From Nitrosospira briensis C-128 (GTDB lineage Bacteria; Pseudomonadota; Gammaproteobacteria; Burkholderiales; Nitrosomonadaceae), in the NCBI RefSeq assembly GCF_000619905.2, contig NZ_CP012371.1, positions 2,046,001-2,110,000 of the forward strand: 64,000 bases of DNA, in the 5' to 3' direction. The notes under the pieces were generated by a model. The model did no database searches. It was not told the origin of the DNA and saw only the letters and a program-made list of their open reading frames with translations. The position numbers were made by a program, and so were the translations under genes. Positions 1-64,000 of the stretch are shown piece by piece (positions within the stretch are counted from its first letter, which is position 1; each line of letters begins with the position of its first letter).

Positions 1-2
1 GC

Positions 3-242
3 TCAGCGGATCTCGAGTTCGGCCATAAACGCTATTTCACGCTGGAGTCTTTGCTTGCGATGGTGCAGAGCGAGGGGTTGGAGGTGCGCAAGGTTGAAGG
101 CCTCTTGCTCAAACCGATCACGACACAGCAGATGCTCGATTTGAATCTCAGCGAAGCGATTTTGCAGGCCATGCTCAAAGTAGGCGTCAGTTATCCCGAA
201 TTGTGCAATTCGTTATTAATGCGGGCGAGCTGGCCCAGGTAG
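3..242 (+). CDS. SAM-dependent methyltransferase, C-terminal part (5' end outside window)
   Basis: The frame is open from the first bases of the window to a TAG at 240-242, so only the last 79 codons are present. The phrase FGHKRYFTLESL followed by an amphipathic helix is typical of the region after the Rossmann core in class I methyltransferases of the Methyltransf_11/23 type, where a 'His-x-Arg-x-Phe-(T/S)' element precedes the last strand. The SAM-binding motifs would lie upstream and cannot be checked. It runs in the same direction as the sugar-modification cluster that follows, about 100 bases before the next gene, and may belong to it. The fold assignment is fair; the substrate is unknown. 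Confidence 0.65.
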   Translation, partial: SADLEFGHKRYFTLESLLAMVQSEGLEVRKVEGLLLKPITTQQMLDLNLSEAILQAMLKVGVSYPELCNSLLMRASWPR

Positions 243-341
243 ACGGAATATCCAGCAAATCTCCGCCCACCACAATTTACCAATTTCTTGAGTGCTCATA
301 TAGAACCCTCCAAGCAGCTTCGTAACCGAAACGATATCTCA

Positions 342-755
342 ATGCAAGCGTTTCTTCTTCGCTTCCACCATTTTGGTCTGGCCAGCAGACGACCGGAGCA
401 GACCCTTCGATTCCTCCGGGGATTGGGCCATGAGGTAGCCGCGCAGGTCTACGACCCGCTACAAAATGTGAATCTCTGGCTGTGTACCCACTTCTCCATG
501 CCGACCGTCGAGTTGGTCGGTCCGGCCGAGGGGTCGGGGCCGCTGGATGCAATCCTCGCTGCATCGAATGAAAGCATCTATCATCTTTGTTACGAAACGG
601 AAAATCTCGCTGTCAGTCTTGAATCCATGAAGGTAGCCGGATTCCGTGTGATCTGCATATCGGCTCCCAAGCCCGCGATCCTTTTCAATAACAGGCAGGT
701 CAGCTTCTACATGGTCAAGGATTTTGGCATAATCGAGTTATTGGAGCCCGCCTGA
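342..755 (+). CDS. VOC (glyoxalase/methylmalonyl-CoA epimerase-like) protein
   Basis: The 137-residue product begins FHHFGLA and alternates beta-alpha-beta modules with conserved acidic residues (for example VELVGP and IELLEP near the ends of the two modules), the hallmark of the vicinal-oxygen-chelate fold. The nearest families are methylmalonyl-CoA epimerase-like and Glyoxalase_4 proteins, which use a metal held by His and Glu. An upstream TTG at 288 would add 18 residues, but those do not look like family sequence, so the ATG at 342 is preferred. VOC genes are often found next to FkbH and ACP genes in glycan or polyketide-like clusters; here fkbH starts 18 bases later. A role in handling the ACP-bound acyl unit is an inference; the reaction is unknown. 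Confidence 0.72.
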   Translation: MQAFLLRFHHFGLASRRPEQTLRFLRGLGHEVAAQVYDPLQNVNLWLCTHFSMPTVELVGPAEGSGPLDAILAASNESIYHLCYETENLAVSLESMKVAGFRVICISAPKPAILFNNRQVSFYMVKDFGIIELLEPA

Positions 756-773
756 TGATATCGACAGACTAGA

Positions 774-2552
774 GTGGTTGCAGTGGCTTCCTCATTCCCC
801 ACGGATCCCCCCCCGGCGTTATCCGATCTGATCAGTACCGGCGATACGATGTATGCCGCACTGTCGTCAACGGTTCCCGAGTATCGCTTCGGCTTCTTGC
901 GTAACATAACGCTGGAAGGCATCGAGCCTTACCTGCGCTACCACATGCTGGCGATCGGGATGCGGCCGACTCTGGTTTTCGGTGGTTATGGATCGCTGCG
1001 TCAGGACCTCGTATCGCCGGACTCGCCTCTGGTTAAATGTAGTCCGAACATTCTGGTAACAGCATTCATGCTTGAGGAGTTGGATTCCAGCTACGGACTG
1101 CCCGGTTGGGACGCTTCCCGTTCACAAGAAGAGTTGAGTGCGATTTTTGCGGCCTTGATGGCGACCGACGTGCCCACTATCGCCCTCAATACGTTCATCG
1201 TTCCTTTTTATTCCGAGACAGGCGCTTTAATCGCTGCGCTGGATGTTGCCAACCAGGTAGCCAGGCTGAATGATTTTGTGCGCAACTTTGTCCGTGAGCA
1301 CAGCCCACGCTTCTGTTTAATGGATTGGGATCGGCTTGCACATCGAATAGGCGAAGCCGAGGCGATGGACTATCGGTACTGGTATATTTCCAAGGCGCCG
1401 TTCAAACGGCCCTTTCTTGATGCGCTGGCGCGTGAGTTGGTAAAGGTTGTGCTTACCCTCAACGGACGCGGCAAGAAGTGCCTGGTCCTGGATTGCGATA
1501 ACACGCTCTGGGGAGGTGTAATCGGGGAGGATGGCATCGAAGGTATCCAGTTGGATGGTCATGATTACCCAGGCCGCGTGTACTATGATTTCCAGAAGAA
1601 CGTTCTGCAATTGGCCGAGCGCGGAGTGCTGATTGCGCTCTGTTCCAAGAACAACGAACAGGATGTGCTTGAGGTACTGGATAACCATCCGTGGAGTCTG
1701 CTCAAGCGCACCCATCTATCCGCTTTCCGAATCAACTGGAACGACAAGGCCGCTAACCTGGCGGGTCTGGCAAAGGAATTGAATCTTGGCCTCGATGCAT
1801 TCGTATTCGTGGACGACAATCCTCGGGAGCTGGAATTATTGAGGCAGGTATTACCTCAAGTCACCACCCTGCAGGTACCGGATCGGCTCTATGAATACCC
1901 GGCATTGCTGTTACGCGACGGCTTGTTCGATACGCTGATCATCAGCCAGGAGGATAGGATACGCGCCAGCCTTTATCAGACCGAGACGCAGCGGAGAACC
2001 GAGCGCAACCAGCATGCAAATCTGGAGGACTATCTTTCATCGCTGGGGCAGGTGGCGGCCATTCACACCGCCACCGATGGGGAAGCCAGACGGGTTGCGC
2101 AATTGACCCAGAAAACGAACCAGTTTAACTTGACGACCCGGCGCTATTCCGACCACGAGATCGCGAACTTTCGTGCCTCCCCGGACGCTCGCGTCTATAC
2201 CTTATCCGCCCGTGATCGCTTTGGCTCTCTTGGGTTGACAGGTGTTTTTATCGCCCAACGGCGGCAAGATACTGCGGTGGTCGATTCTCTTCTGATGAGT
2301 TGTAGAGCACTCGGCCGCCAGCTCGAGTTCGCATTCGTCCTGGAGTGCATGCGGCACATTGTGGCAGACTGGCAAGTTCAAGCGTGGGAGGCGGAATACC
2401 TGCCCTCAGCCAAGAATAACCAGGTAGCCGATTTCTGGGGCGGGTTAGGTTTCATGCTGCTGGAAGAAGTGAAAGGAGATCGGCGCTACAGGTTGCCGGC
2501 TTCCATGCCTGAGATGGCGTCCCCTTTTTTTATCCATGTCGAAAGAGAGTAA
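774..2552 (+). CDS. FkbH-like HAD-IIIC family protein
   Basis: The 592-residue protein carries the HAD motif I as LVLDCDNTLWGG near residue 237, with both Asp residues present, followed by VIGEDG, the signature of the FkbH/HAD-IIIC family. A later VFVDDNP supplies the acidic HAD motif, and the C-terminal 150 residues are GNAT-like, as in full-length FkbH proteins. Family members dephosphorylate 1,3-bisphosphoglycerate and load the glyceryl group onto the phosphopantetheine of an ACP. An ACP gene begins 7 bases downstream, matching that role. The start is a GTG with a weak ribosome site; an ATG at 849 is the alternative. Family is clear; that glyceryl is the acyl group here is inferred from the family. 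Confidence 0.9.
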   Translation: MVAVASSFPTDPPPALSDLISTGDTMYAALSSTVPEYRFGFLRNITLEGIEPYLRYHMLAIGMRPTLVFGGYGSLRQDLVSPDSPLVKCSPNILVTAFMLEELDSSYGLPGWDASRSQEELSAIFAALMATDVPTIALNTFIVPFYSETGALIAALDVANQVARLNDFVRNFVREHSPRFCLMDWDRLAHRIGEAEAMDYRYWYISKAPFKRPFLDALARELVKVVLTLNGRGKKCLVLDCDNTLWGGVIGEDGIEGIQLDGHDYPGRVYYDFQKNVLQLAERGVLIALCSKNNEQDVLEVLDNHPWSLLKRTHLSAFRINWNDKAANLAGLAKELNLGLDAFVFVDDNPRELELLRQVLPQVTTLQVPDRLYEYPALLLRDGLFDTLIISQEDRIRASLYQTETQRRTERNQHANLEDYLSSLGQVAAIHTATDGEARRVAQLTQKTNQFNLTTRRYSDHEIANFRASPDARVYTLSARDRFGSLGLTGVFIAQRRQDTAVVDSLLMSCRALGRQLEFAFVLECMRHIVADWQVQAWEAEYLPSAKNNQVADFWGGLGFMLLEEVKGDRRYRLPASMPEMASPFFIHVERE

Positions 2553-2559
2553 CACCCTT

Positions 2560-2796
2560 ATGTCTGATATAGAGCGCCGTACCCGTGTTGTCATGGGCAA
2601 AGTACTGCAAATGCCACCGCAAGATATTTCCGTGGATGCTTCCCGCGAGACGCTTGCGGCCTGGGATTCGCTCAAGCACATGAATTTGATCCTGGCGCTG
2701 GAGGATGAATTCAGCGTCGAGTTCAATGACCAGGAAATAGCGGGTATAAACAGCCTGAACCTCTTATTGGAGGCGCTACGGATTAAATGCCCATGA
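2560..2796 (+). CDS. Acyl carrier protein
   Basis: A 78-residue acidic four-helix protein with the phosphopantetheine site AAWDSLKHM, the modified residue being Ser37. It has the usual hydrophobic helix II and a C-terminal NLLLEAL helix. An in-frame ATG at 2536 would overlap fkbH by 17 bases and add eight non-family residues, so 2560 is chosen. It sits between fkbH and a NeuD-type acyltransferase, and its last codons overlap the next start. It is a dedicated ACP rather than the fatty-acid AcpP, whose motif is GADSLD. It probably carries the acyl group activated by the upstream FkbH protein; that cargo is not visible in the sequence. Confidence 0.9.
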   Translation: MSDIERRTRVVMGKVLQMPPQDISVDASRETLAAWDSLKHMNLILALEDEFSVEFNDQEIAGINSLNLLLEALRIKCP

Positions 2797-3476
2797 ATGA
2801 TGAGCGGCGTGATAGGCCTTTGATCATCTTCGGTGTAGGCGAACTGGCCCAACTGGCCTATTTTTACTTTACCCATGATAGCCTCCGGCAGGTGGTCGCC
2901 TTCACCGTGGATGGCGCCCACCTTCAGCAGGATCAATGCATGGGGTTACCCGTACTGCCTTTTGAGGAGGTGCACGTACACTATGCGCCCCAGGAATATG
3001 ACATGTTTGTGGCGATAGGCTATGCTCGCCTCAATCAGGCTCGAGCGGAAAAGTGTTTAGAAGCCAAAGCGCGAGGCTACCGCCTGGCAACCTATATCAG
3101 CAGCAGGAGCGTGACATGGACCGACCTGATCATTGGCGAAAACTGTTTCATCATGGAAGGGAACATAATCCAGCCTTTCGTGCGGATAGGTAATAATGTC
3201 ATCATCTGGTGCGGTAGCCTGGTGAGTCATCACGTCGAAATCGACGACAATTGTTTCATTGGTGCGCATGCAGTCGTCTCGGGTCACGTGAAGATTGGCG
3301 CTCACAGTTTCGTCGGTGTAAATGCCACGCTTCGTGACAAGATCACCTTGGCAGAGCAGACCCTGGTTGGGGCGGGTGCGCTGATTATCGCCAGCACCAA
3401 GGAGAATACCGCTCATCTCGCCGCAGCCAGTCCGGAAGCGGGTGTCCCCAGCCAACGATTGCAATCACTACTCTAG
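2787..3476 (+). CDS. NeuD/PglD-type sugar O- or N-acyltransferase
   Basis: The 229-residue protein has an N-terminal Rossmann-like part (LIIFGVGELAQLAYFYF) and a C-terminal left-handed beta-helix of hexapeptide repeats from about residue 110, with I-G-x-x-x-x-I repeats such as IGENCFI, IGNNVII and IGAHSFV. This is the architecture of NeuD, PglD and PerB enzymes, which acylate amino groups or hydroxyls of (nucleotide) sugars; His residues in SHHVEI and GAHAVV sit where the catalytic base is expected. The start overlaps the ACP stop (alternative ATG at 2793), with GGAGG at 2769-2773, so translation is probably coupled. The donor could be acetyl-CoA or the neighbouring acyl-ACP; the latter is inference. 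Confidence 0.86.
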   Translation: MPMNDERRDRPLIIFGVGELAQLAYFYFTHDSLRQVVAFTVDGAHLQQDQCMGLPVLPFEEVHVHYAPQEYDMFVAIGYARLNQARAEKCLEAKARGYRLATYISSRSVTWTDLIIGENCFIMEGNIIQPFVRIGNNVIIWCGSLVSHHVEIDDNCFIGAHAVVSGHVKIGAHSFVGVNATLRDKITLAEQTLVGAGALIIASTKENTAHLAAASPEAGVPSQRLQSLL

Positions 3477-3488
3477 CCGAATCATTTT

Positions 3489-4202
3489 ATGCAAGCGAGC
3501 TGCAAAAAGGTTGCCATACTCCAATCGAACTATATCCCCTGGAAGGGTTATTTCGATCTCATCCATGACGTTGATCTTTTCATCTTTTATGACGATGTCC
3601 AATATACGCATTCCGACTGGCGCCACCGGAACAAATTGATGACCCGAGACGGGCCGCGGTGGCTTACCATTCCAGCAGGTCACGACTTGAAGCGCCTGAT
3701 ATGCGAGGTGGAAATCCCGGATCAAAGCTGGAAGCAGCAACACAGAAGCATCATTGAACAGAATTACAGAAATGCGCCTTTCATCGAGGAATCGCAACCG
3801 CTGCTGGATTTCCTGTATGCCAATACAATAACAAGTCTCTCTGATTACAATCAGCGTGCCATAAGGCATCTCTCCAATATTTTGGGAATACATACACAGT
3901 TTGCCGACAGTCGGCTTCTCGGCGTCAATGGCCGCAAAACCGAGCGGTTAATCGGTATCCTGGAGAGCGTAGGCGCGACAAAATATATCAGCGGTCCTTC
4001 AGCCAGGGACTATATCGATGAGCCCATGTTTGTGGAGGCCGGCATTGAGCTGGCGTATAAGGAATATCCGGGATATCCCCCTTATCGGCAATGTTTTTCG
4101 CCATTCTCGCCCTTCGTCACCATACTCGACCTGCTGATGAATGCGGGACCGGAAGCGCCTCGTTACATCTGGGGATGGCATCAGAACGAATATCAAGCAT
4201 GA
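3489..4202 (+). CDS. WbqC family protein
   Basis: The 237-residue product starts with VAILQSNYIPWKGYFDLI and continues with DVQYTHSDWRHRNK, both diagnostic of the WbqC-like family, at the usual family length. WbqC proteins occur in O-antigen and capsule clusters and are commonly paired with amino-sugar aminotransferases; they have been proposed to take part in amide bond formation on amino sugars, but I know of no firmly settled mechanism. It lies 12 bases after the NeuD-type gene and 7 before a small carrier, inside one apparent operon. The family assignment is sure, the reaction is not. Confidence 0.9.
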   Translation: MQASCKKVAILQSNYIPWKGYFDLIHDVDLFIFYDDVQYTHSDWRHRNKLMTRDGPRWLTIPAGHDLKRLICEVEIPDQSWKQQHRSIIEQNYRNAPFIEESQPLLDFLYANTITSLSDYNQRAIRHLSNILGIHTQFADSRLLGVNGRKTERLIGILESVGATKYISGPSARDYIDEPMFVEAGIELAYKEYPGYPPYRQCFSPFSPFVTILDLLMNAGPEAPRYIWGWHQNEYQA

Positions 4203-4209
4203 GGAAAAG

Positions 4210-4593
4210 ATGAACGGACGATTCGATATGGCGGGACATATCTACATCCTGCTGACCCTGCTGTTCACGGTATATGGCCAGTTGGTGCTCAGGTGGCAGA
4301 TGGCGCAAACGCGTGGCATGCCCGAAGGCGGGTTGGATAAGCTTTTATTTCTTCTCCAGCAGTTCTTCAACCCCTGGATCATATCAGGCTTGCTTTCTGC
4401 TTTTCTTGCCTCGCTTGCCTGGATGGCGGCCATGACCCGTTTCGAGCTCAATTACGCTTATCCTTTCATGAGCCTGGCCTTTATCATCGTCATGATTTTC
4501 TCCGTGATTTTCCTGAATGAGACACTCACCATACAAAGTATTATAGGTACGATAATGGTGGTCGGCGGCTTGATTATTATTGCCCGCGCATAA
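4210..4593 (+). CDS. Small 4-TM DMT/SMR-like carrier (ArnE-like)
   Basis: The 127-residue protein has four hydrophobic segments (about residues 8-27, 50-72, 77-98 and 104-125) and ends VGGLIIIARA, like small multidrug-resistance and ArnE/ArnF-type half-transporters of the EamA superfamily. The ATG at 4210 follows GAGGAAAAG directly, so it is chosen over an in-frame ATG at 4141 inside wbqC. ArnE/ArnF (about 110-130 residues) flip undecaprenyl-phosphate-aminoarabinose. The next two genes here, an aminotransferase and a GT39 enzyme, are the counterparts of ArnB and ArnT. A role as flippase subunit for a lipid-linked sugar is therefore likely but inferred from context; other SMR functions are possible. 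Confidence 0.8.
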   Translation: MNGRFDMAGHIYILLTLLFTVYGQLVLRWQMAQTRGMPEGGLDKLLFLLQQFFNPWIISGLLSAFLASLAWMAAMTRFELNYAYPFMSLAFIIVMIFSVIFLNETLTIQSIIGTIMVVGGLIIIARA

Positions 4594-4643
4594 CACTCGC
4601 AACCTTATTTTTCGTGAATAATACAACTCAAACAAGCGCGGCT

Positions 4644-5765
4644 ATGATCCCATTCAACAAGCCTTACATGACCGGAAAAGAGCTGTGGTACGTAAGCCAG
4701 GCTCATGCCAGTGGACACCTCGCGGGTGACGGAATCTTTACCAAAAAGTGCAACGCATGGCTGGAACGTCGCATCGGGTGCGAGAAGGCATTGCTGACGC
4801 ATTCCTGCACGGCTGCGCTGGAGATGGCGGCGATTCTTGCTGACATTCATCCCGGCGATGAGATCATCATGCCCTCCTACACTTTTGTCTCGACCGCCAA
4901 TGCGTTTGCATTGAGGGGAGGCGTGCCGGTATTCGTTGATATTCGGCCTGACACCTTCAACATCGATGAGGCTTTGATAGAGACGGCAATTACGCCGAAA
5001 ACAAGGGCTATCGTGGCAGTTCATTATGCAGGCGTCGCTTGTGAGATGGATACCATCATGTCGATAGCGGAAAGATACGGCTTGCTGGTAATCGAGGACG
5101 CCGCGCAGGGCATCATGTCCACCTATAAAGGGCGACCGCTGGGGAGTATCGGACATCTCGCCGCTTTGAGTTTCCACGAGACCAAGAATATCATTTCCGG
5201 AGAAGGGGGCGCTTTGTTGATAAATGCGCCAAATTTCGCCGAAAAAGCTGAAATAATCAGGGAAAAAGGCACAAACCGCAGCCTTTTTTTTCGCGGCCAA
5301 GTCGATAAATACACCTGGGTTGATTTCGGTTCATCCTATCTTCCGAGTGAACTGATCGCTGCTTTTCTATGGGCCCAAATGGAAGAGGCCGATTCCATTA
5401 CGAATCGTCGGCTGGATATCTGGAACACCTACCATGATAACTTCGACATGCTTGAAATGCAGGGCAAAATACGCCGTCCCGTTATCCCGTCCGATTGCAT
5501 GCATAACGCGCACATGTACTATCTTTTGTTGCCGAATCTCGACAAGCGCAGCACCTTTATCGCCGGACTCAAACAGAAGGGAATAGGGACCGTCTTTCAC
5601 TACGTGCCGCTTGACAGTTCCCCCATGGGAGAAAAGCACGGCCGCAAATCCGGATCGCTAGCCCAGACGCAATTGCTGAGCGAACGGTTGGTACGGTTGC
5701 CGTTATGGCTGGGGTTGGAAGAGTTCCAAAGCGAAGTCATCCTGAAGGTCATTGCAGAGTTATGA
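4644..5765 (+). CDS. wecE: dTDP-4-amino-4,6-dideoxygalactose transaminase (WecE/RffA-type)
   Basis: A 373-residue fold-type I PLP aminotransferase of the DegT/DnrJ/EryC1 family. It begins MIPFNKPYMTGKELWYV, matching WecE, and has the PLP Asp in IEDAAQG and the Schiff-base lysine in HETKN at position 181. WecE converts dTDP-4-keto-6-deoxyglucose to dTDP-4-amino-4,6-dideoxygalactose with glutamate as donor. A GTG at 4614 would add ten residues that do not fit the family. No dTDP-sugar synthesis genes (rfbA/rfbB) are in the window, so the keto-sugar must come from elsewhere. It ends 4 bases before the next start. The exact nucleotide sugar is inferred from family similarity. Confidence 0.85.
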   Translation: MIPFNKPYMTGKELWYVSQAHASGHLAGDGIFTKKCNAWLERRIGCEKALLTHSCTAALEMAAILADIHPGDEIIMPSYTFVSTANAFALRGGVPVFVDIRPDTFNIDEALIETAITPKTRAIVAVHYAGVACEMDTIMSIAERYGLLVIEDAAQGIMSTYKGRPLGSIGHLAALSFHETKNIISGEGGALLINAPNFAEKAEIIREKGTNRSLFFRGQVDKYTWVDFGSSYLPSELIAAFLWAQMEEADSITNRRLDIWNTYHDNFDMLEMQGKIRRPVIPSDCMHNAHMYYLLLPNLDKRSTFIAGLKQKGIGTVFHYVPLDSSPMGEKHGRKSGSLAQTQLLSERLVRLPLWLGLEEFQSEVILKVIAEL

Positions 5766-5769
5766 AGGG

Positions 5770-7479
5770 ATGACTACGCCAGACGTCCGGCATTCGGTGC
5801 AAACTGATCAGGCTGATTCAAAGCTCGAATCGGACGTACGTGTCAATTCCCGCGATGCGCTGGCTCTGCTGGCCCTGTGGTGCGGCGTCTGCCTGCTCTT
5901 CTGGAAGTCCCTGCATCCCGGCGAATTCTGGTGGACCGATGAATCGCGCCATGCCATGAATGGCGTCTTCTTTTTTGATCTCTGGCAGGACATGCCCTGG
6001 AAGGCACCCTACGAGTACGCTCTTCAGTATTTTGCTCAATATCCTGCCCTGGCATTAAACTGGTATCCGCCATTTTTCCCCGTCGTTGAATCTGTTTTTC
6101 TTGCTGTGTTCGGGATTACCGAATTCAGTGCGCATCTCACGGTAATGGTGTTCGCCCTGGCTGGCGTATCGGCGTGGTATGCGTGGACGAGCCCAATCTG
6201 GGGAAGAGCGGCCGCCGTGCTTTCCTGTCTGCTCTACCTTTCGGCACCCGGCGTGCTTGATTGGACACGTTCCGTCATGCTGGAAGTCCCAGCAGTGGCG
6301 ATGATCATCATGTCGATTCTCGCATTCGAACGTTATCTGGCTCTTCCAGGTTGGCGCCGCGCTGCGCTTGCCGGGCTTGCGCTGGCCTCCATGTTGCTGC
6401 TCAAGCAGACTACCGTATTCATCCTGCCCGCTTTGCTGGCCTATGCATTGCTGGCCGGACATGGACAGTTGCTATGGCGCAAGGAAGTTGCGCTGGCATA
6501 CATCATCGTCGGCACTGCCATCGCATTGCTCACAATGCATGCGCTCAAGTTCGGTGCAGTACCGGTCAATTCCCTGGTGGATCAATTCGGTCCAAATAGC
6601 TCGCAACTATTCAACGGAAGGCGCTGGGGATATTTCTGGTCCGCACTGTGGGGTGTTTGCGGATGGCCACTTGGTATCGCCATCCTGATAGGCGTAGCGT
6701 TTCGGGCAGGCATGGGTACCAGAGGCAAACCGCAGGATTCGCTGATAATCTTTTGGCTTACAGCCTCATATCTGTTTACGACATTAGTCGTCGGAAGCGG
6801 CGAAGGGAATGTTCCGCGCTACACGATGTATGCCTTGCCCCCGTTGGCATTGCTGGCCTGCATGCCGTTAAGCCGGGAGGTCGTGCTGAACACCGCTATC
6901 CGCCGAACAGCGTTCGTGTTTCTGTCCGTGCTTGCCGGTTGGAATGTATATGCGGGCTCGACCAAGCCGCACCCTTACATCGCCGGATACGAACAGGCGG
7001 CTGAATTTGTCGCCGGGCAGGACGATACCGGCCTGATTCTGTTTGCCGGGAAACATGACGGCAATTTCATCTTTCACCTGCGTGCCGTCGATCCCGGCAA
7101 GAACAAGGCGGTATTGCGGGCCGACAAGATCCTGGTATCCATGGCGGTGCACAAGTCATTCGGCATGGTCTCCTATGTCCAGAACGTGGAAGATGTCATC
7201 GGGTTAATCGATCGTTACGGAGTAGGCACCATCGTGATCGAGAGCCGCGACGTAGTGGATTTGCCTGAATTCAAACTCCTGGCTAAAGCAATGGATGATC
7301 ACCGGTTCCGGATGATCAAGGAAATCCCGGTACTAACTAATGTGGCGGAGTTTGATAACCTGTCCATCCGGGTTTACCGCTATCTGGATAAAAAGGAACA
7401 GGCAGGTGATCTCGTTATTCCACTGCCGCACATGGGCATGGAAATCAAGCTGAAACCCCAACAGAACAAATCTCGATGA
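5770..7479 (+). CDS. GT39/PMT-type integral membrane glycosyltransferase (ArnT-like)
   Basis: The 569-residue protein has a cytoplasmic N terminus, then a first membrane helix followed by a periplasmic loop with WWTDESRHAMNG, where Asp57-Glu58 match the catalytic acidic pair of GT39/ArnT enzymes. About ten to twelve membrane helices follow and a soluble periplasmic domain ends the protein. Such enzymes use polyprenyl-phosphate sugars as donors on the periplasmic face. The ATG at 5770 follows GAAGGG and is preferred over TTG at 5752, which would overlap wecE. Position right after the carrier and aminotransferase suggests it transfers the modified amino sugar. The acceptor (lipid A, polysaccharide or protein) is unknown. 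Confidence 0.85.
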   Translation: MTTPDVRHSVQTDQADSKLESDVRVNSRDALALLALWCGVCLLFWKSLHPGEFWWTDESRHAMNGVFFFDLWQDMPWKAPYEYALQYFAQYPALALNWYPPFFPVVESVFLAVFGITEFSAHLTVMVFALAGVSAWYAWTSPIWGRAAAVLSCLLYLSAPGVLDWTRSVMLEVPAVAMIIMSILAFERYLALPGWRRAALAGLALASMLLLKQTTVFILPALLAYALLAGHGQLLWRKEVALAYIIVGTAIALLTMHALKFGAVPVNSLVDQFGPNSSQLFNGRRWGYFWSALWGVCGWPLGIAILIGVAFRAGMGTRGKPQDSLIIFWLTASYLFTTLVVGSGEGNVPRYTMYALPPLALLACMPLSREVVLNTAIRRTAFVFLSVLAGWNVYAGSTKPHPYIAGYEQAAEFVAGQDDTGLILFAGKHDGNFIFHLRAVDPGKNKAVLRADKILVSMAVHKSFGMVSYVQNVEDVIGLIDRYGVGTIVIESRDVVDLPEFKLLAKAMDDHRFRMIKEIPVLTNVAEFDNLSIRVYRYLDKKEQAGDLVIPLPHMGMEIKLKPQQNKSR

Positions 7480-7684
7480 ATAAGCTGTTTTCCCGGATAT
7501 GTCGCCCACGTCGCAAGCTCGAATAACATGGGACCGGGGAAAAGATAAAGCCTGAAAACCAATGGTCATGGACGACATCGGTTGTTAAGCGTGGTATATC
7601 GTCTAGGACCAAGCGTAGAACTTGAACTTTTCACCAATCCGCCGTAATAGCTCTAGAGCATACCCAAATAACCTAAGTAAATTG

Positions 7685-8902
7685 ATGCGTATCCTGCATA
7701 TTCTTGACCATTCCATTCCTCTCCACAGTGGCTATACATTCAGGACGCTCTCCATCCTCAAGGAGCAGCGCGCCCTGGGTTGGGAAACCTTTCACCTGAC
7801 CGGATCAAAACAGGAAAATTGCAGTGTGCTGGAAGAAGATATCGAAGGCTGGCACTTTTATAGAACACCGGCGGCAACAGGTTTGAGGGCGAGACTTCCC
7901 GTCCTGAATCAGGTTTCTGTCATCGAAAGTCTCACCCGCCGCCTGAGCGAGGTGGCCCAGATCGTCAAGCCAGATATCCTGCATGCCCACTCCCCGGTAC
8001 TTAACGCCATCCCCGCCCTGCGCGTGGGCCGCAGGCTGGGCATTCCCGTAGTCTATGAAATCAGGGCGTTCTGGGAAGACGCGGCCGTGGATCACGGCAC
8101 CAGTCGCGAGTGGGGAATACGATATCGCCTTACACGGGGACTGGAGAGTTATGCCTTGAGGCGCGTGGACGCAATAACCACCATTTGCGAAGGACTGCGC
8201 GGCGACATCCTCGGGCGAGGCATTGCGTCGGAAAAGGTAACGGTCATCCCCAATGCCGTGAATATCGAAAATTTCAGCGTGGGCAAAAGTCGGGACCCGC
8301 AGCTTGCCGAAGATCTCGGCGTTGAGGGAAAAACACTGCTGGGCTTCATTGGTTCATTTTATGCTTATGAGGGCTTGACCGTCCTGCTGCGGGCACTACC
8401 GGAAATGCTGTCCGGAAATCCCGACATTCGCGTACTGCTGGTCGGCGGCGGCCCGCAGGAAAAAGAATTAAAAGCCATAACCAAACAGTTGCGCCTCGAA
8501 GACAGGGTGATCTTCACCGGCCGTATTCCTCATGAGCAGGTGCCCCACTATTACAATCTGATCGATATTCTCATCTATCCCCGTCTGCAAATGCGGCTCA
8601 CCGACCTCGTCACGCCACTCAAGCCCCTCGAAGCCATGGCACAAGGCAGACTCGTCGCGGCGTCTGATGTCGGCGGCCATCTGGAATTAATCCAGGACGG
8701 AAAAACCGGCGTTCTTTTCAAGGCTGGCGATCCACATGCCCTGGCGTCCAAGGTGCTGAAGCTTCTTGCCAGTCCCGATCAATGGCCGGGCCTGCGTAAT
8801 GCAGCCCGAAGTTTTGTAGAAACGCAGCGTAATTGGCCTGTCAGCGTTGCCCGTTACCGGGGTGTCTACGCCCCGCTTGTCGCAAAGCAGTCATCCCCGT
8901 GA
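7685..8902 (+). CDS. XrtA/PEP-CTERM system-associated GT4 glycosyltransferase
   Basis: The 405-residue GT-B enzyme starts MRILHILDHSIPLHSGYTFR, the characteristic opening of the exosortase A-associated glycosyltransferases of TIGR04063 (Daro_2409 family). The C-terminal half has the donor-site elements LLGFIGSFYAYEG, GGGP and KPLEAMAQG with the GT4 E-x7-E pattern. An in-frame TTG at 7622 would add 21 atypical residues. A 205-base gap precedes it, so it may start a new transcript; the next gene overlaps its stop by four bases. It probably adds a sugar during assembly of the exopolysaccharide exported by the XrtA-linked genes at the window end. Sugar specificity is unknown. Confidence 0.85.
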   Translation: MRILHILDHSIPLHSGYTFRTLSILKEQRALGWETFHLTGSKQENCSVLEEDIEGWHFYRTPAATGLRARLPVLNQVSVIESLTRRLSEVAQIVKPDILHAHSPVLNAIPALRVGRRLGIPVVYEIRAFWEDAAVDHGTSREWGIRYRLTRGLESYALRRVDAITTICEGLRGDILGRGIASEKVTVIPNAVNIENFSVGKSRDPQLAEDLGVEGKTLLGFIGSFYAYEGLTVLLRALPEMLSGNPDIRVLLVGGGPQEKELKAITKQLRLEDRVIFTGRIPHEQVPHYYNLIDILIYPRLQMRLTDLVTPLKPLEAMAQGRLVAASDVGGHLELIQDGKTGVLFKAGDPHALASKVLKLLASPDQWPGLRNAARSFVETQRNWPVSVARYRGVYAPLVAKQSSP

Positions 8903-9990
8903 AAGCGACCGGCTTGCGGATCGGTTTGATTGGGCCGCTGCCGCCTCCATCGGGGGGAATGGCGAACCAGATGCTGCAATTAGCCCGGTTGCTGCGTGAG
9001 GAAGATGTCACGGTGGAGTTGATTCAGGTCAACCGCCCTTACCATCCGCATTGGATTGGCAGGCTCAAGGGGATAAGAGCGGGTTTTCGGCTGCTCCCTT
9101 ATCTTGCTCACCTCTGGTTTTCGGCAAGCAGGGTTCAGTTATTTCACGTAATGGCTAATTCCGGCTGGTCATGGCACCTTTTTGCCGCCCCGGCCATTTG
9201 GATAGCGAGAATCCGAAACATACCCGTCATTATCAATTACCGCGGCGGTGAGGCCGATGTCTTTTTCAATAAAGCTTTTTTTTGGGTAAAGCCAAGCCTG
9301 TGCCGGGCCGATGCAATCATCGTTCCTTCCGGTTTTCTTCAAGCGGTATTTGGAAAGCGGGGTTTCCCCACCAGCATCGTGCCCAACATTATTGACCTCA
9401 GCCGCTTTGGGACGGCAGCGTGTCCTGCACCTCCGCCGAAGGCGGATTTTCCGCATATCATCGTTACCCGTAACCTGGAGCCGATCTACGACAATGCCAC
9501 TGCCTTGCGCGCCTTCGCTATCATAAAGCAAGCATTTCCGGCGGCAAAACTTACCTTGGCCGGGTCCGGGCCAGAGCGGCAGATGCTGGAAGAACTTGCA
9601 TGCAGGTTGGGCTTGGCGGATGTGGTCACCTTCACGGGTCGCGTGGATAATGAGGGCATGGCCGCTCTATATCAGAGCGCCGATATCATGATCAATCCCA
9701 GCCTGGTCGATAACATGCCCATCTCATTGCTGGAAGCATTGGCGAGTAGCGTTCCCGTAGTGAGCACAGATGTCGGCGGAGTGCCCTTTATGGTGGAGCA
9801 TGAAAAGACGGCTTTGCTTGTCCCCCCGCAAAACCCGGAGGCCATGGCAAACGCGGTTCTTGCACTGCTGAACGACCCTGCCAAGGCAATGCAGCTCTGC
9901 AAGGCCGGCGTCGAGGCCGTGCAGCGCTACACTTGGCCGAATGTTCGGGATCGTCTGCTCCACGTTTACAAGCAGGCCCTGCAAAAATGA
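8899..9990 (+). CDS. Family 4 glycosyltransferase
   Basis: The 363-residue product begins LRIGLIGPLPPPSGGMANQM, a glycine-rich GT-B opening, and ends with the GT4 donor site (TFTGRVDNEGMAALYQSADI, then SLLEALASSVPVV and DVGGVPFMVE). The GTG start overlaps the previous TGA as GTGA, so translation is coupled. The frame stays open upstream into the previous gene, but those codons are not family-like. It belongs to the same glycan assembly unit as its neighbour; the linkage it makes cannot be told from sequence. Confidence 0.9.
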   Translation: MKATGLRIGLIGPLPPPSGGMANQMLQLARLLREEDVTVELIQVNRPYHPHWIGRLKGIRAGFRLLPYLAHLWFSASRVQLFHVMANSGWSWHLFAAPAIWIARIRNIPVIINYRGGEADVFFNKAFFWVKPSLCRADAIIVPSGFLQAVFGKRGFPTSIVPNIIDLSRFGTAACPAPPPKADFPHIIVTRNLEPIYDNATALRAFAIIKQAFPAAKLTLAGSGPERQMLEELACRLGLADVVTFTGRVDNEGMAALYQSADIMINPSLVDNMPISLLEALASSVPVVSTDVGGVPFMVEHEKTALLVPPQNPEAMANAVLALLNDPAKAMQLCKAGVEAVQRYTWPNVRDRLLHVYKQALQK

Positions 9991-10118
9991 CGAGACGTAG
10001 CCTGTTCATGCTTTTCAGCCCTGCCAAGGCGCTATTCCGCAAATCCATCCACGTCTTGCTTCAAGACTGCGATAAACTGATTCATCTGGTGCACCGTAGT
10101 GAGTTCATAAGAAAATGA
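9987..10118 (+). CDS. Small basic ORF (43 aa), coupled to the GT4 gene
   Basis: An ATG at 9987 overlaps the TGA of the preceding glycosyltransferase as ATGA, and the frame runs 43 codons to 10118. The peptide is basic and amphipathic (MTRRSLFMLF at its start, LIHLVHRSEF near its end). The arrangement fits a coupled small gene, but it could equally be the 5' remnant of a truncated gene. I recognise no family. The 129 bases between it and the acyltransferase gene show nothing else. Confidence 0.33.
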   Translation: MTRRSLFMLFSPAKALFRKSIHVLLQDCDKLIHLVHRSEFIRK

Positions 10119-10247
10119 AACCCATGGGGCACAAAGAATCCTGTTCGGTTACAGCGGCTGGTTGTCAAATGGTCGAATAAACGACCCTCAGCTGCTGGAT
10201 TCAGTTTAGCGTTATCACGTGAACCAAAGGCACGAGGTGAAGCTGCC

Positions 10248-12161
10248 GTGATACCACAAAGCGTGGTGAAAGAGCACGCAGGGGGATTCAAATATCGCGC
10301 CGAAGTGGATGGACTGAGAGCCATCGCGGTTATCCCCGTCGTTCTTTTCCATGCTGGTTTTGAGTGGTTTAGCGGCGGCTACATCGGCGTGGACGTATTC
10401 TTTGTCATCAGCGGTTATCTCATCACCTCGATAATTCTCAGCGAGCATAAGGCCGGCAAATTTTCTATCGTGAGCTTTTATGAGCGGCGGGCGCGCCGCA
10501 TCCTCCCGCCCCTGTTCCTGGTGATGCTGGCAAGTCTTCCGTTTGCCTGGTTCTGGATGACGCCGCACCACCTCAAAGCTTTCTCGCAAAGCATGGTCGC
10601 TGCCTCCCTTTTTGCACCCAATATTTATTTTTTCCTGAAGAGCGGCTACTTTGATCTCGACAGCGATGAAAAACCGCTGCTCCATACATGGAGCCTCGGC
10701 GTCGAAGAGCAATACTATATTGGCTTTCCGTTGCTCGTGCTCTTGTGCTGGAGATGGGGGCCAAAAGCACTGACATTGCTTGTCGCCATCACCGCACTGG
10801 TTTCATTCGGGCTCAGCGAATGGGCTTCGCGCGCCTATCCCGTGGGCAACTTTTATCTGGCACCCACACGGGCCTGGGAGCTTGCTTTGGGCTCCTTCCT
10901 TGCGATCATTGCGGCGAGCGGCATACCTGAACAGCGCCTGAGCCTGATGCTGCGCAACTTCCTCAGCGTCACAGGTCTCCTGCTGATTCTTGCACCCGCT
11001 GTCCTCTACGAACAGTCAACCCGATTCCCGGGTTTATACGCGGTGCCACCGACGCTCGGCGCAGCGCTGATTATCGCTTTCGCTAATCGTGATACCCTGG
11101 TTGGCAGGTTCCTTTCATTGCGCGGAATGGTCGGTATCGGGCTTATCTCATACAGCGTCTACCTGTGGCACCAACCCCTGTTCGCATTCGCCCGCATCTA
11201 TAGCGTAGACAAACCATCCCTGCTGGTTTTTTCCGCCTTGGGCATTCTTTCCATAGGCATGGGATATCTTACCTGGCAGTTCGTCGAGAAACCGGTCAGG
11301 GACAAACGAAAATTCTCTCGCAAGCAGATCTTTCTTTCGTCCGTGGCCGGTTCGCTGCTCTTTATCGGGTTGGGCTTCGCCGGACACCGCATGGAAGGAT
11401 TTCCTGATCGGCTCACTCCAGAACAGCAAGAAATCATGGCTTTTGGCGACGACCCCGAAAATCACACAAGGGGGTTCCCGAGCGAGCCCTGTTTCCTGGG
11501 GCCGGAGCAGGACAGTACCTCGTTTGGGGAATGCACCGAACTCCCGCCTTCCCCTGTCGAATCCGTGTTCCTATGGGGGGATTCCCACGCAGCACACCTG
11601 TATTCCGGTCTAAAAAAACAGCTCGCGGCAGACCATAAAGTTACCTACCTGACAGCCAGCGCTTGCCCCCCATTCCTCAATAGCGACTCCAGAGCGGGTT
11701 GCCGCGATATCAATGATTTTGTTTTCGCGAGAATCACTAAAGAGATGCCCGATCGCGTTATTCTCGCAGCGGTATGGGGCAACTACAAATGGGAAAAGCT
11801 CGAGAAAACCATGCAGGGGCTGAAAAAGCTGGGAATCAAGCGGATAGATATCGTAGGCCCCGTGCCCAGGTGGCATCCTTCCCTACCCGTTGTTCTAACC
11901 CGCTTCGGCGTGGGTTTTTCCGAGCTGCCTCGACGTACCACGCTTGGGTTGGACCCTGCGGTAAAGCAACTCGATTCGCAGATGAAAAAATTTGCTGAAG
12001 CGCATGGAGCTAACTTCATTTCACCATACACCATTTTGTGCGATATGAATGGTTGTCTCACAAGGGTTGGCGATCGCGTTGAATCGATGATGCATTGGGA
12101 TGTCTCGCATCTGACACAAGCCGGCTCAGAGTATCTGGTTTCCCGCTTCTGGCAGCCATGA
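10248..12161 (+). CDS. OafA/YrhL-type acyltransferase with C-terminal SGNH domain
   Basis: The 637-residue protein starts YRAEVDGLRAIAVIPVVLFH, the acyltransferase-3 opening with the conserved Arg-Ala-Ile and His, then FFVISGYLIT and RRARRILPP, and has about ten to eleven membrane helices to residue 375. A periplasmic SGNH-hydrolase domain follows, with the nucleophile block GDSHAAHLYSG (Asp445-Ser446-His447) and the catalytic Asp/His block WDVSHLTQAG near the end. OafA-type enzymes O-acetylate O-antigen or exopolysaccharide. The start is a GTG preceded by GAGGTGAA. It is the most likely source of O-acetyl groups on the glycan made here; the acceptor is unknown. Confidence 0.92.
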   Translation: MIPQSVVKEHAGGFKYRAEVDGLRAIAVIPVVLFHAGFEWFSGGYIGVDVFFVISGYLITSIILSEHKAGKFSIVSFYERRARRILPPLFLVMLASLPFAWFWMTPHHLKAFSQSMVAASLFAPNIYFFLKSGYFDLDSDEKPLLHTWSLGVEEQYYIGFPLLVLLCWRWGPKALTLLVAITALVSFGLSEWASRAYPVGNFYLAPTRAWELALGSFLAIIAASGIPEQRLSLMLRNFLSVTGLLLILAPAVLYEQSTRFPGLYAVPPTLGAALIIAFANRDTLVGRFLSLRGMVGIGLISYSVYLWHQPLFAFARIYSVDKPSLLVFSALGILSIGMGYLTWQFVEKPVRDKRKFSRKQIFLSSVAGSLLFIGLGFAGHRMEGFPDRLTPEQQEIMAFGDDPENHTRGFPSEPCFLGPEQDSTSFGECTELPPSPVESVFLWGDSHAAHLYSGLKKQLAADHKVTYLTASACPPFLNSDSRAGCRDINDFVFARITKEMPDRVILAAVWGNYKWEKLEKTMQGLKKLGIKRIDIVGPVPRWHPSLPVVLTRFGVGFSELPRRTTLGLDPAVKQLDSQMKKFAEAHGANFISPYTILCDMNGCLTRVGDRVESMMHWDVSHLTQAGSEYLVSRFWQP

Positions 12162-12234
12162 TACGGCGAAAGCATAATCTCTTCCCCGGTCTAATTCGCT
12201 ACCAGGCAGCGTCAAGTCTGCGAGATCCTTCAAA

Positions 12235-13587
12235 ATGAGCTTATATACATCACTGATCTCCAGCCTTGTTTTCCCCCTTCACGAGCGCATCAAAAATCAC
12301 AGCAGCGTTGCGGTTCGCAAAGAGATGGAGCTATCGCAATGGTGGGATACAAAACGTCTGGAAGCGCTCCAGCTTCTCAAACTGCAGCGGCTTCTTGCCC
12401 ACGTCGAGACAAGCGTCCCCTATTACCGCGACATGTTCGCAAGCGTTGGGTTCAAGGCGGCAGACGTGCACAGCCTCGCAGACCTGTCACGCCTGCCTCT
12501 TCTGGATAAACCCAAAATTCGCGCCCACACCGAAGCGCTGAAGTCCGCAAATGGCCGAGACCTCTCCCGCTTTAACACCGGCGGCTCCAGCGGCGAACCG
12601 CTGATTTTTTATATCAGCAAAGAGCGTGTTGGGCATGATGTCGCCGCCAAGTGGCGCGCTACACGCTGGTGGAACGTGGATATCGGCGACCCCGAGGTTG
12701 TCATCTGGGGTTCACCCATTGAACTTGGCGCCCAGGACGGCCTTCGCGCACTTCGCGACAAGCTGCTCAGGACCCGCCTGCTCCCCGCCTTCGAAATGTC
12801 TGCGCAAAAGCTCGATCGGTTCCTGCATGAAATCCGAGCCATTCGCCCTAAAATGCTTTTCGGCTATCCCTCCGCGCTATCGCATATCGCCCGCCATGCA
12901 GAGGCCCGCGGGTGCCGGATGGACGACTTGGGCATCAACGTCGCATTCGTTACTTCAGAACGCCTTTACGACGAGCAGCGCCAGCAGATCAGCAGAATAT
13001 TCGGATGCCCGGTGGCCAATGGCTATGGGGGGCGCGACGCTGGTTTTATCGCCCATGAATGCCCGGAGGGCGGCATGCATATTACCGCAGAGGATATCAT
13101 CGTCGAGATTGTGGATCAGCAGGGTACGCCGCTGCCCTGTGGAGAGGCCGGAGAAATTATCGTCACCCATCTGGCCACCGGGGATTTTCCCTTCATCCGC
13201 TACCGTACCGGCGATATCGGCGTACTGGGCAGCAAGCCTTGCATTTGTGGAAGAGGTCTTCCTCTGCTCAAGGAAATCCAGGGCCGCAGTACCGATTTTC
13301 TTGTTGCGCAAAATGGCACGGTTATCCACGGCCTGGCGCTCATTTATATCCTGCGTGACCTGCCCCAGATACGCAACTTCAAGATCATCCAGGAAAATCT
13401 GAATCTGACGCGTGTATGGGTGGTTTCGGATGAAAGGCTGGAAGTCGGGCTGACCAGTAAAATCAAGGAAGGGTTCAAGGCCAGGCTAGGCCAGGGAGTG
13501 GAAATCGTTGTCGAAGAAGTGAATGAAATTCCGCTGGAAAAATCGGGCAAGTTTCGTTACGTGGTGAGTAAAGTTGTTTCAGGCTAA
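12235..13587 (+). CDS. CapK/phenylacetate-CoA ligase-like adenylate-forming enzyme
   Basis: The 450-residue protein has the AMP-binding core FNTGGSSGEPLIFYIS, then GYGGRDAGFIAHECPEG and FIRYRTGDIG, which match the phenylacetate-CoA ligase/CapK branch of the ANL superfamily. A CxCGRGLP element with a probable metal-binding Cys follows, and the short C-terminal domain ends ...IPLEKSGKFRYV with the conserved Lys. CapK-like proteins are frequent in capsule loci, but their substrate is generally not known. It is 73 bases after the OafA-type gene and ends the first plus-strand block. It may activate an acyl or amino-acid group that is attached to the glycan; this is inference. Confidence 0.85.
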   Translation: MSLYTSLISSLVFPLHERIKNHSSVAVRKEMELSQWWDTKRLEALQLLKLQRLLAHVETSVPYYRDMFASVGFKAADVHSLADLSRLPLLDKPKIRAHTEALKSANGRDLSRFNTGGSSGEPLIFYISKERVGHDVAAKWRATRWWNVDIGDPEVVIWGSPIELGAQDGLRALRDKLLRTRLLPAFEMSAQKLDRFLHEIRAIRPKMLFGYPSALSHIARHAEARGCRMDDLGINVAFVTSERLYDEQRQQISRIFGCPVANGYGGRDAGFIAHECPEGGMHITAEDIIVEIVDQQGTPLPCGEAGEIIVTHLATGDFPFIRYRTGDIGVLGSKPCICGRGLPLLKEIQGRSTDFLVAQNGTVIHGLALIYILRDLPQIRNFKIIQENLNLTRVWVVSDERLEVGLTSKIKEGFKARLGQGVEIVVEEVNEIPLEKSGKFRYVVSKVVSG

Positions 13588-13743
13588 CGAAAAACGTTTT
13601 CAAACGGCTACCTGAACAAAGCTGCATCTTCGGACGACAAATATATAAACAAGGAAATTCCGCTCTATCGCCATCGAGATTATCGGTCTTGTAAAGGTTA
13701 CAACCGCTGTTTTTTTATAACAATATCGCTGCTAGCAAAATAC

Positions 13744-13772
13744 TTGTTATCCTGTTTCACTGAACGTAGAAC
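13744..13772 (+). promoter_or_regulatory. Possible sigma-70 promoter for the 13874 gene
   Basis: TTGTTA at 13744-13749 and TAGAAC at 13767-13772 are separated by 17 bases, within an AT-rich 286-base gap upstream of an isolated gene. The match is four of six at each box, so chance is possible. Confidence 0.25.
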
Positions 13773-13873
13773 AATAGTGGTGCGAAGTATTTCATCTTGA
13801 TCAACAATCCCGTGAGAATCAATACAATAAGCTTTAGCCCTCGCTCGAGGCCAGACGAACGTTAGAGAACGAA

Positions 13874-14785
13874 ATGCAAAAAGATAAACTTCTACGTTAT
13901 CTCTTCAATCGTTATATGTCGTGGCGTCTGGATTCGTTGCTCTATCCAGCATACCCAATCCTGTTGGACTATCCGATCAACAGCCAACCTCGATATGGTT
14001 ATGGTAAACCGCCTCATACGCTATTGAAAAATCTCATCGACAGCAATAGAAATAAATATGCAAGTTTACTTCATTCTTTCCAGGAATTTAGCGGTGATTT
14101 AGCCGCAATTTCCAATGAAAATCCCGAGAACACAGGTGCTCCAATCTGGTGCAATCCTTACTTCATGGGTTTGGACGCAGCAGCTTTGTATAGCTTGGTG
14201 CGATTAAAGAAACCTGCAATTTTTTTCGAGATCGGATCTGGTAATTCGACCAAATTTGCGCGGAGAGCAATTACCGATCATGGGCTGGACACTCAAATCA
14301 TATCGTGTGACCCATATCCGCGTGTTGAAATAGATGCTATATGCGATCAAGTGATTCGTAGTCCAGTAGAAGATATCGCCCCTGCCGTGTTCGATCAATT
14401 GCAAGCGGGGGATATCTTGTTTGTGGATAATTCCCATAGAGTATTTATGAACTCTGACGCAACAGTTGTATTTCTTGACATCCTTCCTAGGCTAAAAAAG
14501 GGCGTCATTGTCCAAATTCATGATATTTTCCTGCCGTTGGACTACCCGCCTCAGTGGATAGAAAGGCACTACTCCGAGCAATATTTATTGGCAGCATTGC
14601 TTCTCGCCGATGGACCCAAATTCAACGTTCTATTGCCGAATGTCTTTGTGAGTCAAGACGAGCAGCTTAGCAAGGAAATTCAGCCATTATGGGATCATCA
14701 CGAAATGCACAAAGCATATAAGCATGCACTTACACATATGTTCGGGTTTCAGGGATTTTCGTTTTGGCTGGAAACAAACCGTTAA
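13874..14785 (+). CDS. Class I SAM-dependent methyltransferase-like protein
   Basis: The 303-residue protein has a glycine-rich FFEIGSGNSTKFARRA at about residue 115 (SAM motif I, E-x-GxGxS), ISCDPYPR as the following acidic strand, and ILFVDNSHRV then VIVQIHDIF downstream. This pattern is that of Methyltransf_24-type proteins found in glycan clusters. It stands alone between two gaps and converges with the next minus-strand gene. Its base composition is visibly AT-richer than the genes before it, a hint of separate acquisition. The methyl acceptor is unknown and enzymatic activity is inferred. Confidence 0.72.
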   Translation: MQKDKLLRYLFNRYMSWRLDSLLYPAYPILLDYPINSQPRYGYGKPPHTLLKNLIDSNRNKYASLLHSFQEFSGDLAAISNENPENTGAPIWCNPYFMGLDAAALYSLVRLKKPAIFFEIGSGNSTKFARRAITDHGLDTQIISCDPYPRVEIDAICDQVIRSPVEDIAPAVFDQLQAGDILFVDNSHRVFMNSDATVVFLDILPRLKKGVIVQIHDIFLPLDYPPQWIERHYSEQYLLAALLLADGPKFNVLLPNVFVSQDEQLSKEIQPLWDHHEMHKAYKHALTHMFGFQGFSFWLETNR

Positions 14786-14959
14786 ATCAGTACGATTTAT
14801 CCAAACTGTTGTAAATTTTCTAGCCCAACGGGGAGCATTCTCCGACCCAGTTCGGTCAGATGCTGTCTATAAGTCAGAGATGCCGTTATAGGTCAAGCAG
14901 ACTATGAGGGCTCAGCATTTTCACGACGCTTAACAATTTTACGACCGTCGGCGCCCTGT

Positions 14960-15817
14960 TCACCGCTTGAGCAATCCTTGCAGCCGCATTAAAAGCGAAG
15001 AAAATTGCCCCGAGGCGCGATCCCAGGTGCGGTGATTTGCATCCTTGACAGGATGCCATAAGAGATTGGGTTCCAGCCCAGGCGCTACCATGGGTGGGCG
15101 GAAAACAAAAGTTCCAGGGGTAAGCGCCTTGCTGAGCCGGTTATTACGATAGTGGCGATTTTCCAGTCCCTTTGGCACAAACTCCCCCTCGCCACCGATA
15201 TCTTCTATCCGCAACCCGCAGTATTCCAATACTGTTGGCATGACGCATTCGGAATGGCCCGCCCAGGCATGCCGATCATACTCAACGGTAAGGGTCTCCA
15301 AAGCGTGTCTCGACAGGCGCAGGATGGGGTTGAACGAACGTAGCCATTTCTGCCGCGGCAGTTTTATCTCACTGGGCAGTTCCAGGGATTTCCATAACGG
15401 CCAGTCAGGGATCTGGTCATGCCGCGTGATGCTGGTGCTGAGCATATCTGCCGTGTTGTCGGCAAAATTTAAGAAAAAATTTTCCCAATGGCCTGAGTAC
15501 ACCACATCGTATTCCAGGTACCAGTAGTTATCGTAGTCGGGCAAACGATGAAATGCGCTGAGCAGCATGCCATCCTCATTTCCTGGGATTTTGCCTGGGA
15601 AATAATGGCTGGGTCGCTTGTAGCGCGGCCAGTCATCGCTGCCATGCGCGAGCACCGGTCCAGCGCGACGTTTGACAAGCCCATGGCGCAGTTTCGTCTC
15701 ATCATAATAAAAAATCACGTCATGATTGGACGGTACCTCGGCGCGTAGCTTTGCCAGCCTCGTCAGCACCGTGTCTCCCAGAAGATGGCTGCTGAACAGG
15801 ATCGCAGTACGTTTCAC
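14960..15817 (-). CDS. Uncharacterised protein, possible glycosyltransferase
   Basis: The 285-residue soluble protein begins TAILFSSHLLGDTVLTRL and contains YDNYWYLEYDVVYSGHW at about residue 95, where Glu-Tyr-Asp could act like the DxD metal site of a GT-A enzyme. It also has SRHALETL and a basic, aromatic C-terminal part. I do not recognise a defined family. It lies in a glycan locus, about 190 bases downstream of a GT2 gene on the same strand, which supports a role in glycan synthesis without proving it. No membrane segment or signal peptide is seen. Confidence 0.65.
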   Translation of the reverse strand: MKRTAILFSSHLLGDTVLTRLAKLRAEVPSNHDVIFYYDETKLRHGLVKRRAGPVLAHGSDDWPRYKRPSHYFPGKIPGNEDGMLLSAFHRLPDYDNYWYLEYDVVYSGHWENFFLNFADNTADMLSTSITRHDQIPDWPLWKSLELPSEIKLPRQKWLRSFNPILRLSRHALETLTVEYDRHAWAGHSECVMPTVLEYCGLRIEDIGGEGEFVPKGLENRHYRNNRLSKALTPGTFVFRPPMVAPGLEPNLLWHPVKDANHRTWDRASGQFSSLLMRLQGLLKR

Positions 15818-16008
15818 GATGCTAACTCCTCCTCAGCCAAACGAACGAGCTTCTCTCTCGATGCCAGGAGCGATCCATCGATTCCTGAGCTTCCAGTAGC
15901 ATGGTACGTCATAGCTTCAACGATTTAGGAAGCGCACGAGCGTTATAGCGAACGTTCGATTGCTGCTGCAACCGAACGCATCCAGCTCGCCGTAAATATC
16001 CGGTTCAA

Positions 16009-16860
16009 TTATTGCTGCACCAGCAAATGCTCTTTGAGTGGGCCGTCCGCATCCAGCTCATCATCCGACGTATAAAGGCGCATCTGGGATTTGGAAGGCA
16101 ATAGAAACTCATGCTCCTTGGCCGTCGCGCGCCAGCCATGGGAACCCGCTATTTCTTTAGGATCAAAAGATTTCTTCACATACTTCTGGATTGCATGTTC
16201 AAGGCTCAGCACGATGTAATGTTTCAGCTTGAAGTCCACCGGGTAGGGATGTATCCCTGCGAATTGAACCACATGCCCACCGGTATCGCGCAGATTCACC
16301 GATGGTGTCGTCCGGTGGTTTCGCGCCAACTCGCTTAAAAAAGCCTTGGCGCCGGGCCAGCACCGGCTCTGTTTTTTCCAGGCATTTAATCGATGCGGGT
16401 GGCGCTGGGCAAAAGGATAATACCAGCGCATCGTTTCCTGAAATTCCGCATTATCGTGATCGGGCGACTCACGCACGGGCAGAAAGGTATATTCCATAAA
16501 ATTCACGGCGTTGTAGCCTTTCTGGTCCACTTCCGCGATGGCTTCTGCCAGGGTGTGGGCCGAGGTTGGCGCAACCCGGATTTCATCCGGATCCGCATGC
16601 ATTAGCCAGTCGGCTTCAATCTCATCCGCCAGCTCCTCCTTGCGCATGAGGATTTTCTGCCACTGATACATGCCGTGGCGGGGGATTCGCTCGATACCGA
16701 TCAGGTTGCGGCCAAGGTACTCACGGGCGATGTCCAGCGTTTTGTCCGTGGAGTCATTATCCAGCAGATAGACTTCTATCCCCTGTTGAAGGTAGTGCTC
16801 GAGGCAAGCGCGGATAAATTTCTGCTCGTTGTAACTGGCTAGTATGGCGACGATTTTCAT
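16009..16860 (-). CDS. Family 2 glycosyltransferase (Glyco_tranf_2_4 type)
   Basis: The 283-residue protein starts MKIVAILASYNEQKFIRACLEH, followed by LLDNDSTDKT and the metal-binding MHADPDEIR, the standard GT-A succession of nucleotide-binding strand and DxD motif. The later WYYPFAQRHPHRLN and GGHVVQFAGIHPYP elements are common in this pfam13704-like subgroup. It is transcribed on the minus strand ahead of the 14960-15817 gene. Donor and acceptor are unknown. Confidence 0.87.
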   Translation of the reverse strand: MKIVAILASYNEQKFIRACLEHYLQQGIEVYLLDNDSTDKTLDIAREYLGRNLIGIERIPRHGMYQWQKILMRKEELADEIEADWLMHADPDEIRVAPTSAHTLAEAIAEVDQKGYNAVNFMEYTFLPVRESPDHDNAEFQETMRWYYPFAQRHPHRLNAWKKQSRCWPGAKAFLSELARNHRTTPSVNLRDTGGHVVQFAGIHPYPVDFKLKHYIVLSLEHAIQKYVKKSFDPKEIAGSHGWRATAKEHEFLLPSKSQMRLYTSDDELDADGPLKEHLLVQQ

Positions 16861-17522
16861 TATAGATGCGATGTCCTGGGCTTGTCCGTGCAGGTCAAGC
16901 CGTTCTTTGCAGCGGGCCGATGTGTAATTGATGAAGGCTGGTTAATCAAGTTTTCATATATTATCTGCGGTCATCACGCTTACTGAGGGATAACGGAAGG
17001 CAATCTTGATTACTAAAGTGCGGTGCTCGAAATTAAAAAAACTGCCCAGCCCGACAGTTTAATTCGCGAACATTTAGCGCTATACCGTATGGAATAAGCC
17101 CCCTTTTCATCCATCATAGGTTACATGGAACGTTCGGTCGCTCCTATTATTCCTCTTGACATTGTGTAAGCGGCGAACGCTTGCCTCAAGACTCATGCAG
17201 GGTATCCTCAACAGTTTATCAAATTTCCCCAATGATATATCGATCCATTGTCCTTCATGATAAGCTCAGTCCGCATCCTTAATTTTTTATAATAGGTAAC
17301 GTTGGGTGCGTCAAATAGGTTCTCGCCTGATAGTCGACCTAGCGCCCGTGTCGTGAGAAGCGCGGGCTTGGTATGTAGCGCTCAATTCCCATGGTTTGCC
17401 GCTGCTGGAAGTGGAGTTTCTGTGTTGCGCCATAATCCGGCCAACGCGGTTACACGAATATAAAATTGATCGAAGGGCTCATTGCATACACTTTCAATAA
17501 ACTAGCAGGATCGACAAGTGAA
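16861..17522 (+). other. Gene-free gap of about 660 bases
   Basis: I find no convincing gene on either strand. An isolated TATAAT at 17288-17293 has no good -35 box. A short hairpin (GCCCG with CGGGC, near 17344-17372) is present without a T-tract. The gap separates divergent genes and probably contains the start signals for both the GT2 and the FkbM genes. Confidence 0.5.
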
Positions 17523-18296
17523 ATGAAGATCGCTAACAAATTCAAACATATCGCGTATTCCACCGCGAGGCTCCTCGGTTATGAAGTAGTGCCCAGTTGG
17601 CGGTTCGAAACGCTGGGCTTTACGACACTATTAACCGACTTGTTCCAACGCAACAAGATTAACTACGTATTGGATGTTGGGGCCAATACAGGACAATACG
17701 TTCGATTTTTGCGGCAGTTTGCGGGATATGAAGGACGCGTAATTTCTTTCGAACCCGTTTCTCATTGCTACCAATCCCTTATAAAAAAAGCTGAGTTGGA
17801 CCCGCTGTGGGATACACGTCAATTTGCTTTAGGGAAGGAAAACTCAACGCAGAAAATAAACGTGATGAAATCAGATCAGTTTTCATCATTTCTCCAACCA
17901 ACCCATAAGTTCATTGACGGACTGCAAGACCTCAACGTGATAGATCATACGGAGGAAATAATCGTAAAATCATTGGATGAAGTGTTGTCCGAGATGAAAA
18001 TAGATGGCGTTAAGGAGGCGATTTATTTAAAGCTCGACACGCAAGGCTATGATATGCAAGTCATTGCAGGCGCAAAAAATTCTCTGCAAAATATTTGCGC
18101 GCTCCAAACTGAGGTTTCGGTACTCAATATTTATGAGGGAATGCCATCTATAGAGCAGGTCATCGTAGAAATGCGCAACCTGGAATTCGATCTCGTCGGC
18201 ATGTTCCCCGTTAACCATGATCGAAATTTAAGAGTAATCGAATATGACGCAGTGTTCATTAACCGTAGGCGAATGAATGGTCCAGTCAGTCCATAA
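17523..18296 (+). CDS. FkbM family methyltransferase
   Basis: The 257-residue product has SAM motif I as YVLDVGANTGQYVRFL, followed by VISFEPVSHCYQSL, and the family-specific IYLKLDTQGYDMQVIAGA toward the C terminus. FkbM enzymes O-methylate sugars and other hydroxyls. Starts at TTG 17466 or ATG 17523 are both possible; neither has a strong ribosome site, and the ATG is chosen because the protein then begins at family-like sequence. The gene is AT-rich compared with the genes upstream, as expected of an exchanged glycan-modifying gene. The sugar it acts on is unknown. Confidence 0.85.
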   Translation: MKIANKFKHIAYSTARLLGYEVVPSWRFETLGFTTLLTDLFQRNKINYVLDVGANTGQYVRFLRQFAGYEGRVISFEPVSHCYQSLIKKAELDPLWDTRQFALGKENSTQKINVMKSDQFSSFLQPTHKFIDGLQDLNVIDHTEEIIVKSLDEVLSEMKIDGVKEAIYLKLDTQGYDMQVIAGAKNSLQNICALQTEVSVLNIYEGMPSIEQVIVEMRNLEFDLVGMFPVNHDRNLRVIEYDAVFINRRRMNGPVSP

Positions 18297-18398
18297 CCTC
18301 TATGGCTAGGATTATCGATTCCTTTGCAAATTTAGGGCGCGGTTGAGCAGCAGTTCTTTCCCCCGTGTTCTCGCTTACCAAGCCCAACAGGCTTATAC

Positions 18399-19643
18399 CT
18401 ACTTTACCGCTTGGTGCATCAAGCCGGCTAGCTTTGCCACTATTCTGCTTCGATCATACCTGCACTCAGCGACCGACCGTACCGTAAGCCCAAGTATCCG
18501 TGCCATTTCGTAATCTTTAAGTAGATCAGTACAGGCATTGGCAAAATCCTCGGCGGAATCTCGCAAAATAATTTCCTTTCCATCAATTAAATCGATTCCT
18601 TCAGCACCTATGCATGTTGACACAACTGGACGCCCGTAAGCTGCAGCTTCCATGATCTTCACCCTGGTTCCGCCTCCTGTCAGAATCGGACATATTACGA
18701 TACGGGCTCGTCGATAGAGTTCGTCCAGGTCTTCTACAAATCCAGGAAACGTTACCTGCGGCGGCGGATGCGCAAAATGCCGTATTGCCTCAACCCGATG
18801 TCCGGCAAAGATAGCTTCGGCGCTAGGGCAACCAGCAGATATTATGGGCCATACCTTGTCTAGAAAGAACTCTGCACCTAGTCGGTTGGGTGAATATTCA
18901 TAGTTTCCCAACATGACGATTCTAGGCTCCTGCGAGGGGCTCGTGGCTACTGGCAGCGTCACCGCATTGGGAATCGTCATGATATTTCCGACGGGACAAA
19001 GTCGCATGAGTTTATCCCGGTCAAGATCAGAGCAAACAAGAGTTGCGAACGATAATTTAATTGCGTTACGTTCCCCCCATAAAAGCGCAGGCAACTGTAA
19101 GTAGGCAAGATTCTTGCGCCACCAGTGCGGAGGTTGCGATAAGTGACGTAGCATCGCGACATGCTCGATGTCATCGATATCGAAGAACACCGGTGGCAAA
19201 ATTTGTCTCGTCAGCATTAACGGCGTCATACATTGAAGCCGGTGGATGAAGACGATGTCTGGATTGCGCGCAAGGCAATCATCCACAGCAGCAATCTGAG
19301 CCGTGCCTGAAAATTCGCTGTAACCCGGTAGTCGAAAGAAACTACTGGCTGATTTGAGATATCGGTCAAAGCGCTCGGTATTTCTCGGCGGTTCGCGCCG
19401 ACAAAATGATGCGCGAACGTCCACCTCCCAACGTTCGGACAAATCGCGCTCGACTGCTCGAACTTGGTTTTCCGCGATATTGTCATCTTGGTGGCGCAAA
19501 AAAAACAGAGCTTCGATCGTCGAGCAATTTTGTTTGATCGCATCGATCATTATCGTTAATCGTCGATATAACCCGCTTTGGGTAGCGCCCGGCCTCGTCG
19601 GCTGCCATGCGGAGACGAGTAGCGCCTTGCTAATCGCGGTCAC
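18399..19643 (-). CDS. Family 4 glycosyltransferase
   Basis: The 414-residue GT-B protein carries FDIDDIEHVAMLRHL in the N-terminal half, and in the C-terminal half IVMLGNYEYSPNR, VTFPGFVEDLDELY and GGGTRVKIMEAAAYGRPVVS, the donor-binding signature of GT4 enzymes with long TxxKxxEA motifs. The GTG start overlaps the stop of the flippase gene by four bases, so the two are coupled in one minus-strand unit. It probably builds the repeat unit that this flippase exports. Specificity is unknown. Confidence 0.88.
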   Translation of the reverse strand: MTAISKALLVSAWQPTRPGATQSGLYRRLTIMIDAIKQNCSTIEALFFLRHQDDNIAENQVRAVERDLSERWEVDVRASFCRREPPRNTERFDRYLKSASSFFRLPGYSEFSGTAQIAAVDDCLARNPDIVFIHRLQCMTPLMLTRQILPPVFFDIDDIEHVAMLRHLSQPPHWWRKNLAYLQLPALLWGERNAIKLSFATLVCSDLDRDKLMRLCPVGNIMTIPNAVTLPVATSPSQEPRIVMLGNYEYSPNRLGAEFFLDKVWPIISAGCPSAEAIFAGHRVEAIRHFAHPPPQVTFPGFVEDLDELYRRARIVICPILTGGGTRVKIMEAAAYGRPVVSTCIGAEGIDLIDGKEIILRDSAEDFANACTDLLKDYEMARILGLTVRSVAECRYDRSRIVAKLAGLMHQAVK

Positions 19644-21112
19644 CGAGGTGATCCGCCACCCACTTTAGCGGCGCGCCATGTTTTTATGTGTGACAGCATT
19701 TTGATTAATTCCGTCGACAGAGGCGACTTAAGTAACCAAATTAACCCTATCCAGATAAGACCCGTCACTGCAACCACTGCCACCATATGGGGAAAAAAAA
19801 CAAATGGTGAGCTGTTCAAGGTTAGAACCGCAATGAGTGAGGGAACGGCTGTCGCGCAGGTTAGCATGATATTTTTGATATAAATGCGCGCGAACGCCTT
19901 AAAATTTATATTGAAGGCACGCTGACCAATAATTTGATAAATGCAAAGCTGAACCAAGTTGACCGCCGCCGTCGCTACGGCAACCCAAATCAGGCCATAT
20001 GGGGCTGAAATCAATACCGATATAACCATTAGCACCTGGATAGCGAGAATGATTCGAAAGGAACTGCGGATGCGGCCAGTGGATATCAAAACCTGATCCA
20101 CCAGCACCGTCGTATAAACGAACATGGCCCCGAGGCAGAGGATGCGCAACACGGGCACCGATTCCAGCCATTGCTCGCCAAATAAGATTCGTATCACCGG
20201 CTCAGACAGTACAGCGAGCGTCGCAAAGAAAGGCCAGGCAACCGCGGTAATGCAGTCTACCAAAAATAGATACTGGTCCTTATCTATGGCCTCGTCGCGA
20301 TGCTGTTTTGAAAAGTGGGGTAATATGACGCCCCACAGTCCTTCCAAAAATGCTTTATTGAAAATATTAATTGTGCCCAATGCGCGACTATATAAGCCCA
20401 CCGCGCTCATGTCCAATAGTTTTCCGAGTATCCAGTCCGGTGCGGTCTGCCCAGCATGGGTGATGAGCTGTCGAGGGCCGGCATAGCGGCAAAAAGCGAA
20501 AACGTGGGGTATCTCGCGAAAGCCTGGCAGCAGCAACATGCCCGGCGGGCGATATACGAGGGTGAAAATGACGCTGGTCAAGGTGCCGGCAATGGCGCTC
20601 CAGACGAGACTACGGTAGGCTTCGCCAGCGAGAGCGGCAAGTATGCCAACCACCGCCGAAGCAACCGTGCTAGCGACCTGAATCACCATCGTATGGTGAA
20701 ACCGCATTTCACGCCGGATGTGAGCAAACGTAATCGCACCGATCGGCACTAGCAGGAAGTTGATGCACAACAGGCCGATAACTTCGCGAATGCCCTCGCT
20801 GTTGTAAAAGTTGCCTATTGGCGTTCGGGCAAAATACAGGATAAGGGCTATACTCCAGCCGAATAATAAGTTCAGGGTAAAGGCTGCCCGGATACGATTG
20901 GGCGTCAAATCCTTTTCCTGCACAACATATTCGTTGATGCCAAACTCTCGCAGCAAATGGCCCAGCCCCACAAACACTGCCGCGACAGTGTAAATGCCGA
21001 TGTCGGCCGGCGTAAGCAAGCGCGCCATTACGATGCTCGTCCCGAAATGAATGACGAGCGTCACATATTTGTTCAGGTATGAATAAGCCAGTGATACTCT
21101 AAAACTAGCCAC
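19640..21112 (-). CDS. Wzx-type polysaccharide flippase (MOP superfamily)
   Basis: The 490-residue protein has about fourteen hydrophobic helices and opens with YLNKYVTLVIHFGTSIVMAR and LLTPADIGIYTVAAVFVGLG, the typical beginning of polysaccharide biosynthesis proteins of the Polysacc_synt_3/WzxC group. LGKLLDMSAVGLYSRA and LFGEQWLESVPVLRIL in the middle are also family-typical. Such flippases move undecaprenyl-diphosphate-linked repeat units across the inner membrane. The coupled GT4 gene follows directly. It is the only full-size flippase seen in the window. Confidence 0.92.
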   Translation of the reverse strand: MASFRVSLAYSYLNKYVTLVIHFGTSIVMARLLTPADIGIYTVAAVFVGLGHLLREFGINEYVVQEKDLTPNRIRAAFTLNLLFGWSIALILYFARTPIGNFYNSEGIREVIGLLCINFLLVPIGAITFAHIRREMRFHHTMVIQVASTVASAVVGILAALAGEAYRSLVWSAIAGTLTSVIFTLVYRPPGMLLLPGFREIPHVFAFCRYAGPRQLITHAGQTAPDWILGKLLDMSAVGLYSRALGTINIFNKAFLEGLWGVILPHFSKQHRDEAIDKDQYLFLVDCITAVAWPFFATLAVLSEPVIRILFGEQWLESVPVLRILCLGAMFVYTTVLVDQVLISTGRIRSSFRIILAIQVLMVISVLISAPYGLIWVAVATAAVNLVQLCIYQIIGQRAFNINFKAFARIYIKNIMLTCATAVPSLIAVLTLNSSPFVFFPHMVAVVAVTGLIWIGLIWLLKSPLSTELIKMLSHIKTWRAAKVGGGSPR

Positions 21113-21308
21113 GGCTTTGTCTATTGTTTGGTTGTGGGGGTGGCACTGAGGGTTTTCTACGACCGGTGCCTGGTGGGAAATCGCCTACGCTGCATCATAC
21201 CGAACTCGCTGTCAAAAAGGAGACAAAGTATATGCGTGGCCTGCCATATAATATTAATTATCGACCTGACCCCTATTACGGCCAACCACCCGACGTCCTT
21301 TAGAGGTT

Positions 21309-22289
21309 ATGGCAAGCCTCTTCCAATCCCGTCAAAAGAACCTTCCTGGCATGGCAGACAATCCAATCGTTTCCGTCATTATTCCCACTTATAACTGCGA
21401 GGCGTATATCGCAGAGACGCTTGATAGCGTGCTCAGCCAGACGCTCGGCAACCTGGAATTAATCGTGGTCGACGATGGCTCCACGGATCGCACTTGTGAA
21501 ATCGTCGTTTCCCATGGTTCGCGTGTTCGTCTCCTGACACAAGCCAACTCGGGCGTATGTGCAGCCCGGAATTACGGAATTCGGGAGGCGGTGGGGCGAT
21601 ACATTTGCTTGATGGATCACGATGACTATTGGTTTCCCGACAAGCTTGCGCTTCAGCTGGAGCAGATGGAAGGCCATCCGGAAGTCGGATTGGTCTACAG
21701 CGCGTTTATCTGGTGGCATCCGGATGAAAAAGGAGTATTTCCCGATCCTGCCAGTTTTGAACGGGCATCATTCCCACTCGGCATCGATGAGGAATTTTCT
21801 GGCTGGATATATCATCTTCTTTTGCTGGATTGCTGGATTTTGACCAGCGCGGCGTTAATACGCGCGGAAGTGTTCGATAAATGTGGGGCATACGACGAAT
21901 CTCTTCCTTATAGCGAGGATTGGGATCTGTGGCTGCGTATTTGCAGGGAGTATCCCGTTATCAAGCTGAATCAGCCGTTAACCCTGTATCGTCAGCACCC
22001 GAAACAGGGAAACCGCATGGCGAGGACTATCGACTACCGGACTGAGCTGTTAGGTGATGCAGCCACGAAATGGGGCTTATGCAGCCGTGACGGCCGTTGT
22101 ATTACCAAACGCCAGTTCACGCAGAATATTGCCCTCTACCAGAGGGAGTTTGGCCTTTGGCATCTGGCGTCGGGCAACCTGAAGACGGCTAATCATTCTT
22201 TACTGCAGGCTTGGCTGAAGCATCCTATCAATTTGAAAACGCTTGCATATGTTCCTGCAGGTTTACTGGGGTGGCGGCCGAAGTGGTGA
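21309..22289 (+). CDS. Family 2 glycosyltransferase
   Basis: The 326-residue protein has the GT-A sequence VSVIIPTYNCEAYIAETLDS, VVDDGSTDRT, QANSGVCAARNYGI and CLMDHDDYW, with the DxD-like metal site in MDHDD. A second ATG at 21351 starts immediately before the catalytic domain; AGAGG at 21302-21306 lies too close to the first ATG to decide between them. The C-terminal 100 residues (RQHPKQGNRMARTIDYR and after) resemble other cytosolic GT2 enzymes without membrane helices. It diverges from the flippase unit across 196 bases. The donor is unknown. Confidence 0.9.
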   Translation: MASLFQSRQKNLPGMADNPIVSVIIPTYNCEAYIAETLDSVLSQTLGNLELIVVDDGSTDRTCEIVVSHGSRVRLLTQANSGVCAARNYGIREAVGRYICLMDHDDYWFPDKLALQLEQMEGHPEVGLVYSAFIWWHPDEKGVFPDPASFERASFPLGIDEEFSGWIYHLLLLDCWILTSAALIRAEVFDKCGAYDESLPYSEDWDLWLRICREYPVIKLNQPLTLYRQHPKQGNRMARTIDYRTELLGDAATKWGLCSRDGRCITKRQFTQNIALYQREFGLWHLASGNLKTANHSLLQAWLKHPINLKTLAYVPAGLLGWRPKW

Positions 22290-22396
22290 GCCTAAGTGAG
22301 CTAAGGGTGAGTATCGGTTAGGTTAATACCGGTGAGTAAAAAACTCCGCGATGCCGCGCACGGGCGGTGCTGATAATGGCGACTGCAAGGCAATTT

Positions 22397-23374
22397 TCAA
22401 TACTTGCGCAATACTTTCTCTATCAGCCAGAAAGGCTTGACGAGCAACCAGCTCCAGGAAGTATAAATCCGGAAAAACTTGATCCTGTAGTCTGCATGTT
22501 CCTGATTGAGATTACGGATCTGTTCAAGTAATTCCACATTCCATTTTTTCTGATAAGCCATGAAATCCGCCGCGATTTTATCGATCTGCTCGTAATGGCC
22601 ATTATTCTCAATGGCCATTACGGTGAAGATACGGTGCAACTCATGTGCCATCGATGATAATCCCTCATACGCATGCTTCGGCGCCGCATCGGCCTGATGG
22701 TGGCGCAGGCCGGGGGAGACGAAACCGTTAATGTTTTCTTTTGCTTCTCTTACGGTTATCGGGAAGACAAGATTTGCCTCCCGCTCTATTCTTGACAATA
22801 CCTCGACAGGATTCTTTACAACCTGATCAAAATCGACAAAAATCCTTGGCAACCCCCTTGAATGAAACTCGGCGGATAGCGAGTGGCTCAACCATAAAAC
22901 CAGCGCTTTTTCCTTGGAAAACCCATCTCGTTTTTGTAAGGACGCAACCACCTCGAAGGGATTCCTGTTCATGCAGATAAAAATTGGCTTGGCCTGCCGG
23001 GCTTCAAGGATGGGAATCCATAAGGGCAGCAGCCGGCACATCCGCGGGTCCTTCAGCGCCCAGGCATAAGCGTCCGAAAAATCCCGTCTCACCAGCTTGT
23101 CCAATCGGGTAACAAATGGCTGAATCGCTTGATCCTCCCACCATTTGTCGCGCAAAGGCAACAAATCATCCCACTGCGTGCCCAGGTTCAATAGTAATTC
23201 ATCGTGGGTATCGACAATATCTTCATGTTCCCAGAATCCTTTTTCGTTAACACCTTTCTGGGGCGCATACAGGCGCTTCCCCATCTTGACGCCAACCTGG
23301 CTCAGCAACCCCGTCAGCAGCGAAGTACCGCTACGATGCATGCCTAAAATGATCAATGCGTTGTTCTCTTTCAC
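22397..23374 (-). CDS. Sulfotransferase family protein
   Basis: The 325-residue protein opens with ALIILGMHRSGTSLLTGLL, the P-loop-like 5'-phosphosulfate-binding loop of sulfotransferases. It also has CMNRNPFEVVASLQKRDGFS, which resembles the 3'-phosphate-binding segment with Arg and Ser. The C-terminal end is basic and aromatic (SWSWLLVKPFWLIEK) and could touch the membrane. These enzymes transfer sulfate from PAPS to a hydroxyl of a sugar or other acceptor. The next gene on the other strand is an APS kinase that makes PAPS, which supports a real sulfation step. The acceptor is inferred to be the surface glycan. Confidence 0.84.
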   Translation of the reverse strand: MKENNALIILGMHRSGTSLLTGLLSQVGVKMGKRLYAPQKGVNEKGFWEHEDIVDTHDELLLNLGTQWDDLLPLRDKWWEDQAIQPFVTRLDKLVRRDFSDAYAWALKDPRMCRLLPLWIPILEARQAKPIFICMNRNPFEVVASLQKRDGFSKEKALVLWLSHSLSAEFHSRGLPRIFVDFDQVVKNPVEVLSRIEREANLVFPITVREAKENINGFVSPGLRHHQADAAPKHAYEGLSSMAHELHRIFTVMAIENNGHYEQIDKIAADFMAYQKKWNVELLEQIRNLNQEHADYRIKFFRIYTSWSWLLVKPFWLIEKVLRKY

Positions 23375-24060
23375 TCAAGTCCTCTGTTCATATACGCTTG
23401 TCCCTTGTCCGCACAGCATTTCATCCATATCACGTCTTATGCACATAACGGCGACCCTGCCGAAACGGTTTAGCCTGAATCTGCTCCCCACAGCAAGCTT
23501 GCAAAGAAGGTGAGGTTCACGGCACAAAAAATCCCTTTCAGCTATCTGCTTAAGTTGCCAACGAACTGAAAAATGAGCGGGCAACTAATGGATTCAGGTT
23601 TAAGCATTGTAGTCCAACTGGCGGTAGTCGCACCAAAGGGGAATCAAAGGGGATTTATCAAAGAGGATTTATCAAAGAGGCGGAAAGGGTCTAAAATCAG
23701 ATTGTGTGAGCAGCAGCTTGCTGCCATAATTATTTCAGCTTTTCGATGGTAAACCTCGGTCCTTGTGTTTAATCCGTGAATAGAGGGATCAGGTCAAGGG
23801 TTCGTCAGAAGCACGGATAATTTTCAGAAACTTTCATGGCGAGAAGCTTCCGCATCAAGTAATTCCCCATCCGATATCGCCTTTGCCGCACCAGAATTTG
23901 GAGGCAGGAATTTATCAGTAGAAACATTTTCTCCATCAATTCAAGTCCAAGGGCGAGTCGATCGGTTGAATAAATCAAAGATTACGATCCTTGAGCCGTT
24001 AATGAACGGGCGCAGCTATGATTCTGGACAGCCGGAAACGGAGAGTTGCAGGTTGACAAC
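23375..24060 (+). other. Gene-free gap between sulfotransferase and cysC
   Basis: No convincing gene is seen on either strand in this 686-base gap; short frames lack family features. It contains the tandem 14-base repeat at 23641-23679. As the gap lies between divergent genes it should hold both promoters, but I cannot pick a good -35/-10 pair. Confidence 0.5.
23641..23679 (+). repeat. Tandem 14-base direct repeat
   Basis: The unit GATTTATCAAAGAG occurs twice head to tail at 23652-23665 and 23666-23679, preceded by a degenerate partial copy at 23641-23651. It lies in the gap upstream of cysC. It may be a slippage product or a regulator-binding array. Confidence 0.6.
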
Positions 24061-24729
24061 ATGAATAACAATACAGTGTGGCATAGCGCCACGATAACCC
24101 GTGCTCTCCGAGAGCGGTTGAATGTGCACCATTCGGCGGTGCTGTGGTTCACCGGCCTTTCCGGTTCGGGTAAATCCACATTGGCTCATGCGGTGGAGGA
24201 AAAGCTTTACCAGTTGGGCTGCCGCACTTTTGTCCTGGATGGCGATAACGTACGCCAGGGTTTATGTTCGGATCTCGGTTTTTCGGTACAGGATCGATCC
24301 GAGAACATCCGCCGCATAGGCGAGGCGGCAAAACTGCTGGTCGAATCCGGCGTAATCGCAATGACTGCTTTTATTTCGCCGTTTCGGGCCGATCGTCAAC
24401 GGGCGCGGAGCATTTTTCCGCATGGCGATTTCATCGAAATTTTTTGTGAGGCCAGCTTGGAAGTGTGTGAGCAGCGTGATGTGAAAGGCCTCTACAATCG
24501 CGCCCGAACAGGTGAAGTAAAGGAATTTACAGGGATTTCATCGCCGTATGAGGCCCCACTCAATCCGGAACTTGCAGTCAAAACGGGTGAATTGCCGCTT
24601 GAAGATTGCGTTGCGCAGGTGATTGAATACCTGAAGCAGCGGAATGTCTTCAGGGAGAACCTGAACGGCAAGGACGGAAATAGATTTCAAGCCGGACGGA
24701 GCAGAGTCGTTAGCGGTACCGCTGATTGA
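24061..24729 (+). CDS. cysC: Adenylylsulfate (APS) kinase
   Basis: The 222-residue protein has the P-loop GLSGSGKST at residues 32-40, then [23 protein letters not shown] and [24 protein letters not shown], all conserved landmarks of CysC. It phosphorylates adenylyl sulfate to PAPS using ATP. The ATG at 24061 is preferred over a TTG at 24046. No other sulfate-assimilation gene is adjacent; its neighbours are a sulfotransferase and glycan genes, so it more likely serves sulfation than cysteine synthesis. That role is inferred from position. Confidence 0.93.
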
Positions 24730-24859
24730 CGATTGGCGGATACGCGATCGCATGTCTTTGGATCAGGTCATCATGGGCGTAATCGTTTCTTCCGAACCAC
24801 CCCTTCTTTTCCTTGCATCATAAAAAGATGCGAACAGTTTAAGGTCTTGTCATGCAAAC

Positions 24860-26200
24860 ATGAGAGACATTCTCGTTACCCTGATCGTTTTCGGTTTTCT
24901 GCCCACTATCTTCAAAAAGCCGCACAGGGGGGCATTGATGTGGGTGTGGATCAGCGTCATGAATCCTCATACTCAGGGATGGGGGTTTGCGACCTCCTTT
25001 CCCTTTGCCGCTATCATTGGCGGCGTCACGTTGGTAACGCTCGTATTTACGAGGGAACCGAAAAATCTGCCGAAAACGTCGCTGACGTGGATCTTCATTG
25101 CTTTCGTATTTTGGATGAATGTGAGCACGGTATTTTCAATTTATCCCGAGGATGCGTTTATCCAGTGGAACAAGGTGATGAAGATCATGCTGATGACTTT
25201 TGTCGTCATCATGCTGATCAGGACAAAAGACCATATCAACTGGCTCATCTGGATAATTGTGATCTCGCTCGGCTATTACGGTGTCAAGGGGGGTATTTTC
25301 ACGGTAATAGGCGGAGGGGTGGACATGGTCCTGGGACCGGAAGGCACCTTTATCGGGGGAAATAACGAAATCGCCTTGGCGCTTATCATGACTATTCCCC
25401 TTATGCACTATTTGCAGACGATTTCCCCCAAGCCATGGGTGCGCCACAGCCTGACGGCGGCAATGATGCTTTGCGCACTTGCCGCGCTCGGTTCATATTC
25501 ACGTGGGGCCTTGCTGGCGATTGCGGCGATGGTCGCTTTTCTGTGGCTTAAAAGCCAGCACAAAGTGCGGATGGGCGCGCTGTTTATGCTCGCTATTCCG
25601 CCAGCGCTCGCATTCATGCCTGCCCAGTGGACGGAAAGGATGGATACCATTAACGATTACGAGGAGGATGGGTCCGTCCAGGGCCGTTTCAATGCCTGGT
25701 GGATGGCATACAACCTGGCCAAGGACTACCCGTTGACCGGCGGCGGTTTTGAGATTATCACGCCTGAACTGTTCTGGGCTTATGCGCCTAATCCCCAAGA
25801 CCTGCATGCTGCCCACAGCATTTATTTTCAGGCCCTGGGTGAGCATGGTTTTGTCGGCCTGGGGCTATATCTCCTGCTGGGGTTCTATACCTGGCGGACG
25901 GGTTCCTGGATCATTCGCAATACTAAAAAGCTTGAGGAATTCAAGTGGGCCTCAAGCCTGGCAACCATGATTCAGGTGTCGGTTATCGGCTTTGCGGTAG
26001 GTGGAACATTTCTTAGCCTGCTTTATTTCGATGTGCCGTATTACCTCATGGGCGCCATGATAACCATGCGTGTTCTGGTGGAAAAAGAACTCAAGCAGAG
26101 AGCATTGTCCGTGACAGGTAAGAAAGGTACGGGCTCGTCACGACAACTGGGTACTTTGGAACCATCATCCCCGCAACCCATTACCCGGGACTCAAGCTAG
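24860..26200 (+). CDS. XrtA-associated O-glycosylation/O-antigen ligase-like protein (TIGR03097 type)
   Basis: The 446-residue polytopic protein begins MRDILVTLIVFGFLPTIFKK and continues with LMWVWISVMNPHTQGWGF, the characteristic start of the exosortase A-associated probable O-glycosylation ligase family. A long extracytoplasmic loop containing GRFNAWWMAYNLAKDYPLTG and DLHAAHSIYFQALGEHGFVG matches the Wzy_C/O-ligase core, where the His and the Arg are thought to be catalytic. About ten to eleven helices precede a hydrophilic tail of 40 residues. It is expected to join or transfer lipid-linked glycan in the periplasm. It links this locus to the XrtA operon at the window end. Confidence 0.9.
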   Translation: MRDILVTLIVFGFLPTIFKKPHRGALMWVWISVMNPHTQGWGFATSFPFAAIIGGVTLVTLVFTREPKNLPKTSLTWIFIAFVFWMNVSTVFSIYPEDAFIQWNKVMKIMLMTFVVIMLIRTKDHINWLIWIIVISLGYYGVKGGIFTVIGGGVDMVLGPEGTFIGGNNEIALALIMTIPLMHYLQTISPKPWVRHSLTAAMMLCALAALGSYSRGALLAIAAMVAFLWLKSQHKVRMGALFMLAIPPALAFMPAQWTERMDTINDYEEDGSVQGRFNAWWMAYNLAKDYPLTGGGFEIITPELFWAYAPNPQDLHAAHSIYFQALGEHGFVGLGLYLLLGFYTWRTGSWIIRNTKKLEEFKWASSLATMIQVSVIGFAVGGTFLSLLYFDVPYYLMGAMITMRVLVEKELKQRALSVTGKKGTGSSRQLGTLEPSSPQPITRDSS

Positions 26201-26280
26201 GGCATGCAAGCTAAAGATATGTATATCGGTAGGGATATTCTCCTGTAAATTCCCTGCCTCAGCATTACAGCATTTCGCCC

Positions 26281-27309
26281 ATGCCGGCGCATGAATCTGA
26301 TTACGCTGCAAATCACCCGAACCCTATGCAACCTCGAATCTTACTGCCGAGCCGCGCGCTCCTGCACTTGTTTTCTCCCGGCGGCGCGCGTAATCGTTTG
26401 TCGATACTGATCTATCATCGTGTATTGCCTCGGCGGGACCCGTTATTTCCGGAAGAAGGTCATGCGGAAGACTTTGACCAGCACATGGAACAGCTTGCGG
26501 GTTGCTTCAGGATAATGCCGCTCTTGGATGCAATACAAGGCCTGCGCCGTGGGAAGTTGCCGCCGCGCGCCGCCTGCATCACCTTTGACGACGGCTACGC
26601 CGACAATGCGGAAGTCGCCTTGCCGATTTTGAAAAAACATGGCATTTCGGCTACTTTTTTTGTGGCGGCCAGTTTTCTCGATGGCGGCAGGATGTGGAAC
26701 GACACAGTCATCGAATTGATCCGCCATGCAACCGCAGGTATAATTGATCTCAGCAGTTTGGGGTTGGGGCAATTCGAGATTGGAACTATTCCCCAGCGTC
26801 GTCAAGCCATTGAGTATCTGTTGGGTGAGCTCAAGTATTTGCCTCTCGAGACAAGGCAATCGAAAGTAGAGGCGATGGGCTCACTCATTCCCCTCACTCC
26901 CGGTTCCAGCAGCAATCTCATGATGACCTCGGATCAGGTCAGGGTTCTGCACGAGGCAGGGATGGAAATTGGCGGGCATACCGCTAGCCATCCCATTCTC
27001 GCAAAGATGGAGAATGGCGCAGCTTCTGCCGACATTGCTTATGGCAAGGAAATACTTGAAGGCATCATTCGCGCGCCGGTACGGCTTTTCGCTTACCCAA
27101 ACGGAAAGCCGGGGCAGGATTATTTGCCCGATCATGTCAGGATGGTCAGGCGTTTGGGCTTCGATGCAGCGGTTTCAACCGCTCATGGCGCAGCACGGAT
27201 GGACAGCGATTTATACCAGCTCCCGCGGTTTACCCCATGGGGTCGGGGGCCGGTGCGTTTAACCCTTCGGATGGTTCAAAATATGCTCAGGACCGTAGAA
27301 ACGGTTTAG
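26281..27309 (+). CDS. Polysaccharide deacetylase (NodB/CE4) family protein
   Basis: The 342-residue protein carries LSILIYHRVLP, then AACITFDDGYADN with the catalytic Asp and metal-binding Asp, ATFFVAASFL, and the metal-binding HTASHP (H-x3-H form) of the carbohydrate esterase 4 family, followed by FAYPNGKPG. It lacks an evident signal peptide, so it may act in the cytoplasm or be exported in another way. Such enzymes remove N- or O-acetyl groups from glycans. It is 80 bases after the ligase gene. An ATG at 26326 is an alternative start. Confidence 0.9.
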   Translation: MPAHESDYAANHPNPMQPRILLPSRALLHLFSPGGARNRLSILIYHRVLPRRDPLFPEEGHAEDFDQHMEQLAGCFRIMPLLDAIQGLRRGKLPPRAACITFDDGYADNAEVALPILKKHGISATFFVAASFLDGGRMWNDTVIELIRHATAGIIDLSSLGLGQFEIGTIPQRRQAIEYLLGELKYLPLETRQSKVEAMGSLIPLTPGSSSNLMMTSDQVRVLHEAGMEIGGHTASHPILAKMENGAASADIAYGKEILEGIIRAPVRLFAYPNGKPGQDYLPDHVRMVRRLGFDAAVSTAHGAARMDSDLYQLPRFTPWGRGPVRLTLRMVQNMLRTVETV

Positions 27310-27485
27310 CGGCATTCACATAAGCTCATCTGCATTTCATATCCCGAGTTCGGTATTGCTTCATTAATCCTTGTTTCCCGGAACGAATCAGGCCTTGGCG
27401 GCAGGAGTCATCTTCAGAATACGAGTCTGATAAGCAATCTGTTCCAGGACTTGGCCAATAACTTTTAACGGTATCCTCATTACTT

Positions 27486-27956
27486 ATGGAAAGACCAATT
27501 ACAGGATTCGGCCTGGACAGCGAAGGCGACCCGATAGCGCTCCTCAATTGCGGCCATGCGCAGCATGTACGGCATAATCCGCCATTTATCAATCGCCCGT
27601 GGGTTATTTCCGAGGAAGGCCGTAACGGCATGATCGGAAAAATGCTCAACTGCGTTCGGTGCGATAAGTTCGAGATGCCCGATGGCTTTGTTCCGTACAA
27701 GCGGACACCTGTATTTACGGAGGAATCGGTTCCCGCCGCGTTGACGAAAGACCATTCCACAAAAACCGGTACTTGGGCAAAAATAACGATTCTGGAAGGA
27801 AAGCTGCGATATTGCGTGGCCGCGCTGGGCGCAGACACGGAATTATCCACGGACAACGTCGGAATCGTTGTGCCGGAGGTTCCGCATCATGTGGAACCTC
27901 TGGGCGCTGTACGTTTCTTCGTGGAATTTTATCGCGCACCGGATAAGGATGCGTAA
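27486..27956 (+). CDS. DUF3565-DUF1971 two-domain protein
   Basis: The 156-residue protein has two recognisable parts. Residues 1-60 (ITGFGLDSEGDPIALLNCGH, then HNPPF and RPWVISEEGR, ending LNCVRC) match DUF3565, a short domain with paired Cys/His that may bind metal. Residues 66-152 (FVPYKRTPVFTEESVPAAL ... VVPEVPHHVEPLG) match DUF1971, the cupin-like domain also found at the N terminus of some TehB tellurite-resistance proteins. The two are sometimes separate genes. Function is unknown; a metal- or thiol-linked stress role is only a guess. It stands alone between the glycan locus and the atp operon. Confidence 0.78.
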   Translation: MERPITGFGLDSEGDPIALLNCGHAQHVRHNPPFINRPWVISEEGRNGMIGKMLNCVRCDKFEMPDGFVPYKRTPVFTEESVPAALTKDHSTKTGTWAKITILEGKLRYCVAALGADTELSTDNVGIVVPEVPHHVEPLGAVRFFVEFYRAPDKDA

Positions 27957-28116
27957 AATCCGGGCGTTCTTGCTCATAAAACCATCCGCAGTCAATGGAG
28001 AATGATTCATACTCCTCACTTGTCCTTGCGGCTGCTTTATAGCCATGAGCGCATGCTGGGCGTAGCTCTGCGCCTCAAAATCTCACGCGTATTACCTACT
28101 CCCAGGGTGGTTTTAA

Positions 28117-28145
28117 TTGACTGTCGTGCTCAAGAAGTTTAGAAT
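28117..28145 (+). promoter_or_regulatory. Sigma-70 promoter of the atp operon
   Basis: TTGACT (28117-28122) and TAGAAT (28140-28145) are spaced by exactly 17 bases; each matches the consensus at five of six positions. Transcription would start near 28152, leaving a leader of about 160 bases before atpI. The rest of the 353-base gap (27957-28309) holds no gene. Confidence 0.62.
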
Positions 28146-28309
28146 CCGCGTGTTTTGAAATCAGCCAACGTCGGGTTCCACAATCCGACATGGGCTAAAA
28201 AAACCCGAAGAGGGCGCCGGCTGGAACGAAAATCAGGTCTTCCGAAAACAGAATGGCAGTTCGCCTGGCTTCACGCTAGCCGATTGCCTCTGACAGACGC
28301 CAGAAAACA

Positions 28310-29855
<1,546 letters not shown>

Positions 29856-29892
29856 TAATGCCTGCTCCCGGTACCATTATCAGAGACTAGCC

Positions 29893-30363
29893 ATGAATAT
29901 CAACTTGACGCTTCTTTCCCAGGCGATGGCGTTCGCCATTTTTATCTGGTTCACAGTTAAATTTGTCTGGCCGCCGTTGATGCGCGCAATCGAAAACCGG
30001 CAGAAGACTATCGCCGACGGGTTGGCTGCAGGCGAGCGAGGCAAGAACGAACTTGAATTGGCCAGCCATCGTTCCGCCGATGTGGTGAGGGACGCCAAGC
30101 AGCGGGCGGCCGAAATCATTGCCCAGGCGGAAAAACGCGCTTCCGAGATTGTCGAAGAAGCGAAGTCAGCGGCGAAAGATGAAGGCGGCCGCATCCTCAC
30201 CGGTGCCAAGGCCGAGGTCGAGCAGGAAGTGTTTCGCGCAAGGGAAACGTTGCGGCAGAATGTGGCGGACCTGGCTTTGGCCGGTGCGGCTAAAATTTTG
30301 CGCCGCGAGGTAGACGCCAAAACGCACGCAGACTTGCTCGCATCCATCAAAGCGGAGCTCTAA
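29893..30363 (+). CDS. atpF: F0F1 ATP synthase subunit b
   Basis: The 156-residue protein has one N-terminal membrane helix (residues 5-25, AMAFAIFIWFTVKFVWPP) and a long charged coiled-coil with frequent Ala and Glu, the peripheral stalk that connects F0 to F1. The frame is open upstream into atpE, but the ATG at 29893 gives the standard NINLTLL start. It ends 3 bases before atpH. Confidence 0.97.
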   Translation: MNINLTLLSQAMAFAIFIWFTVKFVWPPLMRAIENRQKTIADGLAAGERGKNELELASHRSADVVRDAKQRAAEIIAQAEKRASEIVEEAKSAAKDEGGRILTGAKAEVEQEVFRARETLRQNVADLALAGAAKILRREVDAKTHADLLASIKAEL

Positions 30364-30366
30364 GCG

Positions 30367-30903
30367 ATGGCCGAAGCGCGCACGATCGCACGGCCTTACG
30401 CTGAAGCCGTTTTCAAGCTGGCAAAAACCGGTGGCACACTACCCGCCTGGTCGGAAATGTTGCAGCTTCTAGCAACAATAGCGGTAGATGAGCGGATTCA
30501 GGCGCTTATCGGTAATCCGAAGGTTCCGGCTAAGCGATTGGGGGAGTTGCTTCTCGGCATATGTGGCGACAAGCTCACCGATGAAGGCCGTAATTTTGTT
30601 TTGCTGCTTGCGGAAAACGGCAGAATCGAAGTATTGCCGGAAGTGAGCGAAATGTTCGAACAACTCAAGACCCGTCATGATGGGGTATTGGACGCGAAAG
30701 TGACTTCCGCGTTTGCCATGAGCGATGCGCAATTGAAAGATCTGGTGGCCGACCTCGAAGCCAGGTTCAAGCGCAAGATAGAAGCCAAAGTAAGCATCGA
30801 TCCGGAATTGATAGGCGGGGTGAAGGTTGAAATCGGCGACGAAGTGCTTGACGCTTCCGTGCGAGCTAAACTGGAAGCCATGGCTGTTGCACTTAAAAGC
30901 TAG
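30367..30903 (+). CDS. atpH: F0F1 ATP synthase subunit delta
   Basis: A 178-residue protein beginning with ARPYAEAVFKLA, the conserved helix of delta subunits, and ending with the family signature DPELIGGVKVEIGDEVLDASVRAKL. It caps the alpha3-beta3 head and binds the b stalk. It is 3 bases after atpF and 12 before atpA, at normal length. Confidence 0.97.
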   Translation: MAEARTIARPYAEAVFKLAKTGGTLPAWSEMLQLLATIAVDERIQALIGNPKVPAKRLGELLLGICGDKLTDEGRNFVLLLAENGRIEVLPEVSEMFEQLKTRHDGVLDAKVTSAFAMSDAQLKDLVADLEARFKRKIEAKVSIDPELIGGVKVEIGDEVLDASVRAKLEAMAVALKS

Positions 30904-30915
30904 GAGTTATTTGAA

Positions 30916-32457
30916 ATGCAGTTGAATCCATCCGAAATCAGTGAGCTGATTAGAAGCAGAATTGAAGGGCTCCCCGCTTCCGCGGAAGTTCGCACGCAAG
31001 GAACCGTTGTCTCGGTGACAGACGGGATCGTGCGTGTCCACGGCCTCGCGGACGTGATGCAGGGCGAAATGCTGGAATTTCCCGGCAATACCTTCGGTCT
31101 GGCGCTCAATCTCGAGCGCGACTCCGTGGGCGCGGTAATCATGGGTGAATACGAGCACATCACTGAAGGCGATATCGTCAAGTGTACCAGTCGTATCCTT
31201 GAGGTACCGGTGGGCGAGGAGTTGATAGGCCGGGTAGTGAACGCGCTGGGGCAGCCAATCGACGGCAAAGGCCCGATAAACACGAAACACTCTGAGCCGA
31301 TTGAAAAAATCGCGCCCGGCGTCATCTGGCGTCAGTCGGTTAACCAGCCCGTGCAAACCGGCCTTAAATCCATTGATTCCATGGTTCCCGTTGGGCGGGG
31401 ACAGCGTGAATTGATCATTGGCGACCGCCAGACAGGCAAGACCGCTGTGGCGATAGATGCGATCATAAATCAGAAGGGCGAGAATATGACTTGCATCTAC
31501 GTTGCGATTGGACAGAAGGCCTCGTCCATCAACAACGTCGTTCGCAAGCTGGAAGAACACGGTGCAATGGAATATACCATCGTGGTGGCGGCCACCGCGT
31601 CGGAATCGGCAGCAATGCAGTTCATTGCGCCTTACTCCGGTTGTACCATGGGCGAATATTTCCGCGACTCCGGTAGAGACGCACTCATCATTTATGACGA
31701 TCTGACGAAACAGGCATGGGCCTATCGCCAGATATCGCTACTGCTGCGGCGTCCGCCCGGACGAGAAGCCTATCCCGGCGATGTGTTTTATCTGCACTCG
31801 CGCCTGCTGGAACGCGCGGCGCGGGTAAGCGCGGCCTGGGTGGAAAAAGCCACTAACGGCGAAGTCAAAGGGAAGACCGGTTCACTTACGGCACTTCCGG
31901 TGATCGAGACTCAGGCAGGCGACGTAACCGCTTTCGTTCCCACTAACGTTATTTCGATTACCGACGGTCAGATTTTTCTGGAAACCGATTTGTTCAACGC
32001 GGGTATTCGCCCTGCTATCAATGCCGGCGTTTCGGTGTCGCGCGTCGGCGGCGCGGCGCAGACAAAAGTTATTAAGAAGCTGGGAGGGGGGGTGCGTCTC
32101 GCCCTGGCGCAGTATCGCGAACTTGCGGCATTTGCGCAGTTTGCTTCCGATCTCGACGAGGCCACCCGCAAGCAACTGGAACGCGGCAAGATGGTGACCG
32201 AATTGATGAAGCAGCCACAATACGCCACCTTGAGCGTGTCGGAGATGGCGCTCACGCTGTTCGCCGTCACCAAGGGATATCTGGACGATGTTGAAGTCAA
32301 GCGTGCCCTGGCGTTCGAATCGGCGCTGAAAGGTTTTATCCGCAGCAAGTATGGCGCCATCCTGGAAAAGATAGAAACCACCAAGGATATGAACGCGGAG
32401 ACCGAGAAGGCGCTTGACGCCGCGATTCAGGACTTCAAGAAAAACGGAACATACTAA
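30916..32457 (+). CDS. atpA: F0F1 ATP synthase subunit alpha
   Basis: The 513-residue protein has the Walker [12 protein letters not shown] near residue 170, the [12 protein letters not shown] segment and the [12 protein letters not shown] block containing the arginine that reaches into the catalytic site of beta. AGGAG precedes the ATG by a few bases. It forms the non-catalytic nucleotide sites of F1. Full length, no interruption. Confidence 0.98.
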
Positions 32458-32460
32458 CCC

Positions 32461-33342
32461 ATGGCCGGCAGCAGAGAAATACGCAACAAGATCAAAAGCG
32501 TAAAGAATACGCAGAAGATCACGCGCGCCATGGAAATGGTGGCAGCCTCCAAAATGCGCAAGGCGCAGGAGCGCATGAAAAAGGCGCGTCCATATGGCGA
32601 AAAAATCCGTAACGTAGCCGCGCACATGAGCCGGGCCTATACCGAGTATCGCCACCCATTCCTGATAGACCGTGATACGGTGAAACGGATCGGTATCGTC
32701 GTCGTTACGTCCGACAAGGGATTGTGCGGCGGGCTCAACACGAACGTGTTGCGCATGGCGATAGGTAAAATGAAAGCGTGGGAAGCGGAAGGCGAACAGA
32801 TCGAAGCGTGCTGTATCGGCAACAAGGGTTTCGGATTCATGAACCGGTTGGGCGCAAACGTCATTTCGCACGTCGTAGGCTTGGGCGATGCGCCCGACCT
32901 CGAGAAACTGATCGGGGCGATAAAAATCCTGCTGGATGGCTATACCCAGGATCGTTTCGACCGCGTGTATATTTTTTATACGCGCTTCATCAATACGATG
33001 AAGCAGGAGCCGGTAATGGAACAATTGCTTCCGCTTTCCGATGAACAGCTCAAGGCGGGCGACGGTCCAACGGGACAGCGAGGCGTATGGGATTACATAT
33101 ACGAACCTGAAGCCAAGCCTGTTATCGACGACATCATGGTGCGGTACGTCGAGGCCCTCATTTATCAGGCGCTGACGGAAAACATGGCATCCGAACAGTC
33201 CGCGCGAATGGTGGCGATGAAGGCCGCGTCGGACAATGCCGGCAGCGTCATAAATGAATTGACGCTGATATACAACAAATCGCGCCAGGCCGCCATTACC
33301 AAGGAATTGTCGGAAATCGTCGGTGGCGCGGCAGCGGTTTAA
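32461..33342 (+). CDS. atpG: F0F1 ATP synthase subunit gamma
   Basis: A 293-residue protein starting [20 protein letters not shown] and ending [20 protein letters not shown], the two helices that form the rotating central shaft; [12 protein letters not shown] in the middle is also a family landmark. It begins 3 bases after atpA and precedes atpD by 29 bases. Confidence 0.98.
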
Positions 33343-33350
33343 TATTTTGA

Positions 33351-34751
<1,401 letters not shown>

Positions 34752-34828
34752 AAAAGATATTCATGAATCCGGTGTTCTCTGTGTGAATGATAACGAGATC
34801 AGCCAATCAATGTTGAATGGAAGCTAAA

Positions 34829-35248
34829 ATGGGTGTATTTCACGTTGATATTGTCAGCGCCGAGGAATCGATTTACTCCGGCCCCGCCGAGTTTCTGGTG
34901 GCGCCGGCAGAGGCGGGGGAAGTGGGGATTTATCCGCAACACACACCGATGCTGACAAGAATCAAGCCGGGGTCGGTACGCATCAAGGCGCCTCTGCAAG
35001 ATGAGGAACTGGTCTATGTTTCCGGCGGCATGCTCGAAGTTCAGCCGGACGTGGTAACCATTCTTGCCGACACTGCTGTGCGGGGCGCCGATCTCGACGA
35101 ACTGAAGGCGATCGATGCCAAGAAACGGGCAGAGGAAGCCATGAGAGATCGATCTTCCGCGATGGACTATGCGCGGGCACAAGCCGAGCTAGCCGAAGCG
35201 ATCGCGCAATTGGCCACCATTCAGAGACTGCGAAAAAGCGGGCACTGA
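34829..35248 (+). CDS. atpC: F0F1 ATP synthase subunit epsilon
   Basis: The 139-residue protein begins [17 protein letters not shown], an N-terminal beta-sandwich, and ends with two helices rich in Ala, Glu and Arg. It sits at the base of the shaft and can inhibit ATP hydrolysis. The ATG at 34829 follows GGAAG at good spacing and is preferred over the ATG at 34817. It is the last gene before a strong terminator. Confidence 0.95.
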
Positions 35249-35265
35249 TAAGCGGGATTCCAGAC

Positions 35266-35296
35266 AAAAAAAGGGCGGCGACAACCGCCTTTTTTT
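35266..35296 (+). terminator. Rho-independent terminator of the atp operon
   Basis: A stem of GGCGG (35274-35278) and CCGCC (35285-35289) with a six-base loop is flanked by seven A on the left and seven T on the right, which extend the pairing. It starts 18 bases after atpC. The A-tract means it can also stop transcription from the other strand. Confidence 0.88.
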
Positions 35297-35506
35297 ATGC
35301 CTGGAATAAGCCGCACGGTGACAAGCAGCCTGCAAAACAAAACGCACGTACAACGCCAGGCTTGCCAAGCGTAACACCAGGCATGGCCCGAACCTGATGT
35401 TCAGCTAAGCAGTAGATGGATTCTGATCCCATGATGTGATAAATTAGCCTTCCAAAGTTATTGGCACGACGTTATCGCCCCTTTGTCGCGCATGTGTTCC
35501 CGAGCA

Positions 35507-35534
35507 TTGTCATGCGTGCGGCAAGGCGTATAAA
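35507..35534 (+). promoter_or_regulatory. Sigma-70 promoter for glmU
   Basis: TTGTCA (35507-35512) and TATAAA (35529-35534) are spaced by 16 bases and each matches the consensus at five of six positions. Transcription would start near 35541, about 50 bases before the glmU GTG. The remaining part of the 343-base gap after atpC (apart from the terminator) shows no gene. Confidence 0.6.
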
Positions 35535-35591
35535 TCAGATAGACGTTTGCTGTTCGCCAGAATTTCTTTCATTGACCGCTCTTTCATTGAC

Positions 35592-36974
35592 GTGTCTAAA
35601 CTGAATATCGTAATTCTCGCTGCCGGACTCGGCAAGCGCATGAACTCGGCGCTGCCCAAGGTTTTGCATCCCCTCGCAGGCAAGGCTCTGCTGGCACATG
35701 TGCTCGACGCAGCGCGCGCATTGTCGCCGCAAGGAATTTGTATTGTCTATGGCCATGGCGGCGAGGCCGTGCCGCAGGCGATAGACGACAAAAGCCTGAC
35801 CTGGGCACAACAGGTGCCGCAACTCGGCACCGGCCACGCAGTGAAGCAGGCGTTGCCCCATCTGGATGAGCATGGTATGACAATCATCCTGTATGGCGAT
35901 GTACCGCTTACAGGTGTCGAAACGTTAAAAAGGCTGATCTCGGCCGCTGGCGAAAAAACCATCGGCCTTCTGACTGTAGAGTTGGCCGATCCCTCAGGTT
36001 ACGGCAGGATCGTGCGCGATGGCGAAACAGGCGAGGTCGTCGCCATTGTCGAAGAAAAAGATGCCACCACGGTTCAGCGACAAATCCACGAAATTAATAC
36101 CGGCATCATGGTGATTCCGAACCGGTACCTTCATGGCTGGCTGCACAAGCTGGAAAACAACAACGCGCAAAAGGAATATTATCTTACCGACATTATTGCG
36201 ATGGCGGTCAAGGATGGCGTCAGCATAAAAGTTGCCCAACCGGCGCATGCCTGGGAAACGGTTGGCGTTAATAGTAAGACTCAGCTCGCAGCGCTTGAAC
36301 GGGTTTACCAGCACCAATTCGCGACCAAACTGCTGGAACAGGGCGTGACGCTGGCGGATCCCGCCCGTATCGACATTCGCGGCCAGCTCGTCTGCGGCAG
36401 GGATGTGGAAATAGATATCAACTGCATATTCGAGGGCGACGTACATCTGGATGATGGCGTGAAAGTGGGCGCTCACTGTATCCTGAAAAATGTCAAAATC
36501 GCGGCCGGATCGGCCATCGCGCCATTCAGCCTGATCGAAGCGGCTGAAATCGGAAAGAACTGTCGTGTCGGACCTTATGCCCGCATCCGTCCCGGAACCA
36601 AGCTTGCCCACGACGTCCATGTCGGTAATTTTGTCGAAGTCAAAAATAGTGCCATCGCCGCGGGCAGCAAGGCGAATCACCTGAGCTACATCGGTGATGC
36701 CGTAATTGGAAAGAACGTCAACATCGGTGCCGGCACGATTACGTGCAATTACGACGGCGCCAATAAATACCAGACGATTATCGAGGACGATGTTTTTGTC
36801 GGCTCCGATACTCAACTGATCGCGCCGGTAACAGTAGCGCAAGGTTCCACCATCGGCGCCGGCTCCACCATCACCAAAAACACGCCGCCACATAAACTGT
36901 CGCTCTCACGAGCCCGGCAACTGAGCATCGAGGGCTGGCAGCGACCGGTTAAAAAACCGAAGGGTGAGAAATAA
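35592..36974 (+). CDS. glmU: Bifunctional GlmU: GlcNAc-1-P uridyltransferase / glucosamine-1-P acetyltransferase
   Basis: The 460-residue protein has the uridyltransferase motif LAAGLGKRMNS at its N terminus, with GTGHAVKQALP and YGDVPL, then a left-handed beta-helix acetyltransferase domain from about residue 250 (VGNFVEVKNS, KANHLSYIGDA, NIGAGTITCNYDG). It makes UDP-GlcNAc, the precursor of peptidoglycan, lipid A and many glycans. The start is a GTG at 35592; in-frame TTG at 35547 would add 15 atypical residues. glmS follows, giving the last two parts of the same pathway side by side. Confidence 0.97.
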   Translation: MSKLNIVILAAGLGKRMNSALPKVLHPLAGKALLAHVLDAARALSPQGICIVYGHGGEAVPQAIDDKSLTWAQQVPQLGTGHAVKQALPHLDEHGMTIILYGDVPLTGVETLKRLISAAGEKTIGLLTVELADPSGYGRIVRDGETGEVVAIVEEKDATTVQRQIHEINTGIMVIPNRYLHGWLHKLENNNAQKEYYLTDIIAMAVKDGVSIKVAQPAHAWETVGVNSKTQLAALERVYQHQFATKLLEQGVTLADPARIDIRGQLVCGRDVEIDINCIFEGDVHLDDGVKVGAHCILKNVKIAAGSAIAPFSLIEAAEIGKNCRVGPYARIRPGTKLAHDVHVGNFVEVKNSAIAAGSKANHLSYIGDAVIGKNVNIGAGTITCNYDGANKYQTIIEDDVFVGSDTQLIAPVTVAQGSTIGAGSTITKNTPPHKLSLSRARQLSIEGWQRPVKKPKGEK

Positions 36975-37300
36975 AAACCGAAACCGCAGCATTTTCCGAA
37001 TTATATTTCTTTATACCCATGCACCATTCTCAGTTTGATACCTATGTTGAGTGGGATGGGTGGAGCGGAGCGCAACCCATCAAAATTCCTGAAAACCATA
37101 CAGAGGCATATTTCTTTGTCACACCCCATTTATCCGGCAAGTAGCTGATAATTGTCTTCATTCTCGGCTCGATTCCAAATCCAGTCCACGCCAACATGAC
37201 GCGCGCGTAAGCTATCGCTTTGAACATCACCGGACACCCACTCTCTCCAGTATGACGTTTGTACTGCTTGTTCGCCAAACCTATAGAAGGATGCCATCAA
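36975..37300 (+). other. glmU-glmS gap
   Basis: This 326-base gap holds no gene. It contains a palindromic repeat at 37055-37081. No glmS ribozyme core is recognisable and none is expected outside Firmicutes and close relatives. A TATAGAAGGA segment at about 37282-37291 provides the ribosome site for glmS. Confidence 0.5.
37055..37081 (+). repeat. Palindromic intergenic repeat
   Basis: GATGGGT at 37055-37061 pairs with ACCCATC at 37075-37081 around a GC-rich loop with GGAGCGGAGCG. The same general design (a GGGT stem with a GAGCG(G/A)AGCG loop) is widespread between proteobacterial genes as a REP-like element; that relationship is from memory, not from a search. Confidence 0.5.
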
Positions 37301-39151
37301 ATGTGCGGAATAGTCGGCGCAGTCGCAACAAGTAATATTGTTCCCACCCTGCTTGAAGGCTTGCGCCGCCTGGAATACCGGGGATACGATTCCGCCGGGA
37401 TCGCGCTTAACAACGGCGGGTTGCACAGGCTGCGTACCACCGGCCGCGTTGCGGAACTGAGCAAACTTGCGGATAGCCAGAACTTTAGCGGCGAAACAGG
37501 TATTGCCCATACCCGCTGGGCTACTCACGGCGCCCCCTCCGAGCGCAACGCTCATCCGCATTTTTCAGGCAAAAAATCGAAAGAAGTCGCAGTCGTCCAC
37601 AACGGCATCATCGAAAATCACGAACTGCTGCGCCAGCGCTTGCAGGATGAGGGATTCACATTCACTTCGGACACCGACACCGAAGTGATCGCCCACCTGA
37701 TTTCGTTTCATCTGGAAAAAACACCCGATCTATTTGAAGCAGTGTGCCGTGCCATAGCTGAATTGCAGGGTGCCTACGCAATCGCGGTCATGGAAGAATC
37801 GCGCCCGGAACGCATTGTCGTCTGCCGCAACGGCGCGCCGTTATTGCTGGGGCTGGGCGAATCCGGCAACTACGCCGCCTCCGATGCGTCCGCCCTGCTA
37901 CAGGTCACCCGGCGCATGATCTACCTCGAAGATGGCGATGTGGCCGAACTGCACCGCGACAGCTATCGCATTATCAATTGCCTGCATGACAGCGTGTGTA
38001 GGCAAGTGACGCGTACCGTGCAAGAAAGTGAACTCAGCAATGATGCGGTAGAGATGGGGCCTTATGCCCATTTCATGCAAAAGGAAATATTCGAACAACC
38101 CGGGGTGGTGGCCAATACGCTGGAGATGGTCCTCAATGCGCAATCCATTTCCCCAAGGCTGTTTGGCAGCGAAGCGGAGAATATTTTCAATGACACGGAA
38201 AGCATCCTGATACTTGCGTGCGGCACCAGCTACCATGCGGGGCTGGTAGCCCGTTATTGGCTCGAAACCGTAGCGGGATTGCCCTGCAATGTCGAGATCG
38301 CCAGCGAGTACCGCTACCGTAATCCTGCGGTCAGTCCGAATACCCTGGTGGTAGGAATTTCCCAATCGGGAGAAACAGCCGACACCCTGGCTGGCCTCAT
38401 CTACGCGAAATCATTAGGGCACCGTTACAGCCTCGGCATTTGCAACGTGGCCGAAAGCGCCCTTGTGCGCCAAACCGACCTGCGCTTTCTCACCCGTGCG
38501 GGCCCGGAAATCGGCGTCGCCTCCACCAAGGCATTCACCACCCAGTTGGCCGCACTCATGCTGTTCACTATGACATTAGCAAAAATGCGCGGCAAATTAT
38601 CCGGCGAACGCGAACGCGAGATGATTGCCGAGTTGCGGCATCTGCCCGTTGCGCTACAGAATGCGTTACAGGTCGAACCACAGGTCAAGGCCTGGGCCGA
38701 AAGATTCGCAGGGAAAAGCCACGCATTATTCCTGGGGCGCGGCATGCATTATCCCATCGCCATGGAAGGAGCCCTCAAGCTCAAGGAAATTTCATACATT
38801 CACGCCGAAGCCTACGCCGCCGGTGAACTGAAGCACGGCCCCCTCGCGCTGGTGGATAAGGATATGCCGGTAGTCGCCATCGCCCCCAACGACACGCTGC
38901 TGGAAAAACTCAAGTCCAATCTACAGGAAGTCAGCGCACGCGGCGGCGAACTCTATGTTTTCGCCGATGCCGATTCCCGCATCCAGGAAAGCGAAGGTGT
39001 CCACGTCATCCGTCTGGCGGAACACGCCGGCTTGCTCAGCCCCATCCTCCACACAATCCCCCTGCAGCTGCTTGCCTACCATGTCGCACTGCAGAAAGGG
39101 ACGGACGTCGATAAGCCGCGGAATTTGGCGAAGTCGGTGACGGTGGAATAG
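37301..39151 (+). CDS. glmS: Glutamine-fructose-6-phosphate aminotransferase (isomerizing)
   Basis: The 616-residue protein starts MCGIVGAV, with Cys2 as the glutaminase nucleophile after Met removal, then [12 protein letters not shown] and HTRWATHG of the GATase_2 domain, two SIS sugar-isomerase domains ([20 protein letters not shown]) and the terminal [13 protein letters not shown]. It makes glucosamine-6-phosphate. The frame is open to 37259, but the Cys must follow the initiator Met, so the start is firm. The conserved 3' end is the recognition site of Tn7-type transposons, and an accessory island begins right after it. Confidence 0.98.
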
Positions 39152-39180
39152 TTCATCCTAGTAGTTAGCTTGTGGGACGC
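39116..39180 (+). other. attTn7-like site and left edge of accessory island
   Basis: The last 36 bases of glmS code for NLAKSVTVE, the stretch bound by TnsD in Tn7. Tn7 inserts about 25 bases after the glmS stop. Here TGTGGGACGC begins at 39171, 20 bases after the stop at 39151; TGTGGG is also how Tn7 termini begin. No tns genes and no second end are visible, so an old insertion is suggested, not shown. Confidence 0.35.
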
Positions 39181-39367
39181 CGATGCAGTGCTTCGCGCAC
39201 TATTGGTCGTCCATTGTCGACCTTGCCATTAAGTAGCGTGTTGCGGCTGCAGGGAATGTTCACGATGGCAACTGAACCAGGCTTTTGAATAGCCTTCTCT
39301 TTTTTCGACCAGATATTGCGTCTGCGTCGTTTGCCTGATGACATAGGACGATGAGCGCTAGGGAGTT

Positions 39368-39586
39368 ATGCTCGAAGCGCTAGTCGACTTTGCATGTAAG
39401 GGCCAAGCGATTGTGTTTACTCACCACCGACATATAGCCGAAAGAGCTACGAGGCTATATCTGCCAGAAATTCTGGCACGTGTATCGCATAGCCTGACGT
39501 CTGTAGACGATCTAAGTGCCATATCCCGATTCCTTCAGCGAATTTTTAAGCAGCAGAGAAAGCGCTTTGCGAAGAATCGCAAATAG
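39368..39586 (+). pseudogene. Possible C-terminal remnant of a YhaN-like AAA ATPase
   Basis: The 72-codon frame begins LEALVDFACKGQAIVFTHHR and HIAERA, close to the segment after the Walker B motif in SMC/YhaN-like ATPases (a Q-V-x-x-FTHH-x-H pattern). The following 45 residues lose that similarity. No Walker A or B region is present upstream, so if the match is right this is a fragment. It lies among other gene debris. Confidence 0.33.
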
Positions 39587-39591
39587 TACCG

Positions 39592-39739
39592 AATGCTTTC
39601 CCCGTTTTCTTGCAGCCTGCATTCCGGCTTTTGATCGTTCGGAAATCAGCGCACGCTCGAACTCGGCCAGTGCGCCCATGATATGAAAAACCAGTTTCCC
39701 GCCCGCGGTCGTGGTGTTGATACCATCCGAGAGACTTTA
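39592..39739 (-). pseudogene. Serine recombinase (resolvase/invertase) fragment
   Basis: Read on the minus strand, this stretch encodes SLSDGINTTTAGGKLVF followed by HIMGALAEFERALISERSKA and GMQAARKRGKH. This is the long E-helix region of Tn3/Hin-type resolvases, conserved almost perfectly. The catalytic N-terminal part with its Ser and the C-terminal DNA-binding helix-turn-helix are missing on both sides, so this is a short remnant of roughly 50 codons, of a kind carried by Tn3-like transposons and plasmids. Confidence 0.8.
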
Positions 39740-39861
39740 ACTGTTTAAGGTCATCATTTGAAATATGGTCCGCCGCTATAGCAGGAACGACGCTGATTAT
39801 CGTAGGCCTGGTGTCAGTAGTTGGATACAGCTTTATTCGTCGTAGACGAATAATTAGATAA
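39740..39861 (+). pseudogene. Membrane-segment C-terminal remnant
   Basis: A plus-strand frame without a start codon encodes a hydrophobic stretch (AIAGTTLIIVGLVSVVGYSF) followed by the basic tail IRRRRIIR and a TAA at 39859-39861. It looks like the end of a one-helix membrane protein whose front was lost when the recombinase fragment arrived. The parent family is not recognisable. Confidence 0.25.
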
Positions 39862-39915
39862 GTAATGACATGGTTGCGGGATCAGAAGCCGACTACCTGA
39901 GACGTGGGCGTACGC

Positions 39916-39940
39916 CTGGGAGCCGTGTTACGGCTCCCAG
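39916..39940 (+). repeat. Perfect 10-bp inverted repeat (hairpin)
   Basis: CTGGGAGCCG (39916-39925) and CGGCTCCCAG (39931-39940) flank the loop TGTTA. There is no T-tract, so a terminator is unlikely; it may be the end of a mobile element or a recombination site. Confidence 0.55.
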
Positions 39941-40063
39941 CTCGTGTTGCGAGTGCCGGCCACGATCAGACCAGTCTTTCGATGATGTAAATCCGAACGG
40001 CTTCAACAGAGCCTCTACAAGATAAAAAGCGTCAACAGCATCATAGGGGTCAGCTCTCGAAAT

Positions 40064-40134
40064 GGAAAACAGATCCAGCACTACTGACAGATAGAGCCAG
40101 CCCTCATGGGTGCGGATATAGTGATGTCAGTCAG
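40064..40134 (-). pseudogene. IS3-family transposase (OrfB) fragment with frameshift
   Basis: On the minus strand the codons give LTDIT and, after one missing base, YIRTHEGWLYLSVVLDLFS. Joined, this is the core of IS3-family OrfB transposases around the first catalytic Asp (DITYIxTxEGWLYLAxVxDLFSR). The match ends abruptly at 40064, where unrelated sequence begins, so only about 24 codons remain. It is a dead relic of an insertion sequence. Confidence 0.78.
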
Positions 40135-40234
40135 CGAAGCGTCCGAGTGAATTGCATTGTTAGACAGCGTGTTCGGATTCATAACCGCCTGACCTTCTTT
40201 TTTCATTTATCCGGTTGGTTGCGGTTCGGGCCTA

Positions 40235-41140
40235 TTACTCTTTTTTCACTTCAGCATCACCCGTTTGTCGTCTGAGATTGGCTGCTAACCGCTCGTGCTC
40301 TTCACGAAACCATTTATTTTTCTCTAATTTTTTGAGAATCTTCGTGTAATCAAGGCGATCTTCGTAGAAACCTTCAACAAGCTTCATGCTCGCGGCGGCG
40401 ACGTCATCAAGAGTGCTTGGCAAGGCGTCGAACTTATTGATTAATTCCCGAGCTCGCGATTGCATAGATTGCAATGCTTGATCACGAATGTCCTCACGAA
40501 TCGGTTTACCTTCTTTCTGACCGTCATCACCTTCTTTATCAGTATCTTTGCTAGCATCTACATCTCGTAAATTCGCAAGAAACTTACAGGTGCTACTAAT
40601 ATTTCCAGCAAGTAAGTTCACACCCTCCTCCATGCCACTTACTGATTTTTCAACCTCTCGTAATGCTGAGCGCACTCTTTGAGCGCTTACTGAATCACCC
40701 GTTCGAAAGTGAGGTGCAAATAGGTCTAAAAGCCCATCAACATAGTCGCATTGCGAGGCAACTCGCTCCTTTAAGATTCTAGATAGGTATTGTGGGTGCC
40801 CTAAATAGAAACTGAGTGCTTCCGGGTCATATATTTCCTCCGTTTGAAGCTCATACTGACGAGCAAAAATCTCTAGGCCACCTCTTACATAATCTCCGTC
40901 TGGCCCCTCTACAATCTGATCCATTGCTAATCTTATCGGGAATGTACTCCAAACAATGTGTGGCACCATCTTAACGCGTTGACTGCGTTCCGCTCTTCGC
41001 TGCCATATGGCGACAACAATGGACACCATTGGTGCAACAAATAGAGTTTGGAGCACTGTCGTCACAAATTGCTGTCGTAAGTCGAATTTCGTCCACCCCA
41101 GCCAACTGAGGGTGTCGACGATTGTGTTTTGAAGATCCAT
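40235..41140 (-). CDS. Uncharacterised single-pass membrane protein
   Basis: The 301-residue product has one membrane helix at about residues 25-46 (VTTVLQTLFVAPMVSIVVAI) followed by a basic stop-transfer (WQRRAERSQR) and a long, mostly helical, charged cytoplasmic region. Acidic low-complexity (KDTDKEGDDGQKEG) occurs near residue 205, and a charged helix ends the protein. I recognise no family. It lies in the post-glmS island, is AT-richer than the core genes, and is followed downstream only by mobile debris. It may form a functional pair with the next gene, which has the same layout. An intact frame of this length suggests a real gene. Confidence 0.68.
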   Translation of the reverse strand: MDLQNTIVDTLSWLGWTKFDLRQQFVTTVLQTLFVAPMVSIVVAIWQRRAERSQRVKMVPHIVWSTFPIRLAMDQIVEGPDGDYVRGGLEIFARQYELQTEEIYDPEALSFYLGHPQYLSRILKERVASQCDYVDGLLDLFAPHFRTGDSVSAQRVRSALREVEKSVSGMEEGVNLLAGNISSTCKFLANLRDVDASKDTDKEGDDGQKEGKPIREDIRDQALQSMQSRARELINKFDALPSTLDDVAAASMKLVEGFYEDRLDYTKILKKLEKNKWFREEHERLAANLRRQTGDAEVKKE

Positions 41141-41238
41141 GTGGTCGTGAAATCTCCCCGTCTAACGTTTGAGTTCAGCGGCCGCCGACTTTCCCACTCG
41201 AACCAACAGAATAGATTTGATTTTCATCAAGCATTTAA

Positions 41239-41835
41239 TTACTCCTGGCTGGATGGCCATAGGGATTCTAATTTAGAGGCCGCCAATTCCAATTCTGAAT
41301 GTGATTGCTTGAGTGCCGTGGCATACCCAACCAAGGCGTTACGGCTAGCGCTTGCATTCGATTCGTTTGCAGGACTAGGCGTTTCTCGGAATAAGAAGCA
41401 ATCGTGCTCCAATTTATGCAAAAGATCATTATTCAAGCGTATTGAATCAATCATGGTTCGTGCTTTTGTATATGTTGTTATTATTTGCCTTCTTAATTCC
41501 TGATTCTTGATTTTCCCGATGGAAGAAGCATTGGTATTGTAGATAGTGAAATAATCTTGAGTCAGCGGCCAATGTGAAAGCATTGGCTCATTATTAGCTA
41601 AGGCTACGATATCAGCACCCGCTCCCGCCTTATAGATTTCCCAAAGAGTTTGTATTTCATCGTGAAAGGCTTGAAGTAGCCCGCGGACGTGCTCGTTGTC
41701 TCGCTCAGCCGCCTCCTTCTTCTGAAAACGGTGCGCCAAGCACACCCCGGCTAACGTTAATCCGCCTCCTATAAGCGTTGGAACTACGTTTCCTGCAAGC
41801 ATTAAAATTAGCGCATTCCACTCAATATTAATCAC
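41239..41835 (-). CDS. Uncharacterised small membrane-anchored protein
   Basis: The 198-residue protein has an N-terminal hydrophobic segment (residues 7-35, LILMLAGNVVPTLIGGGLTL) followed by a basic stretch and a helical cytoplasmic domain with regularly spaced hydrophobic and charged residues. I recognise no family, though its design (a short membrane anchor, then a helical domain of 150 residues) is common in orphan genes of islands. It is 98 bases upstream of the 301-residue gene on the same strand, so the two may form one transcript. Function unknown. Confidence 0.68.
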   Translation of the reverse strand: MINIEWNALILMLAGNVVPTLIGGGLTLAGVCLAHRFQKKEAAERDNEHVRGLLQAFHDEIQTLWEIYKAGAGADIVALANNEPMLSHWPLTQDYFTIYNTNASSIGKIKNQELRRQIITTYTKARTMIDSIRLNNDLLHKLEHDCFLFRETPSPANESNASASRNALVGYATALKQSHSELELAASKLESLWPSSQE

Positions 41836-41866
41836 TAAGCCTCCAAATAATCGACTCTACGGACTT

Positions 41867-42234
41867 CTATGGAACCGTCTTGAGCGACTCTTCTACTCGT
41901 TTTTTCATAACACCGTCACGGAACCATGCGGTTGCTTTTGCGCGGACCGGGGTTTCAAAGTGACTTTGCATCAATACCAGCGTCTCAAACGCTGGCAGGC
42001 CCATCACTTCTTGAGACAGTACCAAGGGGATTCCTTCCTCGGCTTCGCTCGTGTTGCGCGTGATATTCCGTTCTCCGGACGAATACGTTAGTTTTTTCCG
42101 AGTCCGATTGCCGATCGACCGTGAAATATCCCCAGCTATTTTCTGTTCGTTTTGCGCAAAGACCATATGGTATGAACAGGTATTGGACTGGAGATAATGA
42201 AGATAAGGCGCGATGAAACTACGCCAGCATAATC
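41867..42234 (-). pseudogene. VirD4/TraG-type coupling protein, C-terminal fragment
   Basis: The frame is open from just after a TGA near 42235 with no good start; the first ATG is at 42166. It encodes APYLHYLQSN, then YHMVFAQNEQKIAGDISRSI, and GIPLVLSQEVMGLP and PVRAKATAWFRD. This is the order seen at the C terminus of type IV secretion coupling ATPases (the F-A-x-N-(D/E)-x-x-x-A-x-x-IS segment, then the L-(T/S)-x-(D/E)-(V/E)-M-x-LP segment). The ATPase core with its Walker motifs is absent. It is a relic of a conjugative element, cut off next to the stop codon of the 1118-residue gene. Family call is by pattern memory. Confidence 0.65.
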
Positions 42235-42241
42235 AATCTGT

Positions 42242-45200
42242 TCATCGCTCAATATATCGGCGTAGCATGCCTGTCACGCTGAGCAACATGATGGGTGTCA
42301 CTATTGCGCCCAATATTTCGTATATCACACTGAAAGCACGCCAAGGCCACGCTTCATCGCGAGTAGCGATCGAGCATCTATCCTCCTGCTTGAGGTCCAG
42401 TCCTGGAACAAACACATCCAGCGCATACCATAAGGAATCGATTTCTTCGCCGCAACGTTGCCCGGGTAATGCTAACGTATCTGCCCCGGAATGCCGCACA
42501 AGCACTGGCTCATCAACTTGGTAATTTGCAATATAGAAAGCACCCGTACCGACGAGCAACCATAACATAAGGAACCACGTCACGCTTTTCCCCGGAAACA
42601 AGCCATAGTCGAAACATTTCTCCATTATGCATAGAAATGGACGAATCCACTGGTGATGGACAAATCGACGTTCGAGCGAGAGTTTCGCGAGTGTGATGCG
42701 CTTAGCAACCTCATACTTGCCTTCATTATGTAATGCGCGCGCCAGTTGTTCGTAAGGTTGCGGTTCATAGACACTTTCTCCCTGTGCCGACTCAGCGCTA
42801 TCCGCTTCGATGGCGCAAGCTATTAATCGGTCACGGGCGTGCTTATGAGGTTTTGCGTGGGGGCAATCATACTGCCGGGTCAACCAACCGATGTGAGCAT
42901 CGGCCGTTTCGTCTATGCGTCTTGACGAACGTGTTTTCGGTTTCTCCAGTTTCGGTATTTCTGTTTCGTTAAATGCTTTTTTTGGATCGGTATTATCTTT
43001 AACTATCCTGGGCTTAACTATCTTGTCCTTACCCTCAACTCCCTCGGTTTCGACACGATCATATTCGAACCCATTAAGCTTTAGCCTTATACCGGGTCCC
43101 CAGGAACCGGATTCCCGAAGGTTATGATGAAGCACCCTGGCCTTGAGGCCACGTAGACAGACTTCCGCACGGCCTGGTGCAGTAGCAGCTTCATTCTCCC
43201 GAATTCCAGGTTGTATCAGTTGTTGCAACAAGACGGGCTCAACATCCTGGGCAATTTCTTCTTGCGTGATCTGCTCCACCTGTGCGGCAGGTAAAATCGT
43301 CCTCAACCAGAATGGCGCACTGCCAGGATCAGCTTTGATGCGTGAGTCAGTAATGATGCGTAAGGGCGATTCAAATGTAACCGGGTTTTTTTCTTCGATA
43401 TCAGCTAATAATTCATCCTTGGTCATCTCCACATTGCCATCGGGATTTACGTGCAACTCAGTGCGATACAGTTTGCTGGTATAGCGCATCATGGCGATAC
43501 AGCTCCAGCCCTTTTCCTCGTCTTTCTTCACCGATACCTCAGCAAATTCCACTGGAGCCGATAATCTCGCACCGCCGAGCGCTTTCTCCGTCTCGATAAT
43601 AAGGAAGGCGCCTTCCTCTCTTTCATCTCCTCCCCAAACATAGGCACAGAAAAATCTCAGGTAATCCCGTACCATCGGCGCGGAATCAAGTTTCAGCATG
43701 CCACGTCCATTCAACTGATGAATTGGTGTCGACTGCCCCCCAAGCAGAATTGATTCCATTGTCGTATCCGATTGATGCTTTAAGAAAGCGATAACGGCTT
43801 TGCGTTCTTTCTCAAGCTGACATAGCGCTTCGACAAGCACCCAATTGGGATAAAAAGAAAGTGGCGCCTTATAGGCTTCGATAACGAGCACTTCCGCTGC
43901 CCGAACCCTCATCACTTTAAAATCATTTGCAATGCACGCATCCTCAATGCTGAGAGTAGGAATGGGCGTATTCTTAATGTCAGTCACGAGAGAATTCGGA
44001 GGATTTATAAATCTGAGACTATTTTCGAGATCACCAATGGAGAATCCGCTCCGATAGCTGCCGCCGTCGAAATTTATTCGATGTTTTTTCATCAGCGGCA
44101 TAAATATGCCGCTGATTGACACCGACCCTCGCACTTCGGCATCCTTCGCATTCAGCGAGGCAAGATATTGTGCGTGCACCTTTAGCGCACCGCCAATGCG
44201 CGAAAGCCCCAGATCAACAGTGCCGGATATCTTTGTCAGATTGCAGTCGTTACCGATTGTTACGTTGTGCGCGTGTAGGCCGTATCCCTGATTATTCGGC
44301 GCTTTCATGGCCGTATTGTTTACATTGAGGTTGCTCCCGACATGGCTGCTCTCCAGATCAATAGAGGTCACAAGATCATCGAGAATTAGGTCGCCGCCGA
44401 CTCGAAGGTTGGATGCGAGAATACTCGCGTGCGCCCAATCAGGCGGCGGATTCAGCGTTAGCCCAGTAAGATTCAAATCTCCGCCCACGGTCGCCCCACG
44501 TGCGTCAATCGGACCTTCAACAATAGTCCTGAGTGCTGAGTCGTGATTGCCGAGCAAAAAATTGTCGCGCACGCGCGCCAGGTAAAGATTTAACATCCAT
44601 GAATTCTTCAAACCCTGCCGTTTGCTGATATGGACGCCACGGAGATCAAGAAAACCAATTGTGGCGCCCATCAAATCAAGTTCTCCCAACACCTCGCACT
44701 GGCAGTAATACCCTCCTGTTCCTTCTTTCCCACGGAGTGCAACTGCGCCATCGCACTGCAACGATTCGGCACGAAACGCAATCTCATCCGATGCTGAAAA
44801 CACTGCAGCTTCCGCCCAGATATCGCTGCTGACGTGAGCACCCCTGACGCTTACGCCGCCTTGGGCATAAAAGCTTGGCTGGAGCATGACGAATCCATGG
44901 ATCTCGGCAGCGGACAGATTTAGCGCATAATCGGGAGTATCGAATTCGCTACGCTGACCATCCGGGATTCTGAGGTGCGTTCGCTGAGCAATCACCGAGC
45001 CACCGATGCGGCAGCGGCTGGCAAAGATCTGGCAAGGGCTACCATTATCGAGCGGTGCAACATCGCTAATCTCAAGATCACCATCGAGAGTGGCGTCGGT
45101 CAGGTCAACACGTCCGGAGATTCTGCATCCACGAAGTGATAGGCGGCTAAGCCGCACATTACTGGCATTTACTGCACTGAGAATTTTCTCCTCTCCGCTG

Positions 45201-45598
45201 GCGCCATTGCGGACAACCGGGTTCTTTATTCCGGATCCGTCGTGGATAATGCAGTGCTCCAGCAGCAGTGGCGGCAATGGCGTCCCTGCCGCTCCTTTGC
45301 AGTCGCTCAAATCAATCTCGCCCTTGATAATGGCGCCGCGTAACCGGACGCCATGCAGACGTGAATTTGCCTCTGCATCCTTAGCCGGAGCTCGCAAACC
45401 AAGCAAGAGTTCTCGCAGAAAAATTCCACGAACGGTGTTATCGGCCTCTTCCTGCACAAAAAGCCTGGAATCTTCCTGCACAAAAAACTCGGAAAGAACC
45501 GGAAGTTTTGGGAATCCCGCCCAGTCGCCACGAAATGCCGCATCGATGAGCTCTCTTTCGAGAGCTGACATTTTTTCTTCTTTTTCAAGGATAGGCAT
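42242..45598 (-). CDS. Large beta-helix-like membrane protein of unknown function (1118 aa)
   Basis: Residues 80-570 are built of irregular repeats of the kind L-R-G-x-x-I-x-G-x-(V/L)-D-L (for example LRGAIIKGEIDLSDC, LRGCRISGRVDLTDA, ARGATVGGDLNLTG, NLRVGGDLILDDL), which predict a right-handed beta-helix like pentapeptide-repeat proteins. A mixed middle domain follows. Then a TPR-like helix pair (YEQLARALHNEGKYEVAKRI, near 945) leads to two membrane helices at about 1006-1024 and 1086-1111. Between them, SLWYALDVFVPGLDLKQ resembles a re-entrant segment. The C-terminal module recalls large 'membrane-associated' repeat proteins of actinobacteria. The start at 45598 has AGAGG upstream; ATG 45571 is an alternative. 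Function is unknown; a sensor or channel-like role is speculation. Confidence 0.75.
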   Translation of the reverse strand: MPILEKEEKMSALERELIDAAFRGDWAGFPKLPVLSEFFVQEDSRLFVQEEADNTVRGIFLRELLLGLRAPAKDAEANSRLHGVRLRGAIIKGEIDLSDCKGAAGTPLPPLLLEHCIIHDGSGIKNPVVRNGASGEEKILSAVNASNVRLSRLSLRGCRISGRVDLTDATLDGDLEISDVAPLDNGSPCQIFASRCRIGGSVIAQRTHLRIPDGQRSEFDTPDYALNLSAAEIHGFVMLQPSFYAQGGVSVRGAHVSSDIWAEAAVFSASDEIAFRAESLQCDGAVALRGKEGTGGYYCQCEVLGELDLMGATIGFLDLRGVHISKRQGLKNSWMLNLYLARVRDNFLLGNHDSALRTIVEGPIDARGATVGGDLNLTGLTLNPPPDWAHASILASNLRVGGDLILDDLVTSIDLESSHVGSNLNVNNTAMKAPNNQGYGLHAHNVTIGNDCNLTKISGTVDLGLSRIGGALKVHAQYLASLNAKDAEVRGSVSISGIFMPLMKKHRINFDGGSYRSGFSIGDLENSLRFINPPNSLVTDIKNTPIPTLSIEDACIANDFKVMRVRAAEVLVIEAYKAPLSFYPNWVLVEALCQLEKERKAVIAFLKHQSDTTMESILLGGQSTPIHQLNGRGMLKLDSAPMVRDYLRFFCAYVWGGDEREEGAFLIIETEKALGGARLSAPVEFAEVSVKKDEEKGWSCIAMMRYTSKLYRTELHVNPDGNVEMTKDELLADIEEKNPVTFESPLRIITDSRIKADPGSAPFWLRTILPAAQVEQITQEEIAQDVEPVLLQQLIQPGIRENEAATAPGRAEVCLRGLKARVLHHNLRESGSWGPGIRLKLNGFEYDRVETEGVEGKDKIVKPRIVKDNTDPKKAFNETEIPKLEKPKTRSSRRIDETADAHIGWLTRQYDCPHAKPHKHARDRLIACAIEADSAESAQGESVYEPQPYEQLARALHNEGKYEVAKRITLAKLSLERRFVHHQWIRPFLCIMEKCFDYGLFPGKSVTWFLMLWLLVGTGAFYIANYQVDEPVLVRHSGADTLALPGQRCGEEIDSLWYALDVFVPGLDLKQEDRCSIATRDEAWPWRAFSVIYEILGAIVTPIMLLSVTGMLRRYIER

Positions 45599-45945
45599 TT
45601 TTTGCTGCCTCTAATTCGAAGAGAATTGTGGGATCTGGCTCAAAATGCTGAGCAAGTGTGCGATTCACAGCAATGATGGAACAAAGCAAGCTTGAAAAAA
45701 AGAAAGCAAAACCTGTCTGTTTACCGATGCACTTTTATTCTGTATGCCAACGTCTTCTGGCTTGGTGTGTACTGAACATATTCAGTCTAACCATAGAGGA
45801 AGAGTCTGGTAAATTCAACGCCGAAACAAACCAGAGAGCTTCAGTAAAAAATGGGGTCGTTTCAATGTGCTTCAGGAATACGGCTGGGACAGAATATGAC
45901 GCAGACCGGAACCGACCGGACCGCATGGAGAACAGGCGAGAGGAC
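45599..45945 (-). other. Right edge of island, gene-free gap
   Basis: This 347-base stretch separates the large island gene from the core protease gene. A plus-strand frame at 45658-45984 runs through it but has no family features, biased composition or ribosome site, so it is not called. No repeat matching the glmS side was found by eye. Confidence 0.45.
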
Positions 45946-47457
45946 CTATTTCTTTTTATCCTGGTTTGCAGCCAGCTCGCGTAGCTCCTTGAGGCGGGCC
46001 TCTACACTGGAGTTGTGGTAGAAGTCGTCGTCGCTGTTTTGCAACGCGATCTGCAGTTGTTCAACAGCAGCATGATAATTCCCCTGCCGTGAATAAACTT
46101 CGGCCTGCGCGCGATGCGTAGCCATGACATTGCCAAGTGCTGCATAGCTCTGTGCCTGTAACTTGTAAAGGCGTATGTCATTCGGAGTCAACTGCAATTG
46201 CCGGCTGACGAACTTGAGCACCTTATCGGCACCGCTATTGCGCAGGAGGGCATCTGCATAGTCATAGATTAGTGCTCGGTGGTGCGGGAATATTTGCAGC
46301 GCGGCCTGGTAGATGTCGAGGGCATCCTTGGTTTGGCCGACAGCAAGTTTGACTCGAGCCGCCAGGGTCTCGATCATGGCATGGGAAGGGGGCGCTTTAC
46401 GTTCTATCTGAATGGATGTACCGAGATGATGATTTTCCAGCGCTTCATCCACCGCATCCGGCTGTAAGGTGTCGTATAGACGCTCCAGTTCCTTATCCGC
46501 GCGCAGGTAATCTCGTCCGCGCAGCAGGGCATTGATCAGCCCATAGCGCTCCACGGCCTCATTGGTGTAGCGCCTGTCCCGCAGGATGGACTCGAAGTGC
46601 TGTATCGCATCCGCCGGCTCATCGATGGAAGCGCGCAGCTTCGCCTGGACCATCCGGAAATCCATACTGTCGAGAACTTGCCGGTAAGGCATATCCTGAA
46701 TGCGGTTTTCGATATCCGCGATGCGCGCATAAGTAATCGGGTGGGTGCGCAGATACGCTGGGGCGCCATTTTCATAGAATCGGGTTGCTTTCTGCATGTG
46801 CTCGAAGAAAGCCGACATCCCATGTGGATCAAATCCCGCACTGACCAATATGTTGAAGCCGATGCGATCAGCCTCTTTTTCGTGGTCGCGGGTAAAGTCC
46901 AGTTGCGATTGAATCTGGCGGGCCTGCGAGGCTACCAGAATCGCCTGCCCTGCTTGCGAATTGGTACGTGCTGCCAGGATGGCAAGGGCTGCCGCCGCCA
47001 GCGACGTCAGCATGCTATATTTCTGCGCGGCGATCATACGAGCAAGGTGTTTCTGAGTGACATGCGCTATTTCATGCGCCATGACGCCCGCCAGTTCGGA
47101 TTCGCTCTCCGCCGCCAGGATAAGCCCGCTGTTGAAGCCCATGAAGCCGCCCGGCAGCGCGAATGCGTTGATCGTCGAGTCGCGGAGGGCGAAAAATTCG
47201 AACTCCTGATTGGGATGAGCCTCATTCGAGCCGAGAATCAGCCTATTGCCGAGGCTGGCAAGGTAGGCCGTTATTTCAGCGTCTTCCATATAGCTGCTGT
47301 CGGCCCGGATCTCGGACATGATCTTGAGGCCAAGCTCCCGTTCCTGGTGCGCCGACATCGTTGCCCGGGATACATCGCCGAGATCGGGCAATTCGTTGGC
47401 AAAACCATTCAGCGCAAACAATACCGGCAGAATAGCCATGACATGGCGCATTTTCAT
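45946..47457 (-). CDS. BepA-like periplasmic M48 metalloprotease with TPR repeats
   Basis: The 503-residue protein has a signal peptide (MRHVMAILPVLFALNGFA), the zinc-binding HEIAH at 128-132 in GVMAHEIAHVTQKH, the third ligand Glu195 in DHEKEADRIG, and a C-terminal TPR region from about residue 320. This is the layout of BepA (YfgC), which degrades or chaperones outer-membrane proteins such as LptD. It is transcribed on the minus strand, downstream of the glnB gene. Its own C terminus faces the island, so the island did not disrupt it. Confidence 0.92.
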   Translation of the reverse strand: MKMRHVMAILPVLFALNGFANELPDLGDVSRATMSAHQERELGLKIMSEIRADSSYMEDAEITAYLASLGNRLILGSNEAHPNQEFEFFALRDSTINAFALPGGFMGFNSGLILAAESESELAGVMAHEIAHVTQKHLARMIAAQKYSMLTSLAAAALAILAARTNSQAGQAILVASQARQIQSQLDFTRDHEKEADRIGFNILVSAGFDPHGMSAFFEHMQKATRFYENGAPAYLRTHPITYARIADIENRIQDMPYRQVLDSMDFRMVQAKLRASIDEPADAIQHFESILRDRRYTNEAVERYGLINALLRGRDYLRADKELERLYDTLQPDAVDEALENHHLGTSIQIERKAPPSHAMIETLAARVKLAVGQTKDALDIYQAALQIFPHHRALIYDYADALLRNSGADKVLKFVSRQLQLTPNDIRLYKLQAQSYAALGNVMATHRAQAEVYSRQGNYHAAVEQLQIALQNSDDDFYHNSSVEARLKELRELAANQDKKK

Positions 47458-47740
47458 GTCGATAAGATAACGCTTCGCGACTGAAGTTCCATCATGCCGA
47501 ACGGGTTGATAGCCGAAACAGGGCTGGTATCAAGAGGAGCCCGGCATGAAAAAGCTATGAAAGGAATAAAGTTGGACTGTACTTTTCCAACCAGAAACCG
47601 GGTGCGCAAATATCATCAGCATGCTTGGCCGGCTCGGCATAGATCACTTTTTCAGGAATGGACAATCCCTCACGATTGTTTCCGCCGATCGTTCATAGGG
47701 GTCACTGCTATTGCTATCCGTATTACGAGACCCACCAAGC

Positions 47741-48130
<390 letters not shown>

Positions 48131-48217
48131 TCAAGCTGTTCGGTTGTTCATTGAAGCGGTTATAAATTCGGAAAGCCTTCATAAAATCCGGATGACCGGA
48201 GTCCATGCGCACCATTT

Positions 48218-49834
48218 TTAAAATTCATCTTGATACCTCGATGTAATCGGATAGCGCCAGTCCCTGCCAAAGGCTCGCTGGGTAACGCGGATGCCCGGCG
48301 GCGCCTGGCGGCGCTTGTATTCATTCTGACGAATCAGGTGCACCGTCCGCCGTACGTCGGCTTCGGCGTAGTTCATGCCTAGAATCACCTGCAACGACAA
48401 ATCCTGCTCCATATAAGCTTCGAGGATAGCGTCGAGCACATCGTAAGGCGGAAGGCTGTCCTGATCGGTCTGGTCATGACGCAATTCAGCCGAGGGTGCC
48501 CGGTTGAGGACACGTTCCGGGATAACATTACCTGAATTGTTGCGGTACCGGCAAAGCCGGTACACCATGGTTTTACTGATGTCTTTCAGTACAGCGAAGC
48601 CGCCGGCCATATCGCCGTATAAAGTGCAGTAGCCTACTGCCATTTCGGACTTGTTGCCGGTGGTGAGCACGATCGAGCCATACTTGTTTGATAACGCCAT
48701 CAGCAAGGTGCCGCGTACACGCGCTTGCACGTTTTCCTCCGTGGTATCCTGGGGGTTGCGCTGGGGCAGCGTGGGAAACTCATTGGCCAGCGTATCCATG
48801 AATCTGCTGAATACCGGTTCGATGGGCAGTTCGCTATACCCTACGCCCAGCGTCTGGGCCATGGCGCGCGCATCCGATAAGCTTATATCCGCGGTAAATT
48901 GTGAAGGCATCATTACCGCTTTCACTTTCTCGGCACCCAGGGCATCGACTGCAATCGCCATCGTGAGCGCCGAATCCACGCCGCCGGAAAGGCCCAGCAA
49001 TACACCGGGTATGCCGTTCTTTCCGACATAGTCCTTTACGCCAAGGCATAGCGCCTGATAAACGCTTGCTTCCAGGGTATTTGAAGCCGCGATGTAGCCG
49101 CTTATCGGAGCCGCGTTTTGCAATTCGATCAGGCCGAGCGTTTCCCCGAATTCATCGAATTGATGAGTCAGCTCGCCCTTGCTATTCATGGCAAAAGAAG
49201 CGCCGTCGAATATCAGTTCATCCTGTCCGCCTACCATATTGGCATAAACGGCGGAAAGTCCTGTTTCGCCGATGCGCTGCCGTACCAGCTGATAGCGCAA
49301 GGCTTGCTTGCGCATGTGGTAGGGCGAAGCATTCAGCACCAGGAGCACGTCTGCCCCCGCCTTCCTGGCGCGAGTGGCTGTGCCTTTTTGCCAGACATCC
49401 TGGCAAATATTGATGCCAAACTTTACCCCATCCAGTTCAAATACGCAGGGATCGGAGCCGGGTTCGAAATAACGCCGTTCATCGAATACGCTATCATTGG
49501 GAAGCAGATGCTTGAGATACGTCGCAACAATTTCGCCGTCACGTATCACGGAAGCCGCATTGTAGAGCTTGTTATCCTCGAGATGGGGATGCCCAACCAG
49601 CAGTGTCACCCCGCTCGTTTCTTTGGCCAGATCTGCAAGCGCATCCTCACATGCGAAACGAAATCCCGCCCGCAATAGCAGGTCCTCCGGCGGATAGCCC
49701 GACAGCGCCATCTCGGGCGTGATAACCAGTTGCGCACCCGCCTTCTTCGCCTGATTGGCATAATCAAGTATTTTTCGGGTATTGCCGCTCAGGTCGCCGA
49801 CTGTGCAATTGATTTGTGCAATGGCGAGCTTCAT
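48218..49834 (-). CDS. nadE: Glutamine-dependent NAD+ synthetase
   Basis: The 538-residue protein joins an N-terminal nitrilase-type glutaminase (Glu41 in PEMALSGYPPE, Lys108 in YLKHLLPN, Cys144 in INICQDVW) to a C-terminal synthetase with the ATP pyrophosphatase loop SGGVDS at 283-288 and the later TTGNKSEMAVGY. It amidates nicotinic acid adenine dinucleotide using ammonia from glutamine. Length is normal for the two-domain bacterial form. It leads the minus-strand pair with glnB, linking a glutamine-using enzyme to the nitrogen sensor. Confidence 0.96.
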   Translation of the reverse strand: MKLAIAQINCTVGDLSGNTRKILDYANQAKKAGAQLVITPEMALSGYPPEDLLLRAGFRFACEDALADLAKETSGVTLLVGHPHLEDNKLYNAASVIRDGEIVATYLKHLLPNDSVFDERRYFEPGSDPCVFELDGVKFGINICQDVWQKGTATRARKAGADVLLVLNASPYHMRKQALRYQLVRQRIGETGLSAVYANMVGGQDELIFDGASFAMNSKGELTHQFDEFGETLGLIELQNAAPISGYIAASNTLEASVYQALCLGVKDYVGKNGIPGVLLGLSGGVDSALTMAIAVDALGAEKVKAVMMPSQFTADISLSDARAMAQTLGVGYSELPIEPVFSRFMDTLANEFPTLPQRNPQDTTEENVQARVRGTLLMALSNKYGSIVLTTGNKSEMAVGYCTLYGDMAGGFAVLKDISKTMVYRLCRYRNNSGNVIPERVLNRAPSAELRHDQTDQDSLPPYDVLDAILEAYMEQDLSLQVILGMNYAEADVRRTVHLIRQNEYKRRQAPPGIRVTQRAFGRDWRYPITSRYQDEF

Positions 49835-49929
49835 GGTGTGGCGGCCGGTTGGGTTTCTGTTGACAATCGGCCGAATAATACCAGAATGAGCCGCCTTGCG
49901 CCGAAGGCCGGCAAGCGCGACAATCCCTC

Positions 49930-51078
49930 ATGAGTGCCGGATTTGAAATAAAAATAGTCGATTCTCTTGCCGGTATTTCCGTCCCGGCATGGAATGCGCT
50001 CACCGGAGACGATCCGTTTCTGCGGCACGAGTTCTTGTCCGCCATGCATGAAACCGGGTGTGCCTCGGAAAAAACGGGCTGGCTACCGCAGTTTGTCACG
50101 CTATGGGAGGGGAACGTCCTACGTGGCGCGCTGCCGCTTTACCTGAAAAGCCATTCCTACGGTGAATATGTGTTCGACTGGGCCTGGGCAAATGCGTATC
50201 AACGCTATGGCTACCCTTATTATCCCAAACTGTTGAGCGCGGTACCTTTCAGTCCGGTGACGGGGCGGCGGTTGCTTGCGGAGATTCCTGAGCACCGCGC
50301 CCTGCTTGTCTCGGCTGCAATGAAAATGATTAAAGACAGAGGCGGGGAGGGAGTATCGTCATTTCATTGCCTCTTTCCGCAGGAATATGAAGCGCGCGAA
50401 ATGGAAGAGGCGGGCATGACCTTGCGGCACGGAATCCAGTTTCACTGGCAGAACCGGGCCGGACAAGGTTATGAAAATTTCGAGATGTTCCTGGCGGGGA
50501 TGAGTCATGGCAAGCGCAAGAAAATCCGGCAGGAAAGACGTAAAGTACAAGCTGCAGGCATCCATTTTCAGTGGTTGTCTGGAAATGACATCAGTGACGA
50601 TCACTGGCATTTCTTCATCGATTGTTATAACAAGACCTACGACGAGCACCACTCCATGCCCTACCTCAATCTGGAATTCTTCATGCGGATTGGCAAAAGC
50701 ATGCCGGAGAATGTGCTCCTGATTCTGGCATTGCGCGACAATGAACCGGTCGGCGCCGCCCTCAATTTACACAGCGCACATACGCTATACGGTCGCTATT
50801 GGGGTACGAAGGAATTTATATCCGGTTTGCATTTCGAGACTTGCTATTATCAGGCTATTGAATACTGCATCGCACATGGCATCAAGTTGTTCGAGGGCGG
50901 CGCACAGGGAGAGCATAAGCTCGCGCGCGGTTTTCTTCCCGTCCGCACCTGGTCGGCGCACTGGCTGGCGCATCCCGAATTCGCCAAGGTCATCGGAAGC
51001 TATCTGGAGCGGGAAGCGCAGGACATCGGTCATTATCTGGACGAATTGAACGATAGTTCACCGTTCAGGAAAGAATAG
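49930..51078 (+). CDS. COG3146-type GNAT-fold acyltransferase (DUF482)
   Basis: The 382-residue protein has WNALTGDDPFLRHEFLSAMH and WLPQFVTLWEGNVLRGALPL near the N terminus, HGKRKKIRQERRKV in the middle and EGGAQGEHKLARGFLPVRTWSAH near the C terminus. These mark the DUF482/COG3146 family, predicted GNAT or FemAB-like N-acyltransferases; some members are annotated as peptidoglycan biosynthesis proteins, but the substrate is not settled. It is divergent from nadE across 95 bases, with no clear partner. The start is an ATG right after TCCCTC. Confidence 0.88.
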   Translation: MSAGFEIKIVDSLAGISVPAWNALTGDDPFLRHEFLSAMHETGCASEKTGWLPQFVTLWEGNVLRGALPLYLKSHSYGEYVFDWAWANAYQRYGYPYYPKLLSAVPFSPVTGRRLLAEIPEHRALLVSAAMKMIKDRGGEGVSSFHCLFPQEYEAREMEEAGMTLRHGIQFHWQNRAGQGYENFEMFLAGMSHGKRKKIRQERRKVQAAGIHFQWLSGNDISDDHWHFFIDCYNKTYDEHHSMPYLNLEFFMRIGKSMPENVLLILALRDNEPVGAALNLHSAHTLYGRYWGTKEFISGLHFETCYYQAIEYCIAHGIKLFEGGAQGEHKLARGFLPVRTWSAHWLAHPEFAKVIGSYLEREAQDIGHYLDELNDSSPFRKE

Positions 51079-51306
51079 ATGGGATAATTGCCGGGTTTCG
51101 CCGCCTGGACGGTACTTTCACCCGGCGTGCTTTACGGGCTCGTAAGGAGCGGCGTCCAGTTCAACTTGCTTTTCAATGGGGCGTCCTGTCCCGCAAAGTC
51201 GCGCTAATCCATTTTCAGAGTGTGGATTTACTCCTTTTGGAGCTCGAATCCGGTTTCGGCAACCTGCGCATATACTGCTACCCTCTATATTCATTCGCAT
51301 TGATTC

Positions 51307-51475
51307 TTAACCCGGATGTTTCATAAATTGACGCGTGCCCTTGCTGGTCTTTTGTTTCGTATGAAAATTTCGTTCAGTCGGGCGTATGAATAACTACGCC
51401 ACTCTTTCACAAAATCTCCCTAAAAAACAAAATCCTGCGCAATCATCACGCGAATTTATGAAACATCCGGGTTAA
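51307..51475 (+). mobile_element. MITE-like element, copy 1 (169 bp)
   Basis: The element begins with TTAACCCGGATG and ends with the exact inverse. The terminal inverted repeat is at least 23 bases, with the core CCCGGATGTTTCATAAATT. There is no coding frame inside. A nearly identical copy lies at 52835-53003 in the same orientation. Size, perfect termini and lack of genes fit a non-autonomous miniature transposable element mobilised by a transposase elsewhere in the genome. Confidence 0.85.
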
Positions 51476-51581
51476 ATCAATCCCCAGGAATCAGATGATG
51501 GAATTGGATACCTGTAAGGTGCGCTTCTCCCGGTTTATTGAAGACATTTAACTGAGATAGTGAGAGTCACTCCCTGCTGTA

Positions 51582-51611
51582 AAGACAAGAACTGGAATTT
51601 TCTAAGATAAT
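51582..51611 (+). promoter_or_regulatory. Possible promoter of the GT2-GtrA gene
   Basis: AAGACA (51582-51587) and GATAAT (51606-51611) are 18 bases apart. The start would be near 51618, just before the AGGAG ribosome site at 51633-51637. The -35 box is weak. Confidence 0.3.
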
Positions 51612-51647
51612 ACATCTCAGCCAAAAATGCCTAGGAGAGTTGACTCA

Positions 51648-52751
51648 TTGAAGACTGTTATCATTGTCCCAACATACAACGAACGGGAAAATATAGGCCC
51701 TCTGATCGAGGCGCTACAGCATCAATTTGAGAAGCTGCCCCACGACATGCATGTACTCGTGGTGGATGACAATTCACCGGACCGAACTGCGGATTTTGTT
51801 CGCGAATTACAGGCCGGCTATTCCAACTTGCATCTGCTTATGGGGGAGAAAAAAGGCCTGGGGGTCGCCTACATCCGGGGAATGCTGCATGCGATGGACG
51901 AATTAAACGCGGAAGTCGTGTTTGAGATGGATGCCGACTTCTCACATAAGCCGGAGGATGTGCCGCGACTGATGGCTGAAATCGATCATGGGGCTGATTT
52001 TGTCATCGGTAGCCGCTACGTGCCAGGCGGGAGCATTCCAGAAGAATGGGGGCTATATCGTCGTCTGAATTCGCGATTCGGAAATATCGTCGCACGCTAT
52101 CTGGCGGGAATTTATTCGGTGCGTGATTGCACTGCCGGTTTTCGGGCAATCCGCACATCCATTTTGCGCCGCATCGATTTTGCCAAGCTCGGGGTGCAAG
52201 GCTATGCATTCCAGGTTGCGCTGCTCCACGCGGTGACGGTTGAGAAGGCCAGAATTGTTGAAGTCCCGGTCGATTTTATCGATCGCTGCTATGGCGACTC
52301 AAAACTGGGGTTGCGAGATATCGTCGAATTTGTCGCGAATGCATGGTGGATACGTTTCGAGAGTTCAAAAACCTTCATCAAATTCTTGGCTGTCGGCGCC
52401 ACAGGCGTCACCGTTAATCTCGGATTTTTTACCCTGCTACTTTTTTTAGGCTTGAACAAATTTGTTGCTTCACCTATTTCCATAGAAATATCAATAATAT
52501 CCAATTTCCTTTTCAACAACTACTGGACATTTCGCGATCGCAACACCAAGGACAAAACCAGAATAAAAGGCCTTAAATTCAATACGGTCTCCCTGCTCTC
52601 GCTAATCTTGAGCTACGGCACCTTCGTCATACTTTCCTTATTCTTTCCTGACGTGCAGCCTCAGGTTCACCAATTCATCGGGATCATACCCGCCACCTTG
52701 ATAAATTACTTCCTCAACTCCTATTGGACTTTCAAGCATGTCGAAGACTGA
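51648..52751 (+). CDS. DPM1-like glycosyltransferase fused to a GtrA membrane domain
   Basis: The 367-residue protein joins a GT2 domain (VIIVPTYNERENIGPL, VVDDNSPDRT, EMDADFSHKPEDV as the metal site, GSRYVPGG) at residues 1-240 to a GtrA-type domain of four membrane helices. The latter contains FIKFLAVGATGVTVNLGFF, FLFNNYWTFRDR and a final NYFLNSYWTFKHVE. Such fusions load a sugar onto polyprenyl phosphate and are thought to help flip it. A TTG at 51648 has AGGAG ten bases upstream and gives the usual short N terminus; ATG 51627 has no ribosome site but is possible. It could supply the lipid donor for the GT39 enzyme at 5770. Confidence 0.9.
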   Translation: MKTVIIVPTYNERENIGPLIEALQHQFEKLPHDMHVLVVDDNSPDRTADFVRELQAGYSNLHLLMGEKKGLGVAYIRGMLHAMDELNAEVVFEMDADFSHKPEDVPRLMAEIDHGADFVIGSRYVPGGSIPEEWGLYRRLNSRFGNIVARYLAGIYSVRDCTAGFRAIRTSILRRIDFAKLGVQGYAFQVALLHAVTVEKARIVEVPVDFIDRCYGDSKLGLRDIVEFVANAWWIRFESSKTFIKFLAVGATGVTVNLGFFTLLLFLGLNKFVASPISIEISIISNFLFNNYWTFRDRNTKDKTRIKGLKFNTVSLLSLILSYGTFVILSLFFPDVQPQVHQFIGIIPATLINYFLNSYWTFKHVED

Positions 52752-52834
52752 ATTCGGGAATTGCACGGTTACCTGTTTGGCCGCAAAATATATCTTGCAG
52801 CGTAGCGTAAGCAGTCACATTAAATAATACATAT

Positions 52835-53003
52835 CTAACCCGGATGTTTCATAAATTGACGCGTGCCCTTGCTGGTCTTTTGTTTCGTATGAAAATTTCG
52901 TTCAGTCGGGCGTATGAATAACTACACCACTCTTTCACAAAATCTCCCTACAAAACAAAATCCTGCGCAATCATCACGCGAATTTATGAAACATCCGGGC
53001 TAA
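52835..53003 (+). mobile_element. MITE-like element, copy 2 (169 bp)
   Basis: This copy has the same length and orientation as the one at 51307-51475 and differs at only a handful of positions seen by eye (for example ACTACACC for ACTACGCC, CCCTACAAAAC for CCCTAAAAAAC, and one change in each outer TTAA). Its right end is only 10 bases before the ATG of the Nudix gene. The two copies bracket the GT2-GtrA gene. Confidence 0.85.
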
Positions 53004-53013
53004 ACCAATCTCG

Positions 53014-53553
53014 ATGAAATATTGCAGTAATTGTGGCACTTTGGTGGAATTGCGAATTCCTGAAGGCGATACGCTGCCGCGTTACGTTTGTTCCGCTTGC
53101 AATATTATTCATTACCAGAACCCCAAGATCGTGGTGGGCAGCATACCCGAATGGGGAGACAGGATATTGCTGTGCCGCCGAGCCATCGAGCCGCGCCAGG
53201 GCCTGTGGACATTGCCGGGGGGCTTCATGGAAAATGCCGAGACCCTGATTCAGGGCGCCGAACGCGAGACTTTGGAAGAAGCCAACGCCCGGGTGGAAAT
53301 GGGAGATCTTTATTCCATCTACAATTTGCCTCATATCAACCAGGTGCACGTGTTGTTCCGTGCACGGATGCTGGATCTCGACTTCAAACCGGGAATTGAA
53401 AGCCTGGATGTCAAACTTTTCCACGAAGCGGAAATTCCTTGGGATACGCTGGCTTTCCGTGTCATTAGCGAACCTCTGAGACGCTACTTTGAAGAGCGGC
53501 GCAAAGGAAAGTTAGGCTTCCACATGGGTACCATAGAAGCGCTTCAAAAATAA
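53014..53553 (+). CDS. Nudix hydrolase with N-terminal zinc ribbon
   Basis: The 179-residue protein starts [11 protein letters not shown] and has a second C-x2-C in [14 protein letters not shown], forming a zinc ribbon as in NADH pyrophosphatase-like and COG1051 proteins. The Nudix box [22 protein letters not shown] lies at residues 69-90, with the metal-binding REtxEE. Substrates of this subgroup range over nucleotide diphosphate derivatives such as ADP-ribose or NADH; the exact one is unknown. The start is only 10 bases after a MITE-like element, with no good ribosome site, so its expression may depend on the element. Confidence 0.92.
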
Positions 53554-53695
53554 TTTTTCAAATTGGAAAAGCCCCGCCAGAAGATGTGTTTCGTCCTCGC
53601 GGGAACGGGTCAGGTTTATTTTTATCGCGGGATACGGATTATAAGAAATGAAGTAGAAATGAAGTGGCGTACGTAAACGTACTTCATACCTGCGA

Positions 53696-54862
53696 TTACG
53701 CTGCCCGCAGCGAGTCCACGATATTCAGGCGTGCGGCCCGTACAGCCGGGAGAAAGCCGCCGACCACGCCCATGATCAGGGCGAACGCAAATGATTTAAG
53801 GATAATTTCGAGATTCAGGATAAAGCTGAACGCCAGTTCGGAGAAGGACTGCCAATTCATGGTGGAAATGGTAAAGAACTGCATGAAAGACGCCATTGTC
53901 AAACCGATAACGCCGCCCGCCGCGCCGAGCATCAATGCTTCCACAAGAAATGCAGTAAGAATATTTCCGCGGCGAAAACCCAATGCGCGCAAGGTACCGA
54001 TTTCCGTGGCGCGATTGGCAACCGAGGCGTACATGGTGATCATTGCACCGATGATCGCGCCTGCGGAAAAAATGATTGACAACATCATCCCCAGGTAGCG
54101 GATGAAATTTGCCAGTACTTGCGATTGCTCCGCATAGAAAACGCTTTCCCGCTTGGCTTCCAGAGTAAGGCGGGGATCCTCTTCAATGCGGGACTTGAGT
54201 TGAGGAAACGTTGCCGCGTCGTTCAGCTTCAGTATCACTGAAGAATAGACTGGTCTGCGAAATGCCTGCATCAGCTGGTCCACGTCTCCCCAGATCTCCG
54301 AATCGAAACCGCTTTTACCTGCATCCATAATGCCGACCACGGTCCATTCACGTTGCGCGAAGCGCAACGTTTCGCCCACACCTGCGCCTTTATAACGCTC
54401 GGCAATATTCTTGCCCGCAATAATTTCCGTCGAGCCGGGAAGGAACATGCGCCCCTCCGTGATTTCCACCTGGGGGCGTAGTTCGATCCCCTTTTGTCCG
54501 ACGCCGCGTATCAATACGTTTGAGGCTTTATTGGAGTCGCGCTTGGGAAGAGAGATCAATACGATGGTTTCCTTCGATGCAAGGCGCGCACCGTCTATGC
54601 CGTAGGCAACTTCCGGCTGGTTTTCGACAATGGCGGCCTGGTCGCGCTCAACGAGACTCTGCACTTCCGTCCCGGCGGAACGACGCGTAACTATTACATT
54701 ATCGGGAGACCCTGTTTCCACCATGGTTTTCCTGAGACCCTCCTCCAGCATCAACACGGTTGCGAATACGAAAACCACCAAGGCCATTCCGCAGGCGGTG
54801 AGCAGCGTAGTCAATTTGCGTGCGGCGAGATTGCGCCACGTGTATGAAAGAGGGACCGACAT
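53696..54862 (-). CDS. ABC transporter permease, FtsX/MacB type (2)
   Basis: The 388-residue protein has one N-terminal membrane helix (LLTACGMALVVFVFATVLML), a large periplasmic domain, and three C-terminal helices with GTLRALGFRRGNILTAFLVEA, the standard MacB/FtsX-like permease plan. The ATG at 54862 is chosen; the frame is open to 54907 but overlaps the upstream gene. It is the last gene of a four-gene minus-strand exporter unit and probably pairs with the permease just upstream. Confidence 0.9.
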   Translation of the reverse strand: MSVPLSYTWRNLAARKLTTLLTACGMALVVFVFATVLMLEEGLRKTMVETGSPDNVIVTRRSAGTEVQSLVERDQAAIVENQPEVAYGIDGARLASKETIVLISLPKRDSNKASNVLIRGVGQKGIELRPQVEITEGRMFLPGSTEIIAGKNIAERYKGAGVGETLRFAQREWTVVGIMDAGKSGFDSEIWGDVDQLMQAFRRPVYSSVILKLNDAATFPQLKSRIEEDPRLTLEAKRESVFYAEQSQVLANFIRYLGMMLSIIFSAGAIIGAMITMYASVANRATEIGTLRALGFRRGNILTAFLVEALMLGAAGGVIGLTMASFMQFFTISTMNWQSFSELAFSFILNLEIILKSFAFALIMGVVGGFLPAVRAARLNIVDSLRAA

Positions 54863-54878
54863 AATCAATATGAATAAG

Positions 54879-56036
54879 CTACCCGATGTGACGAAGTCCT
54901 TCCACAATAGACACTTGCGACGCGCGCAACGCAGGTATCACTGCTGCAATAAAGCCGACTGAAATTGCGGCGCCAACCTGCATGAAGACCGTTTCCAGTG
55001 AGACGCCGAATACCGGAAACAGTGTACCCACCTGTTTGCTGAATGCATGGGCGACCGGAAAAGTAAGCAGAATCCCGATCACCGCACCTGCGAGCGCAAT
55101 AGCCATGGACTCGCCATAAATCAATCCGCTAAGGAAACGCGGGCCAAAACCCAATGCCTTGAGCGTGGCGTACTCGCGGATGCGTTCCCGGGCGGTCATT
55201 GCCATGGTGTTCGCCATTACCGCAAGGATGATGAATATCACCACGAACGAAACGACGCGTATCGCCACCACGATGGCTTCGGTCATGGCAACAAAACCCA
55301 GTTGGAACGCCTTCTCTGTTTCGGTAAGGGTTTCTGCGAGAGAGTTTCTGAACAATGCGTCGATTTCGGTCGATATTTCCGCAGCCCTGTCGGCATCCGA
55401 GATTTGGATTATGTATACACCTACATGATTGGATCGGCGGGTAATAGTCTTTTTCAACGTTTCATTGAGGTAATCCCAGTGAAAGAAAAGTTGCGAGGTG
55501 TCCGTTCCCGCTTCAGCGCCGTCATAAATAGCGCGCACCGTAAAACTCCATGCACCTGGGTAAATCGTTCCCCGAAGAGGGATTGTATCGCCGACCTTGA
55601 AGCCATACGTATCTGCCAGCTTGCGGCCGATTACACAGCCCTTGCGGTCGGTGCGGAATGCTTTCATTTCCGCCGGCGGGATGAGGTATTCGGGATAAAG
55701 ATCGAAATAGGTTTTTCCATCTACCGCGAACTGCGGGAAAAAGTTTTTCTCGGTAATATAGACTCCGCCAAACCAGTTCGCATGACTGATTGCCGACACG
55801 CCCGGAATTTTACGAATCCGCTCCTGATAGTTGATCGGTAGCTGAAACACCAGCGAAATCGAGCTTCGCGTCACCAGGCGAGTGGAGGAAGCGTTTTCCG
55901 CTCCCGCATACCAGGCATCAACCACTGTCCGTAGCAATCCGAAAGCGAGTATTGCCACCACCAGGCCCAGCACAGTCAGTCCGGTGCGCAGCTTATGGCG
56001 CAGCGTATTTCTTGAAATAAGCTTCAGGAAATGCAT
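54879..56036 (-). CDS. ABC transporter permease, FtsX/MacB type (1)
   Basis: The 385-residue protein has an N-terminal helix (LRTGLTVLGLVVAILAFGLL), a periplasmic domain of about 230 residues, and three C-terminal helices containing EYATLKALGFGPRFLSGLIY, the FtsX-like core. It resembles its downstream neighbour in plan but not closely in sequence, so the two probably form a heterodimer. The family includes LolCE-type and MacB-type exporters. Confidence 0.9.
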   Translation of the reverse strand: MHFLKLISRNTLRHKLRTGLTVLGLVVAILAFGLLRTVVDAWYAGAENASSTRLVTRSSISLVFQLPINYQERIRKIPGVSAISHANWFGGVYITEKNFFPQFAVDGKTYFDLYPEYLIPPAEMKAFRTDRKGCVIGRKLADTYGFKVGDTIPLRGTIYPGAWSFTVRAIYDGAEAGTDTSQLFFHWDYLNETLKKTITRRSNHVGVYIIQISDADRAAEISTEIDALFRNSLAETLTETEKAFQLGFVAMTEAIVVAIRVVSFVVIFIILAVMANTMAMTARERIREYATLKALGFGPRFLSGLIYGESMAIALAGAVIGILLTFPVAHAFSKQVGTLFPVFGVSLETVFMQVGAAISVGFIAAVIPALRASQVSIVEGLRHIG

Positions 56037-56112
56037 TTTTGCAGCAATTGCGCCATAGCGTGCCGTGGAAGAAACGTTGTAAAAAGCAAAGGAGAACGCG
56101 CCATACCGCCGC

Positions 56113-56811
56113 TTACTGTTGGGGGGCTACATCCAGTTCGCCTTTTTCGAGATGACGAATCGAATGGGCTGATTTGGCCGCATGCGGGTCATGCGTCACC
56201 ATAATGATCGTTTTGCCCATCTCGCTGTTCAGGCGCGCAAGCATGGCGAGAATATCGTCCGCCGATACCCGATCAAGATCTCCGGTGGGTTCGTCCGCCA
56301 CCAGAATGAGCGGGTCGGTAATAAAGGCGCGGGCGATTGCCACACGTTGCTGCTGACCGCCGGACAGTTCAGAAGGATAGTGCGCCATACGGTCAGTCAG
56401 ACCTACCATCGACAACGCAAGTTCGACGCGCTCCTGTCGCTCGCTACGCGAAAGTGTTGTCAATAACAACGGCAGCTCAACGTTCTCAAACGCGGTCAGT
56501 ACGGGCATGAGGTTATAGAACTGGAAAATGAACCCGACATTGGCAGCTCGCCAGTCCGCCAGCTCCGCTTCGGAAAGCACGGCGATATCGATTCCGTTAA
56601 CTTTCAGCGAACCGCTGTCGGGCTTGTCGATACCTGCGATAAGGTTGAGCAACGTACTTTTGCCGGAGCCGGAAGGGCCCATCAACGCGATGAAATCGCC
56701 CGGCATGATGTCGAAAGAGATGTTGGTTAAGACAGGCACCACTTGTCCGCCACGGCAGTAGGATTTGGTGAGTTGCCTGATCTCGACAATCGATTTGGAA
56801 GCGTTTTCCAT
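56113..56811 (-). CDS. ABC transporter ATP-binding protein, LolD/MacB type
   Basis: The 232-residue ATPase has Walker [14 protein letters not shown] at 45-57, the signature [14 protein letters not shown], Walker [13 protein letters not shown] and the switch VTHDPHAA. The motif EPTGDLD and the length are typical of the LolD/MacB/FtsE group that powers FtsX-like permeases. It lies 18 bases after the adaptor gene and 76 before the first permease. It is a cytoplasmic subunit. Confidence 0.95.
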
Positions 56812-56828
56812 GCAAGCCCTGCTGCCTT

Positions 56829-58046
56829 TTATTTGGCCGCTGTTTTGACCTTGTCGCCGTTGTCGAGCCTGTCTCCCGGTCTCAGTATTACCTTGTCGCC
56901 AGCCTTGGCACCTTTCAGGACTTCAACCATATCGCCAATTTTTTCGCCGGTGTCAATGGACGTCTCAACCGCCTTTCCTTCCTTTAAAAGGAATATGACG
57001 CTCCTGCCATTTCTCTGCGTGATCGCGTCGGACAATACAGCAACGCGCGCAGTGCGCTGGTCAGCAGCCATCTCTTTTTCCAGGAACGCGACCTTGGCGC
57101 TCATTTCCGGCAGCACCTTGGGATCATGGTCGACAAATCGTATTTTTACCAACACAGTCGCTTTAGCACGGTCCACCGTCGGCACGATGCGCTGTACCAT
57201 GCCGCGCAAACGCAGATCGGGAAGTGCATCCAGCTGAATTTCGCAAGGTTGCCCGAGTTTTACTTTTGGCAAATTGGATTCGGATACATCGGCTTCTACT
57301 TCGAGCGTATCCATGTCTGCCATCGTTACCACTGCGCCCTTGGCGTCAAGCGCGGAAGAGAAGGGAGTGACGACGTCCCCGATATTCGCGCTTTTCGTCA
57401 ATACCACTCCATCGAACGGCGCACGGATCAGCGTTTGCTCCACCGCTATCCGGGCTGCGCGGTGATTTGCCTCGGCTACGGCGACCTCGGCGCCGAAACC
57501 CCGAAGGGCAGCCTGAGCCTTGTGATACCGGGCAGTGACAGTATCGTATGCGAATGGCGAAATGAAGCCCTTGTCGAGCAACTCCCCATTCCGGTTGAAT
57601 GCTGCCCGGGCATCGACCAATTCTGCTTGTGCCTGCTGCAGGTTCGCCTTCGCTACGTTGACGCTGGCCGCTGCCTGGTCCATCGCTGCGGTGACATCGG
57701 CATTCTCCAGTCGCGCAATGATTTCGCCTTCCGTTACCTTGCTGCCTTCTGTTACCCCTAACCATTCCACCCGTCCGGTAGCCTTGGAGGCCACTGCTGC
57801 CTTCCGCTGCGCAACCACGTAACCGGTGGCGTTGAGCAATGTGAATGATTGTGACGGATACGCAGTGGTGATGGTGGTCGACTCCACCTCTATCGCCATG
57901 CCGCTTCGGAAATAGAGAAACCCGAGCACCACAAGCATTGCAGTGATCGCGAGCCAGGCTGCGAGGGGGAAGCGCGTCTTGTGCGTACGCCCCGTTGCGG
58001 CGCTGCTCCGGTCTATCTTCAGCCTGGAAAGGTCTTCGTTGGTCAC
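56829..58046 (-). CDS. Periplasmic adaptor (MFP/HlyD) subunit of ABC exporter
   Basis: The 405-residue protein has a short cytoplasmic start, one membrane helix at about 30-50 (LAAWLAITAMLVVLGFLYF), a biotinyl-lipoyl-like half motif (VEWLGVTEGSKVTEGEIIA), an alpha-hairpin rich in Ala and Gln (residues 110-180), the second half motif (IRAPFDGVVLTKSANIGDVV) and a C-terminal beta-barrel. This is the MacA/AcrA plan. It is the first gene of the unit, so the system is an adaptor, ATPase and two permeases. No outer-membrane factor gene is adjacent. The exported substrate is unknown. Confidence 0.93.
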   Translation of the reverse strand: MTNEDLSRLKIDRSSAATGRTHKTRFPLAAWLAITAMLVVLGFLYFRSGMAIEVESTTITTAYPSQSFTLLNATGYVVAQRKAAVASKATGRVEWLGVTEGSKVTEGEIIARLENADVTAAMDQAAASVNVAKANLQQAQAELVDARAAFNRNGELLDKGFISPFAYDTVTARYHKAQAALRGFGAEVAVAEANHRAARIAVEQTLIRAPFDGVVLTKSANIGDVVTPFSSALDAKGAVVTMADMDTLEVEADVSESNLPKVKLGQPCEIQLDALPDLRLRGMVQRIVPTVDRAKATVLVKIRFVDHDPKVLPEMSAKVAFLEKEMAADQRTARVAVLSDAITQRNGRSVIFLLKEGKAVETSIDTGEKIGDMVEVLKGAKAGDKVILRPGDRLDNGDKVKTAAK

Positions 58047-58268
58047 GGCAACATCTCGGATAATTCAACGCCGCGATTATGAAGTAGAAGCATTGTTACG
58101 GCTAGAAGCCTCTGGCTCAGCCCTGCGCGGCCATGAGGGTAATTCAGGGGCAGGATGAGAAGGATGAGCAGGCGAATGGCAGGCACTCTCCTTCTTGATT
58201 GTGACAGCGGTTTCGTGGAAACCTGTCAGCAATAAGAATGACGCGTAATTTCTGGCAGTGGAAAGGTC

Positions 58269-59573
58269 TTACTCAAGCAACACCATCCTCGAACGCGAAA
58301 GCGGAGGATTGTTTGCGAAATATCGCTTGATGCCGGCGAGTATGGCGTCGGCCAGTTTGTCCTGATACGCGCTATCCTTCAGTTTCTTTTCCTCATCCGG
58401 GTTACTGATGAAGGCTGTTTCAACCAGGATTGAAGGGATGTCAGGCGATTTGAGGACGGCGAAGCCGGCCTGTTCCACGCTGGTTTTATGCAGGTGGTTG
58501 ATATCGCCGATTTCTGAAAGCACTTCCCTGCCGAGCTTAAGGCTGTCGTTGATGGTTGCCGTTTGTGACAAATCAAGCAAAGTTTGCTTGAGATAGGGGT
58601 CCTTGATATCCAGATTGACTCCGCCGATCAAGTCCGCGTCGTTTTCTTTTTTTGCCAGCCAGCGCGCAGCAGCCGAGGTCGCGCCACGTTCGGACAGTGC
58701 GAATACGGAGGAGCCGCGTGCATGCGGCTTGATGAATGCGTCGGCATGAACGGATACGAACAAATCGGCGTTCACCTGGCGAGCCTTTACCAAACGCATC
58801 GGCAGCGAAATAAAGTAATCCCCTTCCCGCGTCAGCGCGGCCCGCATATTGGGTTCTTTATCTATCTTGGCTTTGAGTTTTTTGGCGATCGCCAGCGTGA
58901 TATTTTTCTCATGTGTGCCACGTTGGCTTATTGCCCCAGGATCCTCCCCACCATGTCCAGGGTCGATGGCGACCGTTATGAGACGTATCATCTCCGGCTT
59001 ATGCTTTTTGGACGTCAAAGCGCGCGCGGACCTGGTTTCCGCTTTTGAATTTATATTAGTGTCGGGATTGGCATCAGTTTGTAATGTCGCCGTGGTATTT
59101 TCGTTAAGAAGCGCCATCAGCGGATCGGGCGGAACAACGGGATAAAGATCCAGCACCAACCGGTGCCCGTAGTCGCCCACGGGTTTGAGCGCGAAAGCTT
59201 GCGGCACTGCTTGGGTTTTGAGGTCCAGAACCAGGCGCAATATGCCCGGTTTGAAGCGGCCGATCCGCACTGCCTGGATATAGGGGTCGGCGGCGTCAAT
59301 TCTATCCGCGAGTTTTTCGAGTTCGGGCGTTAGCACGACTTGTTCCAGATCGATCGCAACGCGATCCGGATTTTTTACGATGCTGAGCGAATACTGTATA
59401 GGCAGGGCTGATTCCAGCGTGAGGCGGGTATACTCCGGCGCCGGCCAGACACGGACCGAACTGACCTTGATATCAGCGAAGGCGGAATTGCAGAGCGTCA
59501 GAAACAGGAGTACAGCCGCCACGAACCAAGTGACGAATATGGGGTGGGTACGAACATTGCAACAATCGGACAT
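58269..59573 (-). CDS. amiC: N-acetylmuramoyl-L-alanine amidase with AMIN domain
   Basis: The 434-residue protein has a signal peptide (FVTWFVAAVLLFLTLCNSAFA), an AMIN domain at about 35-150 (IKVSSVRVWPAPEYTRLTLE) that targets the septal wall, a linker, and an Amidase_3 domain from about 200. The zinc ligands fall in VAIDPGHGGEDPG (His), THEKNITLAI (Glu) and VSVHADA (His), with the catalytic Glu in ILVETAFISNP. It cleaves the amide between muramic acid and the stem peptide at division. The ATG at 59573 follows tsaE by 8 bases; ATG 59618 would overlap it. Confidence 0.94.
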   Translation of the reverse strand: MSDCCNVRTHPIFVTWFVAAVLLFLTLCNSAFADIKVSSVRVWPAPEYTRLTLESALPIQYSLSIVKNPDRVAIDLEQVVLTPELEKLADRIDAADPYIQAVRIGRFKPGILRLVLDLKTQAVPQAFALKPVGDYGHRLVLDLYPVVPPDPLMALLNENTTATLQTDANPDTNINSKAETRSARALTSKKHKPEMIRLITVAIDPGHGGEDPGAISQRGTHEKNITLAIAKKLKAKIDKEPNMRAALTREGDYFISLPMRLVKARQVNADLFVSVHADAFIKPHARGSSVFALSERGATSAAARWLAKKENDADLIGGVNLDIKDPYLKQTLLDLSQTATINDSLKLGREVLSEIGDINHLHKTSVEQAGFAVLKSPDIPSILVETAFISNPDEEKKLKDSAYQDKLADAILAGIKRYFANNPPLSRSRMVLLE

Positions 59574-59581
59574 TGCCGCGT

Positions 59582-60070
59582 TCAAGGGTTTTTCAGGGAT
59601 TGCCAATGTTTCAAACACAGTCTACCGGCCTCCGTGTCTGCCTGAATTTCCACATTGCGGCCAGTTTCAGCAATATGGAACAGAAAACTCAAATCGGCCT
59701 TGGGCAATAGGCCAGCTGCCTTTTCAGGCCATTCCACCAGGCAGATCGAGTTTGCGTTGAAATATTCCCGGAAACCTGCTTCTTCCCATTCAAAGGGATC
59801 TTTGAATCGATAAAAATCAAAGTGATAGAAGTATAACCTAGAAATTTTATAAAGTTCAACCAAATTGTATGTGGGGCTTTTTACTTTTGCGTGATAACCC
59901 AGGCCTCGGAGGATTCCTCGCGTCAGCGTCGTCTTGCCGGCACCGAGATCGCCATTCAGGAAAATAATCAGGCCAGGATGCAATATGGTTGCGATTTCCG
60001 CGCCGAGCGCCAGCGTTGCGGCTTCATCGGGAAGATCGCAATTGGCGTGATGACGGCTAGTGTGATGCAT
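59582..60070 (-). CDS. tsaE: tRNA threonylcarbamoyladenosine biosynthesis ATPase TsaE
   Basis: The 162-residue protein has the P-loop GDLGAGKTTLTRG at 40-52, the switch-like SPTYNLVELY, the Walker B-like HFDFYRF and the terminal-half VEWPEKA, all conserved in TsaE (YjeE). It supports TsaBD in making t6A on tRNAs reading ANN codons. The ATG at 60070 is preferred over ATG 60118, which adds 16 non-family residues. It forms a pair with amiC, a common gene order, and is divergent from the queG relic. Confidence 0.95.
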   Translation of the reverse strand: MHHTSRHHANCDLPDEAATLALGAEIATILHPGLIIFLNGDLGAGKTTLTRGILRGLGYHAKVKSPTYNLVELYKISRLYFYHFDFYRFKDPFEWEEAGFREYFNANSICLVEWPEKAAGLLPKADLSFLFHIAETGRNVEIQADTEAGRLCLKHWQSLKNP

Positions 60071-60139
60071 GACTGTCAGGAAAGGTATGATGCGCACTAT
60101 GCAAGAAAAAATCTCCAAAGATCCGCTGCAGATTTTCCC

Positions 60140-60640
60140 GGATCCGGCGATTTGATTTTACCCAGCTCGCCGAGCCGATCAAAGCCTGAGGTAATAAACC
60201 CGGTTTTCAGGATATTGCCGATGCGGGCGCGGAGATGACGCGGGCCGAATCGGGTTTGCTGGAATGGCTGAGGAAAGGTTACCACGGCGAGATGGATTAT
60301 ATGGCAAAGTACGATACACGACGTACCCGTCTGGCGGAACTCGTTCCCGGCACGCTGCGTGTGATCTTGGCGCGCATGAACTACATTCCGTGAGCGAGAC
60401 ATAGCTGGGCAGTGGTCCAGGATGGGATGGTGCATTTATTTCCCGATATGCCTGGGGACGAGATTGCCACTACGTACTGCGCGGACGCCTGCAAGAGCTT
60501 GCCGATAAAATTACCATGGACCAAGTGCATCGAGATTCGCCCAACCCAGGCTGTTATCGCGCCATACCGTCTGGATGCCGGGCACTGCATTGCAAGAGCG
60601 CCGGGACGACGTTTCGTCCTTGATACGCGAACACGCGCGT
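60140..60640 (+). pseudogene. queG: Epoxyqueuosine reductase QueG, degraded 5' part
   Basis: One frame encodes TQLAEPIKA, a TGA at 60187-60189, then GFQDIADAGAEMT, SGLLEWLRKGYHGEMDYMAK and LAELVPGTLRVILARMNYIP, followed by a second in-frame TGA at 60391-60393. Another frame then continues with AFISRYAWGRDCHYVLRGRL and QELADKIT. These are consecutive QueG segments. The iron-sulfur cluster Cys motifs and C-terminal repeats never follow. With two stops, a frameshift and a lost 3' half, the gene is dead. It is divergent from tsaE, the ancestral arrangement in many proteobacteria. Confidence 0.88.
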
Positions 60641-61093
60641 GGACATCATATCGGCATGAAGAGGGTGGTGTTTAGCCCTCAGTTCCAAGGATCGCGATAG
60701 CTCGAATCCGAGGTAAGCTATACCCGCTATTAATAACCTTATCTGCATGGGGTGTACCAAAGTCCAATTTGATCATGTCACTGAAATTGATAAGATTCAA
60801 ATATCGTTCAACTGGCGAATTAAGTGAACTCCTTCTGTAGCTTGTTGAATGGAACAAACTTTGTGAATTCGGAAAGATAGCGTCATGTTGGGCGCTTGCG
60901 ATCACGTAAAATGCTATTATGCGGACCTTGAATATGTGGGATTACGTGCTACAAATAGTCAGTTAGCCCTTGTGCTTGAGTCAATGCCGCCTTCAAAAGA
61001 GAAGCTGATTTATCGCCTCATATTTTTACTAAAAATCCTCTTCCAGCGGCCCCAGCAGACTTTAATAATCAATAAACAAGAAAAGGAAGTTCA
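60641..61093 (+). other. Gap upstream of the XrtA exopolysaccharide operon
   Basis: The first part may be eroded 3' queG sequence. The rest is AT-rich and has no convincing gene; a 70-codon plus frame at 60885-61097 has no family features and overlaps the promoter candidate. The operon start signals are expected here. Confidence 0.45.
60912..60920 (+). promoter_or_regulatory. Extended -10 promoter candidate for the XrtA operon
   Basis: TGC at 60912-60914 directly precedes TATTAT at 60915-60920, an extended -10 (TGn-TATAAT type, five of six). No good -35 is needed for this class. Transcription would begin near 60927, about 167 bases before the export gene. Confidence 0.38.
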
Positions 61094-61717
61094 GTGAGCG
61101 CTTCGTATATCAATATCAGAAAATGCCTTGCTTGTTTTGCTATTGTTTTTCCTGTCCTCATCATCGGCTGCAAATCATATCCATCGCTTTCTCCGGACGA
61201 CAAACATCTCGCGCATGATTACCTTATCGGTCCAGGAGACAATGTGGACATCATCGTTTGGCGCAATCCGGAAGTTTCCATGGCGGTACCGGTTCGGCCG
61301 GACGGGAAAATCACGACGCCTCTGGTAGAAGATTTACCGGCCAGCGGGAAGACATCAACGCAGTTGGCGCGAGATATCGAAGAAGCTTTATCGAAGTATA
61401 TTCAGCAGCCGGTTGTGACCGTTGTCGTGACGGAATTTGTCGGCCCCTACACTGAACAAATCCGAGTCATAGGGGAGGCGGCGAAGCCTCAGGCACTTCC
61501 ATATCGTGAAGAAATGACACTGATGGATGTTCTGATCGAGGTCGGGGGCATAACGGATTTTGCCGCAGGCAACAAGGCCAGGATCGTCCGTAACATAGAC
61601 GGAAAACAACACCAATTTAGCGTCCGATTGGATGATTTGATCAGGGATGGTGATATCTCGGCCAACGTGCCCATGCAACAGGGGGACGTTCTTGTCATAC
61701 CGGAAAGTTTCTTCTAA
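61094..61717 (+). CDS. XrtA system polysaccharide export lipoprotein (Wza-like)
   Basis: The 207-residue protein has a lipoprotein signal ending VLIIGC with the lipidated Cys near residue 26, then HDYLIGPGDNVDIIVWRNPE and VRPDGKITTPLVEDLPASGK of the poly_export domain, and a SLBB-like part (VIGEAAKPQALPYREEMTLM). This matches the exosortase A-linked export proteins (TIGR03027 type). It should form the periplasmic and outer-membrane path for the exopolysaccharide. The start is a GTG preceded by AGGAAG. The chain-length gene follows after a 281-base gap, longer than usual for this operon. Confidence 0.93.
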   Translation: MSASYINIRKCLACFAIVFPVLIIGCKSYPSLSPDDKHLAHDYLIGPGDNVDIIVWRNPEVSMAVPVRPDGKITTPLVEDLPASGKTSTQLARDIEEALSKYIQQPVVTVVVTEFVGPYTEQIRVIGEAAKPQALPYREEMTLMDVLIEVGGITDFAAGNKARIVRNIDGKQHQFSVRLDDLIRDGDISANVPMQQGDVLVIPESFF

Positions 61718-61998
61718 TGAAGTTGGGTTGCCTGGGTTAGCGCGGCAAAGAGCTTATCGAGGCATGGCGATAACTCTGCTATTGGCTTCATTGCAGACAT
61801 TTGGTTGGCAATATGCGTCTTTTTGCCAAACCGGCATTTATTATGAGAAAGCAGACTGGTTTCACCTTCAGGATGAAGACGCAAAAATATAACGACGAAG
61901 CAAAAATAGGCCGATTTCCGGACTATCAACCCAAAGACGACAGAAATAATCTTTCTGCAATAACGTCGACAATAGTACTTTTACGAGCCGTTTGACAT

Positions 61999-63525
61999 AT
62001 GGAGGAACTTACAGCCCAACTACTCGTTTACCTGAAAGGGGTCTGGAAATATCGCTGGGTTGCGGTAATCGCCGCCTGGGTCGTTGCTACGGCGGGATGG
62101 ACTATTGTTTATAAGCTACCTGATGATTATCAGTCCACCGCGAGGATTTACGTCGATACTCAAAATGTATTGAAGCCTTTGATGGCAGGCATGACGGTAT
62201 CTCCTGACATCCAACAGCAGGTTTCCATTATGAGTCGTACCCTTATCAGTCGTCCAAATGTGGAAAGAGTTATTCGGATGGTGGATCTGGACATAAAGGC
62301 AAAAAACGTAAAGGAACAGGAAAATCTCGTCAAAGACCTCATGAGTAAGATCCAGCTCGGGGCAGCCGGACGTGATAACCTTTTTACCATTCACTATAAC
62401 AATCAAAATCCAAAACTCGCCAAAGACATCGTTCAATCTCTACTCACTATTTTTGTCGAGGGCGGTCTTGGAGACAAGACACAGGACTCCTCATCTGCGA
62501 TTCGCTTTATTGATGAGCAGATCCGCAGTTATGAGGAGAAATTGATCGCGGGAGAAAATAATCTTAAGGCGTTCAAGCAGAAGAACATCGGACTGATGCC
62601 TCAGCAGGGCGGTGATTATTACTCCCAGCTATCTCAGGCTGTGGAGGATCTTAATAAAACAAGGCTGGAGTTGCGGGAGGCCGAGCAGGCACGCGACGCA
62701 ATCAAAAGACAAATTACCGGTGATGAGCCCGTTCTTCTGGTGGATCAGGATGATTCGATCTCGTCCATAGTCAATGTGGAGCTTGATTCTCGAATTGATG
62801 CGCTGGACAAGAATCTGGATGCGCTCAGGCTCAACTTTACGGAACTGCACCCCGACATCATATCGACGAAGCGTCTTATTGCGCAGCTTGAGGAACGTAA
62901 AAAGGAAGAAGCAAAGCTGACCAAACCTGGCGCTGACCCTGGCAAGAATTATAGTCCCATGTTGCAGCAGCTCAACGTGGCCTTAGCGGAAGCCGAGGCT
63001 GACGTCGCTTCAATGAGAGCCCGTGTGGAGGAATATACTTCCCGGTATGACCGGATGAAATCCCTCAGCAATGCCGTACCTCAAGTGGAAGCGGAGCTTA
63101 CGCAACTTAACCGCGACTATCAGGTAAATAAATCCAATTATGAAAAACTTCTCGAACGCCGTGAATCTGCAAAGATATCGGGAGATCTGGGTTCCGCTAC
63201 CGATTTGGTGTCGTTCAGGATTATTGATCCACCAACGGTTTCGGATAGACCAGTAGGCCCAGACCGCGGCAAGTTTTTTTCTATTGTTTTCCTGGGCGCC
63301 TTATTGGCGGGGATCGGCATAGCGTTTGTTATCAGTCAGGTACGGCCGACGTTCCATAGTCAAGCCAGCCTGCGTGAAATCTCCGGTAAGCCGATATTGG
63401 GTTCTATTCCCATGATCTGGACCGATCAGGAAAAAAGTAAGCGCAAAAAGCGGCTTTATGCGTTTGGTTTTTCCCTGCTGTCTTTGCTGGGTCTATACGG
63501 AACATTAATGGTAAAAATTGCTTAA
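61999..63525 (+). CDS. XrtA system chain-length determinant (Wzz-like)
   Basis: The 508-residue protein has an N-terminal membrane helix (VAVIAAWVVATAGWTIVYKL), a long periplasmic coiled coil, and a C-terminal helix pair. It opens EELTAQLLVYLKGVWKYRW and has YQSTARIYVDTQNVLKPLMA, both marks of the exosortase A-associated chain-length family (TIGR03007 type). It controls the length of the exported chain and activates the partner tyrosine kinase. The proline-rich segment usual before the last helix is represented by IDPPTVSDRPVGPDR. The kinase gene starts 335 bases downstream. Confidence 0.94.
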   Translation: MEELTAQLLVYLKGVWKYRWVAVIAAWVVATAGWTIVYKLPDDYQSTARIYVDTQNVLKPLMAGMTVSPDIQQQVSIMSRTLISRPNVERVIRMVDLDIKAKNVKEQENLVKDLMSKIQLGAAGRDNLFTIHYNNQNPKLAKDIVQSLLTIFVEGGLGDKTQDSSSAIRFIDEQIRSYEEKLIAGENNLKAFKQKNIGLMPQQGGDYYSQLSQAVEDLNKTRLELREAEQARDAIKRQITGDEPVLLVDQDDSISSIVNVELDSRIDALDKNLDALRLNFTELHPDIISTKRLIAQLEERKKEEAKLTKPGADPGKNYSPMLQQLNVALAEAEADVASMRARVEEYTSRYDRMKSLSNAVPQVEAELTQLNRDYQVNKSNYEKLLERRESAKISGDLGSATDLVSFRIIDPPTVSDRPVGPDRGKFFSIVFLGALLAGIGIAFVISQVRPTFHSQASLREISGKPILGSIPMIWTDQEKSKRKKRLYAFGFSLLSLLGLYGTLMVKIA

Positions 63526-63860
63526 CCCAAGGCCCGGGAATTAGAGATTCTCTTGCTTGTTACTGATCAGTATGAACATTTTGCCGGTGTAGGAAGGTTT
63601 GCCTTTCTGTGTTTCGCCTTATAACGATCTTTCAAGAGATAAGCCTTTATAGCACGGTATATTTTGTGGCAGCGGGCTCTCGGGAAAACGCTTATTTTTC
63701 GAATACAACTGCAGGGTACCGGAATTGCAGAATTCACCGTGATCGGCGCATTAACCGTTGAATCTCCAATCTACCCCTCCTGTTTTTAGTTTAGAACAGG
63801 CAGTTCGCAATTAATACAGAGCGACACCTGGCAAGTCCAAATCAGAATATTGGAGAAAGC
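63526..63860 (+). other. Intergenic gap in the XrtA operon with an inverted repeat
   Basis: No gene is seen in this 335-base gap. CCTGTT (63779-63784) and AACAGG (63795-63800) form a six-base inverted repeat around a 10-base AT-rich spacer, about 60 bases before the kinase start, and could be an operator. GGAG at 63851-63854 is the ribosome site of the next gene. Confidence 0.4.
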
Positions 63861-64000
63861 GTGAGCATTATTGAAAAAGCGGCAGCTAAACTCGAAAAAG
63901 AAGCGGAACCCAATGTCCAGCATACGCCGTCAGCCGCTTCCATAAATCCCGTTAAAGAACACTTGATTGAAAATGATGTTCCCAAAAATGATGCTTCCAA
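63861..64000 (+). CDS. XrtA-associated tyrosine autokinase, N-terminal part (3' end outside window)
   Basis: The GTG at 63861, with GGAG seven bases upstream, opens a frame that begins MSIIEKAAAKLEKEAEP and runs past the window end. This short charged start, directly after the Wzz-like gene, matches the exosortase A-linked tyrosine autokinases (TIGR03018 type), whose N termini begin SIIEKAxxKL. The Walker motifs and Tyr cluster lie outside. The call is based on 46 residues and gene order. Confidence 0.75.
   Translation, partial: MSIIEKAAAKLEKEAEPNVQHTPSAASINPVKEHLIENDVPKNDAS

What the first reader, a model, noticed from the sequence alone, without database searches (positions are those of the whole stretch)
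342..7479. Candidate system for making, acylating, flipping and transferring a 4-amino sugar (FkbH + ACP + NeuD + WbqC + ArnE/ArnB/ArnT-like)
Eight tightly packed genes combine two logics that I do not know to be described together. One is an FkbH-ACP pair, whose family makes glyceryl-ACP from 1,3-bisphosphoglycerate, next to a NeuD-type acyltransferase and WbqC. The other is a set resembling Arn: a sugar 4-aminotransferase, a 127-residue 4-TM carrier of ArnE/F size and a GT39 enzyme with the catalytic Asp-Glu pair. The simplest reading is that a dTDP-4-amino-6-deoxysugar is N-acylated from the ACP, placed on polyprenyl phosphate, flipped and transferred to a surface acceptor. Families and order are seen; the pathway is inference. 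The polyprenyl-phosphate transferase could be the distant GT2-GtrA gene at 51648.
Basis: partly seen in the sequence, partly recalled or inferred. Interest (0 to 1): 0.75.

Follow-up and report, generated by a model that had tools for sequence, protein, structure and literature searches.

The report
Modular amino-sugar decorating gene cluster
A soil ammonia-oxidising bacterium carries a gene set that most likely makes an unusual amino sugar, hangs an amino acid and a small glyceric-acid cap on it and exports it to the cell surface, and comparing it with relatives suggests a job for WbqC, a widespread protein of unknown function.

Summary
The eight genes and their families are real. The transaminase is WecE, so the sugar is dTDP-Fuc4N; rmlB/rmlA-like genes lie 18-20 kb upstream (by eye).

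The set is a mosaic. Of 23 genus genomes, 11 have true WecE and all 11 have WbqC; 5 have the FkbH cassette, 6 the GT39 gene, only this one both. A carrier hit goes with FkbH in 5 of 5, this GT39 in 1 of 5. A fitting GT2 ends 1.35 kb before the window, so the gene at 51648 is not needed.

The wider result concerns WbqC, for which I found no function in print. In E. coli I found it in O121- and O123/O186-type loci; Qui4N of S. dysenteriae D7/O121 carries N-acetyl-glycyl, that of O123 N-(3-hydroxybutyryl)-D-alanyl. Seven other opened vioA-like loci lack it. I infer that WbqC adds an amino acid to the 4-amine and neighbouring genes cap it, here FkbH-ACP-NeuD with glyceryl. Nothing was assayed; a BshC-like fold hit did not replicate.

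The parts
1..242 (+). 3' end of a 240-aa SAM methyltransferase gene (starts upstream, L079 19420)
   Evidence: read across the window edge; next upstream of VOC in 5 of 5 genus loci with the FkbH cassette; a related cluster near WbqC in 12 of 74 named loci
342..755 (+). VOC / Glyoxalase_4 protein, methylmalonyl-CoA-epimerase-like; possible epimerase of the glyceryl thioester
   Evidence: PF13669; TIGR03081 26.7 bits, below cut-off 114.95; of the four motifs that I take for metal-ligand sites (from recall) three are identical in the 4 other genus copies and the fourth differs only in its last residue
774..2552 (+). FkbH protein: HAD domain with DCDNTLWGG and LCSKNN motifs plus C-terminal part; candidate glyceryl-ACP synthase
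   Evidence: TIGR01686 above cut-off; these two motifs conserved in 5 of 5; one PDB relative, 3slr, uncharacterised
2536..2796 (+). acyl carrier protein, WDSLKH
   Evidence: PF00550; DSL serine in 5 of 5
2787..3476 (+). NeuD/PglB/VioB-family acyltransferase; candidate that moves the acyl group from ACP
   Evidence: TIGR03570 above cut-off; best PDB match perosamine N-acetyltransferase 4ea7, E=1.4e-14; both His of SLVSHHVEI kept in 5 of 5, one other residue changed in two copies
3489..4202 (+). WbqC; proposed to attach an amino acid to the 4-amine of the nucleotide sugar
   Evidence: PF08889; association with WecE; E. coli O121/O123 correlation; predicted fold (not replicated)
4210..4593 (+). 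127-aa EamA/ArnF-like small carrier, four hydrophobic segments; candidate flippase
   Evidence: PF00892; NF002816 ArnF 44.8 bits, below cut-off 99; hydropathy; hit over at least 105 aa in 9 of 11 WecE-positive genus loci, a 33-aa fragment in one, none in one
4614..5765 (+). WecE: dTDP-4-amino-4,6-dideoxygalactose transaminase
   Evidence: TIGR02379 and NF008687 above cut-off; best PDB match 6blg, E=3.7e-146
5752..7479 (+). PMT_2/GT39-type polyprenyl-P-sugar transferase with TDE motif, eight hydrophobic segments
   Evidence: PF13231; at 70% identity or more in 6 of 11 WecE-positive genus genomes, only here together with FkbH

Best explanation
The cluster makes and exports a Fuc4N residue with a composite N-acyl side chain. 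Steps: (1) RmlA and RmlB (18-20 kb upstream) supply dTDP-4-keto-6-deoxyglucose and WecE aminates it to dTDP-Fuc4N (family-level knowledge). (2) WbqC forms an amide between the 4-amine and a small amino acid, glycine or D-alanine being the best guesses (inferred). (3) FkbH loads glyceryl from 1,3-bisphosphoglycerate on the ACP, the VOC protein perhaps inverts its alpha carbon, and NeuD passes the glyceryl group from ACP to the amine of the amino acid, as I infer for the GNAT-type enzymes of E. coli O121 and O123; the 240-aa methyltransferase may O-methylate the product (inferred). (4) The GT2 just upstream of the window puts the sugar on undecaprenyl phosphate, the ArnF-like carrier flips it, and a GT39-type enzyme (here the adjacent one) transfers it to a surface glycan (inferred). 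The constant core is WbqC and WecE, mostly with GT2 and carrier; the acylation cassette (methyltransferase, VOC, FkbH, ACP, NeuD) and the GT39 are exchangeable.
For: Families. Core versus cassette in the genus; in the nearest genome G009 about 4 kb (methyltransferase to most of NeuD) is missing with a 41-aa NeuD remnant, both flanks 88% identical. Wide survey: 67 of 80 WbqC loci hold a DegT/WecE hit, 50 of 80 at 55% identity or more. In 368 class genomes besides the window's, WecE (E<=1e-90) is in 7 of 9 with a close WbqC (E<=1e-53) and in 14 of the other 359; taking every WbqC at E<=1e-20, 8 of 20 and 13 of 348 (Fisher p=2e-8 and 2e-6). Slot near WbqC: 74 of the 80 loci could be read; within five genes NeuD/hexapeptide in 24, ATP-grasp in 11, formyltransferase in 4 (one representative of each cluster annotated). 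Structure-linked test: WbqC is in E. coli O121 (vioA-WbqC-GNAT) and in two loci with O123/O186-family wzx/wzy (vioA-WbqC-hypothetical-GNAT-MaoC). PMC10609480 (table passages) gives N-acetyl-glycyl-Qui4N for S. dysenteriae D7 and N-[(S)-3-hydroxybutyryl]-D-alanyl-Qui4N for E. coli O123; PMC3210612 (passage) cites O121 for N-acetylglycyl. WbqC is absent from 7 other opened loci with a vioA-like gene (7 kb each side; tblastn negative), including O7 and two with an O116-family flippase. In O121 I can match the other genes to the published repeat unit, leaving WbqC and GNAT for glycine and acetyl. Aminoacyl-Fuc4N exists (D-aspartyl, Treponema medium); glyceroyl amides exist on 4-amino sugars. WbqC with DegT also lies in a Dickeya flagellar island (PMC9650423, passage).
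Against: No activity was measured and no glycan of this organism is known to me. WbqC of the window shares only 25-28% identity with the E. coli ones, and those lie beside VioA (Qui4N), not WecE. The E. coli correlation rests on two WbqC-positive serogroup types and two negatives, of which O116 is a cited structure and O7 rests on gene annotation and a reference title; the O123/O186 and O116 loci are typed by gene names, and O186 has no structure here. 13 of 80 WbqC loci show no DegT hit, some because the contig ends, and 36 of 74 have none of the four acylation or methylation clusters near WbqC. Three genus genomes have WbqC without true WecE (G002 on a 5.6-kb contig; G011 and G021, weak matches). 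The BshC-like fold hit (no hit at E<=0.001) was not among the 50 rows for a second model, and profile comparison with BshC or PanC is not above controls. NeuD alone could acylate the sugar, as VioB does in P. syringae. This GT39 gene is absent from the other four FkbH-bearing genomes (G003 has only a 31% relative elsewhere). The VOC homologues L287-L290 have no FkbH hit in loci with 1.5-kb flanks, and FkbH is in only 1 of the 80 wide loci.
Confidence: 0.5

Rival explanations
1. NeuD transfers glyceryl from the ACP straight to the 4-amine of dTDP-Fuc4N, as VioB is thought to do with an ACP-bound acyl group in the Pseudomonas syringae viosamine island; WbqC does something else (for example acts on another position, or as a transferase partner).
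For: The P. syringae island has vioA, vioB, acp, a KAS III, a reductase and a 241-aa methyltransferase; the word WbqC does not occur in the main text (PMC3927599, passages). The E. coli locus with O49-family wzx/wzy has vioA-NeuD-MaoC without WbqC in the stretch. NeuD and the FkbH cassette come and go together in the genus.
Against: Leaves WbqC, the most constant partner of WecE, without a role, and does not explain why the E. coli types with aminoacyl-Qui4N are those with wbqC.
Confidence: 0.3
2. The acylated dTDP-Fuc4N is used in the cytoplasm by the GT4-like enzymes next door (7622-9990, by eye) on an undecaprenyl-diphosphate glycan; the carrier, GT2 and GT39 belong to a separate lipid-linked sugar.
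For: E. coli O121 and O123-type loci have ordinary glycosyltransferases with wzx/wzy. Two GT4-like genes follow directly, and GT39 is dispensable.
Against: GT2 and an ArnF-like carrier hit sit with WbqC-WecE in most of the genus (9 of 11 each) and beyond (GT2 cluster in 42 of 74 loci, EmrE cluster in 13 of 74; plasmid loci of Peteryoungia and Azospirillum).
Confidence: 0.3
3. The FkbH cassette makes a different acyl-ACP, for example an O-methylated, epimerised or dehydrated C3 unit, and the cap is not plain glyceryl.
For: A methyltransferase and a VOC (epimerase-like) gene are part of the cassette in 5 of 5 genomes. FkbH proteins are known from methoxymalonyl-ACP pathways (recalled; PMC3679948 seen in the search listing only).
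Against: I noted no dehydrogenase gene of a methoxymalonate set by eye in the L079-window gene lists; this was not searched by family. Methyltransferase homologues also occur near WbqC without FkbH, which suits sugar methylation.
Confidence: 0.3

Closest known systems
Pseudomonas syringae viosamine island (flagellin glycan)
   Same: ACP-bound acyl group, VioB acyltransferase, transaminase on a dTDP-4-keto-6-deoxy sugar, 241-aa methyltransferase (PMC3927599, passages)
   Different: KAS III and reductase instead of VOC and FkbH; VioA/Qui4N instead of WecE/Fuc4N; WbqC not in the main text; no carrier or GT39 in its list of seven genes
E. coli O121 and O123 O-antigen loci
   Same: transaminase-WbqC plus acyltransferase next to rmlBA; product is an amino acid on Qui4N capped by acetyl or 3-hydroxybutyryl
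   Different: Qui4N, GNAT caps, Wzx/Wzy assembly; no FkbH, ACP, carrier or GT39 among the annotated genes shown
Arn (4-amino-4-deoxyarabinose) lipid A pathway
   Same: general logic of 4-aminotransferase, GT2 to Und-P, small EamA carrier, GT39 (recalled)
   Different: dTDP-Fuc4N instead of UDP-Ara4N; carrier and GT2 far below the ArnF/ArnC cut-offs; extra acylation genes; ArnA and ArnD were not searched for
Enterobacterial common antigen WecE/WecD
   Same: WecE makes dTDP-Fuc4N
   Different: N-acetylation by WecD (recalled) would here be replaced by WbqC plus cassette; WecD was not searched for
BshC (bacillithiol synthase)
   Same: top fold match of the first WbqC model (4wbd, prob 1.00, TMq 0.42, E=1.8e-3); BshC joins an amino acid to an amino sugar (recalled)
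   Different: no sequence similarity found; not in the rows of a second WbqC model

Membership tests
WecE (dTDP-Fuc4N transaminase) | score above curated cut-off of TIGR02379 / NF008687 | tested here: met
   613 vs 434.85 and 620 vs 375 bits
FkbH glyceryl-ACP synthase | FkbH domain above cut-off, HAD motif and LCSKN Cys | tested here: met
   267.6 vs 146.65 bits; motifs in 5 of 5 (role of the Cys recalled)
FkbH glyceryl-ACP synthase | loads glyceryl from 1,3-bisphosphoglycerate on a partner ACP | not testable with these tools
   needs biochemistry
NeuD/PglB/VioB acyltransferases | TIGR03570 above cut-off and His in the hexapeptide core | tested here: met
   189.2 vs 160.8 bits; His aligned with the VDHD stretch of 4ea7
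WbqC (PF08889) | Pfam gathering score | tested here: met
   239.9 vs 21.3 bits
ArnE/ArnF flippase subunits | NCBIfam equivalog cut-off | tested here: not met
   ArnF 44.8 vs 99, ArnE 22.3 vs 92 bits: works-like claim only
ArnC undecaprenyl-phosphate transferase (upstream GT2) | NF007986 cut-off | tested here: not met
   116.7 vs 529 bits: same general type, other substrate
GT39 / ArnT-like transferases | PMT_2 gathering score and acidic TDE motif | tested here: met
   47.3 vs 26.1 bits; WWTDESRHA (meaning of the motif recalled); no NCBIfam match
methylmalonyl-CoA epimerase | TIGR03081 equivalog cut-off | tested here: not met
   26.7 vs 114.95 bits
BshC | sequence-profile or robust fold similarity | tested here: inconclusive
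   one fold hit; not in the second model's rows; hhalign not above controls

The most novel reading that the evidence does not exclude
WbqC is a distinct class of amide-forming enzyme that aminoacylates nucleotide-linked amino sugars across bacterial phyla, and it works as a fixed platform onto which interchangeable capping cassettes (GNAT, NeuD, formyltransferase, ATP-grasp, and here FkbH-ACP-NeuD) are plugged; in Nitrosospira this yields a Fuc4N-aminoacyl-glyceryl side chain of a kind not found in the passages read here.
Probability: 0.45. Interest if true: 0.75.

Novelty: new variant of a known kind. Interest (0 to 1): 0.6.

Why it matters
WbqC (PF08889) is a widespread polysaccharide-locus family without a function in print that I could find (searches; PMC5532660 calls it functionally uncharacterised, passage). 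The E. coli structure correlation gives it a concrete, testable reaction. If right, amino-acid-bearing surface sugars could be predicted from genomes, and the glyceryl-ACP chemistry of polyketide pathways would be shown feeding surface glycans.

Tried and rejected
ArnB identity of the transaminase: rejected by scores. GT2-GtrA at 51648 as the needed polyprenyl transferase: made unnecessary by the upstream GT2; that gene itself was not examined further. One conserved eight-gene system: rejected, since GT39 and FkbH at high identity occur together only in the window's genome. Homology of WbqC to BshC or PanC by profile: not significant; controls scored as high or higher. WbqC homologues in the PDB by sequence: none credible. 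VOC-FkbH pairing outside the genus: seen once, in an NRPS/PKS-like locus (L172), not seen beside the four VOC homologues L287-L290. FkbH in a class sample of 274 genomes at E<=1e-80: 4 besides the window's, 33-37% identical, none with a WbqC or WecE hit in the fetched stretch.

Full report
WHAT IS THERE. Eight genes at 342-7479, all on the + strand, with gaps of -17 to +20 bases. In order: VOC protein, FkbH, ACP, NeuD/VioB-family acyltransferase, WbqC, 127-aa EamA carrier, WecE transaminase, PMT_2/GT39-type transferase. The carrier is ArnF-like but far below the ArnF cut-off (44.8 vs 99 bits).

WHERE IT IS. The genome is 3.21 Mb in one contig. Genus mates include contigs whose lengths match Nitrosospira briensis Nsp8, Nitrosovibrio tenuis Nv1 and N. 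multiformis Nl12, so the window is from Nitrosospira or close kin. The 20 kb upstream begin with genes that I read by eye as rmlB, rmlD, rmlA and rmlC; near their end lie a weak PMT_2-like gene (L079 16120-17421, 25.2 bits, cut-off 26.1), a GT2 with two C-terminal hydrophobic segments (17594-18547, ending 1.35 kb before the window), a 195-aa hexapeptide transferase, and a 240-aa methyltransferase that ends at window base 242.

CONSERVED OR NOT IN THE GENUS. All 23 genomes held were searched. WecE at 82% identity or more is in 11, and all 11 carry WbqC; three further genomes have a WbqC without true WecE. FkbH at 79% or more is in 5, this GT39 at 70% or more in 6, both only in the window's genome, neither in one (Fisher p=0.08). 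Weaker relatives exist: FkbH-domain paralogues of 31-34% in other genomes, and GT39 relatives of 29-31% in three, one of them (G003) FkbH-positive; the weak PMT_2-like gene is also beside 3 of the 4 other FkbH loci. In the 11 loci a carrier hit of at least 105 aa is in 9 and the GT2 in 9. The order methyltransferase-VOC-FkbH-ACP-NeuD is kept in 5 of 5 FkbH-positive loci. In G009, the nearest relative, the stretch from the methyltransferase to most of NeuD (about 4 kb) is absent and a 41-aa NeuD remnant remains, while both flanks are 88% identical.

WbqC IS THE CONSTANT PARTNER OF WecE. 67 of 80 loci hold a DegT/WecE hit and 50 of 80 one of at least 55% identity; NeuD-type hits are in 30, the carrier in 21, GT39 in 2, FkbH in 1 (N. 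briensis). In a class sample of 368 genomes besides the window's, WecE is in 7 of 9 with a close WbqC and 14 of 359 without; for every WbqC at E<=1e-20 it is 8 of 20 and 13 of 348; this is not corrected for relatedness. Six of the 80 loci could not be read by my gene caller. In the other 74, the genes within five places of WbqC include NeuD/hexapeptide (24 loci), ATP-grasp (11), the methyltransferase (12) and a formyltransferase (4); 36 of 74 have none of these (one representative per cluster annotated). Different acylation genes thus occur in the same neighbourhood.

FOLD. AlphaFold of WbqC (68 rows, pLDDT 92.7) has BshC as its top PDB match (4wbd, prob 1.00, TMq 0.42, E=1.8e-3; no match at E<=0.001). 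BshC attaches cysteine to an amino sugar (recalled), which would suit. However, a second model, of an O121-like WbqC from a virus contig (28 rows, pLDDT 88.4), did not list BshC in its 50 rows, and profile comparisons gave scores no better than unrelated controls. I treat this as a lead only.

MECHANISM PROPOSED. dTDP-Fuc4N from WecE; an amino acid added by WbqC; glyceryl made on the ACP by FkbH, perhaps epimerised by VOC, and moved by NeuD onto the amino acid; possible O-methylation; Und-P transfer by the upstream GT2; flipping by the carrier; transfer by GT39. Step 1 is family-level knowledge; everything else is inference, best supported for WbqC. Composite or related side chains exist: hydroxyacyl-aminoacyl-Qui4N (O123), D-aspartyl-Fuc4N (Treponema medium), D-glyceroyl amides on 4-amino sugars.

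NOVELTY. ACP-based acylation with VioB is known from the P. syringae viosamine island (PMC3927599, passages), and Arn-like export is known (recalled). New here are the FkbH/VOC version, its combination with WbqC and Fuc4N, and a function for WbqC. Searches of the held library for WbqC, for FkbH with WbqC or O-antigen, and for the sugars found no paper assigning WbqC a function; 12 papers hold the word WbqC and I read passages of two; most subscription journals are not held.

Noticed in passing
L041 (G009) 9863-10162, against window 1-3346 and L079 19281-20000: Loss of about 4 kb (methyltransferase, VOC, FkbH, ACP, most of NeuD) with a 41-aa NeuD remnant left: the cassette is excisable.
   Followed up: yes
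L047 17035-17958: A second copy of the Und-P-type GT2 in three separate pieces beside a whole one.
   Followed up: no
L242-L285: WbqC relatives on 44 virus-collection contigs; 14 of 44 also hold a DegT-type hit, three of them WecE at 59-62% identity.
   Followed up: partly
L131 8340-9989; L142; L100; L162: Alternative gene set beside WbqC: ATP-grasp protein, fused to a HAD domain in L131 or paired with a separate phosphoesterase-like gene (by eye) in the others, often with a methyltransferase.
   Followed up: partly
L292 8894-9811, L293 8979-9923, L294 8005-8934, L151, L162: A family of about 300 aa near WbqC in five loci, all five similar to each other; of the three scanned, one matches Glyco_hydro_32N (PF00251) and two have no Pfam match.
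   Followed up: partly
L172 9143-11532: VOC-FkbH pair between very long NRPS/PKS-like frames (by eye) in another genome of the class.
   Followed up: no
L295 1-6675: Mariluticola plasmid: WbqC after pseB, pseC, pseF, PIG-L deacetylase, pseG, a synthase and a formyltransferase-like gene (24.8 bits, just below the Pfam cut-off), so WbqC may also serve nonulosonic amino sugars.
   Followed up: no
NZ_CP193495.1 1893763-1894479: Genome labelled E. coli O103 carries the O121-type wbqC gene: label and locus disagree.
   Followed up: no
L298 8806-9780: The O123/O186-type locus has a gene annotated hypothetical between WbqC and GNAT that looks like a diverged PLP aminotransferase by eye; possibly tied to the D-alanyl group.
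   Followed up: no
window 7622-9990 and 12235-13587: Two GT4-like genes and a PaaK/CapK-like protein (by eye) follow the cluster; similar genes follow it in many genus loci printed.
   Followed up: no
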